Made by a program: the position numbers and the translations under genes
Part shown: positions 1 to 64,000 of the stretch, piece after piece
How the letters are laid out: each line of letters starts with the position of its first letter
How positions within the stretch are numbered: position 1 is the stretch's first letter
Notes under the pieces: generated by a model
The model's input: only the letters and a program-made list of their open reading frames with translations
Told to the model about the DNA's origin: nothing
The model's database searches: none
From: Lichina pygmaea
Lineage: Eukaryota; Ascomycota; Lichinomycetes; Lichinales; Lichinaceae
Reading direction: 5' to 3'
Length of the DNA stretch: 64,000 nucleotides
Assembly (NCBI GenBank): GCA_963422465.1
Contig: OY730175.1
Coordinates: forward strand, 2,170,001 to 2,234,000

Positions 1-3000
1 TTGGTCATTGTCACACCTAAGAACATGAAAAGGATCTCCATGTTGGCTATCTGTCTCCAGACCAGCAATTGGACAGTAAGTGCTTGTTTCTTCCTTGTAT
101 TCTAGATAGGAAATTCAAGTGCAATACTCTTATTGACTCTGGCTGTTCAGTATTTGGCTGCATTGGTGCTTCCTTTGCACAATCTCTTCACCAAGAACCT
201 CTCCTCTACCCACGCACATTGTGATTGTTTGATGGCAAGACATCACAAACCACATATCTCACCAAGACAATCATGACCACAGCACATGGCATGCACCAGG
301 AGGAAGTCTCTCTCTTTGTGTCTCCTGGTCTTCACTATGATGTGATTCTGGGGATACCATAGCTCCAGAAGCACAGGCCACACATTGATTGGACAAACAC
401 CTCAATCATGTTCAAGTCAGATCACTGCTGATCTGCATGCCTTAAGTCAAACAATAGCTATCCAATGTCTTTAGATCTTGAAGCCAAGACATCTGCTGGA
501 AAGCCTCAGGATCCCAAGCCTCTTTCTGCCACACCAATCCCCATCAATACTGCCACATTTTCTCTTCTTGCTGCCAAGCCAGATCACCAGGTGTTCAGTG
601 TTTCTCTGAGAGACATTGAGTAGGTGTTGAAGCTAAAGAAATATGTGGATCCTGCCACACTTCTCCCTGCTCAGTACCACAAGTTCCTGGACATCTTCAG
701 CAAGGATGACACTGACAAGCTTCCTCCTCTACACCCAGGAGTTGACCACAAGATCAAGATGGAACCAGGAACCCAGGCACCCTCTGGACCTCTGTACAGC
801 ATAAGCAGAGAAGAACTCGAAGTTCTCAAGAAGTACCTGACAGAGAACCTGAACAAGAGCTTCATTCAAGCATCTTCATCACCTGCTACTGCACCAGTCC
901 TCTTTGTCAAGAAGCCAGAAGTTGGATTGTGTTTCTGTGTAGACTACAGAGCACTCAACACTATCACCATCAAGAACTGTTACCCCTACCACTGATCTGG
1001 GAGATGTTGGACCAGCTTTGTAAAGCTGTGTGGTACACCAAGCTTGACATTGTTAGTGCCTTTAACTGTATCTGGATGAAGGAAGGTGAAGAATGGAAGA
1101 CTGTGTTCTGCACACGCTCAGGCCTCTACAAATACCTTGTCATACTCTTTGGTCTTGCCAATACTCCAAGCATGTTCCAGAACTACATCAATAATGTTTT
1201 GGGATCTGACATCCTTGACATCTTTGGCACTGCCTATGTGGATGACATCCTTGTCTACAGTCAGACACTCAAGAAACACCAGAAGCATGTCAAGCTTGTT
1301 CTCAGTCAACTACAAGATACAAGCCTGCAAGTTGACATCTCCAAGTGTGACTTTGAAGTACATCAAGTCAAGTACCTTAGCCTTATCATTCAGTCTGCCA
1401 CTGAAGACAGCTGACCCAGATCTGTGAGCATAGACCCAGCCAAGACTGACACCATCAAGGAGTGGAAGCCTCCTGCCAGTCTCAAGGAAGTGCAGAGCTT
1501 TATTACCTTTGTAAACTTCTATCGCCAGTTCATCAAAGACTTTACCAAGCTTACATCCCTGCTCACAGCTCTGACCAAGAAGAATGTTGCCTTCAAGTGG
1601 GAAACCCCAGAGCAGTGCTTGTTTGAAAGTATCAAGAAGACATTCAGCACTACACCTATCCTGCAGCACTTTGATCTGGAGAAGGAGTGTGTTGTTGAGA
1701 CTGACACTTCTGACTACATCTCTGGTGCTGTCCTGTCACAGCCAGACTATGAAGAAGTTCTACACTCTGTTGCCTTCTTGTCACACCACTATCTGCCAGC
1801 AGAATGCAACTACAAGATCTACGACAAAGAGTTGCTGGCAATTGTCCATGTCTTTGAAGAATAGCAAGCAGAGCTTGAAGGATCTCCAGAACCTGTCAAG
1901 GTGATCTCTGATCACAAGAACTTGGAGTACTTCATGTTGTCAAAGTGCCTTTCCCACCATCAAGCCTGTTAGAGCAAGTTCTTGTCATACTTCAATTTCA
2001 AGATCAGCTACCATCCAGGCAGTCAGAGCAAGGCCAACACCCTCACTCAATGTTCCCAAGACCTCCTGTCAGACAGTGATCCCTGTCAAGACTTCATGGA
2101 GCAAGTTGTCCTCAAGCCCAAGAATCTTGCACATTCAGAGGTTCAAGTCAAGCCTATCCAGATCCTAAGATGTTCAGAAGCTGCACCAGTTGACACTGAA
2201 CCTGATGCTACACCTCTTTCAGATGTTATCTAAGCTACCTATAACAATCTTGCTGAAGATGATCTAGTGGCAACAGTGTCACAGATGCTAAGGGATAGTG
2301 TCAGGCACAGTCAAGAAGTGTCTTTCTCAGACTGCAGCTTGGAAAATAACTGTCTTTTCTACAAGAACTGACTCTGGATCTCTGAGAACAATAAGCTATG
2401 CCTACAACTATTCTAAGAAGTCTATGACCAAGCAATAGCTGGCCACACTAGGATTGCCAAAACCCACAATCTTCTGTCTTGTTAGTACTATTGGCCAAAG
2501 ATAGTGAATATCATACAGCAGTACATCAGGAATTATCATGTCTGCTCTTGAGCAAAGTCTGCCTGTGATTGCCAAGGAGAGCTGCTGTCTCTTCCTGTGC
2601 CTCAGCAATGTTGGCAGGATCTGGCTATGGATTTCATTACTGACTTGCCCAAGTCAAGAGATGCCTGCTTCCCTGGTGCCAAGCACATCTGGGTTATCAC
2701 TGACTATCTCACCAAAGAACACCACTTTGTGCTATGTGCTGAGATGACAACCTCACATCTTGTCTGGATGTTTATCCAGTTTGTTGTCTGTACCCATGGC
2801 TTGCCCAGGAGCATTGTTTCAGACAGAGGAGGTCAGTTTGTCAGCTTATTCTGGAAAGCACTCTTTGCCCATCTTGACATCATGCTACAACTATCCTCAG
2901 GACACTACCCAGAGACAGATAGTCAGACAGAACAAGAGAATCAGAAGCTTGAACACTACCTGAGATTCTATATCAACTATCTCCAAGATGACTGGGTCCA

Positions 3001-3829
3001 ATAGCTTCCTCTGGCAGAGTTCATACAGAACAACTCCCAGTCTGATTCCTCTAGTATGTCACTATTCTTTGCCAACAAAGGGTTCCATCCACAGCTCAGC
3101 ATCATACCCACAAGTGAAGCCTACAACCAAGATGCTATGGAAATCTCTGGAGAAATGACGCAGATTCTGGAACAGTTGCAAGCTGAACTCCGACTATCCC
3201 AGGAAGCTCAAGCTCACACCACCAATTTACATCAAGTCCTGTCACTGTCCTATCAAACTGGAGATCTTGTTTGGCTGAATACTAAGAACATCAGAACACA
3301 TCACCCATGCAAAAAGCTTGACAACAAGTGGATTGGACCATTCAAGGTGTTGAAGACAGTTGGAAGCTGTGCCTGCCATCTGGAGCTTCCACATACTCTC
3401 AAGATCCACCCTGTCTTTCATGTTTCCCTTCTACGTCTGACACCTGCTAATCCTATCCCTGGCCAATCAAATGAACACCCTGGCCCTGTCATTGGTCAAG
3501 ACACAGATGAAGAGTTCCAGGTTGAAGAAATCCTTGACTCCAAGCCAGCAACATCTTGACCAACTCTTCCCAGTACCACTACGTTCAAGGACTATCACTT
3601 CTGATATTCACCAGACTTTGTCAGAAGGTCTGGAAACCAAGCGAGTATCTGTTGGGAACCACCAAAACCTTAAGGTGAAACCCCATCACTTTGGGTAACC
3701 TGGCCTGTTTGTCAAAAGTTGTGATCTCTGAATCTTTGATCTTCAACTTCAACAACCAACAGACTACCTATAACAAGGCAGAGAGTGGCCAGTGGGATTC
3801 TGCAAGACTGGGGACAGGCCCCAATTACC

Positions 3830-4140
3830 TAGGAACACTCAGTCTTGGGGTGTGGTCCCAGGATTGAGCAAGTACTCCCAGTCAGACAGAGATAACAGCT
3901 CGAACTTCTCTTAAGAGAAACATCTAGCATCAAGGAGATCAGGGCTCCCAGGATAAGAGAAATAGTTTAGAGCTTGCCTCTAGTGCTGGTAGAGTTGAAA
4001 AACTCTAGGAAAGCTCAGACAGGGGGTGTGGTCTCCAGCTTGAGTTAATACAGCCAGATTTCCCTAGAGTCTAGTTGGAAAAGACTGCCCAGGAAAGTAC
4101 AGTCTTGGGGAGTGGTCCCAGGATTGTGCAATTACTGCTA
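3830..4140 (+). repeat. LINE A1 5' UTR sub-repeats
   Basis: Three imperfect copies of a short unit with core GGGG(T/A)GTGGTC-CAG lie at about 3840-3880, 4020-4060 and 4098-4140 in the LINE leader. Two related units occur at about 23520-23660 (- strand) in the LINE A2 copy. Repeated leader units are known as promoter monomers in some LINEs; that role here is inference. Confidence 0.6.
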
Positions 4141-4190
4141 GGAACCAGGTGCCCCTTTGTGAACAACCCACTGTGCAGGTTACCTACCCT

Positions 4191-5591
4191 ATGCCTGTCA
4201 AAAAGAAGAAACCAGACTCCTCCCAGAACACTACCAGAAAAACAACACTTTCTCCAACAATGCCAGCTCCCAGTTCTGCTGGTACTGAGCCTAGTTCTTC
4301 TACCCCCTATCCAGCTCTCCAGAATGACTACAATCTACTGGACTCATGGCTCAAGACTCAAGCTACCCCAGAATCTGTACTGAAAAGCTGGGAGAATATT
4401 AAGAAAAACTCTTGTACTAATGAAGCCCAGTCCACCAAAACCCAGTCTCTCCCCACTGGTCTGACCAACAAGATTTTCCAGGAGCTGGAGAATATTAACA
4501 AGCGGCTAGAAAAGCAAGAATCTAAGCTATCATATGCCCAGGCTGTTCAGAAACATATCCCAGCTCAAATCCCTCTAGCTCCAAGAATTCTGAAGGAAGT
4601 TCTTGTCCACCCTGGTAACCAGACACCTGATATGGCCAACAGGACCCACATCTAGCTTTTTCAAGCTCTCCAAGACAGACTCCCCAGTCCCTATAATAAA
4701 CAAGTCAGAGCAGTGAGAAAACTTCCCTCAGGGGACATTCTTATTAACACTGAAACCCAAGAGACTAAGAGTTTTCTGGAGAAAGACTCTGCCTGGATAT
4801 CAGCTATTTTTACCAAGGAAGCAACTATCCAACCCAAGAGATTCCCAGTGTTGATTCATGGAGTCAGAACTACAGACATCCAGCCAGAAAACCTGGAAAA
4901 AACTTGCCAGACTATCCAGAACAGCAACCCATCCCTGAGCAAGCAAATCACTATTCTAAGAGCCTACTGGTCAAAGAAGGCTATAGCTCAAAAGAAACCA
5001 GATACTTCACTCCACCTGGATCTGGCCACCCCGGAACAGGCCAATCTTCTAATTGAGAGTGGAGTAGTGCTGGGCCACAGATTGCATAAGGCAGAGTCTT
5101 TTCTGGCTAACACAGTGGTGGCACAATACTTCAAGTGCTTTGGGTATGGACACCAAGCTCGCCTGTGCAGGAATCAAGCTGTATGTGGTGCCTGTGGAGG
5201 CCAGCATGAAAGAAGAACCTGCCAAATCCCTGAGCAACTGCTAAAGCCAAAATACAGCAACTGCAAAGAAGCTTACCCAGCCTGGGCTAGCACATGCCCA
5301 GTACACCAAGAAGCAGTCAAGAAGGCAAGAGAGGCATGGATTTCCCGCCCAGGGAAGTATGAGATCTCCACTACTACCACTGTCCCAGTCACACAGTCTC
5401 CAGTTACTTTCCCCTTCATACAGACTCTTCCAGGGGGAAAAAGACGGAAAACCACAGAGCCAACTAGAAGCTCAGAGAGACTCAGAGGAGGGTCTCCAGA
5501 AGTGCAAATTCTGTCTACAAGATCAACAAACACAGGGAGAAAGCAGTCAGTCAACCTCTTCAAGATCTTTGAAGATGAAATATCTACATGA
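4191..5591 (+). pseudogene. LINE A1 ORF1 (gag-like zinc-knuckle protein), one in-frame stop
   Basis: This is the nucleic-acid-binding ORF1 protein of the LINE, about 466 codons. I chose the ATG at 4191 because the intact A2 homologue (23453, - strand) starts at the equivalent lysine-rich N-terminus. The C-terminal third has Cys/His knuckles (CFGYGHQARLC and CGACGGQHERRTC, with a third degenerate one), typical of Tad-type ORF1. A TAG at 4653-4655 replaces the CAG codon found in the A2 copy, a C-to-T change, so the protein is interrupted at about residue 155. The stop codon overlaps the start of ORF2 in the tetranucleotide ATGA. The family role is packaging element RNA into a ribonucleoprotein. 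Confidence 0.85.
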
Positions 5592-8500
5592 AGAATACAA
5601 AGTTCACACTTCTTCAATACAATGTGCAGAAAAGCCAATCAGTCCAAGAGCTACTTCTAGCAACCCCAACTCTTCAAGAAGTAGATATTATTGCACTTCA
5701 AGAACCCTGGAAGAATCCTCACCTTCAAACCAGCACCTCAACTGTTTTTTCTTCTTTTCTTCCTTTATATTCTCCAGAGATTGGCAGAACTCTTTTTCTT
5801 ATTAACAAAAACCTGAAACTGTCATCTCTCCACCCTACTTTCTGGAGTAAAGACTTTGTTTCTCTTGAAATTCATCTGGAAAACACCTCTACTTCTCTGT
5901 GGGTGCATAATCTATACTTCACTCCCTCAAGTCAAGAGAACTACCTACAAGCATCAGAAGCTCTTCTCTGTCTACTCCAAAATGCTTTACAAGCAAAAAG
6001 GCAGCATATTCTTCTTACAGACTCAAATCTTCACCACCCTGACTGGTCAAAGAAAAGAAGACTATATTCTGACACTGCACACAAGTTCCAAACTCTAATG
6101 AAAAACTCAAATCTGGAGTTAGCTATTGCACCTTTTACACCGACAAGAGCTAGATCTCTTTCCCACAAACTCTGTTCACCTATTGATCTTTCCTTTATAT
6201 CTTCTTCTCTTTCTAACTCTCTAATCTTTTCTAAAATTGCTTTGCAGTTCTTTCATGGGTCTGACCACAGACCTGTGCTAACTAGCCTGGACCTGGACTC
6301 ACCAAGAAAAACCTGGAAGCCAGAAAGGAACTGGAAAACACTGGACACAAATCTGGCAAAACAAGAGTGTAATAATTTGCAGCTGCCCTTCCACTTTCAA
6401 GATAAACATGAAGTGGATGAGTACTTGGAATATCTTAACCACTTTCTCCAAGAAATAGCAGACAGATGCACAGAACTCCAGAAGCAATCTAGCCACTCAG
6501 TCCTCTGGTGGAACCAAGAGATCCAAACTAAAGTTAAGCAGGAAAGAAGAATAAGAAGACAAGTGCTCAGAGGACAGGCAAGCCAAGAAGAGCTAGAAGA
6601 AGCAACTAAGCTCAAGAAGAAAGCTGTCAGAGAAGGCAAACAGAACACCTTCAGAAAACAAGTTCATGAGCTAGCCAGTTCCTCAAAATTCTGGAAGCTT
6701 GCAAAGTGGGGAAAATCAAAAGCTAACAAGACCCCTGATCTTCCTCTGGTCCCTGATCTGGAGACTCAAGAAGGACTAGCCAAAAGCTTTGAGGAGAAGA
6801 CAAAATCTTTCTCAGCTCAATTCTTTCCAGAAGCACGTGTTCCAGAACCAAGTACAGAAAGTCACCAGAGTACCCCAGAGATCCAGCTTTCTCAGGAGGT
6901 TACCACTGAAGAAGTGGAGCAAATTCTGAACAAGAAGAAACCTTTTACAGCAGGAGGAAAAGACAAGCTGCCAAATGGATTTCTGAAAGCTCTGGGTCCC
7001 AAGTTCTGCCAAGCTATAGCTGTTCTCACATCAACATGCTGGAGACTGGAATACTTTCCAGAGAAATTCAAGAATGCAAAAACAGTCTGTCTAAGAAAAC
7101 CTGGCAAGGGAATCTATAACCAAGCTAAAGCCTGGCGCCCTATAGCTCTGCTAAACACAACTGGCAAGCTGATGGAAGCTATTACAGCAGCCAGACTAAG
7201 CAAGGTAGCAGAAGAGGCTAAACTCTTGCCAGAAATCCAGATGGGGTTCAGGAAAGGCAGATCAACTGAATCAGCACTCTTCCTTCTAACTTCCCAAGTG
7301 GAAAAAGTCTGGAAAGAAGGCATGGTTGCATCTCTACTTTCTCTGGACATCTCAGGAGCATATGACAGAGTTCTTCCAGAGATTCTTCAAAAGATTCTGG
7401 AGAGAAAAGGAATCCCTCTCTGGCTAACTTCTTGGATCTTCTCTTTCTGTACCAGACGTACCACCACCCTAGTTTTTGATGACTCTGAGTCCTCTTCTAT
7501 TCCTATTCACTGTGGAGTTCCCCAAGGTTCCTCTTTGTCTCCTATTCTTTTTCTATTCTATATTTCTGAACTTCATGAGACTGTACATTCTCCTACTACT
7601 GGTGTTTCTGCTCTGGGATTTGCAGATGATACAAATCTGCTTGCATTTGGACACTCTCTTAAAAGCAACCTTCTGAAGTTGAAGAATACACATCTTAAAT
7701 GTCTATCTTGGGCTGCAAGACATGGAATAGTCTTCTCTCCTGAGAAATATGAAATACTTCATTTTTCCAGAAGAAGATCAGACAATCTGCAGCTCAAGCT
7801 TAGACTTGGGAATGTGATTCTAAAACCAAAAGAAGAAGTGCGAGTATTGGGAGTGTACCTGGATGCCAAACTCCACTGGCACAAACACCAGAGAATTATT
7901 CTTCAAAAAGCACAAAAAGCACTATCTTCTCTTTCTAGAACCTCTTACTCCACCTGGGGCTTTCCAGTTCTCACAGCACGCCTTGTGTACACTGCAATAC
8001 TCAGATCTGTACTGAGCTATGCAGTGGGAATTTGGTTCAACCCACTCAGAAAATCCTCTAATATTTCCTCTCTTATTATATTCCAAAACAAATGTCTGAG
8101 ACTTATTGGGGGTGCTTTCAAAGCCACTCCTTCTTTTCTATTAGAGAGTGAGCTTTTTCTTTTACCTCTAGATCTCTATTTTAAATTTCGCACAGCTTGT
8201 TTTCTATCTTCTATCCAAACCTCCTCTCTGAAAGACTTTCTTGACAGTACCTTTTCTACTATTTCTTCCTATACTTCTTCACTGAGGAAACCTTTAAAGA
8301 AATGCTCAACTATCTCTCCTAATTGGAAGTTCACTTGGTTAAGTCAAATAACTACTAACCAGGCTAGTTCAAAGAAAGAACTACAAATACTCTTTACTAA
8401 AGAGTGGGAAAACCAATGGGAGGAGAAGAAAAGAAAAGGCTATGCTGGATGGCAGGTGTTTTGCCAAAAACCTCACTACAACAACCTAAAGCTCTACAAA

Positions 8501-8830
8501 GAGCTACAGAAAGCTGAGGCAAGTCTACTACTGCAAACCAGAACTGGGAGAATTAGTCTAGCAAGTTTTCTTTTCAGAGCTGGAGTCCCTGACTTTCCTA
8601 CCCCCCTATGCATGTGTGGTCAAGCAGAAAAGACAGTAAAGCATATTACCTCTTCATGCTCTCTCTACTCAAGTCAAAGACAACATGCTCTCTTTAACCC
8701 CCAAGATTTCACTACTATTATTTCAAACCCAGAGCTTCTACAGAAGTTTCTGTACTGGTTTATGTCTTTGAAAAGACTAAACCAATTTAATCTGGCTTTC
8801 AAACTTCACTATTCACACTCCAACATCTAG
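5588..8830 (+). CDS. LINE A1 ORF2: endonuclease and reverse transcriptase, intact
   Basis: This 1,080-aa ORF2 is fully open. The N-terminal third is an exonuclease-endonuclease-phosphatase fold nuclease: LQYNVQKSQ at the start, then ALQEPW, LLTDSNLHHPDWS, PIDLSFIS and GSDHRPVL, giving the catalytic Asn, Glu, Asp and terminal DH pair. The centre is a reverse transcriptase: AWRPIALLNTTGKLME, QMGFRKGRSTESA, SLDISGAYDRV, GVPQGS and the catalytic GFADDTN. The C-terminus has a CxC-x8-H-x4-C motif (CMCGQAEKTVKHITSSC). I see no RNase H domain, unlike Tad1 itself. The family mechanism is target-primed reverse transcription in the nucleus. GVPQGS is followed by Ser where the A2 copy has Pro. Translation probably couples to ORF1 through the ATGA overlap. 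Confidence 0.93.
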   Translation: MKNTKFTLLQYNVQKSQSVQELLLATPTLQEVDIIALQEPWKNPHLQTSTSTVFSSFLPLYSPEIGRTLFLINKNLKLSSLHPTFWSKDFVSLEIHLENTSTSLWVHNLYFTPSSQENYLQASEALLCLLQNALQAKRQHILLTDSNLHHPDWSKKRRLYSDTAHKFQTLMKNSNLELAIAPFTPTRARSLSHKLCSPIDLSFISSSLSNSLIFSKIALQFFHGSDHRPVLTSLDLDSPRKTWKPERNWKTLDTNLAKQECNNLQLPFHFQDKHEVDEYLEYLNHFLQEIADRCTELQKQSSHSVLWWNQEIQTKVKQERRIRRQVLRGQASQEELEEATKLKKKAVREGKQNTFRKQVHELASSSKFWKLAKWGKSKANKTPDLPLVPDLETQEGLAKSFEEKTKSFSAQFFPEARVPEPSTESHQSTPEIQLSQEVTTEEVEQILNKKKPFTAGGKDKLPNGFLKALGPKFCQAIAVLTSTCWRLEYFPEKFKNAKTVCLRKPGKGIYNQAKAWRPIALLNTTGKLMEAITAARLSKVAEEAKLLPEIQMGFRKGRSTESALFLLTSQVEKVWKEGMVASLLSLDISGAYDRVLPEILQKILERKGIPLWLTSWIFSFCTRRTTTLVFDDSESSSIPIHCGVPQGSSLSPILFLFYISELHETVHSPTTGVSALGFADDTNLLAFGHSLKSNLLKLKNTHLKCLSWAARHGIVFSPEKYEILHFSRRRSDNLQLKLRLGNVILKPKEEVRVLGVYLDAKLHWHKHQRIILQKAQKALSSLSRTSYSTWGFPVLTARLVYTAILRSVLSYAVGIWFNPLRKSSNISSLIIFQNKCLRLIGGAFKATPSFLLESELFLLPLDLYFKFRTACFLSSIQTSSLKDFLDSTFSTISSYTSSLRKPLKKCSTISPNWKFTWLSQITTNQASSKKELQILFTKEWENQWEEKKRKGYAGWQVFCQKPHYNNLKLYKELQKAEASLLLQTRTGRISLASFLFRAGVPDFPTPLCMCGQAEKTVKHITSSCSLYSSQRQHALFNPQDFTTIISNPELLQKFLYWFMSLKRLNQFNLAFKLHYSHSNI

Positions 8831-9204
8831 AAGCTTTTCCTACCAGACACTACAAGATTTCCTTTTGCTACACTTTCTAGTCACCTCCCTGTCTTCAGTT
8901 TTTATTCCTTTAAAGGTTTTCTGAAGAAGTTCACTATTAGCTGGAAGATCTGCATGGCTGTAAAGCTACAAACAGTGTAAGAATCAAATAAAAAAAAACA
9001 TCTTGACAGAAGTTCAAGTACCTGGTCAAATAGTCCGGATAGCCAATTGAAGATGCCACTGAAGAGCCTATTGAGCATCTTGATAACACCAAAGATGCCA
9101 TCTACAACTTCCATGAGAAATACCCAAGGAAACCACAGCCACGGAACTACGCCCACAAGTGGCCTGAGGCTCACAGGAGTTTGCCAGGTGAAGGAGGGGG
9201 GTAA

Positions 9205-9478
9205 TGTCATGGTTCTGGCCCAGTTGCATATCTGGCACAAGTCACACACCTTGCTGGGAAGTTCTATCTGCACTGTTGCCTGCTTGCTCTGCCATTGCCT
9301 GATCACCTGCCTATAAGAACTTCTCCTGCTCCCCCAGCTTCTTCTCTTCTTTTCTCCTTTTCTTCCTTCCTTGTCTTTCGTCTTGTACATCAATCCAAGT
9401 CTCAAGTCTCAAGCCAAGTCAGGTCAAGGTTACTGAATCAGTTAGGCTTGAGTTCTGTTCTGCTATTGCCTTGTCACA
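9205..9478 (+). repeat. Gypsy A copy 1, 3' LTR
   Basis: This 274-bp LTR starts TGTCA and ends TGTCACA, directly after a purine tract at about 9190-9201. The same sequence occurs in inverted orientation at 16847-17113 and 27702-28047, which fixes the ends. LINE A2 sequence starts immediately after it at 9479. Confidence 0.85.
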
Positions 9479-10200
9479 GTGACTAGGGAATGTAACAAAA
9501 GAAATCTTGAAGTTTCTGGTAAGAGAAGAGAATCTAGGTATTGGATTGGGAATAGTGGAGTTGGAAAGCTAGATTAAACTGGTTTAGTCTTTTCAAAGAC
9601 ATAAACCAGTACAAGAATTTCTGTAGTAGCTCTGGGTTTGAAATAATAGTGGTGAAGTCTTGGAGATTAAAAGAGACTTGTTGTCTTTGTCTTGAATAAA
9701 GAGAGCATGAAGAGGTGATATGTTTTGCAGTTTCTTCTGCTTGGCCACACACACATAGTGGGGTAGGGAAGTCAGGAACTCCAGCTCTGAAAAGAAAACT
9801 TGCCAGACTAATTCTTCCAGTCCTGATTTGCAGTAGCAGACTTGCCTCAGCTTTCTGTAACTCTTTGTAGAGCTTCAGATTGTTTTTGTGTGGCTTTTGA
9901 CAGAAAGTCTGCCAGCCTGGATAGCTTCTTCTTTTCTTCTCTTTCCATTGGTCTTCCCACTCTTTACTAAAGAGCTTTTGTAGTTCTTTCTTCAAACTAG
10001 CCTGGTTAGTAGTTATTTGACTTAACTAAGTGAATTTCCACTTAGGAGAGATAGTTGAGGATTCCTTTAAAGGTTTCTTCAAGAGAGAGGCATAGCTGGA
10101 AATAGTGGAAAAGATACTGTCAAGAAAGTATTTGAGAGGGGAGTTTTGAATAGAAGAAAGAAAACAGGCAGTGCGAAATTTAAAGTAGAGGTCTAGAGGT
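9479..10200 (-). mobile_element. LINE A2 fragment (3' end of ORF2 and part of 3' UTR)
   Basis: This 0.72-kb remnant is closely similar to 18290-18990. It includes the ORF2 C-terminus (open at 9534-9995, with the Cys/His motif). Gypsy A's LTR cuts it on the left and LINE B's A-rich tail cuts it on the right, just after the sequence tctagaggt. It was therefore the older resident into which both landed. Confidence 0.85.
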
Positions 10201-10367
10201 TTTATTTTATTTTATTTTATTCTTACTCTGATTTGGCTGGTGGGCCATGCAGAACTTCTAGATACATGCTTTTTTTTCCCAGAAAACCTTTGAAGGAATA
10301 AAAACTGAGACTTGGGTAAGACTAGGGAATTATCTGGGAGAATATACAGTGTCTGGAGAAAATAAAA

Positions 10368-13300
10368 TCACAGAGATAATAGGTTTTCTAGTAAGAGTTG
10401 GTGTGCTAAGTTAAACTGGTCTAGTCTTTTCAAAGACATAAACCAGAGAAGAAATTCTTTAAGCACTTTAGGCTTTTGAAGTAAAGTAGAGAAATTATAG
10501 GAAAGAAAAGTGGCTTGCTGTCTTTGAGTAAGAAACTTGTTACAAAAGAAAGTGATATGTTGAGCAGTCTCTTCTCCAAAACCACAGGAACATAGAGGGG
10601 ATTGGAAGTCTGGAACATTTGCTCTGAAAAGAAAACTGGCTAGTCCTATCCTTGCTGATAGAATCTGCAAGTAAAGACTAGCTTCAGCTTTTCTCAAGTC
10701 TTTGAAAACTTTGAGATTTTTCCTTTGGGGTAGTCTGCAAAATAGCTCCCAGACTGGAGAACACTTCTGTCTGTTTGCCTGCCATCTGGCTTCCCACTCT
10801 TTCTGAAATACTTCTTGAAATTGTTTCTTAGAGTAATCTTGGTTAGTGGTTAGTTCTTCTAGCCATCTTGCTTTCCAGTTAGGTGTGACAGTAGACAGAG
10901 ACTTTGGAGGTGTTCTCGGAGCAGAAACAAAAACAGTGATCTGGGAAAAGAGCTTATAGAGAAGTGAGGAGAGAGGACTAGAAGAAGTATTAGAAAAATA
11001 GAAAGATTGTAGGAAAGTTGCTGTTCTGAATTTGAAATAAAGATCAAGAGGTGGTAGGAATATTTCTCCTTCAATAAGAAATGTAGGAGTAGCTTTGAAG
11101 ACACCTCCTATAGTTTTTAGACACTTAGTCTGGAAAAGATTTAGAGAAGAAATATTAGAAGGTTTTTTGTGGGGATTGAACCAGACTCCTACTGCATAGC
11201 TGAGAAGTGATCTCAGTATTGCAGTGTAGACAAGTCTAGCAGAGAGAACAGGTAGACCCCATGTAGAAAAAGTAGTTCTGGAAAGTGCTGAGAAAAACTT
11301 GGAAGCTTTCTGTAACATGATTTTCTGGTGTTTTTTCCAGAGAAGCTTGGAATCATAGTGTAGTCCCGGGATACGCACTTCTTCTTTTGGCTGTAGTACC
11401 ACTTCTCCAAGTCTTAGACTGAGCTGAAGATTATCTGTCCTTCTTCTAGAAAAATAGAGAAGTTCATACTTTTCAGGTGCAAACTTCATTCCATGTTTTC
11501 TTGCCCAGTCTAAACACTTGGAGTGGGTAGACTTTAGCTTCAGGAGATTACTTTTAAGAGAAGGGGAAAATGCCAGAAGGTTTGTATCATCTGCAAAGCC
11601 CAGAGCTGATACACCTTTCTCTGGTGTATGAACAATATTATGAAGATCTGAGATATAGAAAAGAAATAAAATAGGAGAGAGAGGTGAACCTTGAGAGACT
11701 CCACAGTGTACTGGAAAAAAAGAAGACTCTGAATCATCAAAAACAAGAGAGGTTTTTCTTTGGGTAGTGAAAGAAAAGATCCAGTTAACAAACCAGCTGG
11801 GAATTCCTTTTCTCTCCAGGATTCTCTTGAGAATTTCTGGCAGAACTCTATCATAAGCTCCTGAGATATCCAGAGAAAGAAGACTGGCTACCATTCCTTC
11901 CTTCCAGACTTTTTCAACTTGGGAAGTGAGTAGAAATAGTGCAGACTCAGTTGATCTTCCTTTTCTAAAGCCCATCTGGATTTCTGGTAGCAGGTTTTCT
12001 TTCTCAGCCAGTTCACTTAGCTTTGTGGCTGCCAGAGCTTCCATCAGCTTCCCAATTGTGTTGAGAAGTGCTATTGGCCTCCAAGCTTTGGCATAGCAAT
12101 AGGATTCTTTGCTCAGCTTTCTCAAGCATATTGTTCTGGCTGCTTTGTATCTGTCAGGGAAATATTCTAGCTTCCAGCAGGCCTCCAGAACTTTAGCTAT
12201 CTTTTCATTGAAAGAGTCTCCTAATACCTTTAGAAATCCATTGGGTAGAGTATCTTTCCCAGGAGCTGTAAAAGGTTTTTTCTTTTTCAGAATATTGTGA
12301 ATATCTTCTTTGGAGATTTCCTGAGATAGCTGGTGTTGTTGGTGGTTGGCTGGCTGGTCCTGGGATTCTGGTACTGGCTGGAGAGGTAGAGGGAAGAACT
12401 GGGTTTTGAATACTTCTACTTTTTCTGTGAAAGTTCTGGCAGTTTCTCCATCTTGCTTTGTGAGCTCTGGAACAATTAGAAGTTCTGGTGGTTTGCCAGC
12501 TTTTTCTTTACCCCACTTGGCTATTTTCCAGTGCTTTTGTGTTTCAGCCAGGTTCTGGAGTTGTTCTCTGAATGTCTTTCTTTTAGCATTCTTGATCAGG
12601 TGTTTCTTTTCCTTTATTAGCTTTTCAAGTTTGTAGACTGGTTCTTGGTTTTGGAAGACTTTTCTTCTTAGTTTTCTTTCCTCTTTAATTTTCTCTTTAA
12701 TCTCTTGGTTCCACCAGGGAACAGTGTACTTTAAGTCTCTCAGAGGTCTTGTTGTCTTGTCAGCCAGTTCTTGAAGAGCTTTGTCCAGGTTCTCCAGATA
12801 GTTGTCCACTTCCTCTCTGTTAAGTAGTGGTGGAATAGAGAGAAGATTCTTAGCTTCTTTCTTGACTTGGTCCAGATCTAGTGTTCTCCAGTTTCTTTGG
12901 TGGGTTCTGGCTTTCTTTGGTGTTTCCAGACTTAGGATTGTCTGAACTGGTCTGTGGTCTGAACCTGTGTGGAAGTCTAGGTTAATCTGGGAAGAAATAA
13001 AGGAATTAAGAAGTGATATAGAAATAAAAGATAAGTCAATAGCAGAGGAGGGAGGCTCTGCCAGTGTTCTTGCTCTTGTTGGTGTGAAAGGTGCTATTGC
13101 CAGCTCTAGTCCTTGATCATCTGTGAGTTCTTTGAACTTAGTAGCTAGTTCAGAGTAGAGTTGGGAGGATTTTGACCAGGATGGGTGGTGGAGGTTTGAG
13201 TCAGTCAGAAGAATATGTTCTTCTTCTTTCTCCAGTGCCTGGGCCAGTACATCCAGTAGAGCTTCTGCTGATGCTCTGTAGTTTTCCTGGTTTGTAGGTG

Positions 13301-13631
13301 TGAAGTACAGGTTATGTACCCAGAACACTTTTGCTTGCACTCTTATCTCCAGTGATGTTAAATCCTTGCTCCAGAACACAGGGGTTATAGCTGACCTCTG
13401 TATTCTTCTGTTGATTAGAACCAGAGTTCTCCCTAACACTTGGTCTTGAAGAGGGTAGAAGGCTGAGAAGACTGTTGAGGTACTTGTTTCCTGGTATGGA
13501 TTTCTCCATAGTTCTTGAAGTGCAATCAGATCCACTTCCTGGAGTCTGGGGTTAGCTAGTAGAAGATCTTGACATGTCTGGCTTTTCTGCACATTATACT
13601 GGAGAAGGTTGAGAGTTGGTGTACTCATCAA
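10368..13631 (-). CDS. LINE B ORF2: endonuclease and reverse transcriptase, open
   Basis: This is a 1,087-aa protein with the same architecture as LINE A ORF2: N-terminal EEP endonuclease (LLQYNVQKSQ, LLTDSNLHHPSWS, AIDLSFIS, GSDHRPVQ), central RT (AWRPIALLNTIGKLME, MGFRKGRSTESA, SLDISGAYDRV, GFADDTN), and a C-terminal CSCGFGEETAQHITFFC motif. No RNase H is visible. Two substitutions in conserved blocks are C-to-T-like: GVSQGS instead of GVPQGS in the RT, and ALQELW instead of ALQEPW in the endonuclease. The frame is therefore open, but activity is doubtful. Its ATG overlaps the ORF1 stop as ATGA (13628-13631). Confidence 0.92.
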   Translation of the reverse strand: MMSTPTLNLLQYNVQKSQTCQDLLLANPRLQEVDLIALQELWRNPYQETSTSTVFSAFYPLQDQVLGRTLVLINRRIQRSAITPVFWSKDLTSLEIRVQAKVFWVHNLYFTPTNQENYRASAEALLDVLAQALEKEEEHILLTDSNLHHPSWSKSSQLYSELATKFKELTDDQGLELAIAPFTPTRARTLAEPPSSAIDLSFISISLLNSFISSQINLDFHTGSDHRPVQTILSLETPKKARTHQRNWRTLDLDQVKKEAKNLLSIPPLLNREEVDNYLENLDKALQELADKTTRPLRDLKYTVPWWNQEIKEKIKEERKLRRKVFQNQEPVYKLEKLIKEKKHLIKNAKRKTFREQLQNLAETQKHWKIAKWGKEKAGKPPELLIVPELTKQDGETARTFTEKVEVFKTQFFPLPLQPVPESQDQPANHQQHQLSQEISKEDIHNILKKKKPFTAPGKDTLPNGFLKVLGDSFNEKIAKVLEACWKLEYFPDRYKAARTICLRKLSKESYCYAKAWRPIALLNTIGKLMEALAATKLSELAEKENLLPEIQMGFRKGRSTESALFLLTSQVEKVWKEGMVASLLSLDISGAYDRVLPEILKRILERKGIPSWFVNWIFSFTTQRKTSLVFDDSESSFFPVHCGVSQGSPLSPILFLFYISDLHNIVHTPEKGVSALGFADDTNLLAFSPSLKSNLLKLKSTHSKCLDWARKHGMKFAPEKYELLYFSRRRTDNLQLSLRLGEVVLQPKEEVRIPGLHYDSKLLWKKHQKIMLQKASKFFSALSRTTFSTWGLPVLSARLVYTAILRSLLSYAVGVWFNPHKKPSNISSLNLFQTKCLKTIGGVFKATPTFLIEGEIFLPPLDLYFKFRTATFLQSFYFSNTSSSPLSSLLYKLFSQITVFVSAPRTPPKSLSTVTPNWKARWLEELTTNQDYSKKQFQEVFQKEWEARWQANRQKCSPVWELFCRLPQRKNLKVFKDLRKAEASLYLQILSARIGLASFLFRANVPDFQSPLCSCGFGEETAQHITFFCNKFLTQRQQATFLSYNFSTLLQKPKVLKEFLLWFMSLKRLDQFNLAHQLLLENLLSL

Positions 13632-15082
13632 ACCTCTGGGTTAGAATCCACAAGTATCTCAAAAGAGTTTTGTTTTGGAAGATTAGTGGTAGTCTTCAGG
13701 TTTTGCAGAGAGGTTGCTTGAGAGCTAAGTCTTGCACTTGATCTAGTTCTCACCAGCTCTCCCTGTTTTCTTTTCTTCCCATCCTCTCTATCAGATAGAT
13801 TAGGGCCACTTCCAGTATTAGTGGTCTGGCTTGGAGAGAAGATAAAAGTGGAAGAGATGTTTTCTGGAGTGGTGTATCTTCCAGGTCTGGTAAGCCAGGA
13901 TTCTCTAGCTTTCTGTGTAGCTTCCTGCTTTTTAGGGCAGACTTTTTCCCAAGCAGAGTGCTTCCCTCCACAGTTAGCACATTTGGGAACTAGCTTTTCT
14001 TGAGGAATTGGGCAATCTCTTCTGGCATGTTTTCCTCCACATGCCAGGCACTGTGCTTGAGCTTGGCAGGTTCTTGCCTGGTGTCCAAACTTTGAGTATT
14101 TGTAGTATTGGACCACTGATGTATCCAGAAGTGCTGGCTCTACTTCATGGATCATATAGCCAAGTACAACTCCTCTCTTGATTAGTAGATTAGCTTGCTC
14201 AGGTGTTGCAAGATCTATGTGCAGAGATGTCACAGATTTCTTAAGAAGTTTGGACTTTCTGGTCCAGTAGGTTCTCAGGATTTTGACCTGGTTTTCCATA
14301 CCAGGGTTTTGTCTGAAGATAGTCTTAGTTGTCTCTTCCAGGTTCTCTGGGTTAAAATCCTTTGTTTGAACTCCATGAACTATGACTGGGAAGATTCTGG
14401 AAGAGATCTTAGCTTCTTCAGAGAACACTGTAGAGATCCAGTCGTTGTTCTGTTCTAGTTGGGTCTTGGCTGAGGGAGATTCCAGAGAGATAATAATATC
14501 ACCAGAAGAGAGCTTTCTGACTGCTCTGATATCTTTCTGGCAAGATGTAGGGACTTTGTTCTTGATAGCCTGCACAAGCTGGGAGAGTGTTCTGTTTCCT
14601 GTCTGTGCTGTTTGGACTCCAGGTCTGATAGTAATCTCACTGAAGATTCTCTGGGGAACTGGAATTTCCTGGACTGTGGCTTTCTGGACTGCTTGAGCAT
14701 AGGAGAGATTAGATGCTGGTGTTTGCATATTTTTCTCAATTCTGTCCAGTCTCTGGAGAACTTTCTGGATCTCTTGTCCAGTGGTGGAAGGTGTGGCTAT
14801 ATGGCTTGCTAGCTGGGTGGTGATTTTCTTCCATGCTGCCTGTACTTTTGGGGGAGCTTTAGACTGGTTTAGCCAGACTTCAACAATCTGGGATACTGGC
14901 AGTGTGTTTTCTCCAGCTTGTTGATCTGGTGTTGCCAGAGAGGTATCTTGTTGGCTTGGCTCTGGGGGAATAGATAAAGAAGAAGAGCTGGATTGGATGT
15001 TGCGGGATCTGGGAGCCAGTATAGAGATTGGTACTCTAGAGTTGTATTGAGGATGACTGGGTTTTTTCTTTTTTGAGGCCAT
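13628..15082 (-). CDS. LINE B ORF1: zinc-knuckle gag-like protein, open
   Basis: This 484-aa protein starts with a lysine-rich MASKKKKPSH N-terminus, equivalent to the LINE A start. The middle matches LINE A ORF1 in a block with VRKLSSGDI and LDLATPEQANLLI. C-terminal Cys/His knuckles follow (first one degenerate, YSKFGHQARTC, then CLACGGKHARRDC and CANCGGKHSAWEKVC). The expected role is RNA binding and RNP assembly. It is followed by ORF2 with a 4-nt overlap. There are no stops or frame breaks. Confidence 0.9.
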   Translation of the reverse strand: MASKKKKPSHPQYNSRVPISILAPRSRNIQSSSSSLSIPPEPSQQDTSLATPDQQAGENTLPVSQIVEVWLNQSKAPPKVQAAWKKITTQLASHIATPSTTGQEIQKVLQRLDRIEKNMQTPASNLSYAQAVQKATVQEIPVPQRIFSEITIRPGVQTAQTGNRTLSQLVQAIKNKVPTSCQKDIRAVRKLSSGDIIISLESPSAKTQLEQNNDWISTVFSEEAKISSRIFPVIVHGVQTKDFNPENLEETTKTIFRQNPGMENQVKILRTYWTRKSKLLKKSVTSLHIDLATPEQANLLIKRGVVLGYMIHEVEPALLDTSVVQYYKYSKFGHQARTCQAQAQCLACGGKHARRDCPIPQEKLVPKCANCGGKHSAWEKVCPKKQEATQKARESWLTRPGRYTTPENISSTFIFSPSQTTNTGSGPNLSDREDGKKRKQGELVRTRSSARLSSQATSLQNLKTTTNLPKQNSFEILVDSNPEV

Positions 15083-15113
15083 AGCTCTGGGTTTCCAGTA
15101 GTGATATCTTTAG

Positions 15114-16232
15114 GGCCACAGTCGTACTATGCCAGAACATAGTGTAGAGTTGGCACTCCCCCACAGGGTCTCTACCACACTTTCCCACAGTCCCGAGGTC
15201 TCTTGCACTCCACTGTACGTGCTCACCCCTGGGATCCTGCTTCGGAGCGCTGGGTCACCAGCCCAGAGCCCACGCTCCAGCTGTAGTTTGCTCCCTGAGC
15301 TTGTTGTTTGCAGTCTAAGCCTGCACTCCGTACAAACCGGCATGCGCATCTGTCCTCTCGGGCTATATAGACAGTCTTGTAGTAGGCCCAGGCCCTACCT
15401 CTGTCACTGCTATTATATGCCACACCTTGCAGTTGTTAACTGTTTTGTGTTACCTTCGCAGATCTCTTGTACAAAGGCCGACCATGCCTCGCAGGCCTTA
15501 CGGACCCTGCAGGCTGTGCCAGCACCTGCAGGGCTGCCTTTCCAGCCCACTAACCAAGTAGGGAGGAGTTCTCCTTGGTCCGCTGTCACCTGTGGGGCTC
15601 CGGTTGCACCTGTTGGCCCACTGGATAACCCAGTCCCCTGGCCCCAGATTGTGGATTGTACGAAGAGACTTTGTGGCAAGGCCTTAGGCAAAACCATCAA
15701 GCCAGCACTTTGGCTATCACATGGCCCTTAGGCACTGGAGCGGCGACATCTCCTTGTACGACCACTCTCCTTCTTTAACAGGTGGTCCACGTTTGATTAA
15801 CAACACCACAGTGCCAAGGCCACTCCCCCCCTAGCAGATCCTCACATGTTAGCTGGAGACTCTGCTAGAAGGGTGATGTGACAAGAACTCCTCTCGACTA
15901 CTCCAGAGGTGCCCTATCAGATGTCTAGACTTCACATCCACCAGCTGTGGGGCTGGCTTTGGACTGTAGTGTACATGGTAGTTGTCTGTCAGGTGGTTTT
16001 CATCTCCCAAGCTTGGTCGCAGTCCTCTGTTCTGCTGTAGCTGTTTCACAGGGGTGTCTAGGGTGCCTGCGTGACACCTCCGGTGGCCTGTCACTCCGCA
16101 ACACCAGCAGCTTGACCGGTGACTTGATTAGCTCTTGGTGCAGCGACTACAAGCAGCCTGGGAAGCCGCCCGCCATCGACTGCCCTGAGGTTCCCAGCCT
16201 GCACCACGTGGAGGTTCGAGTCGTTGCAGGCC
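15114..16232 (-). mobile_element. 1.1-kb GC-rich chimeric module, copy 1 (WEIRD-like)
   Basis: This 1,119-bp GC-rich block begins ggccacagtcgt and ends gttgcaggcc on the + strand. A second copy of the same length with the same ends is at 57481-58599. Both copies sit directly at the 5' end of a minus-strand LINE, so the strand is given as -. Long overlapping open stretches exist on both strands (for example 15129-15731 on +), but none resembles a known protein. On the minus strand a short frame ending at 15849 has a Cys/His cluster. Position, size and association match my memory of WEIRD in Magnaporthe MINE elements; sequence identity to WEIRD is untested. Confidence 0.75.
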
Positions 16233-16763
16233 TCATGGGTGGTAGGCTGTAGACATTTTAGGTTTTATTCCCATGACTGCACTAATTGTTTTCCAGTAGT
16301 TAGATATGAAGAGTTTGCCTCTGTCTGTAATGATCATGATTAGAACTCTGTGGTCTCTGACTAATCTGTCCAGTAAGAGGTGTCCTAATTGTTCTGCTGT
16401 ATAGATCTTCTTGAATAGTACCACTATTAGGTATTTTGTGAATCTGTCCACTATCACCATGATTGAGTTGTAGGTGATTTCTGTGACTGGGTCTTTGGAC
16501 TTGGGTAGTTTTGTGATGAAGTCTATTAACATGTCTTCCCACAGGCCTCCTGGTATTGTGTTCAGGTGTTCTTCTCTATATGGCTTATGTCTTCCATGTT
16601 TGTTTTTCTGGTATAGTAGACATTTGCTGATGTAGTCTGTGACTTGTTGTTAGAGATTGATAACATTGTTCTCTGTCTGTTAGATAAGATCTGTGGTTTT
16701 GGTGATTCCTGGGTGACTATGTGCTGGGTTATCATAGTAGTTTCTTATTAGTTCTTCAGTGTC
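16233..16763 (-). mobile_element. Gypsy B fragment (integrase region), broken fossil
   Basis: This minus-strand piece of Ty3/gypsy integrase matches 50281-50820 in gypsy B copy 1. It starts abruptly after the 1.1-kb module and loses similarity near 16763. The 80 bp up to the gypsy A LTR (16764-16846) match nothing else I recognise in the window. Confidence 0.8.
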
Positions 16764-16846
16764 TTTTGGGGTGGCATAGTGTAGCAGGAAGCTGGTCAGA
16801 GTTTCCCACTACATAGCACCCATGACCCAGAACTAGTGGTGTCAGG

Positions 16847-17113
16847 TGTGACAAGGCAATAGCAGAGCAGAACTCAAGCCTAACTGATTTGGTAACCTTG
16901 ACCTGACTTGGCTTGAGACTTGAGACTTGGATTGATGTACAAGATGAAAGACAAGGAAGGAAGAAAAAAAAGAAGAAGAGAAGAAGCTGGGGGAGCAGGA
17001 GAAGTTCTTATAGACAGGGGATATAGCAGAGCAAACAGGCAACAGTGCAGATGGAACTTTCCAGCAAGGTGTGTGACTTGTGCCAGATATGCAACTGGGC
17101 CAGAACTGTGACA
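16847..17113 (-). repeat. Gypsy A copy 2, 3' LTR
   Basis: This 267-bp LTR reads TGTGACAAGG... to ...TGTGACA on the + strand. It pairs with 27702-28047 and with the inverted 9205-9478 LTR. The purine tract of the element lies just inside it (read as a run of c at 17116-17122). Confidence 0.85.
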
Positions 17114-18319
17114 TTACCCCCCTCCTTCACATAGCAAACTTCTGTGAGCCTCAGGCCACTTGTGGGCGTAGTTCTGTGACTGTAGTTTTCTTGGGTATTT
17201 CTCATGGAAGTTGTAGATGGTGTCTTTGGTGTTGTCAAGATGCTCAATAGGCTCTTCAGTAGTATCTTCAATTGGCCATCCAGACTATTTGACTAGGTAC
17301 TTGAACTTCTGTCAAGATGTTGCTAGCTTGGAGTCAAGGATTTCTTCAACCTGGAACTCTTCATCTGTGTCTTGACCAATAACAGGGCCAGGGTGTTTAT
17401 TTGATTGGCCAGGGATAGGATTAGCAGGTGTCAGATGTAGAAGGGAAACATGAAAGACAGGGTAGATCTTGAGAGTGTGTGGAAGCTCCAGATGGCAGGC
17501 ACAGCTTCCAACTATCTTCAACACCTTGAATAGTCCAATCCACTTGTTGTCAAGCTTTTTGCATGGGTGGTATGTCCTGATATTCTTGGTATTCAGCCAA
17601 ACAAGATCTCCAGTTTGATAGGACAGTGACAGGACTTGATGCAAATTGGTAGTGTGAGCTTGAGCTTCCTGGGATAGTCGGAGTTCAGCTTGCAACTGTT
17701 CCAGAATCTGCGTTATTTCTCCAGAGATTTCCATAGCATCTTGGTTACAGGCTTCACTTGTGGGTGTGATGCTGAGCTGTGGATGGAACCTTTTGTTGGC
17801 AAAGAACAGTGACATGCCAGAGGAATCAGACTGGGAGTTGTTCTGTGTGAACTCTGCCAGAGGAAGCTATTGGACCCAGTCATCTTGGAGATAGTTGATA
17901 TAGGATCTTATGTAGTGTTCAAGCTCCTGATTCTCTTGTTCTGTCTGACTATCTGTCTCTGGGTGGTGTCCTGAGGATAGTCGTAGTATGACATCAAGAT
18001 GGGCACAGAGTACTTTCCAGAATAAGCTGACAAACTGACCTTCTCTGTCTGAGACAATGCTCCTGGGTAAGCCATGGGTATAGACAACAAACTGGATGAA
18101 CATCCAGACAAGATACAAGTCTGTCATCTCAGCACATAGCACAAAGTGGTAGTTTTTTTTTTTTGATTCTTACACTGGTAGTAGCTTTACAGCCATGCAG
18201 ATCTTCTAGCTAATAGTGAACTCCTTCAGAAAACCTTTGAAGGGATAAAAACTGAAGGCAGGGTATGACTAGGGAATGTAACAAAAGAAATCTTGAAGTT
18301 TCTGGTAAGAGAAGAGAAT

Positions 18320-21300
18320 CTAGGTATTAGATTGGGAATAGTGGAGTTTGAAAGCTAGATTAAACTGGTTTAGTCTTTTCAAAGACATAAACCAGTACAA
18401 GAACTTCTGTAGTAGCTCTGGGTTTGAAATAATAGTGGTGAAGTCTTGGGGATTAAAAGAGACTTGTTGTCTTTGTCTTGAATAAAGAGAGCATGAAGAG
18501 GTGATATGTTTTGCAGTTTCTTCTGCTTGGCCACACACACATAGTGGGGTAGGGAAGTCAGGAACTCCAGCTCTGAAAAGAAAACTTGCCAGACCAATTC
18601 TTCCAGTCCTGATTTGCAGTAGCAGACTTGCCTCAGCTTTCTGTAACTCTTTGTAGAGCTTCAGATTGTTTTTGTGTGGCTTTTGACAGAAAGTCTGCCA
18701 GCCTGGATAGCTTCTTCTTTTCTTCTCTTCCCATTGGTCTTCCCACTCTTTAGTAAAGAGCTTTTGTAGTTCTTTTTTTGAACTAGCCTGGTTAGTAGTT
18801 ATTTGACTTAACCAAGTGAATTTCCACTTAGGAGAGATAGTTGAGGATTCCTTTAAAAGTTTCTTCAAGAGAGAGGCATAGCTGGAAATAGTGGAAAAGA
18901 TACTGTCAAGAAAGTATTTGAGAGGGGAGTTTTGAATAGAAGAAAGAAAACAGGCAGTGCGAAATTTAAAGTATAGGTCTAGAGGTAGAAGAAAAAGCTC
19001 ACTCTCTAATAGAAAAGAAGGAGTGGCTTTGAAGGCACCCCCAATAAGTCTTAGGCATCTGTTTTGAAATGAAACAAGAGAAGAGATATTGGAGGATTTT
19101 CTTAGAGGGTTAAACCAGATCCCCACTGCATAGCTCAGTAGAGATCTCAGTATAGCAGTGTACACCAGACGTGATGTGTGAACTGGAAAGCCCCAAGTAG
19201 AATAGGAAGTTCTAGAAAGAGAAGAGAGTGCTTTCTGTGCTTTTTGAAGAATAATCCTCTGGTGTTTGTGCCAGTGGAGCTTTGCATCTAGGTACACTCC
19301 AAGTACTCGCACTTCTTCTTTTGGTTTGAGAATCACATTCCCCAGTCTGAGCTTGAGCTGAAGATTGTCTGATCTTCTTCTGGAAAAATAAAGTATTTCA
19401 TATTTCTCAGGTGAGAAGACTATTCCATGTCTTGCAGCCCAGGATAGACATTTGTGGTGTGTGTTCTTTAACTTCAGAAGGTTACTTTTCAAGGAGTGAC
19501 CAAAAGCAAGCAGATTTGTATCATCTGCAAACCCCAGGGCAGATACACCAGAAGAGGGAGTATGCACAGTCTCATGCAATTCAGAAATGTAGAATAGAAA
19601 AAGAATAGGGGATAATGGAGAACCTTGAGGAACTCCACAATGAATAGGAATAGAATAAGACTCAGAATCATCAAAGACAAGAGTGGTAGAGCGCTTATCA
19701 CAGAAGGGGTAGATCCAGGAAGCTAGCCAGGCAGGTATTCCTTTTCTTTTCAGAATTTGCTGTAGTATCTTGGGGAGAACTCTGTCATAGGCTCCTGAGA
19801 TATCCAGTGAGAGTAGGGATGCAACCATGCCTTCCTTCCAGACTTTTTCCACCTGGGAGGTTAGAAGGAAAAGTGCTGCTTCTGTGGATCTTCCTTTCCT
19901 AAAGCCTATCTGGATATCTGGCAATAGTCCAGCTTCTTCTGCTATCTTGCTTAGTCTGGCTGCAGCAATAGCTTCCATCAGCTTGCCTGTTGTGTTTAGC
20001 AGAGCTATAGGGCACCAGGCTTTAGCTTGATTGTAGGTTCCCTTGCCAGGTTTCCTCAAGCAGACTGTTTTTGCACTCTTAAATCTTTCAGGGAAGTACT
20101 CCAGTTTCCAGCATGTTGAAGTCAGAATAGCTAGAGCTTGGCAGAACCTAGGCCCCAGAGCTCTCAGAAATCCATTTGGCAGCTTATCTCTCCCTCCTGC
20201 TGTGAAAGGTTTCTTCTTGGCCAGAATTTGCTCCACTTCTTCACATGTTTCCTCCTGGGAGAGCTGTATCTCAGAGATAGTCTGGGAGCTTTCTGAGCCT
20301 GGTTCTGGAACTAGAGCTTTTGGAAAGAACTGTTGTGAGAAGGCTTTAGTCTTTTCCTCAAAGGTTTTGGCTATTCCTTCTTGTGTTTCCAGGTCAGGAA
20401 CCAGAGGAAGATCAGGAGTCTTGTTGGCTTTGGACTTTCCCCACTTTGCAAGCTTCCAGAACTTTGAAGAGCTGGCCAGCTCATGGATTTGGTGTCTGAA
20501 AGTGTTATGTTTTCCATCTCTGACTGCCTTTTTCTTGAGCTTAGTTGCTTGCTCAAGTTCCTCTTGACTTGCTTGCCTTTTTTGCACTTTTCTTCTTACT
20601 CTTCTTTCCTCTTTAACCTTGTTTTGGATCTCTTGATTCCACCAGGGAACTGAGTGGCCAGATTGCTTCTGGAGCTGTGTGGATTTGCTTGCTATTTCTT
20701 GGAGAAAGTTGTCAAGATACTCCAAGTACTCATCCACTTCATATTTGTCTTGGAAGTGGAAAGGCAGGTGTAGCTTCTCACACTCTACTCTTGCAAGGTT
20801 TGAGTCCAGTGTTCTCCAGTTTCTTTCTGGTTTCCAGATTTTCCTTGGAGGATCCAGGTCCAGGCAGGTTAGTACAGGTCTGTGGTCAGACCCATGAAAG
20901 AACTGAAGAGCCACTTTAGAGAAAATCAGAGAGTTAGAAAGAGAAGAAGAAATAAAAGACAGATCAATAGAAGAACATGGTTTTTCAGAAAGAGATCTTG
21001 CTCTGGTAGAGGTGAAAGGTGCAATAGCTAAATCCAGATTTAAATCTTTCATTAGGTCTTGAAACTTGTTTGCAGTCTCAGAGTACAGTCTTCTTTTCTT
21101 TGACCAGTCTGGGTGGTGAAGATTTGAGTCTGTGAGAAGAATATGTTGTCCTTGTTCTTGTTTTTTTATTTTTTTTTATTTGATTCTTACACTGGTAGTA
21201 GCTTTACAGCCATGCAGATCTTCTAGCTAATAGTGAACTCCTTCAGAAAACCTTTGAAGGGATAAAAACTGAAGGCAGGGTGTGACTAGGGAATGTAACA

Positions 21301-22065
21301 AAAGGAATCTTGAAGTTTCTGGTAAGAGAAGAGAATCTAGGTATTGGATTGGGAATAGTGGAGTTTGAAAGCTAGATTAAACTGGTTTAGTCTTTTCAAA
21401 GACATAAACCAGTACAAGAACTTCTGTAGTAGCTCTGGGTTTCAAATAATAGTGGTGAAGTCTTGGGGATTAAAAGAGACTTGTTGTCTTTGTCTTGAAT
21501 AAAGAGAGCATGAAGAGGTGATATGTTTTGCAGTTTCTTCTGCTTGGCCACACACACATAGTGGGGTAGGGAAGTCAGGAACTCCAGCTCTGAAAAGAAA
21601 ACTTGCCAGACCAATTCTTCCAGTCCTGATTTGCAGTAGCAGACTTGCCTCACCTTGTTCTTGTAAAGCATTTTGGAGTAAACAGAGAAGAGCTTCTGAT
21701 GCCTCTGTGTAGTTTTCTTGACTTGATGGGGTGAAGTAGAGATTATGTACCCAAAGAGAAGTAGGAGAGTTTTCCAAGTAGATTTCAAGAGAAACAAAGT
21801 CTTTATTCCAGAAGGTAGGATGAAGAGAAGAGAGTTTCAGATTTTTATTAATAAGAAAAAGTGTTCTGCCAATCTCTGAACAGTAGAGAGGAAGAAAGAA
21901 AGAGAAAACAGTTGAAGTGCTTGTTTCTAGGTGAGGGTTTTTCCAGGGCTCTTGAAGTGCAATAATGTCCACCTCTTGGAGAGCTGAGGTTGCTAGCAGT
22001 AGCTCTTGGACTGATTGGCTTTTTTGCACATTATACTGGAGAAGTGTCAGCTTTGTGTCTTTCAT
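18320..22065 (-). pseudogene. LINE A2 ORF2 (endonuclease-RT), split by a nested LINE
   Basis: The ORF2 start at 22065 overlaps the ORF1 stop (ATGA). The endonuclease half runs from 22065 to 21653 and the rest from 21149 down to 18320, open for about 910 codons below the break. A 5'-truncated LINE A2 (21161-21652), with an 11-bp duplication of ORF2 sequence, separates the two. Reading from the ATG, the frame passes in frame into the nested copy's ORF2 C-terminus at QNALQEQGEASLLLQ, so the present protein would be a 207-aa endonuclease fragment with a foreign tail. The RT half has PIALLNTTGKLME, GVPQGSPLSP and GFADDTN intact. Confidence 0.9.
21161..21652 (-). mobile_element. Nested 5'-truncated LINE A2 inside LINE A2 ORF2
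   Basis: This 492-bp insertion has an A-rich tail at its left end (read as ttttttta...), then the LINE A2 3' UTR and the last part of ORF2. It breaks off within ORF2 at the right. It is flanked by ccttgttcttg at 21150-21160 and 21653-21663, a clean target duplication. It is almost identical to 18170-18640 of its own host element, so it is recent and a product of the same subfamily. Confidence 0.93.
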
Positions 22066-23453
22066 GCAGACATCTCAGCATCAAAGATCTTGAAGGAGTT
22101 AGCTGGTAGCTTTCCTCCAGAGTTGGCTGATCTTGAAGAAAGAATTTGCACTTCTGGGAGTGCACCTCTGAGTCTCTCTGAGCTTCTGCTTGGCTCAGCT
22201 GTTTTATGTTTTTTCCCCCCTGGTAGAGACTGAGAGAGAGGGAAAGACATAACTGGGGGGGGTTGTAGAGCTGGAACAGAGGTAGCTGTTGGGATCTCAT
22301 ATTTTCCTGGGCGTGTGTTCCATGCTTCTCTTGCCTTCTTGGCTGCTTCCTGGCGTACTGGACAGACACTGGCCCAGGCTGGGTGAGCTCCTCTGCAGTT
22401 GCAGTATTTTGGCTTGAGAAGCTGTTCAGGAACTTGGCAGGCTCTCCTTTCATGCTGGCCTCCACAGGCACCACACACAGCTTTGTTCTTGCAGAAGCGT
22501 GCTTGGTGCCCATAGCCAAAGCACTTGAAACATTGTGCAATAACTGTGTCTGCCAGAAAAGGTTCTGCTTCATGCATCCTGTGCCCCAGCACTAGCCCAC
22601 TCTCAATCAAAAGATTGGCTTGTTCAGGGGTAGCCAGATCCAGGTGGAGAGAGGTAACTGGCTTCTTTTGAGCTATAGTCTTCTTAGACCAGTAGGCTCT
22701 CAGGATGGTGATTTGCTTGCTCAGAGATAGGTTGCTGTTCTGGATTATCTGGCAGGTTTTCTCCAGGTCTTCAGGTTGGATATCTTCTGTTCTGACTCCA
22801 TGGATCAGAACTGGAAATCTCTTGGGCTGGATGGTTGCTTCCTTTGTGAAGATAGCTGATACCCAGGCAGGGTTTTTCTCTAGGAAGACTTTAGTCTCTT
22901 GGCTTTCTGTGTTAATAAGGATATCCCCTGAAGGAAGTTTCCTTACTGCTCTGACCTGCTTGTTGTAGGAGCTGGGTAGTCTGTCTTGAAGAGCCTGGAA
23001 AAGCTGGATGTGAGTTCTATTAGCTATGTCAGGTGGCTGGATACCAGGATGTACAAGAACTTCTTTGAGAATTCTTGCAGGTAGAGGGATTTGTGCTGGA
23101 ATAGATTTTTGGACAGCCTGGGCATATGATGGCTTGGCTTCTTGTTTGTCCAGCCGCTTGTTGATATTCTCCAGCTCCTGGAAGATTCTGTTGGTGAGGC
23201 CAGTGGAGCTAGACTGGGCTTCTGTAGGGAAGGAGTTCTTTTTGATATTTTCCCAGCTTTTCAGAATGGATTCTGGGACTGGTTGAGTTTTGATCCAGGA
23301 GTCTACTAGTTTGTAGTCACTCTGGGGAGCTGGTTGGGGGGTAGGAGAGCTGGACTGGGTGCTAGCCAGACTGGGAGCTGGTTGGGAGAGTATAGCTGGT
23401 GTAGCTCTGGTGTTACTTTCTGAAAAGGTGGGTTTTTTCTTCTTGGGAGCCAT
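22062..23453 (-). CDS. LINE A2 ORF1: zinc-knuckle gag-like protein, open
   Basis: This 463-aa ORF1 starts MAPKKKKPTF. The central block contains VRKLPSGDILINTE and LDLATPEQANLLIESG, and the Cys/His knuckles are CFKCFGYGHQARFC, CGACGGQHERRAC and a third degenerate CNCRGAHPAWASVC. It is the uninterrupted counterpart of the LINE A1 ORF1 at 4191, and its start supports the start chosen there. Its stop overlaps the ORF2 start. The expected role is chaperoning and packaging of LINE RNA. Confidence 0.9.
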   Translation of the reverse strand: MAPKKKKPTFSESNTRATPAILSQPAPSLASTQSSSPTPQPAPQSDYKLVDSWIKTQPVPESILKSWENIKKNSFPTEAQSSSTGLTNRIFQELENINKRLDKQEAKPSYAQAVQKSIPAQIPLPARILKEVLVHPGIQPPDIANRTHIQLFQALQDRLPSSYNKQVRAVRKLPSGDILINTESQETKVFLEKNPAWVSAIFTKEATIQPKRFPVLIHGVRTEDIQPEDLEKTCQIIQNSNLSLSKQITILRAYWSKKTIAQKKPVTSLHLDLATPEQANLLIESGLVLGHRMHEAEPFLADTVIAQCFKCFGYGHQARFCKNKAVCGACGGQHERRACQVPEQLLKPKYCNCRGAHPAWASVCPVRQEAAKKAREAWNTRPGKYEIPTATSVPALQPPPVMSFPLSQSLPGGKKHKTAEPSRSSERLRGALPEVQILSSRSANSGGKLPANSFKIFDAEMSA

Positions 23454-26400
23454 GTTAGAGATTGTTTGGCACTGGTTGGGTGTTTCCTGTCTGCAGAGTA
23501 CTGCCAGAAAGAAGAGTCACCTGGTTTCCCAGCAGTAATAATCTAGTCCTGGGACCAATCCCCAAGACTAGACTTTCCTGGGCAGCTTTTTCCAACTAAG
23601 CTCTGGGCAAAGCTAGAAGTATTAACCTAGACTAGGGACCAGACCCCCTATCTAGACTTTCCTTGAGCCAAAGACTCTGCTAGCTCCAGAGTCAGTCAGA
23701 CTCTAACCATTCCTCTTATCCTGAGACTCTCTCTCTGGTTGTGGGTAGATTGCTGGTTGTTGAAGAAGAAGATCGTGGATTCAAGATCACAACTTTTGAC
23801 AAACAGGTGTGATTCGCAAAGGTGATGGGTTTTCACCTTAAGGTTTGGGTGGTTTCAGAGAGGAACTCGGCTGTTTTCCAGAACATATGACAAATTGTGG
23901 TGTTTGTCAAAAATGATGGTCCTTGAAGAACGTGGTTCTGGGAAGAGTTTTTGACAAAGTGGTGTTCTTTGGTAAGACAGTCAGTGATGACCCAGATGTG
24001 CTTGGCACCAGGAAAGCAGGCATCTCTTGACTTGGGCAAGTCAGTAATGAAATCCATAGCCAGATCCTGCCAATGTTGCTGAGGTACGGGAAGAGATAGC
24101 AGCTCTCCTTGGTAATCATAGGCAGGCTTTGCTCAAGAGCAGACATGACAATTCCTGATGTACTGCTGTATGATGTTCACCATCTTTGGCTAATAGTACT
24201 AACAAGACAGAAGATTGTGGGTCTTGGCAATCCTAGTGTGGCCAGCTATTGCTTGGTCATGGACTTCTTGGAACAGGTGTAGGTGTAGCTCATTGTTCTC
24301 AGGGATCCAGAGTCAGTTCTTGTAGAAGAGACAGTTATTTTCCAAGCTGCAGTCTGAGAGAGACACTTCTCAACTGTGCCTGACACTATCCCTTAGTATC
24401 TGTGACACTGTTGCTACTGGATCACCTTCAGCAAGGTTGTTATAGGCAGCTTGGATGATGTCTGAAAGAGGTGTAGCATCAGGTTCAGTGTCAACTGGTA
24501 CAGCTTCTGAACATCTCAGAATCTGGATGGGCTTGACTTGAACCTCTGAATGTGTAAGATTCTTGGGCTTAAGGACAACTTACTCCATGAAGTCTTGACA
24601 GGGATTGCTGTCTGACAGGAGGTCTTGGGAATGTCAAGTGAGGGTGTCAGCCTTGCACTGACTACCTGGATAGTAGCTGATCTTGAAATTAAAGTATGAT
24701 AAGAACTCACTCCAACAGGCTTGACAGTGGGAAGAATACTTTGACAACATGAAGTACTCCAAGTTCTTGTGATCAGAGATCACCTTGACAGGTTCTGGAG
24801 ATCCTTCAAGCTCTGCTCACTATTCTTCAAAGGCATAGACAATTGCCAGCAACTCTTTGTTATAGATCTTGTAGTTGCATTCTGCTAGTAGGTGGTGGTG
24901 TGACAAGAAGGCAACAGGGTGTAGAACTTCTTCATGGTCTGGCTGTGACAGGACAGCACCAGAGACATAGTCAGAAGTGTCAGTCTCAACAACATACTCC
25001 TTCTCCAGATCAAAGTGCTGCAGGATAGGTATAGTGCTGAATGTCTTCTTGATACTTTCAAACAAGCACTGCTCTGGAGTTTCCCACTTGAAGGCAACAT
25101 TCTTCTTGGTCAGAGCTGTGAGCAGGGATGTAAGCTTGGTAAAGTCTTTGATGAACTGGCGATAGAAGTTTACAAAGGCAATAAAGCTCTGCACTTCCTT
25201 GAGACTGGCAGGAGGCTTCCACTCCTTGATGGTGTCAGTCTTGGCTGGGTCTATGCTCACAGATCTGGGTCAGCTGTCTTCAGTGGCAGACTGAATGATA
25301 AGGCTAAGGTACTTGACTTGATGTACTTCAAAGTCGCACTTGGAGATGTCAACTTGCAGGCTTGTATCTTGTAGTTGACTGAGAACAAGCTTGACATGCT
25401 TCTGGTGTTTCTTGAGTGTCTGACTGTAGACAAGGATGTCATCCACATAGGCAGTGCCAAAGATGTCAAGGATGTCAGGTCCCAAAACATTATTGATGTA
25501 GTTCTGGAACATGCTTGGAGTATTGGCAAGACCAAAGAGCATGACAAGGTATTTGTAGAGGCCTGAGCGTGTGCAGAACACAGTCTTCCATTCTTCACCT
25601 TCCTTCATCCAGATACAGTTAAAGGCACTAACAATGTCAAGCTTGGTGTACCACACAGCTTTACAAAGCTGGTCTAACATCTCCCAGATCAGTGGTAGGG
25701 GTAACAGTTCTTGATGGTGATGGTGTTGAGTGCTCTGTAGTCTACACAGAAACACAATCCAACTTCTGGCTTCTTGACAAAAAGGACTGGTGCAGTAGCA
25801 GGTGATGAAGATGCTTGAATAAAGCCCTTGTTCAGGTTCTCTGTCAGGTACTTCTTGAGAACTTCAAGTTCTTCTCTGCTCATGCTGTACAGAGGTCCAG
25901 AGGGTGCCTGGGTTCCTGGTTCTATCTTGATCTTGTGGTCAACTCCTGGGTGTAGAGAAGGAAGCTTGTCAGCATTGTCCTTGCTGAAGATGTCCAGGAA
26001 CTTGTGGTACTGAGCAGGGAGAAGTGTGGCAGGATCCACGCGCTTCTTTGGCTTCAACGTCTGCTCAATGTCTCTCAGAGAAATACTGAACACCTGGTGA
26101 TCTGGCTTGGCAGTAAGGAGAGAAAATATGGCACTATTGATGGGGATTGGCGTGGCAGAAAGGAGCTTGGGATCCTGAGGCTTTCCAGCAGACATCTTGG
26201 CTTCAAGATCTAAAAAGATTGGATAGCTATTGTTTGACTTGAGGTATGCGGATTAGCAGTGATCTGACTTGAACATGATTAAGGTGTTTGTCTAATCAAT
26301 GTGTGGCCTGTGCTTCTGGAACCATGGCATCCCCAGAATCACATCATAGTGAAGACCAGGAGACATAAAGAGAGAGACTTCTTCCTAGTGCACGCCATGT

Positions 26401-26842
26401 ACTGTGGTCATGATTGTCTTGGCAAGATGTGTGGTTTGTGACGTCTTGCTATTGAACAATCACAATTTGCGTGGGTAGAGGAGAGGTTCTTGGTGAAGAG
26501 ATTGCGCAAAGGAAGCACCAATGCAGCCAAATGCTGAACAGCCAGAGTCAATAAGAGTATTGCACTTGAATTTCCCATCTAGGATACAAGGAAGAAACAA
26601 GCACTTGCTGTCTAATTGCTGGTTTGGAGACAGATAGCCAACATGGAGATTCTTTTCATGTTCTTGGGCGTGATGATGACCAAGGACTACTTGTTTTCCG
26701 ACTCTGGAGTAGTCTTAACAGTGGCAGACTTGGTGGTGGTTGTGGTGGTGGCAACAACAGGCATGCTTTTCACTGGACAGAAGGTTGAGACGTGATCTTG
26801 GTTCCCACAGTAGAAGTAGAGGCCTTTGCTTCGGCGATGTTC

Positions 26843-27643
26843 TCACTCTTCTGGCGTCAGCTTAGAGCGGCTGAGATCTATAGTAGGACTTGGTGGCTGT
26901 GGCGTGAAGGCTGGCTTGATGAACCCTGGACGCGGAACTGAAGCTCCTGACCGTGGAACTGAGGCTTGGGTGGGAGGTGCTTGACGTGGACGGTGAGAGT
27001 TGGCAGAAGTGGCACACAACTGGTTGTCCTGCAGCTGGCATTCCTCAACAAGCTTCTGATAGCTGATGTCCTTGAGGTTGATGTTGACAAGCTGCTTGGC
27101 AAGCTCTTCAGAGATAGCGCATCGAAGATAGCACTTCAAGGCCTTGTTGTTGAAGTCTGTGCGTGGAGCATACTGATTGAACTCTGTGAAGAACTCAGCA
27201 AAGGAACAGTTAGCCTGACGCAAGACGATGAGCTTCCTCTGAGCTAGGAACTCTGGGTCTGGGTCGGAGAAGGCGTTCCAGAGATCTTGGACAATGTTGT
27301 GCCAGTCAATGTACTGGCCAGCCGTGATCTTAGCTGAGATGTAGGACTGCGCAGTGCCAGTCGTGCGTGAAAAGACGTACGCAATCCGCGATGTTTCCGT
27401 GGGGTACCGGTCAGCGTTGAGTGTCATCTTGAGTGATAGTGACGTGATGAAGCTCTCAAGCTTCTCATACGTGATTTCCGTGTTTCCGTCATCGCCACTG
27501 AAGATCTCTGGGTCAGCAGTACGTTCGGACTTGGACTTGGGAGTGGTGTTGGTAGCTTGAATTCGCATGAACTCTGCAAACATGTTGCGAAGAAACTTGT
27601 CATTTCCAGCAACTGGCATGGCTTGGTCTGGTTGTTGAGACAT
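26843..27643 (-). pseudogene. Gypsy A copy 2 gag region (fossil)
   Basis: This 266-codon open stretch follows the 5' LTR by about 60 bp. It has the Ty3/gypsy Gag-like (retrotrans_gag) pattern: DWHNIVQDLWNAF, then LRQANCSFAEFFTEFNQYA and LRCAISEELAKQLV, followed by a Pro/Ser-rich tail. It is the structural protein region of a fossil element; its frame here is open but the pol part is broken. Confidence 0.8.
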
Positions 27644-27701
27644 GACAAGAACGTGAACATGGCTTGGTGAAGTGTGTTATGGTTGGGTAGGTCTTTTGTA
27701 G

Positions 27702-28047
27702 TGTGACAAGGCAATGGCAGAGCAGAACTCAAGCCTAACTGATTCGGTAACCTTGACCTGACTTGGCTTGAGACTTGAGACTTGGATTGATGTACAAGAC
27801 AAAAGACAAGGAAGGAAAAGAGAAAAGAAGAAGAGAAGAAGCTGGGGGAGCAGGAGAAGTTCTTATAGGCAGGGGATACGGCGGAGCAAACAGGCAACAG
27901 TGCAGATGGAACTTCCCGGCAAGGTGTGTAACTTGTGCCAGATATGCAACAAGGCAATAGCAGAGCAAACAGGCAACAGTGCAGATAGAACTTCCCGGCA
28001 AGGTGCGTGACTTGTGCCAGATATGCAACTGGGCCAGAACTGTGACA
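27702..28047 (-). repeat. Gypsy A copy 2, 5' LTR with internal duplication
   Basis: This 346-bp LTR is about 80 bp longer than the 3' LTR because a stretch of about 67 bp (unit 1 about 27884-27950, unit 2 about 27963-28029, period 79) is present twice. It ends TGTGACA and abuts gypsy B LTR sequence at 28048. Confidence 0.85.
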
Positions 28048-28562
28048 GGAGGAACACCATCTTTATATACTCACAAGAGAGCAACAGACAGGATACTGAG
28101 TGGAAGTACCAAGCAGCATGACATGGGAGGAAGTCACATGACTGTCAAGACTGACCAGGGGTTGCTTGACACAGTGTGCATATGCATCAAGACTTGCAAG
28201 CACAGCTTGACAAGCTTGACACAGCATGCATATGCATCAAGCCTTTCAAGCACAGCTTGACAGGCTTGACAGTGAGCAAAGTGAGCACAGCTTGCTGAGT
28301 TTGAAAACTGAGCACTATATAGTCAGGTGATAGTTCTCTTATGGAATAATTGTCTTCAACTCATGTTGTGATCCAGACATCTAGATCTACTTCAATACAA
28401 ACCACAGTCTTGTACGAAGCCACTGATCAGGTGTCATCACCACCATGTTCCACCAAACCCCTTCACACTCCTTGACACTCCTCTCCTGCGAGAACCAACC
28501 CACCTTCCGCATCTCACCCTAATCCTACACTCGGGTAGGACGGTACGGTACGGACCGCAACA
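28048..28562 (-). repeat. Gypsy B LTR, solitary and diverged
   Basis: This is a gypsy B LTR in the opposite orientation to those at 48482 and 60084. It ends ggaccgcaaca and includes the actatata box (28314-28321) and GTGAGC/GCTCAC repeats. It lacks about 14 bp of one end where the gypsy A LTR begins. No gypsy B body is attached. It borders a DNA-transposon relic on the right. Confidence 0.8.
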
Positions 28563-28971
28563 TTGTTCCAACCCCAATCTCCCTTGCAATTTCTGCTGCT
28601 GACATCTCTCGGGATTCATGGGTTGCTTGTACAAGCTCCAGCATCTACTTCTCCTTCTCCTTGTCTATTAGTTCAGGCTGGCCAGTCTTTGGTGCATCCT
28701 GCACATGTTCTGCTGTGATCTACTTGGAGACTGATGTGTTGAATCCTCGCTCCCTGGCCTTTCTGCGGAGTTGTGTGATCTGCGATGAGGATATTCCAGT
28801 AATACTGCTGATTTCAGCATGAGACTTGCCTTCTTCAGCCAGAGTAAGAGTCTGGACTTGGTCTGCAACAGTGTAGTGCTTTGTCTTCAGCATTTTGTGG
28901 GTGAGTTGATTAAGTTGGTCGAGTTGGTCAAGGAGGATCAGCTTTCTACCGTGGTTTACCCAAAAATTCAT
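28563..28971 (-). pseudogene. Tc1/mariner-like transposase N-terminus, truncated relic
   Basis: The minus-strand frame beginning at 28971 (or at an internal Met near 28893) encodes a helix-turn-helix domain: VADQVQTLTLAEEGKSHAEI, then SSITGISSSQITQLRRKAR. This resembles the DNA-binding N-terminus of Tc1/mariner-type transposases, followed in frame by a DAPKTGQPELI linker and an AAEIAREIGVGT second helix-turn-helix. Two in-frame TAG codons (about 28719 and 28647) stand where CAG would be expected. The gypsy B LTR cuts it at 28562, so the DDE catalytic part is absent. Family assignment is from motif memory only. Confidence 0.5.
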
Positions 28972-29524
28972 GAGACCACCAAAAGTATTGAGCCGGCAAT
29001 ACTTTGCGAACGAACTTACGTACAGTACCTAGGTATAATCTGTTCAAAGAACCAGAACCTGCTGCAACAGGCTACGCACCTCTCCTATGTACAGTACGTA
29101 CAGTATGCCCGTGTACTCGGACAACACTGTCCATGGTGCCCGTGGTGGCAGTATTGAGCAGGTACATACGTACTGGTGATATTGTACAGTACGTATCGTA
29201 CATAGTACGTAGCAGACAATGTTCAACCTCAGATCTCCCGTGGAGATGACATACTCGTATGTACTCGTACGTAGGCCGTTGCCAGTCACGTGATCGCCAG
29301 CATGATGCGGATGACTAGAAGTCTGTGAATAAGCCGAATCTTTCCTAATGAGGTTCCCGGCCCATTACTAATCAAGCCTTACCCGGACAGACGAGGCTGT
29401 TATGGATCAACTCACGTGACGCCCCCCTTCCACGTGACTTGTAGCTCCCTGTGGGCCCTGACTTTGAACTCCTGAAAGTAATTAAAACACCAACTCGCTG
29501 ATTCATCTTTCAACATACCACATC
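28972..29524. other. Intergenic spacer, TE border to SPT6
   Basis: There is no supported gene here. 29010-29280 is rich in GTAC palindromes. The last 100 bp is AT-richer (taattaaaac at about 29478) and presumably holds the SPT6 promoter. Composition changes from TE-like to gene-island-like across this spacer. Confidence 0.6.
29010..29280. repeat. GTAC-rich palindromic cluster 1
   Basis: Dense TACGTAC, GTACAGTAC and CGTACGTA words make many short overlapping palindromes (for example 29085-29110, 29160-29215, 29255-29275). It is not a regular tandem array. Similar clusters occur in other spacers of the island. Confidence 0.7.
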
Positions 29525-32500
29525 ATGGATCCACGAGACTTTCTCGATGGCGAAGCCGCATTGGACGGCGATGACGATGATGAGTCCTTTGATGAAGAAG
29601 ACGGTCCGAAGAAGAGCACATTGAATGGCGGCCTCGAAGACTCCAGCGAGGAGGAGGAGGATGACGACGATGAGGAGGCGGCCCGAGCTGTGAGCGATGG
29701 CTACGGAATAGTGCTGCTGGCGCGCCTGGACGATGAAACTGACATCGTTGGGCCCGTGTAGATCCGGGAAGGCTTTATCGTCGACGAAGACGAGGACGAA
29801 GAAGAGGAGGTCCAAGAGCGCGGGCCGCGTCGCAGGAGAGACAGGAAGAGGCGTCGCGAAGAGCGTGCGCGGGAAGAAGAAGGTCTCGATGAGGAAGATC
29901 TCGATCTGATTGGAGAGGCCAACCCAGATTTTGAGCCGCGAGTACCGGCCGAGGTGGGTTCTTTCTTGCGCCGACTCGCAGCAGAGGAGAGCGTGCTGCT
30001 GATATCTATCGCAGCCAAAGTTCAAGCGCCTGAAACGGGGCCACCGGCAAGATGACGACAGGGCTGTCTCGAGGGGCCTGGAGAACATGTTCTCGGACGA
30101 GGACGACCAAGATGGTCAGGACTACGCTAACGACCGCCTGGGTCGCTTCCGGCCCGAACATCGCGGTCACGACGACGAGCTGGATGATTTCATCGAGGAA
30201 GACGACCTCACCGACGAGGAGGAGAGATACAGACGGCAGGAAGCACGCGAGGTTGCCCGCTCAAGGGGCGAAGGCTTTGGTGCCGAGGCCGCCAAGGCGT
30301 CTGGTCTCGACGACGAAGCCCTGGATATCATGCACGCGGCCTTTGGCACTGGGGAAGAGTACGACTGGGCCCTCGAGATGGAAGACGAGATGGAAGAGAA
30401 CGCCCTGGCCGAGCAGACCCTAGAGCTCAAAGACGTGTTCGAACCGTCTCAGCTGGCCGAGAAGATGTTGACCGAGCAGGATGACGTCATCCGCGTGAGC
30501 GACGAGCCCGAGCGCTTCCAGCTGTGGCGGCAGCCCTACAAGCATGTCACCCTCACCGAGGAACAGTTCAGGGAAGAGGCGGCCTGGATCTCTCGCATGA
30601 TGCCGAAACGACATGTCCCCGAAAACCTTCGGGAACCCTTCCTTCGAGCCGTCGCCAAGGTGTTGGAGTTCTTCGTCACCGACGAGGTCGAGGTGCCGTT
30701 CATCTTCCAGCACCGGAAGGACTACCTGATCCATGCCGCCAAGGTGCCCATCACCCCGGACCCCGCGAATCCGAACGCCCCCGAGTACGTCGTCAGCGCC
30801 GAGAAGCTTCTCAACCAGAACGACCTTTGGCAGATCCTCGAGTACGACCTCAAGTTCAGGGGCCTGGTCGAGAAGCGGGAGTCGCTGCAGCGAACCTACG
30901 ATCGCCTTCACGAACAGTCCGGTGTCGCCGACCCTCTGTTCGAGGACATGCTGCCGTCGGCCGAGACGATGGAGGAGCTGCAGGACCTCCAGGACTACCT
31001 CTACTTCCAGCACGCCTCCCACCTGAAGGACGCGAAGCTCATGAACGGCGAGGCGAACGGCACGCATCGACGCCCGGGCTCTCAGAAGTCCTTGTACGAG
31101 CGCATCCGCAACGGAAAGGTGTACGGCTTCGTCCGTGCCTTCGGCATCACGGCCGATGCCTTCGCCCGCAACGTCCTCAAGGACGGCCGTCGGCATTACA
31201 CCGAGGACCCCACCGCCCTACCGGAAGACCTCGCCGACGGTCAGGCCGTCCTCGACCCGCCCGAGTTCGCGACCGGAGCGCAGGTGATGAAGGCGGCCAA
31301 GGTCATGCTGGCCGAGGAGATCGCGGCGAACCCGAAGATGCGGAGGGCGTCGCGCCAGGCCTACTACATGGCCGGCGTCGTCGAGAGCTACCGGACCGAG
31401 AAGGGGCTGAGGAAGATCGACGATCAGCATCCGTACCACGAGTTCAAGTACCTCCGGAACCAACAGCTCAGCGACATCGCCCGGCAACCGGAAATGTACC
31501 TGAAGATGCTGAGGGCCGAGGAGGAAGGGCTCGTCGAGGTGCGGATCCGGTTGCAGAACCACGAAGAGTTCCAGCGACAGCTCTTCAACGTCTTCGCCTC
31601 GGACAACTACAGCGAGATCGCCGACGCCTGGAACGCCCAACGGAAAGACGTGCTCGAGATGGCGCTGTCGAGGCTCAAGGTCATCATGACCAAGGGCGTC
31701 AAGGACAACCTCAAGTCGCGGTGCGAGGACGAGATCGCCGCCGCCTGCCGGGAGGAGTACTCGAAGAAGCTCGACCAGGCGCCGTTCAAGCCGGCCGGCA
31801 TGGCCATCGGCACGATCCCGAGGGTGCTCGCGCTGTCGGCCGGCGCCGGCGTCCCGGGCCGGGACGCCATCTGCTGGGCCTGGGTCGAGGAGGACGGCCG
31901 CGTGCTCGAGAACGGCAAGTTCACCGACCTCCGCTTCGACGAAGACTCCAAACGAGACTTTGTCGAGCTCGTGCAGCGACGAAAGCCCGACGTCCTTGGC
32001 ATCTCGGGCTTCACCGTCGAGACGCGCCGCGTCGCCACCGATATCCAGAAGATCGTCGAGGAGGCCGACCTCCGCGGTGCCGAGTTCGAGGACCCGGAGA
32101 CGGGCGAGGAGCAGAGCAAGAAACTCGACGTCGTCATCGTCAACGACGAGGTCGCTCGCCTGTACCACACCAGCGAACGAGCGGCGACGGATCACCCGAG
32201 CGTGCCTCCGCTGACCCGGTACTGCATCGCCCTCGCCAGATACCTGCAGAACCCGATGAAGGAGTACGCCGCCCTGGGCAAAGACATCGTATCGATCTCC
32301 TTCCATCCTAGCCAGCAGCTGCTGCCGCAAGAGAAGGTCACGAAGCAACTGGAGACGGCGATGGTGGACATGGTCAACCTCTGCGGTGTCGACATCAACG
32401 AAGCCCTCAGCGATCAGTACACGGCCAATCTGCTACCGTACATCTGCGGGCTTGGCCAGCGAAAGGCCCTTAGCATGCTGAAGGCCATAGGTGCCAACGT

Positions 32501-34085
32501 GAGCGTCTCGATCTCCAGAACTCCCCACCTTTCACCCCTCCAGCCGTCGTGGTCTTTTGCTAAGATTTCGACCAGGGTGGAGTTGTCGCGAGCAGGGCCG
32601 ACCTGGCCGGAGATCGAGCCACCGGCAGGACGCCCGTGGTCGACCCGCGAGTGTGGAACAACTGTGCGAGCTTCCTCTACGTCGAATACGACAGCTCGGA
32701 CCCAGCGTCCGACTACCTGGACAACGCGCGAGTCCACCCGGAGGACTACGAACTCGGCAGGAAGATTGCCGCCGACGCGCTCGAGCTGGACGAGGAGGAC
32801 GTCAAGGCCGAGACGGACGAAGCGGGCCCCGGCGCCGTGGTGCGGAGACTGCTCAAGGAAGACGCGCAGGACAAGGTCAACGATCTGATCCTGGAAGAAT
32901 ACGCCGAGCAGCTGGAGCGGAACTTCAACCAACGCAAGCGAGCGACGCTGGAGACCATCCGCGCCGAGCTCCAGCAGCCGTACGAGGAGTTGCGCCGTCA
33001 CTTTGCCCTCCTCACGACCGACGAAATCTTCACGATGCTGACGGGAGAGACGCGAGAGACGCTTGCGGTCGGCATGATCGCGCCGGTCTCGGTCAAGAGA
33101 GTGCTCAACCGCGAGCGCCAGCTCGAGGTCACCCTCGACTGTGGCATCGTCGGCCTGATCTACGAGGACAACATCTCCGACCGGCTGAACAACGACGTCG
33201 CCCTGACACAGGTCTTCTCCCCCCATCAGACGCTGCAGGCGAAGATCTTGAGCCTGAACCGTGCATCGTTCGAAGCCGAACTATCCCTCCGCGAAGACGA
33301 CCTGCGACGACCCTACCGAAAACAGTTTGACCGCATGCGAGAAGAGTGGGACGATCTCCAGGAAGAGCAGGACCGAGAGCTCCTGAAAGAAAAGAACAGA
33401 GAGACCGGACGCACGCAGCGAGTCATCAAGCACCCGCTGTTCCGCGCCTTCAATTCGGCCCAGGCCGAGGAGTACCTGGGCTCGCAAGCGCGCGGCGACG
33501 CCGTCATCCGGCCGTCCTCACGTGGGCTGGACCACATCGCCATCACGTGGAAGGTCTCGGACAATGTTTATCAGCACATCGACGTGCTAGAGCTAGACAA
33601 GGAGAACGAGTTCTCCGTTGGCCGGACGCTCAAGATCGGTGGGAAATACACGTACAGCGACCTCGACGAGCTCATCGTCCTCCACGTCAAGGCGATGGCA
33701 CGAAAAGTGGACGAGATGACGATGCACGAGAAGTACCAGAGCGGAACAAAGGCAGAAACAGGTAAGCCAACCCGCATCCACAGCCACCACGATCTCGTAG
33801 CGATCCGTCGATCTGGCCGCTAACCTCTTTCTCCTAGAACGCTGGTTGACCACCTACACCGAAGCCAACCCCAAACGCTCGGCATACGCGTTCTGCATCG
33901 ATCCGAAGCACGCCGGGTACTTCTTCCTGTGCTTCAAGGCCGGGCAGAAGGCGAGGCTCGAGCATTGGCACGTCAAGCTCGGCCCCAAGGCCTTTGAGCT
34001 CAGAGGCAATGCCTACCCGGACATGCAGGCCCTGTGCAACGGCTTCAAACTGCTCTACTCGAACATGAATCTTCCGAGGAGATGA
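29525..34085 (+). CDS. SPT6: Transcription elongation factor SPT6, five exons
   Basis: Exons are 29525-29689, 29762-29953, 30015-32498, 32576-33761 and 33838-34085, giving 1,424 aa, the usual fungal SPT6 length. Splice sites keep frame and match family blocks across each junction (for example [27 protein letters not shown]). SPT6 is a nuclear histone chaperone that travels with RNA polymerase II. Visible parts: acidic N-terminus ([18 protein letters not shown]); Tex-like core; YqgF/RNase H-like region about 710-870; helix-hairpin-helix about 912-942 ([16 protein letters not shown]); S1 domain about 1108-1185; and tandem SH2 from about 1234 ([11 protein letters not shown] holds the conserved Arg) to the end. 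Introns are 72, 61, 77 and 76 bp with CTGAC/CTAA-type branch sites. Confidence 0.95.
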
Positions 34086-34719
34086 AAGCCGTGTCGAGAC
34101 CCCGGTACCATCGTCTTCGAAGTCTCCTTTGCCTTTTTCGTGCGATACAGCCTGGGATCAAAAAGGACTCGTCTGAAGGGCGCCAAGGTCTCATTCACCG
34201 GAGGGCTTCGACAATCGTTTCTTCTTTCTCTTTCTCCCTTTCTTCGGGAAAGCTGTCAGCTACTAGTGTCCTAGTACATCGCTGCTCTCTATTCAGTTGA
34301 ATTGGGCAGCTTTGGTTGGTAGCGGTCGTTGAGCAAATCGAGAAACCAGATAGGTAGCGTGGTCGTTTTCGATCCTTCGTGCTCTGTGTGTGTGCCTACC
34401 GTATGACCTATATGTCTGTCCTTGATGCGCCAATCCCCAAGTCATCTTCAACATGACGTCGACCTAACGCCATTGTAGCTGTGGCTTCCGAACTTATCAG
34501 CTGGGGCCTGGCGTACTTTTCCATGTTGGTGCTCAGAGCGGGGCGTTTTCGACCGACTAAAACTCAAACTTAGCGCCTTGATAGCCTAGAGTTCTGGCTC
34601 ACGTGGGGCTACGGAGTTAGGCTTCCTGCAGGCATGTCACTCATAGCTTCTCGAAATTGCGTGGCCGAAAACAAACTTGCCTCCCCCTCCAGCAATCCGG
34701 CGACAGGTACTCCCGTACA
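34086..34719. other. Intergenic spacer SPT6 to NOP13
   Basis: This is the SPT6 3' UTR (pyrimidine-rich around 34210-34250) and the leader of the next gene. An open frame extends upstream of the NOP13 ATG but contains no ATG before 34720. I see no RNA gene. Confidence 0.6.
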
Positions 34720-35819
34720 ATGGCGTCAACGACGATCACCAAACGTAAGCATGGCGGCACATCCAAGGTAAAGGCTTCGCAGCCTCGACAAGCCGTCATA
34801 GCTATGGATCAGGTCGAAGAGCGAGGTCCCGAGCCAGAAGCAGCTGCGAAAGCGAAGCTCAAGCGCAAACGAGAAGCCGCACCGTTGGGCGAGATCGAGG
34901 TCGACATCTCAGCACCGGAACCTCCTTCCAAGAAGGTCTTGAGGAAGAGCAAGCGGCAGGCCGTGGCGGCAGCCAAGGATCATGAAGCCGAATCGGCCAC
35001 GTCGGTGAAGAAATCGGCTGGCGATATTGTCGGGTCCGAAGCTCCCACAAAACGGTCGGAATTCGGGGTCTGGGTTGGCAACCTTTCGTTCGCGACCAAG
35101 AAACAGGATCTATCGACGTTTCTGCGGGACAAAGGCGGCATCGCCGACCGTCAAGTCACCAGGATCCATCTGCCGCCCTTGCACCCTGGCAAACCGTCCG
35201 CTCGTTCGAGCGCAGCCGCTCAGAACAGAGGCTTTGCGTATGTCGACTTTGCCAGCGCCGATGCCCTGGAGCAGGCTCTGGCCTTGTCTGAGACCTTGCT
35301 AGCCGGTCGGAAGCTGCTCATCAAGAATGCCAAGTCCTTCGAAGGCCGTCCTGACACGCAGAAGAAGGCTGGATCACAAGCAGTGGGTGCAGCTGCGAAG
35401 ACGCCGAACAAGAAGGTCTTCATCGGCAATCTGTCGTTCGACACGACCACCGAGGATCTGACGGGGACGTTGGCTCGATGTGGGCCGCTGACAAAGGTTC
35501 ATGTTGCCACGTTCGAGGATAGCGGCAAGTGCAAAGGCTACGCATGGGCCGAATTCGAGGACCTCGAGTCCGCTGAGGCGGCCGTGAGGGGATGGATTCC
35601 GTCCCGCGGCGTCGGCGATGCCGAGAAGGATGAGGACGTACAGCAAGACAGCGAGAGCGGTGGATCAAGCGATGCCGTCCCGAAGAGACGCCCCAAGAAA
35701 GTCAGAAAGTGGTGGGTGAACAAGCTCAAGGGGCGTACGTTGAGGGTCGAGTTCGCCGAGGACGACGCGACGCGGTACAAGAAGCGTTTTGGCACGAAGG
35801 AGGGGTCTCGACCGGCGAC

Positions 35820-35859
<40 letters not shown>

Positions 35860-36111
35860 CAAAAAACAACAGCAGCGAGCCGAAAGACATTTGCATCATC
35901 CCTCGATAGTGAAGGGAATTCGAGACCTCGACCCGGCCGGGGCACTTCCCGCAAGCCGGCGAGACAGGCGCGAGAAGAACGACATCAGGAACAGGAGCAG
36001 CGGCCCGACGCATCCCAGGCCAAGAGCGATGCCGCTGAACCGGCGAGGCAGACGACGGAGGCGCAGCCACCAACGAAGACGGCGGGCAAGAAGATCAAGT
36101 TCGACGAATGA
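34720..36111 (+). CDS. NOP13: Nop13-like nucleolar RNA-binding protein, two RRMs
   Basis: This is a single-exon gene of 463 aa. The first ATG in frame is at 34720. It has a basic/acidic N-terminus with KRKR-type nuclear signals. RRM1 is at about 113-205 (VWVGNLSF as RNP2, GFAYVDF as RNP1). RRM2 starts at about 231 (VFIGNLSF, GYAWAEF) and is interrupted by an acidic-then-basic insert before its last strand (WWVNKLKGRTLRVEFAEDD at about 332-351). The C-terminus is low complexity and ends GKKIKFDE, like fungal Nop13. The yeast protein is a nucleolar pre-60S ribosome assembly factor; that role is inferred by homology. A run of 12 Ala (encoded by (GCA)12 at 35821-35856) lies in the tail. Nop12 is the main alternative, but two RRMs plus this ending favour Nop13. 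Confidence 0.82.
35821..35856 (+). repeat. (GCA)12 microsatellite in NOP13 coding sequence
   Basis: This is a perfect 36-bp trinucleotide run, in frame as polyalanine. The other frame of the same run would encode polyglutamine. A length polymorphism is likely. Confidence 0.95.
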
Positions 36112-37699
36112 CCTCACGATCACGGACACGGATGAGGAACCGTCGAAGCCGTCTCGTCTTCACCGGTAGGCGATGCTTCCTTCGAAGATCAACTGGGTTA
36201 GAGATCAAGTAAGATTGTCCGATCTCTAGAAGGCTCCGACAAGACGTATGTAGACAGACTACGATCCTTCGCTATAGGAAGATGTCCAACGACAGCCTTT
36301 CGTTCTCTTCGTGCCAAGCACGGTATAGCAATTGGGTTCTCCCCAGTTCAGCTGGGCACATCAACTCCCATCTGCAAACACCACAAGTTTTCGATTTACC
36401 ATTCCACGAGACACTTGCATATTCCTCAAGATTCTTCCATAGTCTCACCCAAGTCTCAGTGTCCATCCAGTCCTTCGAAGGGTATCTGGGGAAAAACAAC
36501 TGAGTATGTACGTAGAACTTCTGCACGGCTCACCAGGCCAGATCAGACCAAGGATGAAGTAGAGTAAGATGGTTGTTTCTCCTGCTGGGGCAGGCTGGCT
36601 ACTGTATGCTGGCTGCTGTACGCTGGCGTGGCTGGCTACTGGACCGTAAGTTTTCTTACGATCGGCTTCGTCTGTTCAGCAACTGTCGTCGGACACCGTG
36701 GCATGCCGTGCATGCGTGCGGTAGTCTTGGAGCCAAGTCTTGCTTCACGAAATCAAGAGATCGACAAATAGAGATGCTGTAGTTACCTAGAGTAAGATGG
36801 TGCACGGCTGGCTGCTGTACCAGCTTCCTTCTCCGCTTCACTCTCCGCCGTTCGCTCGTCGATCAGGTACTCCTGTACGTATTACTCCGTACGCTCCACG
36901 GTCAAGCTGGCGTGTCCAAGGGAATTGGTGTGCACACGAAATACAATGGCTCGATGGGATGACCGAGCTCTACATACCGGTAACTGATACCCGGATCTTC
37001 AGTACCGGTACGGTACGGTACGGTGTAGAATACTCTGGGTGGTATCTTGCTTGCTGTATCTGGACTCACTCGCCGTGTTACTGTACCTTGACGGCAGTAC
37101 GGTACGGACGAGCGAGGAGTTGTCGCCTGAGAAGGTGCCTCAGCCATTTCATAGTCGCTTAGCTAAGCAGGTCGAGCTAACCCGACAGGGGTATCGTAGA
37201 TCAATGACTCATCCAGCCGGAGCCTCGGAGCCTGATGTTTTGCCGTCCACGGCCCCACTGCCTTCCGTACGGTGAGTTACCGAAAGGCCGGCTAAACGAT
37301 TATCAGAACTTAGCTTACTTTAGTCAATGTCGACACCCAACTGAACATTGTCGTAGCCGGGCGTCCTCAGAAATTTTCCTGCCTCCGAGGGAAGTGGAGC
37401 CAACCAACACGTCAGTCCCGTCGGCCTTCTTTCTTCAACCGTACGGAAGTACGTGCGTACGCACTTTCAGGATTTCCATCGAGAGACGAAGAGGTTCCCC
37501 GTCTCGAAAGACTGCCCTTCTCTCTGCTTCTGGACACTCGACGCAGGTCTCTCAGAGTCTTCGTCACGCTAGGCATCGTTCTAGGGCCGACGTGGCCGTG
37601 CCCGTACGGCTTCTGTGATACCAATCCTACGACCGGCCCCTTCCTGTGGTGGCGACAGGGTGAGACCCGTCGGCTTCAAATCAGTCCTCGGGAGCCATC
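36112..37699. other. Intergenic spacer NOP13 to Btz gene
   Basis: This 1.6-kb stretch has no supported gene. Repeated words: agagtaagatgg at about 36561 and 36788, GGCTGGCTACTG-like words at 36590-36645, and a GTAC/GGTACGGTACGG cluster at 36990-37110. Short open frames on both strands lack any recognisable motif and look accidental. Confidence 0.6.
36990..37110. repeat. GTACGGTACGG-type cluster 2
   Basis: A run of CGGTACGGTACGGTACGG is centred on 37005-37022, with further GGTACGG words to 37108. It is the same class as the other spacer clusters. Confidence 0.65.
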
Positions 37700-40041
37700 A
37701 TGGTCCCACCTCGGCGACGGGAACTGGTCAAGAGTCGGAGACGGGTTGCGGACGACGAAGAGGAGGAGGCCGGCTCGGAGACGGCGCCGTTGGAAGACGA
37801 CTCCCTGAGCGAGGCATCCCTCAGTGATCTGGACGACGAAGATGCCGACCCCGACGGCAGCGATATCAGCGAACAGGACGAGACCGAGGCTCGGGACGAC
37901 CCGCCCAAGCAAGAGACGCCCGCCGTCGCCGGGCATGCTCACACGGTCAACGGGACGGCGACCAGGCGGCCGGCCGTCGTGTCGAGCCAGCCCAAGTTCG
38001 CCCCGGTGTTGGCTCGTGGGGACACCCACGCCATGATGAACGGTCTAGACGTGCCCGCTCGTTCCGACGACGCCGACGAGATCGAGTTCGACGACCTCGA
38101 CGGCGACGGCGTCGTGCTCAAGGCTCAGCTCGCGAAAGCGGACGTCGGGAAGCCGTCCGGCCCACAGAGACCGGAGCCACAGCCCGATCGGAAGCGTCAG
38201 GCCCAGGACGACCACCGGCAGAAGCGTGATGCGGATCCAACCTTCGTGCCGAATCGTGGGGGCTTCTTCATGCACGATCACCGCCATCCAGGTCGGGCTG
38301 CGAACGGCTTCAGGCCCTTTGGGAAAGGACGGGGCCGAGGACGAGGAGCGGGTGGCAGGCAGAGTCCAACTTCGAAGTGGGAAGACCAGCTCTTGACGTA
38401 ACTCTACTCCGCAAGATGGGCGAGAGAGACTGACATTGCACCGTTGCCTTTAGTCCGAACGGTCACGCTCCAGAACTGACGAGTGGGCCTTGGTCCCACG
38501 ATCTCCACGAGACCGTTGCCCAGGATAAAGATCTGGCGCCGCATCAGAACCCATCTCGCGCGAACGGAGCGTCATCGGGCAACGGCCCCAGGCCGCAAGC
38601 GCCTTCCAACAAGACCGCAGCACCGATCCGTTCCTTCTCGAAGTCGACCCACATCGGGAACACTCAGATCCGAGTCTTCCTCCCCGACATGGAAGAACCC
38701 ATCACCTTCCCGGCCGTCCCCGTCAGACGGCACACACGCCTCCCGCAGCATCGTCCCCCACTGCGTCGTGACAAGCCCGTCCGCGTCTCGCTGCCCGGCT
38801 CGGCTCCACGCTACATCTTCCCAACCATCGAACGATCGTTCATCTTCATACCGCGAGCCCTCAGGCCGAACCATCAAGGTCATCACGGTCGACCAGGCGG
38901 CCCAGGCGCACGCGGCGCGCGCGGCGGATTCGGTCCGTCCCGCCGCACGTCTTCCAGCCGTCCGAGCAGTGTCTACGCGTGGAGCGCCCACTCGGCCAGT
39001 GCCCCCATCAGCAGACGGTCATCGCTCGCGCAGGAGATGAGCGTCGGTCGGGATTACGCCACGTCCGGGGCGACCTCGACGGCCTCTAGGCCGCCAGGTG
39101 CCCCGGCCGACCTGAGCAGGCCGATCGTGCGGTTGCCGCCGGCCACGGATCCGTCGCGGCGCATATCACATCTGCCGGACCGGTCCAGATCCAGCATGGC
39201 ATCGCAGCCACCCTTGCCCAAAGCAGCGTCGTTGGCTGTGCAGCAGCAGCAGCAGCAGCAGCATCACAACCACCACCACCACTACCACCAGCATCAACAG
39301 TACCAGCAGCCGCCTCCACCGCTACCACCGCCCTTGGACGCTCAGCCGTCGACGTATCAAGAGAACCGTCCGGCGTCCCTGCCGATGCACCAGCCGCGGC
39401 CGCAGAAGACCGTCTCGGTGGCGGGCATCGACTCGCCCGAGAAGGTCTCCTTCCCGCGGCCGCCGCAACAGCTCCAGCTGCCGTTCCACCAACAGATGCC
39501 TCAGGACCTGAACGGCAACAACGCCTACGCCGCGAACCCTTCGCAGAGCCACCCACATTCCCGCGACCCGTCGTTCCCGAGTCAGCCCTCGACGGGGAGT
39601 CCGCTGTCTCACATCCCCGAGCGAGCCATCCACGCGCAGCCGTTCCAGCCGCAGTCCATGCCCACGATCCAGCCGGCCGCGTACGCTTCGGGCTATCCTG
39701 CGGCGGCCCCGCAACCGGTCATCTACTACCCTTCTTCCGATCCCCGTGCGGCACCGTTTGGCGCACCGCCAACGTCGAGCGCCCCTCCAGGGCCCATGTA
39801 CCTGCCCGGTCAAGCGCCGGGGGGTCCGCCTTCAGGGACGGTGGCGCAGGAGAGCAACGGCATGGTGTACTACTACGACGCCGCGCAGGTGTTCGGCGCC
39901 ACCGCCGGTGCATACCCACCGGGAGCCTTCGCCGTCGCTCCGACGGGAGGAGTGATCGGCACGGGCGGCATGATGACACCTGCCCCGGATGGATACTACT
40001 ATCCGCACGTCGGTCCGGGCACGTTGTTCTACGGTCCATAG
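37700..40041 (+). CDS. Btz (Barentsz/CASC3) domain protein, two exons
   Basis: Exons are 37700-38397 and 38454-40041, with a 56-bp intron (branch ctgac near 38430, acceptor tttag); the product is 761 aa. The N-terminus is acidic with RR(R) patches. From D179 the SELOR/Btz signature DPTFVPNRGGFFMHDHR is clear, continuing through a GRGRGRG stretch and across the splice junction to KWEDQLL and SGPWSHDLHE (W246). In animals this domain clamps eIF4A-III in the exon junction complex; in this fungus the same partner is inferred. The C-terminal 450 aa are low complexity: Arg/Ser-rich, a Q7-H/N/Y/Q run about residues 496-520, then Pro/Gly/Tyr-rich. Regulation is not visible. The Btz domain is certain; the EJC role is inference. 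Confidence 0.88.
39241..39330 (+). repeat. (CAG)7 and CAC/CAG-rich low-complexity run in Btz gene
   Basis: This is an in-frame glutamine run followed by His/Asn/Tyr/Gln and then proline-rich repeats. It is a coding microsatellite. Confidence 0.85.
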
Positions 40042-40939
40042 ACGGGCTGCCATCGGCATGCGTCCGTCGCGTCGTCACTCGATCTGTCATCCATGGACGG
40101 TGTCCCGGATAACGACGTCGAGGAGGACTTGCAGGGCCGATACTCATGCTTCCTGCGGTCCTAATCCCTCTACTTTGATAAGTCACAGCCCATTGCTTTT
40201 CTGCCTATGCGTAGCGCTCTGTTCTGTGGTTCCTCTTCCGATGATGCTGTCTCGTCTCGGCTTGCTTCCCACTTTCACCCGTCACTCTCGTCACGTCCTC
40301 TTCGTGCTCTACTTCCGACGGGTCGTCTTTCCAGGCTTGTTTTCAACTTTGACCACAGCCTCCGTTCCCCTCTTCTCTTCGCCAGCATGCGTCAAGAACC
40401 AACAGGTCGGCCTTCCTCCGCGGCAACCACGATCGACTCTTCGTGTCCATCTTCGTGCCCCTGGATTTTGCCCGCCTCCGTCGCGGGTTTCTTGGACGAG
40501 TGTTCTCCTTCTCTCTGTCGTATTCCTCCCTTGGATCGTCTTCTGGTCTGCGTTCTCTCCGGCATGGTTATACGTGTGCTGTCATCATTCCCGTCATCCT
40601 CCGATCACGACGCCACCTTTTCCTCCGGCTCTGCTTCTCTGCTCCGCACCCTTCTTTTTTCTCTGTTCTTGTACCCGTCTTCGATCGTGTCCGGTTTCCA
40701 GCCGGTGATGGCGTCTGGTTCGACTCTTTTCCTTCGCGGCAATGTCTCTCCAAGGGTCCTGCGCCCTTACTCCACCTTACCTTCCGCCCATTCGCCCTTT
40801 CTTTCCAACCCATCTCTGATACCGGCTTCCGGCCTCGCTATCGACCATCGGGCTTTCTCTGCATGTATTCGTACGGCTGCCTCCAACAGCATACCAACAT
40901 CCATCAATTCTTCAACGATGAGCCAGATTTCTTCCTTGT

Positions 40940-41790
40940 ACGAGGTACCGTAATGGTCCGTAGGTTCCACTGGCGTACTGTCCGAGACCACCTGGATGAC
41001 GTCCAATGTCAAAGCACCGGAGGTAGATCTCACCCAGCTACGTACTGTACGTATGTACGTATGTACCGCCCCGTGTACCCTGTATCCTGTATCCGTTATC
41101 ACGTCTAAGCATTTGCATCATCAGGTACTCTACTGTACACACTCCCCGCCTTTGTGTGATTCAGTAAGCAATCATACAATACGGAAGTACTCCTACAGGA
41201 GTTCGTTACGTAGATGAAGACGACATGATGGGGTAGATGGCGTGGACGGTTCTCTCCGAGAGACTACATTCGTACTGTACGGAGTACGTACAGTACGTAC
41301 TGTACACAGTACGTACCCTTATCCGTATCCCGTGACTCCCACCGACACCGCCCCGGCACGGTGTCATGCGGAACATTGCATGTTTGTTTGGTCGGTGTGT
41401 GGGCTGGCAGGCTGGCGCGTGTCTGGCTACTGTACTTGAAACAAATGTCATGGACCTTGGGTTACGGACCTGCGGTTTTTGGACCCGGCAAGGGCACGGT
41501 GAGGGAGTTGGGAAGGTGGGGGAGGGGTTACAACTCGCACGTCCCGGTACAGTACGTACTGTACGTATGTACTCGTAGTGCGTACGAGTACGAGTACTGT
41601 GCGTATGTACTACGTACTCGTAGGCAGCAGCGTGATGACTCCGTCAAGAGTACTCCCGTACGTACGTACTCTGTACGTAACGTACTTCCATACGCCACGT
41701 ACAAGTACCTAGGCACGCTAGGCACTGCTAAAGCATGCTAGGCTACCAGTACTCTACTCCGTACGGAAGTACATACAATACTCCCTGCGT
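40940..41790. repeat. GTAC-rich palindromic cluster 3 (largest)
   Basis: The densest parts are 41040-41065, 41265-41320, 41555-41620 and 41650-41770, where words such as CGTACTGTACG, GTACGTACAGTACGTAC and GAGTACTCC alternate. The pattern is palindromic and irregular, not a fixed-length tandem repeat. Confidence 0.75.
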
Positions 41791-41929
41791 ACTCTTGGCA
41801 TACAGGATATTGTACCCTTGTAGGCTTAAGCAAGGAAAGGAAGAAGTGAGGTGAGGGAATGAAGGGAGAGGTGGATGGATGCTTGGGTGACTTTTCACTG
41901 TGGTTTTGCAATAGCTCTTTTGACAGGAT

Positions 41930-42140
41930 GTGATTACTCTTATCTCTTCTGCAAGGGCTTAAGAAGGATCAGAAGTGATGCCTTCTCTTTTTCAAATGAC
42001 TTGAGAATGCTGTGCGAGTAGTCTTACTTCTTTTGCAAGGGTCTGGTGTAGGGGATGGGAAGGGATCTGTGAGAAGTGATATTTTGTTTTCCAACAGACT
42101 GATGTAAAAGCTGTTACTTCTTTTGTAATATGCAGGTATA
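41930..42140 (+). repeat. Three loose copies of a short motif in the spacer
   Basis: The word TTACTYYTWTYTYTTNTGCAAGGG appears in variants near 41934, 42026 and 42114, each about 90 bp apart. AGAAGTGAT follows or precedes at 41970 and 42072 and again at 42371. Function is unknown. Confidence 0.4.
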
Positions 42141-42770
42141 TTGCTCGTGGGTCGTCAGAAGTCGCATCGAGATGGGAAAATCAGCTTGAACATACAAGGT
42201 ATGGGCGGAAGTACGAGCACGTACTTCCGTACTTGCCTCAGTCAAAAGTCGGGAATGGGGTGCTACGTAAACAACATGGCGAGAAATTCAAGGAGCTTCG
42301 GTGACGTTGGAGATGATACTTTCCGACACTTCATATGACCTGAGACTGTATTCCGCTCGAGTCTGCGACAAGAAGTGATTGTCATTTCTGAATCTTTCAG
42401 TAGGGCTCCTAGCAATTAATGATTAGCTAGTGGATTTTTGTCCGCATTCCTGTTTTTCTACTGTACAGTACTTCCGTATCACAGTATCGCCACCAGCAAT
42501 CCACAGAAGACAACCGAAGAAGAAGGAGAACGCTTTCGATTTTTAATTCAATATCTTTTTGCGGTGGAGAGGCACACCGAATGGAATCTGCTTACGAGTC
42601 CCATCGGTATCAGGCAACCACGACCGCCCGGCTTTCCCCGCGTTTGACCCCCCTTCGGCGGTGATACAGCTACTGTAGTGGCCCCCCCCCTCCCAGTGGC
42701 TCGTAGCAGAGAGCTCGGTTTCCGCTTTCCTGCCTTTTCGCCGACGGTCCGGTAGCCTTTCTTCTTGCCC

Positions 42771-42777
42771 ATAAAAT
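42771..42777 (+). promoter_or_regulatory. Possible TATA-like box upstream of NBR1
   Basis: ATAAAAT stands just upstream of a long C/T-rich tract (42780-42850), a common fungal core-promoter layout. It lies 340 bp before the ATG, so it would imply a long leader. Confidence 0.3.
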
Positions 42778-43112
42778 CCATCCCTCCCATCCAGCTCTCG
42801 CCTCTTTCCTCTCCCTCCCTCACCTTCCCTCACCAGGTCACCTTCCGCCTCACACTCCGCCCCACTGGGAGTTTTGTGACCACGTCAACTTACCCGCCTT
42901 CGTGTCGAGACAGATCGTCGGCGACTACCCCTCGAAGCAACACCAGCCCATCTTCCCGCACTCGTCTGACTCGTGACCGAGAATTCTCGGCAGCCGTACT
43001 TCCGTACCCGCCGGTCGGATCAGCTGCTCTCCAGCCTTCCACGGACGTCTGAGACGCAGCGTCGAACGGAACCGCCTCGACGGTCGGGTCGTTCGAGAGC
43101 GTCGTCTCCATC

Positions 43113-43276
43113 ATGGCGACGTTTCCCACCATCTCAACCAGCCCTGATACTCTGGTGACCGTCAAGGTCACGGTCGACAGCGACCACCGCAGATTCAAGG
43201 TTCCCTTGCGGGACCTCGGACCGAGCGTTCTCCCGACCAGGGTGAGTCGAGAGAAGCTGCTCCCTCGACCGGTCTT

Positions 43277-43313
<37 letters not shown>

Positions 43314-44801
43314 GCCCTCGCCCCCCAGCGTGATCCTGCCCAGCCGGGTTCGGGTCCCACAGCTGACGTCATGCTCGAACGGGGCAGCTTCGTCTTCTGT
43401 TGGAAATTCCGTCGGATCAGGATGTCATATTCGAGCGGTACTCGGACAGTGCTGCTGCCTTTGTCGTCCTAGACCCGAACGACACCGCCATATTCAAGCA
43501 GCTCTTTCGAGCCGCCAAGGCGAAGCTCAAGCTTCGGATCAAGGCCAACATCTTTCCCAAGGATGAGGACGCAGGGCCTGCCGTAGTGGCCGACGAGGCA
43601 CCGACCAAGACCGAAGCCCCGGTCGCCGAGGTCACGAAGGCGACGGCGACGGTGACGGCGATGGCGGCGGCGGACGAGAAGACCCCTCCGTCAAATGGCA
43701 TCCTCGTCGAGACGGCCGTCACCGAGGATCGGTCGACAACCTCCATCGCCGACGGCGACGCGAAAGAGCAGGACGATCGTCTTCTCGAGGCGGATACCGC
43801 CTCCGCCGCACCGATCAAGGTCCCAGACACGAACGCACACAACGACGGCGATGAAGGTCATCCGTCTCGGGCCAGGACGCAGGAGGAGTTCGTTTCCGAC
43901 CTCCGTCAGCGTCTGATCCGCCAGAGTCTCATGAACGCGGCCCACGCGGCCCAGGTTCGCTGTGCTGCAAAGGCTCGTCGCGCTTCGATCCTGTCGCTCG
44001 GTCGCACCCCGAACGCGGCCGAAGTGGATGCACCCCCGGCGTCGTACGTGGTCTACTGCAACGCCTGCGACCGCCCGATCCGGACGGAGTACTACCACTG
44101 CAGCACTTGCGACGGAGGCGACTTCGACCTCTGCTGCGACTGCGTCGAGGCCGGCCACCTGTGCCGCAGCGACGGACACTGGATGATCAAGCGGACCATC
44201 AAGGACGGCTGCATCGTCAACAGCACCACCGACGTCATCCGGCCTCGAAACGCGGCCGCCGGCACGGCCGTGACCGTGACCACCGACGACGGTGCCGAGG
44301 CCGGCGCCCGGTCCTCGCCGTCTTCGACGTGCTCCAAGCCTGCCATCTGCGACCCGGTCGCCGGTGTCCCGCCCATCAAGGGTCCCAAAGTGACGTGCCG
44401 ATCCTGTTCGAAAGGTAAGATATTCCGTCCGCGACAGGCAAACCCACGACGACAACGACGACGACGACGACGGCGGTCCAAGTCGATCGTCATTCTGGAG
44501 ATTGGGTACCTCCGACGCTAACATGAACCCCCCTCTATCTTCTTCGGAGCAGAACGTCTCCAAACGCGCACGGTTCGATGTGACGTCTGCGAAGACTACT
44601 CGCTATGCGTCTTCTGCCTCCACGACTCGAAGCACGGCCATAACCCAAGGCACGCCTTCAAGCCGGCCGCCAAGCGCCTTATCCCGGCCACCGCGGCATT
44701 GTGTGCTCCGGGACGTGGTGCCCGTCATAGCGCCCTTTGCGACGGATGCGACAAGGTAAGCCTTCCTCTCACTTTCTCCCACACCCACCCCTTTTCGCGC
44801 G

Positions 44802-44852
<51 letters not shown>

Positions 44853-46570
44853 GGCCGACTCACCCCTGATCGACTTAGATCATCGTCGGTGTCCGTCACA
44901 AGTGCCTCGACTGCCCTGATTGGGACTACTGCTCCGTCTGCATCGACAACGCACCGATCATCCACCCAGGCCATCGGTTCGTCGCCAGCGTCGAGGCCAT
45001 CCCGATGCGATCTGGCAACTCGACGGTGCACTACGACCGTTTGTGCGACGGCCCGCTCTGCCAGGGGAACGCGAACCAAGGCTACATCGTCGGCGACCGT
45101 TACAAGTGCGCCGTCTGCTACGATACGGATTTCTGCGAAAAATGCGAGGCTAGCCCGCAGAACCAGCATAACAAGACTCACCCGCTGATCAAGTTCAAGA
45201 CGCCGATCCGGAACGTCACGGTGTGCACCTTGGAGGAGCGGGCCGACGGCGCCGAGATGCCGGTCGTGGGCGACATGCACGCCCGAAACCCCTCGGTCGC
45301 CGTGCCCTCGTCTGCCCCGGTCGGCCCCTCCCCCCCCGCGACCGTGACCGTGTCCAAGCCGATCTCGACAGCAAATGCGGCTACGCAGGTGCAGACGGTT
45401 GCTGAAGTTAAGCCCGTGTGTCCCCCGCTGCCTGTCGTGCCGGCTGCTTCGACGAAAGACGTCGATGGCGACGACGGAGCCAAGGGCGAAGTTTCCACCA
45501 TCGCGGAGGCGGAACCGAGCCTCGACGCTCACTTCGTCCGCGACACGATCGCGGACGGCACCATGCTCCCCCCGAGCTACATCTTCCGGCAGACCTGGAC
45601 CATCCGCAACCCGGGTCCGTCCGACTGGCCCAAGGGCTGCAGCGTCAAGTTCGTTGGCGGGGACAACATGCGAAACCTCGACATGGGCCATCCCATCAGC
45701 GTGGCGGATCTCGAGAAGTCGGTCGAGAGCGACATGCTGCCGCTCGACGTCGGCACTGGGGTCAACTGGTGCTTTACCGTCACGCTCAGGACGCCCAAGC
45801 GCCGAGGCAAGTACATCTCGTACTGGCGTCTCACCGCGCCCGACGGCGTCAAGTTCGGCGACAAGCTCTGGTGCGACATCGACGTCTCGGAAGACGCTCA
45901 CAAGATTCGGCCGGTGGCGGCGACGACGACGGATACGACCGCTGGACCTGAGGAGCTCGTGAAGCCGTCGACGGAGGCGGTGCAGCAGCACGCTGCCACC
46001 ACAGAATCGCAAAGCGAAGTCGATACGGACGTCCGGGACCCCGGCAGAGTTGAGAACCCCGCCCTGTTTCAGCATGAGCTTCGAGGGTGCGTGATGCGAC
46101 CCCGCCGCCGCTGTCAGCATGCCGTGCCGCGGAGATTGATGGATTCCTCCCGGACGTCCACCTGCGCTCGCATACCGCTCCGCACGTCTCGCCAGAGGCA
46201 GGAGGAGCAGAGCGTCGAGGAGCCACAGGTGGGGAATGTCGAGGATGTAGCTGAGAAGCGCGCCGAGGAGGTGTCTCTTGAAGAGACGGAACCGGCCACC
46301 GTTGAGCAGCTTGCAAAGAAGGGCGTCGTGGTCAACGAGGCCGAGGCCGAGGCCGAGATTGACACGGTCGACAATGCCGAGACCGAGCGTGACGATATTC
46401 AAGAAGCGACGGTTTCAGAGAAGCCCGGAGGTGCGTCGGCGACGCGGATCTCCCCGACGGACGAAATCTCGAGCGAGGACGAAGACTTCCTCACGGACGA
46501 GGAGTACGATATTTTGAACGCCAGCGACGAGGAGTTTGTCGCCGTGTCCCAGAAGGATGCTCGCAGGTGA
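43113..46570 (+). CDS. NBR1: NBR1-type selective autophagy receptor, four exons
   Basis: Exons are 43113-43241, 43388-44414, 44553-44755 and 44879-46570 (1,016 aa; introns 146, 138 and 123 bp). Each junction restores a domain: PB1 reads across intron 1 and two ZZ fingers across introns 2 and 3. Order: PB1 about 11-80 (DQDVIFERYSDSA, KLKLRIKAN); four ZZ zinc fingers at about 263-310, 379-425, 448-495 and 505-560 (e.g. CNACDRPIRTEYYHCSTC, CDGCDKIIVGVRHKCLDC); FW/NBR1 domain about 670-790 (TWTIRNPG, DWPKGC, NWCF, YWRL). The acidic C-terminus has YDIL (996-999), a good Atg8-binding LIR, with FVAV just after. No UBA domain is seen. Homologues deliver cargo to autophagosomes or vacuole. Whether the low-complexity stretch 46085-46200 hides an intron is uncertain. 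Confidence 0.9.
43278..43313 (+). repeat. (CGT)12 microsatellite in NBR1 intron 1
   Basis: This is a perfect trinucleotide run between the donor at 43242 and the branch site near 43360. Confidence 0.95.
44809..44850 (+). repeat. (TC)n microsatellite in NBR1 intron 3
   Basis: About 20 TC units form the polypyrimidine tract before the acceptor at 44877-44878. Confidence 0.95.
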
Positions 46571-47445
46571 GAGGGCACATGTCCTTGGCCGTCGATGAGG
46601 ATGACTGGCTGGCAAGAAGTTTGCCCCATGAGGCTTCGCCTGAAGGGTAGGAACATGTTGAGTCTCAGCGGCAGCGGTGCCATGTCCGGGGGAGGTTTCT
46701 TTCACGCTCTCTTTCCCTCCGGCATGGATTATGATCGTCTATTCGCCTCCGGCCCCATGCCCTTCTTCCGCCAGACTTGAAGCTCGGAAATATGGTGTTT
46801 TTGCGTGGGAATTCATGTTTCTCTTTGATGTCTATCGGTTGTGATTGATACCGGCTGTTCTGGCTTTCAAGATTGTTGCGCTAGTCAGGAAATGCAATCG
46901 GTCCTTACGAACGTGGCTGTCCTCGTCTGCTCCTCCTTTGATCTTCTACTTCTGCAACGTAAAGCATTGATCCTATAACCGCACGCTGCCTTGACCTTGA
47001 AAATGAGCCAGCGGCTATCACAGCAAGTATGACAGAGCAGATATTCCAGCTACCACTATTTGATCTGCAGGATATACACTAGTTGACTCTGTGTCCTATA
47101 TCAAGCTCAGCAAGAGCATCGCTCGTCCGGTTGTCATATGGCTTCTCCATGGCGAGTTGAAGAAGAAGGTCCATATCCGGATTTGTCACTCGTCCACCTG
47201 ATATCTACTGTCACGCGAACGGGGCTGTGGATCAGTACGAGGTGGATAACGTTACGGTACAGTACAAGCAAAAGTCTACATACGTACGTAACGTACTTCC
47301 GTACATAATTACGACTTAGCTGATTCGCGTGTTTAGTCAGCCATGGCACCCCACCTATTGCTGTAGACACTCCCGTACAATTTACTCGAGCATCTGACAG
47401 TACGTAACGTACTGTACGTAACGTACTTCTCTCACCATCAGCACG
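46571..47445. other. Intergenic spacer NBR1 to HNH gene
   Basis: NBR1 3' UTR, then about 500 bp with no recognisable feature. A GTAC cluster lies at 47255-47430, immediately before the HNH gene start. Confidence 0.6.
47255..47430. repeat. GTAC-rich cluster 4
   Basis: GGTACAGTAC, TACGTACGTAACGTAC and CAGTACGTAACGTACTGTAC words cluster in the leader region of the HNH gene. Confidence 0.65.
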
Positions 47446-48081
47446 ATGTGGGCTGACAGGTTCTCGCCTGAGAGCTCGTCTCTCTCATCAGTACCCACTG
47501 ACATCACCGGTTACCATGACAGGCTTGCATTGGTAATGGAGCGTATCGACCAGTATCAGGCAGACGAACTAACCGACTCGACCAAACGTGTTTTGCAAGC
47601 ATTCATGAATGGCCTACCACAGGAAGGACGGCTCAAGCTGTTCGATGATATTCTAGAGGTTCAAGTGCCGGAGCTGAAAGACCTAGCGAGTCATCTGTAC
47701 AGTGCGATCCTAGCACCCAGTGGGTCTCACATCCCAACCATCGTTTGGTCTACATCATTGACACTGTAGGTATTAGTGAAGGCGCGAGGTCCGACTTCCA
47801 GTCCGCATACCTCTCCCCGCTTCGCAGCGATGTCAAGTATTGAAGATGTCGATAATGAAATGCCTGACTCGATCACGCGGGGACAACAAAGAGCCCTACG
47901 ACAAAAGTGCCTGCGGAGAGATGGGAACAAATGTGTTCTCTCGGGTACATTCAACATCGATGCGCTCAGCCAGGAGGAGCTTAACGCCTGGACACCGCAA
48001 GATGCTAGAGGCAGACACATAGGCAAGCTGGATGCAGCCCACATAATCCCGTTCAGTCTGGGCCAATGCAGCAGGAAGACT
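47446..48081 (+). pseudogene. HNH-nuclease-domain protein, 5' exons only, cut off by a LINE
   Basis: The proposed exons are 47446-47719 and 47777-48081, with a 57-bp intron (donor GTGGGT, acceptor TTAG). The second exon ends exactly at a GTAAGT donor (48082), six bases before LINE A2 tail sequence. The 193 residues seen contain a fungal HNH_2-type core: LRQKCLRRDGNKCVLSGT, then LDAAHIIPFSLG, with the zinc/catalytic Cys and His positions. The N-terminal 90 aa are helical with no motif. Homologous fungal proteins continue for 100-200 residues, so the 3' part is missing here. It may lie beyond the retroelement stack outside the window (LINE inside an intron) or be lost. The biochemical role of these fungal HNH proteins is not established. 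Confidence 0.72.
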
Positions 48082-48087
48082 GTAAGT

Positions 48088-48481
48088 TTTTATTTTATTT
48101 TATTTTATTTGATTCTTACACTGGTAGTAGCTTTACAGCCATGCAGATCTTCTAGCTAATAGTGAACTCCTTCAGAAAACCTTTGAAGGGATAAAAACTG
48201 AAGGCAGGGTGTGACTAGGGAATGTAACAAAAGGAATCTTGAAGTTTCTGGTAAGAGAAGAGAATCTAGGTATTGGATTGGGAATAGTGGAGTTTGAAAG
48301 CTAGATTAAACTGGTTTAGTCTTTTCAAAGACATAAACCAGTACAAGAACTTCTGTAGTAGCTCTGGGTTTGAAATAATAGTGGTGAAGTCTTGGGGATT
48401 AAAAGAGACTTGTTGTCTTTGTCTTGAATAAAGAGAGCATGAAGAGGTGATACGTTTTGCAGTTTCTTCTGCTTGGCCACA
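48088..48481 (-). mobile_element. LINE A2, 3' portion (left part of an interrupted copy)
   Basis: The A-rich tail (read as ttttattttattttatttt), 3' UTR and end of ORF2 of a LINE A2 run to 48481, where gypsy B begins. The same LINE resumes at 58851 after gypsy B. The 5-bp ccaca at 48477-48481 is repeated at 58851-58855, proving the interruption. Confidence 0.92.
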
Positions 48482-48739
48482 TGTTGCGGTCCGTACCGTA
48501 CCGTCCTATCCGAGTATAGGATTAGGGCGAGAGGCGGAAGGCGGGTTGGTTCTCGCAGGAGAGGAGTGTCAAGGAGCACGAAGGGGTTTGGTGGAACGTG
48601 GTGGTGGTGACACCTGATCAACGGCTTCGTACAAAAGGATTGTATTGAAGTAGATCTAGTTGTCTGGATCACAACATGAGTTGAAGACGATCATTCCATA
48701 AGGGAACTATCGCCGGACTATATAGTGCTCAGTTCGTGA

Positions 48740-48910
48740 GCACAGTGAGCTCTGCTCACTTTGCTCACTCGGTGAGATCGGTGAGCTCTGCTTACTTTGC
48801 TCACGGTTCATGCACGCTGCGGCGAGCTGGGTGAGCTCTGCTCACTTTGCTCACTTGTTCATGCACGCTGCAGCGAGCTGGGTGAGCTCTGCTCACTTTG
48901 CTCACTTGTT
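48740..48910. repeat. Tandem GTGAGC/GCTCAC array in gypsy B LTR
   Basis: GTGAGCTCTG recurs at 48781, 48831 and 48882 (about 51-bp period), each followed by GCTCACTTTGCTCAC, making inverted half-sites. The LTR at 60084 has four such units (60346, 60397, 60448, 60499), so copy number varies. Confidence 0.85.
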
Positions 48911-49028
48911 CGTGCATATGCATGCTGCAGCGAGCACCCCCTGGTTTGTCTCGCCAGTCACGTGACTGGTTCCCGTGTCACGCTGCCTGGTACTTCTGTC
49001 CAGTATCCTGTCTGCTGCTTTCTGTGAG

Positions 49029-49037
49029 TATATAAAG
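49029..49037 (+). promoter_or_regulatory. TATATAAAG box for the antisense frame of gypsy B
   Basis: A consensus-like TATA box faces into the element on the + strand, 69 bp before the ATG at 49106, followed by a C/T-rich tract. The equivalent box is at 60639-60647 in copy 2 and at 58817-58825 in the other LTR. Confidence 0.6.
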
Positions 49038-49105
49038 ACTGTGTTCCTCCTGGGTCATAACACTATCCTCCTCTCCATCTTTTATCATCTTGATGAAATC
49101 TGGTC

Positions 49106-49560
49106 ATGCCTCCAAAGTCATGTGCGACTGTTAGCCGAACTCAGCTTGCTGCTCAAATCTACGATCAGGGTTTTGTTTCACGTACGCCCTGCGACTTTTG
49201 TGTTCTCCGTGGTCATCCATGCTTCCAGATGTCAGGAGAAGACGATAAGTTGAAATGTGCTGCGTGCACTCAGCGTGGAAGGTCTTGTGTCTCTGTGTTC
49301 TAGGAATCTCTGAACATGTCCCGGGACAACCTCTGTGAGGATGTGGCCACTGACAAGGCAACACATGACGCACTCTTTGAACAACTTACCATAGTGCAGG
49401 CTTGTCTGTCTCAGAAGTGAAAGGTGTTGGAGAGTGCCGAGGTCCGTGCGAGGCAGAAGCTTCAGTGCTTGGTGAAAGAGATGGAGTCAGATGGCAAGGA
49501 TTTGACTTGATCAGTCATTGACATGTCTCTCCTGCAGGCCAAGCTGTTCAGTCCTACTCC
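49106..49560 (+). pseudogene. Antisense accessory frame of gypsy B with Zn(II)2Cys6-like cysteines (fossil)
   Basis: Between the chromodomain end of pol and the 3' LTR lies a frame on the strand opposite to pol. It begins MPPKSCATVSRTQLAAQI and soon shows six cysteines spaced CX2CX6CX11CX2CX6C (49187-49288). This fits the fungal binuclear zinc cluster consensus CX2CX6CX5-12CX2CX6-8C, with an RG(R/H) pair beside each half. A helical-looking tail follows. A homologous frame with the same start stands at 60716 in gypsy B copy 2. Both belong to broken elements. It may be an accessory DNA- or RNA-binding protein of the retroelement; no function is shown. An alternative is a CCHC-like knuckle that matches the consensus by chance. 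Confidence 0.55.
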
Positions 49561-52500
49561 TGCCGAAACTGTCGCAGAAGAAGCTGGCAGTTTGCGAGGT
49601 TCTTGAGTGGTTCCCAGGTATTTTCCGAGTCTGGGTATCCTTTCCACTTGACGAGGTATTGCTGACTTTTCCTAGCCAGGATCTGTTCAACTTCGAACTC
49701 TTGTTCTTCTTCGGTTTGATAATGGAATGTTTCCTGCAAGGGTGTGCTCTGGTCGGCTGGTTCAATCATCAATATATGAAAGTTTGGATGGACTCTGGCA
49801 TCCCTTGGTAGTTGTATCTTGATGTTGACTGGTCCTGTTTTTTCTTCAACTGAAAATAGTCTGACCTTGATGTTGTCAAGTTTCTTTGTTTTTGGTTTCT
49901 TCGTTTTCCAATTTCTTGTGAGGAGGTAGACTTTATCCCCCTTCTTTAGCTGAGGTGCCATTTTCGATTTCTTGTCCATTTGACGTTGTATTCTTTCCGA
50001 GGCCTCTTGAAGGTAGTGCCTCATCATCATGTGTGTTTGTCGTAGGAGCTTGTCATGTTGGAGTGCTTTCTCCATGTTTGGTGAAGCTCTGCTTGGTATC
50101 CCGATATTCACATGTTGTCCAAAATTGGCAAAAAATAGTGATTCCTTTGTTGAGTCTGATCTGTGCTGGTTGATTGCCAGCTGTGCCACCGGTAATAACT
50201 GTACCCAATTGCTGTGGGTCTGGTTGATGTAATGCTGTAAGTAAGTCTCCAGAACTTGGTTTGCTCACTCCGTCTGGCCATCAGTTCGTGGGTGATAGGC
50301 TGTAGACATTTTGGGTTTTGTTCCCATGGCTGCACTGATCGTCTTCCAGTAGTTGGATGTGAAGAGTTTGTCTCTGTCTGTAATGATTGTGATTGGAACT
50401 CCGTGGTCTCTGACTAATCTGTCCAGTAAGAGGTGTCCCAATTGTTCTGCTGTGTGGGTCTCCTTGAATAGTACCACTATTAGATATTTTGTGAATCTGT
50501 CCACTATCACCATAATCAAGTTGTAGGTGATTCCTGTGACTGGGTCTTTGGACTTGGGTAGCTTTGTGATGAAGTCCATTGACACGTCTTCCCACAGGCC
50601 TCTCGGTATCATGTTCGGGTGTCCTTCTCCGTATAGCTTATGTCTTCTATGTTTGTTTTTTCTGGCATAGTAGACACTTGCTGATGTAGCTTGTGACATG
50701 TTGTCAGAGGTTAATGATATTGTTCCCTGCCTGTTGGATAAGGTCTGTAGTCTTGGAGATTTCTGGGTGACCATGTGCTGGATTATCGTAGTAGTTCCTT
50801 ATTAGTTCTTCAGTGTCTTCTGCCGTGAGCTTGTTGATCTGTGGTTGAGGTACCAGGTTTCCTTGCTGGTCCTGCTGTAAGATTGTTCCTTGGCGTTCAT
50901 CATCTTCCATGTAGTCTTTTTGTCAGCTTAGTGTGTCTACTCTCCTGTTGTCTTGTCCAGGGGTGTACAAGATCTTGAACTTATGTTGCCCTAGGAGTTC
51001 AGCCTATCTGACTTGCTGTCTGTTCAGCTTCTTGGTTGTTGTGAACATTGTCAGATTCTTGTGGTCTGTGAGAACAGTGAGTTCAGAACTGCTTTCCGTG
51101 TACACTCTCCAGTGTTCGAGTGTGTTGACAACTGCCAGTAGCTCTTTGTTATGGATATCATAGTTTTGTTCTGCTTGTGTCATTTTTCGTGAGTAGTAGG
51201 TAACTGGGTGCCACTTGCTGTCTGCCTGTTAGCATAGACATGCTCCTACAGCCTGATCTGAAGCATCTGTCTTGATTTGTGTTGGCTGGCCTATCTTGAA
51301 GTTGAGGAGAACTGGTTCCTTGGCGCAAGTGTCCTTGAGCTGTTAGAATACTTTTTGTTGTCTCTCCGTCTACCAGTACTCCATGTTCTTCTTTGTGAGT
51401 TCTGTCAGTGGTGTTGCCATCTGTGAGTAGTTCTTAATAAACTGTCAGTTGAAGTTGGCAAATCCTAGGAAGGCTTGTACTTCCTTAACTGATGTCAGTG
51501 TTGGCTATTGCTGAATCACTTTGATTTTCTCAGGGTCAATCTTGATCTCTTTGATCTCTATGATGTATCTGAGGAATTCAACTTCCGGTTTGTTGAACTT
51601 GTATTTCTTCAGGTTGAGCTTGAGCCCTACCTCTTGTAGGTATCATAGAACATCCTTCACATGTTTGGTATGTTCCTGTTGCGTGTTCGAGTAGACAAGA
51701 ATGTTGTCCAGGTAGGTGATAGCTGTTTGGTCCAGGTGTGCTCTGATGACGTTGTTGATCAATGCTTGACATGTTGCTGGTGTGTTTGTGAGTCTGAATA
51801 GCATAACCAGATACTTGTAGTGTCTGTATCAGGTTCTGAAGGCTGTCTTCCATTCTTCTCCTTCTTTCATGTGTATCAGGTTGTATGCTCCTTTCAAGTC
51901 TAGCTTGGTAAAGATTGTAGCTTGGCTGATCCTGTCTTGCAATTCATTCGCATTTGGCAACAGATATCAGTTTTTGATAGTAATATTGTTGAGTTTCCTG
52001 TAATCCACACAAAGTTGAAGACTTCTGTCTTTCTTTGGTGCAAATAGTATTGGGTATCCTACTGGTGATTGAGATTCTTGAATGAAACCTTTTTTCAGGT
52101 TTTCCTCCAGATACTCGCAAAGTACTTGGAGCTCTTTCTCTGATAACTGGTAAATTAGTCCAAATTCTGGCTCTGTCTCTGGTTGCAACTTGATCTCATG
52201 ATCCTAAGGTTAGTGCTTAGGCAATACTGCTGTCATTGTCTCTTCCTGAAAGAGGTTATCATACTCAGGTCAGTACTCTTCAGGGATCTCCAGAGGGTTA
52301 ACAACTTCCTCTCTCTTCATCTCTGACTGTTTGGCCACCTGGTTCCAGGGTATACCTGTCGAGGCAGACCTCTTCTCTTGAGAGTTGTCCTTTCTGTCAG
52401 TGAGGTTCCACTGAGGATTCCTTCCCTCATCTGTCCACACTTTCTATGGCTGGTAACAGGTCTGAGCTGTGTTGTTAGTGCAGTTCCTAAACATGAGTAC

Positions 52501-54404
52501 TCCTGTCCTCCAGTTAACAACTGGGTTGTGCTTCTTTAGCCAAGGCATCCCCAAATAGATATCCTGAGTGGCTAACTTGACAATATCAAGGTGGATCCTT
52601 TCAGCATGGTGTCTGGTAACCATTTCCATTGGCTGTGTCTCATGGCAGACTAGCTCTGTCTGTCTATTTGCTATCGCGAGCTGATAGGGCTACTGCTTGC
52701 ATCTTCTTCCAGTGCTGAGGGTATCGTAAAGTTGTCTTGAAATATAGTTCCCACTGGCTCCAGAGTCAACAAGTGCAAATGTCTGTACTGGTGTTTTGGC
52801 GTGTAGTGACACAGGTAATCACAGGTACTTTGTGTTGCTAGGGGTCATGTTGTTGAGCTCCTGATGTTGCCCCTTGACAAGGGAGTTCAGTCTTTTCCTG
52901 ATTGAAGTATCTTTCCACTGACTGGGCAATAGGTCCAGCTATTCCCATCAGTTCTGAGGAATCTGTTCATGAATTTGTCTTGCTGATGCTTGTCACATCC
53001 AGGCTTGAGGCAGTACTGCCAATTGTTGACGTAGCAGTTGTGGTTGTTGCCTTGCTGTAGGAATATGAGGTGTTTGTGCTAATCATGTGTGTGCCCGGGG
53101 AATGCAGTGTGTTGGTGTTTGTCCCAAAGATAGATCTCACACATATCCTTCTCGCAATTGACCCAATGCTTGTGGTAGGTGGTGTGGTAGGGTGAATGTC
53201 CTCTATACCTTCGTAGTTGTTCATGGTAGGTGTAGTAGTGCTTTGTGCAAAACCTCCACTGTAGTTCACTGTGCCGTAGATTTTGTGGGTACATGCTGTA
53301 AGTATAGCTTCCTTGTGGTATTTCTTCTTTGATAGACACGGGTTTGTCTTGGTCTCTATCAGAGGTGGTTAAGAGCTCCTGTCCCTTGTCCTGACCTGTC
53401 TGTTCTGGTAGGTTCTTGCCTCCTGATGTTGCCAGTTGGTGGGCTGCTTCCAATGTCTGATTGTAGTTGTTCTATTGTTTGAGGGATAGCTGAGCCTCTC
53501 CTGGTGAGTCCTCTGGCTTGATGACATTCCAGTCTCTGTCAAGTGTATTAAGTTGCTGTCAGTGCACCTTGTTCTTTGAACAACAGTCTTTCACTATGTG
53601 GCCTAGCTTGCCACAGGTATAGCACTTCAGTGCTTTCCCTTTTTTGTTGTTCCTTCCCTTTGTGAACCTTCCCTTGTGGTGGACTGCATCCAGTTCCATG
53701 GGTGTATAGCCATATAGGTTATGTGGTGGTGCCTTGTTAGACAGCTTGTAGTGGTTGCTCACATGCCATGCGGGGTGGCTGTATCCCCTGTTGTGGTGTT
53801 TCTCCATTGCTTGCTTGAATAGTTTGTTATTGATGTTGATTGCTTGTGCGATGAGTTTGTCCAGTGTGTTGACCACTCATCCGTCAAAGGTGATTTCATC
53901 CTTCATGTTTTCCTTGAGTCCATGTCAGTACATGACTATCAGGGTGTTGTCGTCCCAGTCAGTCAGTACTGAGTATTGTTTGAACTGCGTGGTGTACTCT
54001 GCAGCTGAGTGTTGTTGTTTGATGTGCTGGATCATTCGTATAGCCACTTTGTCTTTGTTAGATAGTCCAAGGATTCTTTTGATCTTGTCCTTGAATTACA
54101 TCTATTTTGTTATCCATTCTGTTATGCTGTTGTGGTCTCTGTTTCCTGAGAGATGTTTGTTGACGTAGGACTTGATCCATCAATAAGCATTACCTCTCAT
54201 GTAAGTGGTTGCAAAGAGGGGCCACTTTTCCTTAGGCAGCTTTGTCTCTGGTTGGAATTAAAAGTAGACTTGGAGTTGCATAAGCCAGTCATCAACCTTG
54301 TTTCTTTCACTGTAGAACAGGTCTGGCTTGGCAATGCTAATCTTTCTATCTGGGAAGTTGGGGTTGGTTACTTCTGAGGTACTCATCCTTGAGGGTCTTT
54401 AAAG

Positions 54405-54646
54405 TGTTGCAGTCTGTACTGTACTGTCCTATCCGAGTATGGGATTAGGGTGAGAGATGGAAGGTGGGTTGGTTCTCGCAGGAGAGAAGTGTCAAGGAGC
54501 ACAAAGGGGTTTGGTGGAACGTGGTGGTGGTGACACCTGATCAACAGCTTCGTACAAAAGGATTGTATTGAAGTAGATCTAGTTGTCTGGATCACAACAT
54601 GAGTTGAAGACGATTATTCCATAAGGGAACTATCGCCAGACTATAT
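54405..54646 (-). repeat. Gypsy B copy 1, 5' LTR, left part
   Basis: The LTR portion starts tgttgcag and runs to the ccagactatat target sequence, where the LINE chimera entered. It continues at 58613. Confidence 0.85.
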
Positions 54647-57480
54647 TTTTTTTTTGATTTGATTCTTACACTGTTTGTAGCTTTACAGCCATGCAGATCT
54701 TCCAGCTAATAGTGAACTTCTTCAGAAAACCTTTAAAGGAATGAAAACTGAAGACAGGGAGGTGACTAGAAAGTGTAGCAAAAGGAAATCTTGTAGTGTC
54801 TGGTAGGAAAAGCTTCTAGATGTTGGAGTGTGAATAGTGAAGTTTGAAAGCCAGATTAAATTGGTTTAGTCTTTTCAAAGACATAAACCAGTACAGAAAC
54901 TTCTGTAGAAGCTCTGGGTTTGAAATAATAGTAGTGAAATCTTGGGGGTTAAAGAGAGCATGTTGTCTTTGACTTGAGTAGAGAGAGCATGAAGAGGTGA
55001 TATGCTTTACTGTCTCTTCTGCTTGACCACACATGCATAGGGGGGTAGGAAAGTCAGGGACTCCAGCTCTGAAAAGAAAACTTGCTAGACCAATTCTCCC
55101 AGTTCTGGTTTGCAGTAGTAGACTTGCCTCAGCTTTCTGTAGCTCTTTGTAGAGCTTTAGGTTGTTGTAGTGAGGTTTTTGGCAAAACACCTGCCATCCA
55201 GCATAGCCTTTTCTTTTCTTCTCCTCCCATTGGTTTTCCCACTCTTTAGTAAAGAGTATTTGTAGTTCTTTCTTTGAACTAGCCTGGTTAGTAGTTATTT
55301 GACTTAACCAAGTGAACTTCCAATTAGGAGAGATAGTTGAGCATTTCTTTAAAGGTTTCCTCAGTGAAGAAGCATAGGAAGAAATAGTAGAAAAGGTACT
55401 GTCAAGAAAGTCTTTCAGAGAGGAGGTTTGGATAGAAGATAGAAAACAAGCTGTGTGAAATTTAAAATAGAGATCTAGAGGTAAAAGAAAAAGCTCACTC
55501 TCTAATAGAAAAGAAGGAGTGGCTTTGAAAGCACCCCCAATAAGTCTCAGACATTTGTTTTGGAATATGATAAGAGAGGAAATATTAGAGGATTTTCTGA
55601 GTGGGTTGAACCAAATTCCCACTGCATAGCTCAGTACAGATCTGAGTATTGCAGTGTACACAAGGCGTGCTGTGAGAACTGGAAAGCCCCAGGTGGAGTA
55701 AGAGGTTCTAGAAAGAGAAGATAGTGCTTTTTGTGCTTTTTGAAGAATAATTCTCTGGTGTTTGTGCCAGTGGAGTTTGGCATCCAGGTACACTCCCAAT
55801 ACTCGCACTTCTTCTTTTGGTTTTAGAATCACATTCCCAAGTCTAAGCTTGAGCTGCAGATTGTCTGATCTTCTTCTGGAAAAATGAAGTATTTCATATT
55901 TCTCAGGAGAGAAGACCATTCCATGTCTTGCAGCCCAAGATAGACATTTAAGATGTGTATTCTTCAACTTCAGAAGGTTGCTTTTAAGAGTGTCCAAATG
56001 CAAGCAGATTTGTATCATCTGCAAATCCCAGAGCAGAAACACCAGTAGTAGGAGAATGTACAGTCTCATGAAGTTCAGAAATATAGAATAGAAAAAGAAT
56101 AGGAGACAAAGGGGAACCTTGGGGAACTCCACAGTGAATAGGAATAGAAGAGGACTCAGAGTCATCAAAAACTAGGGTGGTGGTACGTCTGGTACAGAAA
56201 GAGAAGATCCAAGAAGTTAGCCAGAGAGGGATTCCTTTTCTCTCCAGAATCTTTTGAAGAATCTCTGGAAGAACTCTGTCATATGCTCCTGAGATGTCCA
56301 GAGAAAGTAGAGATGCAACCATGCCTTCTTTCCAGACTTTTTCCACTTGGGAAGTTAGAAGGAAAAGTGCTGATTCAGTTGATCTGCCTTTCCTGAACCC
56401 CATCTGGATTTCTGGCAAGAGTTTAGCCTCTTCTGCTACCTTGCTTAGTCTGGCTGCTGTAATAGCTTCCATCAGCTTGCCAGTTGTGTTTAGCAGAGCT
56501 ATAGGGTGCCAGGCTTTAGCTTGGTTATAGATTCCCTTGCCAGGTTTTCTTAGACAGACTGTTTTTGCATTCTTGAATTTCTCTGGAAAGTATTCCAGTC
56601 TCCAGCATGTTGATGTGAGAACAGCTATAGCTTGGCAGAACTTGGGACCCAGAGCTTTCAGAAATCCATTTGGCAGCTTGTCTTTTCCTCCTGCTGTAAA
56701 AGGTTTCTTCTTGTTCAGAATTTGCTCCACTTCTTCAGTGGTAACCTCCTGAGAAAGCTGGATCTCTGGGGTACTCTGGTGACTTTCTGTACTTGGTTCT
56801 GGAACACGTGCTTCTGGAAAGAATTGAGCTGAGAAAGATTTTGTCTTCTCCTCAAAGCTTTTGGCTAGTCCTTCTTGAGTCTCCAGATCAGGGACCAGAG
56901 GAAGATCAGGGGTCTTGTTAGCTTTTGATTTTCCCCACTTTGCAAGCTTCCAGAATTTTGAGGAACTGGCTAGCTCATGAACTTGTTTTCTGAAGGTGTT
57001 CTGTTTGCCTTCTCTGACAGCTTTCTTCTTGAGCTTAGTTGCTTCTTCTAGCTCTTCTTGGCTTGCCTGTTCTCTGAGCACTTGTCTTCTTATTCTTCTT
57101 TCCTGCTTAACTTTAGTTTGGATCTCTTGGTTCCACCAGGGGACTGAGTGGCTAGATTGCTTCTGGAGTTCTGTGCATCTGTCTGCTATTTCTTGGAGAA
57201 AGTGGTTAAGATATTCCAAGTACTCATCCACTTCATGTTTATCTTGAAAGTGGAAGGGCAGCTGCAAATTATTACACTCTTGTTTTGCCAGGTTTGTGTC
57301 CAGTGTTTTCCAGTTCCTTTCTGGCTTCCAGGTTTTTCTTGGTGAGTCCAGGTCCAGGCTAGTTAGCACAGGTCTGTGGTCAGACCCATGAAAGAACTGC
57401 AAAGCAATTTTAGAAAAGATTAGAGAGTTAGAAAGAGAAGAAGATATAAAGGAAAGATCAATAGGTGAACAGGGTTTGTG
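54647..57480 (-). mobile_element. LINE A1, 5'-truncated, part of a chimeric insertion
   Basis: The poly-A tail is at the left (read as poly-T 54646-54656), then a 3' UTR matching the LINE A1 at 8831-8997 and ORF2 as far as PCSPIDLSFIS in the endonuclease. There it stops and the 1.1-kb module starts. The target duplication (c g/a) ccagactatat at 54634-54646 and 58600-58612 encloses LINE plus module together. ORF2 has a 2-bp deletion near 55990 relative to LINE A1 at 7651-7660, splitting it into open stretches 56003-57555 and 54816-56000. Confidence 0.92.
54816..57480 (-). pseudogene. LINE A1 ORF2, 5'-truncated and frameshifted
   Basis: The RT (GFRKGRSTESA, GVPQGSPLSP, GFADDTN) and the C-terminal Cys/His motif (CMCGQAEETVKHITSSC) are present. 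The first two thirds of the endonuclease are missing. A 2-bp deletion just after GFADDTNLLAFGH shifts the frame. At its 5' end the frame runs on into the 1.1-kb module and finds an ATG there (57555), giving 25 module-coded residues before the LINE part; I regard this as chance. Confidence 0.9.
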
Positions 57481-58599
57481 GGCCACAGTCGTACTATGCC
57501 AGAACATAGTGTAGAGTTGGCACCCCCCCACAGGGTCTCTACCACGCTTTCCCACAGTCCCGAGGTCTCTTGCACTCCGCCGTACGTGCTCACCCCTGGG
57601 ATCCTGCTTCGGAGCGCTGGGTCACCAGCCCAGAGCCCACGCTCCAACTGTAGTTTGCTCCCTGAGCTTGTCGTTTGCAGCCTAAGCCTGCACTCCGTAC
57701 GAACCGGCATGCACATCCGTCCTCTCGGGCCATATAGACAGTCTCGTAGTAGGCCCAGGCCCTACCTCCGTCACTGCCATTATATGCCACGCCTCGCAGT
57801 TGTTAACTGTTTCGTGTTACCTTCGCAGATCTCTCGTACAAAGGCCGACCATGCCTCGCAGGCCTTACGGACCCTGCAGGCCGTGCCAGCACCTGCAGGG
57901 CCGCCTTTCCAGCCCACTAACCAAGTAGGGAGGAGTTCTCCTTGGTCCGCTGTCGCCTGTGGGGCCCTGGTTGCACCTGTTGGCCCACTGGATAACCCAG
58001 TCCTCTGGCCCCAGATTGTGGATTGTACGAAGAGACTTCGTGGCAAGGCCTTAGGCAAAACCATCAAGCCAGCACTTTGGCTATCACACGGCCCTTAGGC
58101 ACTGGAGCGGCGACATCTCCTCGTACGACCACTCTCCTTCTTTAACAGGTGGTCCGCGTTCGATTAACAACGCTGTGGTGCCAAGGCCACTCCCCCCCTA
58201 GCAGATCCTCACACGTTAGCTGGAGACTCTGCTAGGAGGGTGACGTGATGAGAACTCCTCTCGACTACTCCAGAGGTGCCCTATCAGACGCCTAGACTTC
58301 ACATCCACCAGCTGTGGGGCTGGCTTCAGGCCGTAGCGTACACGGTAGTCGTCTGTCAGGTGGTTTTCATCTCCCAAGCTTGGTCGCAGTCCTCTGTTCT
58401 GCTGTAGCTGTTTCACAGGGGTGTCCAGGGTGCCTGCGCGACACCTCCGGTGGCCTGTCGCTCCGCAACACCAGCAGCTCGACCGGTGACTTGATTAGCT
58501 CTCGGTGCAGCGACTACGAGCAGCCTGGGAAGCCGCCCGCCATCGACTGCCCCGAGGTTCCCAGCCTGCACCACGTGGAGGTTCGAGTCATTGCAGGCC
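57481..58599 (-). mobile_element. 1.1-kb GC-rich chimeric module, copy 2 (WEIRD-like)
   Basis: This module is 1,119 bp, identical in length and ends to the copy at 15114-16232 and about 95% identical by eye. Most differences are C/T or G/A at CpG, with this copy keeping CG more often. It lies between the LINE's broken 5' end and the right target duplication, so it entered with the LINE. On the minus strand, a frame ending at 58216 contains CWCCGATGHRRC followed by a stretch conserved in both copies. On the + strand 57478-58098 is open. No known domain is recognised. Confidence 0.78.
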
Positions 58600-58612
58600 C
58601 ACCAGACTATAT

Positions 58613-58850
58613 AGTGCTCAGTTTGTGAGCACAGTGAGTTCTGCTCACTTTGCTCACTTGGTGAGATCAGTGAGCTCTGCTCACTTTGCTCACTTGTTCA
58701 TGCATATGCATGCTGCAGCGAGCACCCCCTGGTTTGTCTCGCCGGTCACGTGACTGGTTCCCGTGTCACACTGCCTGGTACTTCTGTCCAGTATCCTGTC
58801 TGCTGCTTTCTGTAAGTATATAAAGACTGTGTTCCTCCTGGGTTGTAACA
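58613..58850 (-). repeat. Gypsy B copy 1, 5' LTR, right part
   Basis: This is the remainder of the LTR split by the LINE chimera. It carries GTGAGC repeats and the TATATAAAG box (58817-58825), and ends at the 5-bp ccaca duplication. Confidence 0.85.
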
Positions 58851-60083
58851 CCACACACACATAGTGGGGTAGGGAAGTCAGGAACTCCAGCTCTGAAAAG
58901 AAAACTTGCCAGACCAATTCTTCCAGTCCTGATTTGCAGTAGCAGACTTGCCTCAGCTTTCTGTAACTTTTTGTAGAGCTTCAGATTGTTTTTGTGTGGT
59001 TTTTGACAGAAAGTCTGCCAGCCTGGATAGCTTCTTCTTTTCTTCTCTTCCTATTGGTCTTCCCACTTTTTAGTAAAAAGCTTTTGTAGTTCTTTCTTTG
59101 AACTAGCCTGGTTAGTAGTTATTTGACTTAACCAAGTGAATTTCCACTTAGGAGAGATAGTTGAGGATTCCTTTAAAGGTTTCTTCAAGAGAGAGGTATA
59201 GCTGGAAATAGTGGAAAAGATACTGTCAAGAAAGTATTTGAGAGGGGAGTTTTGAATAGAAGAAAGAAAACAGGCAGTGCGAAATTTAAAGTATAGGTCT
59301 AGAGGTAGAAGAAAAAGCTCACTCTCTAATAGAAAAGAAGAAGTGGCTTTGAAGACACCCCCAATAAGTCTTAGGTATCTGTTTTGAAATAAAACAAGAG
59401 AAGAGATATTGGAGGATTTTCTTAGAGGGTTAAACCAGATCCCCACTGCATAGCTCAGTAGAGATCTCAGTATAGCGTGTACACCAGACGTGATGTGTGA
59501 ACTGGAAAGCCCCAAGTAGAATAGGAAGTTCTAGAAAGAGAAGAGAGTGCTTTCTGTGCTTTTTGAAGAATAATCCTCTGGTGTTTGTGCCAGTGGAGCT
59601 TTGCATCTAGGTACACTCCAAGTACTCGCACTTCTTCTTTTGGTTTGAGAATCACATTCCCCAGTCTGAGCTTGAGCTGAAGATTGTCTGATCTTCTTCT
59701 GGAAAAATAAAGTATTTCATATTTCTCAGAAGAGAAGACTATTCCATGTCTTGCAGCCCATGATAGACATTTGAGGTGTGTGTTCTTTAACTTCAGAAGG
59801 TTACTTTTCAAGGAGTGACCAAAAGCAAGCAGATTTGTATCATCTGCAAACCCCAGAGCAGATACACCAGAAGAGGGAGTATGCACAGTCTCATGCAATT
59901 CAGAAATGTAGAATAGAAAAAGAATAGAGGATAATGGAGAACCTTGAGAAACTCCACAATGAATAGGAATTGAACAAGACTCAGAATCATCAAAGACAAG
60001 AGTGGTAGAGCGCTTATCACAGAAGGAGTAGATCCAGGAAGCTAGCCAGGCAGGTATTCCTTTTCTTTTCAGAATTTGCTGTA
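58851..60083 (-). mobile_element. LINE A2, middle portion of the copy interrupted by two gypsy B elements
   Basis: This continues the LINE begun at 48088: ORF2 C-terminal and RT regions (with GFADDTN near 59840), homologous to 18540-19770. The open stretches 59051-59515 and 59467-59898 are offset by a 1-bp deletion near 59476. A second gypsy B LTR interrupts it at 60084. The rest would lie past the end of the window. Confidence 0.9.
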
Positions 60084-60672
60084 TGTTGCGGTCTGTACTG
60101 TACTATCCTATCTGAGTATAGGATTAGGGTGAGAGGTGGAAGGTGGGTTGGTTCTCGCAGGAGAGGAGTGTCAAGGAGTGCAAAGGGGTTTGGTGGAATA
60201 TAGTGGTGGTGACACCTGATCAATAGCTTTGTACAAAAGGATTGTATTGAAGTAGATCTAGTTGTCTGGATCACAACTTGAGTTGAAGATGATTGTTCCA
60301 TAAGGGAACTATCACCAGACTATATAGTGCTCAGTTTGTGAGCACAGTGAGCTCTGCTCACTTTGCTCACAGTTCATGCATGCTGCAGTGAGCTGGGTGA
60401 GCTCTGCTCACTTTGCTCACTTGTTCATGCATGCTGCGGCAAGCTGGGTGAGCTCTGCTCACTTTGCTCACTTGTTCATGCACACTGCAGCAAGCTGGGT
60501 GAGCTCTGCTCACTTTGCTCACTGTTCATGCATGCTGCGGCAAGCACTCCCCGGTTTGTCTCACCAGTCACATGACTGGTTCCTGTGTCACGCTGTCTGG
60601 TACTTCTGTCCAGTATCCTGTCTGCTGCTTTCTGTGAGTATATAAAGACTGTGTTCCTCCTGGGTTGTAGCA
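60084..60672 (-). repeat. Gypsy B copy 2, 3' LTR (589 bp)
   Basis: The LTR begins tgttgcgg and ends ttgtagca. It has four 51-bp GTGAGC/GCTCAC units (60346-60520) and a TATATAAAG box at 60639-60647. The left flank ctgta (60079-60083) is the expected target duplication; its partner lies outside the window. Confidence 0.88.
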
Positions 60673-60715
60673 CTATCCTCCTCTCCATCTTTTATTATTT
60701 TGATGAAATCTGGTC

Positions 60716-61160
60716 ATGCCTCCAAAGTCATGTGTGACTGTTAGCCAAACTCAGCTTACTGCTCAAATCCACAATCAGGGTTTTGTTTCGTGTACACCCT
60801 GCAACTTTTGTGTTCTCCATGGTCGTCTGTGCTTCCAGATGCTGGGAGAAGATGATAAGTTGAAATATGCTGTGTGCACTCAGCGTGGAAGATCTTGTGT
60901 CTCTGTGTCCTGGGAATCTCTGAACATGTCCCAGAACAACCTCTGTGAGAATGTGGCCACTGACAAGACAACACACGACACACTTTTTGAACAACTTGCC
61001 ACAGTGCAGACTTGTCTGTCTTGGAAGTGAAAGGTGTTAGAGGGTACCAAGGTCTGTGCGAGGCAGAAGCTTCAGTGCTTGGTGAAAGAGATAGAGTCAG
61101 ATGGCGAGGATTTGACTTGATCAGTCATTGACATGTCCCTTCTGCAGGCCAAGCTGTTCA
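60716..61160 (+). pseudogene. Antisense accessory frame of gypsy B copy 2 (fossil)
   Basis: This frame matches 49106-49560 in position, strand and start (MPPKSC), and is preceded by the same TATA box. The first open stretch is 105 codons. It retains most of the cysteine cluster and the following helical segment. It is part of a broken element. Confidence 0.5.
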
Positions 61161-64000
61161 GTCCTGCTCCTGCCAAAACTGTCGCAGAAGAAGCTGGCAG
61201 TTCGCGAGGTTCTTGAGTGGTTCCCAGGTATTTTCCGAGTCTGGGTATCCTTTCCACTTGACAAGGTATTACTGACTTTTCCTAGCCAGGATCTATTCAA
61301 CTTCAAACTTTTGTTCTTCTTCAGGTTGATAATGGAATGTTTCCTGCAAGGGTGTGCTCTGGTCAGCTGGTTCAATCATCAATATATGAAAGTTTGGATG
61401 GACTCTGACATCCCTTGGTAGTTGTATCTTGATGTTGACTAGTCCTGTTTTCTCTTCAACTGAAAATTGTCTGACCTTGATGTTGTCAAGTTTCTTTGTC
61501 TTTGGTTTTTTTGTTTTCCAATTTCTTGTAAGAAGGTAGACTTTATCCTCCTTCTTTAGCTGAGATGCTATTTTTGATTTCTTGTCTATTTGACATTGTA
61601 TTCTTTTTAAGGTCTCTTGAAGGTAGTGCCTCATCATCATGTGTGTTTGTCATAGGAGCTTGTCATGTTGGAGTGCTTTCTCTGTGTTTGGTGAAGCTCT
61701 GCTTGGTATCCTGATGTTTGCATGTTGTCTAAAATTGGTAAAAAATAGTGATTCCTTTGTTGAGTCTGATCTGTGCTGGTTGATTGCCAGCTGTGCCACC
61801 GGTAATAACTGTACCCAATTGCTGTGGGTCTGGTTGATGTAATGCTGTAAGTAAGTCTCCAGGACTTGGTTTGCTCACTCTGTCTGGCTGTCAGTTTGTG
61901 GGTGATAGACTGTAGACATTTTGGGTTTTGTTCCCATGGCTGCACTGATTGTCTTCCAGTAGTTGGATGTGAAGAGTTTGTCTCTGTCTGTAATAATCAT
62001 GATTGGAACTCTGTGGTCTCTGACTAATCTGTCCAGTAAGAGGTGTCCTAACTGTTCTGCTGTGTGGGTCTCCTTGAATAGTACCACTATTAGATATTTT
62101 GTGAATCTGTCCACTATCACCATAATCAAGTTGTAGGTGATTCCTGTGACTGGGTCTTTGGACTTGGGTAGCTTTGTGATGAAGTCTATTGACACATCTT
62201 CCCACAGGCCTCTTAGTATTGTGTTCAGGTGTCTTTCTCTATATGGCTTGTGTCTTCTGTGTTTGTTTTTCTGGCACAGTAGATATTTGCTGATGTAGCT
62301 TGTGACATGTTGTCAGAGGTTGATGACATTGTTCCCTGCCTGTTGGATAAGGTCTGTGGTCTTGGAGATTCCTGGGTGACCATGTGCTGGATTGTTGTGG
62401 TAGTTCCTTATTAATTCTTCAGTGTCTTCTGCTATGAGCTTGTTGATCTGTGGTCAAGGCACCAGGTTTCCTTGCTGGTCCTGCTGTAAGATCATTCCTT
62501 GGTGTTCATCATCTTCGATGTAGTCTTTTTGTCAGCTTAGTGTGTCTGCTCTCCTATTGTCCTGTCTGGGGGTGTACAAGATCTTGAACTTGTGTTGCCC
62601 TAGGAGTTCAGCCTATCTGACTTGTCATCTGTTCAGCTTCTTGGTTGTTGTGAATGTTGTCAGATTCTTGTGGTCTGTGAGAATGGTGAGTTCAGAACTG
62701 CTTTCCACGTACACTCTCCAGTGTTCGAGTGTGTTGACAACTGCCAGTAGCTTTTTGTTGTGGATATTATAGATTTGTTCCACTTGTGTTATTTTTTGTG
62801 AGTAGTAGGCAACTGGGTGCCACTTGCCGTCTGCCTGTTGGCATAAACATGCTCCCACTGCTTGATCTGAAGCATCTGTCTTGATTCATGTTGGTTGGCC
62901 TGTCTTGAAGTTGAGGAGAACTGGTTCCTTGGCGCAAGTGTCCTTGAGTTGCTGGAATACTTTTTGTTGTCTCTCCGTCTACCAGTACTCCATGTTCTTC
63001 TTTGTGAGTTCTGTCAGTGGTGTTGCCATCTGTGAGTAGTTCTTAATAAACTGTCAGTTAAAGTTGGCAAATCCTAGGAAAGGTTGTACTTTCTTAACTG
63101 ATGTCAGTGTTGGCCATTGCTGAATCACTTTGATTTTCTTAGGGTCAATCTTGATCCCTTCAATTTCTATGATATATCTGAGGAATTCAACTTCCAGTTT
63201 GTTGAACTCACATTTCTTCAGGTTGAGCTTGAGCCCTACTTTTTGTAGGTATTGTAGAACATCCTTCACATGTTTGGTATATTCCTGTTACGTGTTCAAG
63301 TAGACAAGAATGTTGTCCAAGTAGGTAATAGCTGTTTGGTCCAGGTGTGCTCTGATGATGTTGTTGATCAATGCTTGACATGTTGCTGGTGTGTTTGTGA
63401 GTTCTGAATGGCATAACCAGATACTTGTAGTGTCTGTATCAGGTTCTGAAGACTGTCTTCTATTCTTCTCCTTCTTTTATGTATATCAGGTTGTATACTT
63501 CTTTCAAGTCTAGCTTGGTAAAGATTGTAGTTTGGCTGATCCTGTCTTGCAATTTGTTTGCATTTAGTAACAGATATCAGTTTTTGATAGTAATGTTGTT
63601 GAGTTTCCTGTAGTCCACACAAAGTTGAAGACTTCTGTCTTTCTTTGGTGCAAATAGTATCAGGTATCCTGCTGGCGATTGAGATTCTTGAATGAAACTC
63701 TTTTTCAGGTTTTCCTCCAGGTACTCACAAAGTACTTGGAGCTCTTTCTCTGATAACTGGTAAATTGGTCTAAATTCTGGCTCTGTCCCTGGTTGCAACT
63801 TGATCTTATAATCCCAAGGTTGGTGCTTAGGCAACACTGCTGTTGTTGTCTCTTCCTGAAAGAGGTTATTATACTCAGGTCAGTACTCTTCAGGGATCTC
63901 CAGAGAGTTAACAACTTCCTCTCTTTTTATCTCTGACTGTTTGGCCACCTGGTTCTGGGGTATACCTGTCAAGGCAGACCTCTTCTCTTGAGAGTCATCC

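What the first reader, a model, noticed from the sequence alone, without database searches (positions are those of the whole stretch)
54647..58599. LINE plus 1.1-kb module inserted as one unit: a MINE-like chimeric retrotransposon
The target sequence (c g/a) ccagactatat occurs once on each side of the combined block (54634-54646 and 58600-58612), inside a gypsy B LTR whose uninterrupted form is seen at 48712. The LINE A1 part has its tail at the left and is 5'-truncated; the module begins exactly at the break. One duplication around both parts means one integration. The simplest mechanism is that the LINE RT jumped from LINE RNA to the 3' end of a second RNA during target-primed synthesis. From memory, Magnaporthe MINE elements are MGL LINE ends fused to an unrelated sequence of about 1.1 kb called WEIRD; this looks like the same phenomenon.
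Basis: partly seen in the sequence, partly recalled or inferred. Interest (0 to 1): 0.82.

Follow-up and report, generated by a model that had tools for sequence, protein, structure and literature searches.

The report
Ribozyme-tipped RNA fused to a LINE
A jumping gene seems to have switched to a second, unrelated RNA while copying itself and pasted both into the genome as one piece, and that second RNA appears to begin exactly at a self-cutting ribozyme, which may explain how its end is made.

Summary
54647-58599 is one insertion: a 5'-truncated LINE joined to a 1119-bp module, enclosed by a 13-bp duplication with one mismatch. It lies in one LTR of a gypsy element whose other LTR shows the empty site. 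The mechanism is best read as LINE template jumping, as in Magnaporthe MINE elements.

Two things were not in the finding. First, the window holds a second module copy (15114-16232, same ends, 95% identical, no indels). It is fused to a different LINE (LINE B), 31 nt upstream of an open ORF1. The same module end joined to two LINEs at different LINE positions suggests a separate RNA with fixed ends. Second, the module's 5' end is a good candidate HDV-like self-cleaving ribozyme whose cleavage site is exactly the module's first base. Its score is below Rfam's gathering cut-off, and activity is untested.

Homology to WEIRD could not be shown: three published MINE/WEIRD primers do not match the module above chance. 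The source gene, the organism and ribozyme activity are open. I call it a new variant of a known kind. The boldest reading not excluded is a self-cleaving parasitic RNA that spreads by riding LINEs.

The parts
54634..54646 (+). left target duplication CGCCAGACTATAT
54647..57480 (-). 5'-truncated LINE A1 (2834 bp, tail at left), 99.4% identical to 6164-8998
   Evidence: endonuclease and RT domains of the full copy
57478..57483 (-). LINE/module junction; sense GGCCC|ACAAAC, intact LINE reads TTTCCC|ACAAAC, so CCC is shared
57481..58599 (-). 1119-bp module, copy 1, read right to left
58485..58599 (-). candidate HDV-like self-cleaving ribozyme; first base (+1) at 58599, presumed catalytic C at 58498
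   Evidence: Rfam RF00094 match 58601-58485, 35.8 bits, gathering score 50; own descriptor
58600..58612 (+). right target duplication CACCAGACTATAT
48482..58850 (.). gypsy B element holding the chimera in its second LTR; CCACA on both sides
48711..48723 (+). empty target site CGCCGGACTATAT in the first LTR of the same gypsy
10205..15113 (-). LINE B with open ORF1 (13628-15082) and ORF2 (10368-13631), joined to module copy 2
15114..16232 (-). module copy 2, 95% identical, no indels, same two ends
16160..16232 (-). decayed ribozyme candidate at the 5' end of copy 2 (Rfam match 16234-16160, 29.0 bits; two P4 pairs broken)

Best explanation
A LINE made one integration by target-primed reverse transcription. 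Its reverse transcriptase started on LINE A RNA, left it inside the endonuclease region, jumped to the 3' end of a separate 1.1-kb noncoding RNA, and copied that RNA to its 5' end. The passenger RNA's 5' end is best explained by self-cleavage of an HDV-like ribozyme that forms its first ~115 nt; its 3' end (..GUGGCC or ..GUGGCCC) is fixed by an unknown process. The same RNA was captured a second time by LINE B. Shown by sequence: single insertion, empty site, two fusions with identical module ends, ribozyme-like fold placed exactly at the end. Inferred: the template jump, a separate source gene, and self-cleavage.
For: Enclosing duplication and empty site in the sister LTR. Three other LINE A insertions in the window have duplications of similar size, 11-13 bp when one mismatch is allowed. 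Second module copy with both ends the same, fused to another LINE at another LINE position. The two LINE A copies with a 5' UTR both start at AACTCTTCCCAG within a few bases of a duplication and lack the module. Rfam HDV ribozyme matches at the 5' ends of both module copies (35.8 and 29.0 bits). My descriptor hits once in both strands of the window, +1 = 58599, against 7 hits per 3 Mb of random sequence and 5 per 2 Mb with a 4-bp P2. CpG observed/expected is 0.66 in module copy 1 against 0.03 in its LINE partner, so the two parts have different histories.
Against: Only two module copies, and copy 2 has no target duplication. Ribozyme scores are below Rfam's gathering score of 50; in the whole-window search E is 0.18 for copy 1 and 3.5 for copy 2. 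My descriptor was written after I had seen the candidate, and it misses copy 2. Base U10 of the P2 helix is C in copy 2 in a CpG context, so the source may have had only 4 pairs there. No source locus is known. That LINE B is truncated in its leader rests on a weak similarity. Human L1, from recall, also has a CpG-rich 5' UTR on a CpG-poor body, so the CpG contrast alone does not prove a separate gene.
Confidence: 0.7

Rival explanations
1. The module is the ordinary ribozyme-bearing 5' UTR of the LINE B family (as in R2, R4, L1Tc). Copy 1 is then a LINE A / LINE B chimera made by a jump into LINE B RNA.
For: HDV-like ribozymes are typical of several non-LTR retrotransposon 5' ends (passages of PMC3774820 and PMC8256844). 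The only LINE B in the window carries the module directly upstream of an open ORF1.
Against: The jump would have to land about where LINE B's own leader seems to begin: the 31-nt leader resembles LINE A2's leader (8 of 2000 shuffles as good), though hardly LINE A1's (234 of 2000). With 87 nt of module added to the leader the match to either LINE A leader is no better than chance (216 and 336 of 1000 shuffles). CpG content differs sharply between module and LINE B (0.39 against 0.02).
Confidence: 0.2
2. The module is a unit-length piece of a self-cleaving circular or tandem RNA (viroid-like or retrozyme-like); one ribozyme sets both ends, and LINEs merely fossilise it.
For: Exact ends in both copies, no poly(A) at either junction, ribozyme candidate at +1, and, for WEIRD, high expression with no solo gene found (PMC2104539). 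Viroid-like RNAs are reported in fungi (PMC10162972, search listing only).
Against: No ribozyme match on the antisense strand (the two antisense Rfam matches are other families at E 0.35 and 0.48). The predicted circular fold is branched, not rod-like. Non-CpG divergence of the copies is only 11 of 1119, against 8 of 474 for the two LTRs, which points to a slowly changing, DNA-encoded source.
Confidence: 0.1
3. Two independent insertions at one place: first the module, then a LINE beside it, or the reverse.
For: None found in the calls made.
Against: One duplication encloses both parts, none is seen between them, the empty site shows a single break, and the same module end recurs with another LINE.
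Confidence: 0.03
4. Splicing: a LINE transcript with the module as first exon was spliced into the endonuclease region and reinserted.
For: Module and LINE lie in the same sense.
Against: No GT follows the module in copy 2 and no AG directly precedes the joint in intact LINE A. The two LINE A copies with a 5' UTR have another one.
Confidence: 0.02

Closest known systems
MINE elements of Magnaporthe (WEIRD-MGL chimeras; PMC2104539, text parts 1-4 of 5 read)
   Same: Noncoding module of nearly equal length (1119 here; 1113 nt in the tripartite element there), full length and on the 5' side of a 5'-truncated LINE, same orientation, target duplication; LINE switch sites there have the consensus GCC*A/U, here CCC*A. 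One MINE primer (MNR2, PMC3978060) resembles LINE A, not the module: 16 of 18 aligned columns identical (one gap, one mismatch) at 7643-7659 antisense, 15 of 3000 shuffles and 2 of 3000 host 20-mers as good (several targets were tried, so only a lead).
   Different: Sequence relation of the module to WEIRD not shown. Here the passenger starts with a ribozyme candidate, one of the two LINE partners keeps both ORFs open, and the copy 1 joint has a 3-nt shared CCC, whereas the paper reports no microhomology.
U6 snRNA / LINE chimeras of vertebrates (PMC4476161, passages read)
   Same: LINE template switch to the 3' end of a small structured RNA; several LINE clades use the same passenger.
   Different: Passenger is a 1.1-kb RNA of unknown function, not an snRNA.
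HDV-like ribozymes at 5' ends of R2, R4/Dong, Baggins, L1Tc (PMC3774820, passages read)
   Same: Nested-pseudoknot candidate with the cleavage site at the exact 5' border of the inserted sequence.
   Different: Here it sits on a passenger shared by two LINEs; two LINE A copies with a 5' UTR lack it.
Fungal HDV ribozyme variants (230 in 26 species; PMC5640933, passages and section 7 read)
   Same: HDV architecture; possibly an extra nucleotide between P2 and P3, depending on how P2 is drawn.
   Different: Cleavage-site pair is G-U, not the C-G typical there; the E loop in P4 was not tested. Host of this window not identified.

Membership tests
MINE-type LINE chimera | target duplication encloses LINE plus module | tested here: met
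   copy 1. Copy 2: no duplication found
MINE-type LINE chimera | 5' part is a full-length module of constant ends | tested here: met
   2 of 2 copies in the window have identical ends; no other copies could be searched
MINE-type LINE chimera | 3' part is a 5'-truncated LINE in the same orientation | tested here: met
   copy 1 truncated in the endonuclease region. Copy 2 keeps both ORFs; truncation of its leader is only inferred from a weak similarity
MINE of Magnaporthe (WEIRD) | module homologous to WEIRD | tested here: inconclusive
   3 published primers: over the whole module at best 268 of 1000 shuffles as good with the first scoring scheme; in the expected places 1053 and 241 of 5000 shuffles, and 1639 and 577 of 5000 host 20-mers, as good for the two WEIRD primers
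MINE of Magnaporthe (WEIRD) | no solo module in the genome | not testable with these tools
   no whole genome is held
HDV-like ribozyme | P1 of 7 pairs starting at +1, P3, P1.1, P4 and catalytic C in J4/2 in nested-pseudoknot order | tested here: met
   copy 1. Copy 2 has two broken P4 pairs
HDV-like ribozyme | Rfam RF00094 gathering score (50 bits) | tested here: not met
   35.8 and 29.0 bits
HDV-like ribozyme | self-cleavage at +1 | not testable with these tools
   needs an in vitro assay
LINE with ribozyme in its own 5' UTR | module present in full-length members of the LINE family | tested here: inconclusive
   LINE A: absent from 2 of 2 copies with a 5' UTR. LINE B: present in 1 of 1, no duplication to show that the copy is complete

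The most novel reading that the evidence does not exclude
The WEIRD-like passengers of fungal LINE chimeras are a class of self-cleaving RNAs: an HDV-like ribozyme frees a 1.1-kb RNA with exact ends from any transcript or from a circular or tandem form, and these RNAs spread by being picked up at the 5' end of LINE cDNAs of several families. This would also explain why WEIRD is abundant yet had no gene of its own.
Probability: 0.2. Interest if true: 0.85.

Novelty: new variant of a known kind. Interest (0 to 1): 0.6.

Why it matters
What WEIRD is was left open in the paper on it that I read (PMC2104539). A passenger with the same anatomy whose 5' end looks like a self-cleaving ribozyme gives a concrete, cheap test: do MINE passengers begin with ribozymes, and does cleavage define the end that LINE reverse transcriptase runs off? 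It would also link two things described separately in the papers I saw, ribozymes at LINE 5' ends and template-jump chimeras, and would show that one RNA can be carried by more than one LINE family in such a genome.

Tried and rejected
Host genome search: none is held for this window. Module in viral contigs, prokaryote genomes, plasmids, phages: no match (exact 34- and 26-base patterns shared by both copies for the first two, the whole of copy 1 by blastn for the last two). LINE B ORF2 in viral contigs: 2 stretches matched a peptide pattern, none confirmed. tRNA: none in the window. Rfam at gathering score: nothing. Splice origin rejected. Protein-coding module thought unlikely: the long antisense open frame (a 207-codon stretch that starts one codon outside the module) has 18 amino-acid differences for 28 base differences between the copies and no Pfam match at E 0.01. 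Rod-like circular RNA not supported: fold is branched, circular z -3.5 sense and -2.2 antisense, 60 shuffles. Linear fold z is -3.4 for both copies (antisense -1.6 and -1.1; without the ribozyme part -2.4), but one LINE control stretch of 1119 bases reached -3.46 and one host stretch -2.67 among 20 control strands, 40 shuffles each, so structure over the whole length is only weakly supported. The absence of transversions between the module copies is no argument by itself, since the two LTRs also differ by 23 transitions and 0 transversions.

Full report
Setting. The window has no held genome. It contains an Spt6-like gene in a GC-rich stretch, between AT-rich blocks of nested retroelements. 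It is a eukaryotic genome; I guess a fungus, but no call settles the organism.

Observation. The block 54647-58599 lies in the second LTR of a gypsy element spanning 48482-58850, which has CCACA on both sides. A 13-bp target sequence flanks the block, with one CpG transition between its two copies. Three of three other LTR copies tried, one of them the first LTR of the same gypsy, read straight across the joint. The left part is LINE A1, 99.4% identical over 2835 aligned positions to 6164-8998, and broken inside the endonuclease domain. The primer end TATAT followed by the T-rich complement of the LINE tail is what target-primed synthesis predicts (mechanism from general knowledge). Three other LINE A insertions in the window show duplications of 11-13 bp when one mismatch is allowed.

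Second chimera. The module occurs again at 15114-16232: 1119 bases, no gaps, 56 differences, all transitions, 45 of them in CpG context. It sits 31 nt upstream of ORF1 of a different LINE (LINE B, about 67% identical to LINE A), whose ORF1 and ORF2 are open; ORF2 has endonuclease and reverse transcriptase domains. Both joints read GGCCC on the module side, then ACAAAC (LINE A) or TAAAG (LINE B). Intact LINE A reads TTTCCC before ACAAAC, so three C's are shared at that joint. The two LINE A copies with a 5' UTR (one of them interrupted further down by a nested LINE fragment) begin with AACTCTTCCCAG within a few bases of a duplication and have an unrelated 5' UTR. The short LINE B leader resembles LINE A2's leader (8 of 2000 shuffles as good) but hardly that of A1 (234 of 2000). 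Alignments of leader plus 87 nt of module with the LINE A leaders run across the joint with many gaps and are no better than chance (216 and 336 of 1000 shuffles). So the module end is the same in both fusions while the LINE position differs, as expected if the module is a separate RNA; that LINE B lost the rest of a native 5' UTR is likely but not proved. Copy 2 has no target duplication: a LINE A fragment lies on its left and gypsy sequence on its right.

Ribozyme. A permissive Rfam search gives the HDV ribozyme family as its best match, on the sense strand of the module, with the first paired base at 58599, the module's first base (35.8 bits, E 0.0037 for 1.3 kb; E 0.18 for the window, and copy 2 at 29.0 bits with the same start, E 3.5). 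A second HDV-like model, drz-agam-1, matches weakly from the same first base (18.2 bits, E 1.1). Read by eye from the sequence: P1 pairs 1-7 with 31-37 (seven pairs, G-U at the cleavage site); P3 pairs 18-20 with 28-30; the loop has UCC; GG at 38-39 can form P1.1; P4 pairs 44-53 with 90-99 with one mismatch; GCUAA at 101-105 holds the presumed catalytic C102; P2 pairs 10-14 with 109-113. The part names and the role of the C are from general knowledge of the HDV ribozyme. Position 10 is U in copy 1 and C in copy 2, probably C in the source, which leaves four P2 pairs. The simple fold of the 115 nt recovers P1 and P4 (z -2.56, 2 of 200 shuffles fold as well). A descriptor I wrote after seeing the candidate hits once on both strands of 64 kb, at exactly 58599, and again only there with a 4-bp P2; copy 2 is missed both times. 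Random sequence of module composition gives 7 hits per 3 Mb and 5 per 2 Mb. A chance hit somewhere in the window would be no great surprise; a hit at this one base would be. The scores stay below Rfam's gathering score of 50, and activity is not tested.

What it is. The anatomy is that of MINE elements. Gogvadze et al. 2007 (PMC2104539; text parts 1-4 of 5 read) describe 33 bipartite chimeras, 31 of them a full-length WEIRD RNA of about 1.1 kb fused to 5'-truncated MGL, with direct repeats found for 19 of the MINEs, and one tripartite element with a 1113-nt WEIRD. They report a switch-site consensus GCC*A/U, substantial WEIRD expression and no solo WEIRD copy. The module here is 1119 nt. Whether it is a WEIRD homologue is open: primers MNR2, WEIRD125 and WEIRD967 from PMC3978060 (passages) align no better than shuffles over the whole module. 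In the expected places 1053 and 241 of 5000 shuffles, and 1639 and 577 of 5000 host 20-mers, do as well for the two WEIRD primers. MNR2 does resemble LINE A (antisense, 7643-7659; 15 of 3000 shuffles and 2 of 3000 host 20-mers as good), which would fit a primer in the MGL part and a related LINE, but several targets were tried and this is only a lead.

Mechanism. Shown: single insertion, empty site, two fusions with the same module ends, a ribozyme-like fold at the border. Inferred: template jump from LINE RNA to the 3' end of the passenger, perhaps helped at the copy 1 joint by three shared C's; run-off at a 5' end made by self-cleavage; a DNA-encoded source with more CpG than the LINEs (CpG observed/expected 0.66 and 0.39 in the two module copies, 0.03 and 0.02 in their LINE partners, 1.19 in the Spt6 gene). 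The rivals are a LINE B 5' UTR, which cannot be excluded from one LINE B copy, and a circular or tandem self-cleaving RNA, which lacks positive evidence beyond the exact ends.

Novelty. Searches for papers that join WEIRD or Magnaporthe with ribozymes, or fungal LINEs with HDV-like ribozymes, listed none that by its title, abstract start or the passages I read makes the link. Three of those lists were capped: 20 of 36 papers shown, 10 of 32, 10 of 184. The library lacks most subscription papers; the first MINE paper (Fudal et al. 2005) I saw only as a reference, and two HDV-ribozyme papers were not held. HDV ribozymes themselves are known in fungi (PMC5640933, section 7).

Noticed in passing
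18153-23949: A LINE A with 5' UTR (minus strand) is interrupted by a roughly 490-nt 5'-truncated LINE tail fragment (about 21165-21656) with duplication ACAAGAACAAGG.
   Followed up: partly
48087-60083: LINE A split by the gypsy that carries the chimera; a further gypsy LTR begins at 60084. Order of events: LINE A, gypsy, chimera.
   Followed up: partly
6164-8998 and 10205-15083: LINE coding regions with almost no CpG (observed/expected 0.05 and 0.02), against 1.19 in the Spt6 gene, suggesting long exposure to CpG methylation and decay.
   Followed up: no
3562-4149 and 23453-23949: LINE A 5' UTR contains imperfect internal repeats (e.g. around CTTGGGGTGTGGTCCCAGGATTG), seemingly in different number in the two copies (by eye).
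   Followed up: no
57478-58098 (+) and 15129-15731 (+): Open frame of about 200 codons antisense to the module in both copies; no Pfam match, changes not protein-like.
   Followed up: yes
54405-58850 versus 48482-49062: The two LTRs of one gypsy differ by 23 transitions and no transversion in 474 aligned bases; 14 of 15 CpG losses are in the LTR that received the insertion.
   Followed up: no
7643-7659: LINE A antisense resembles the published MINE primer MNR2 (PMC3978060) with one gap and one mismatch over 18 positions; possible hint that LINE A is related to MGL.
   Followed up: partly
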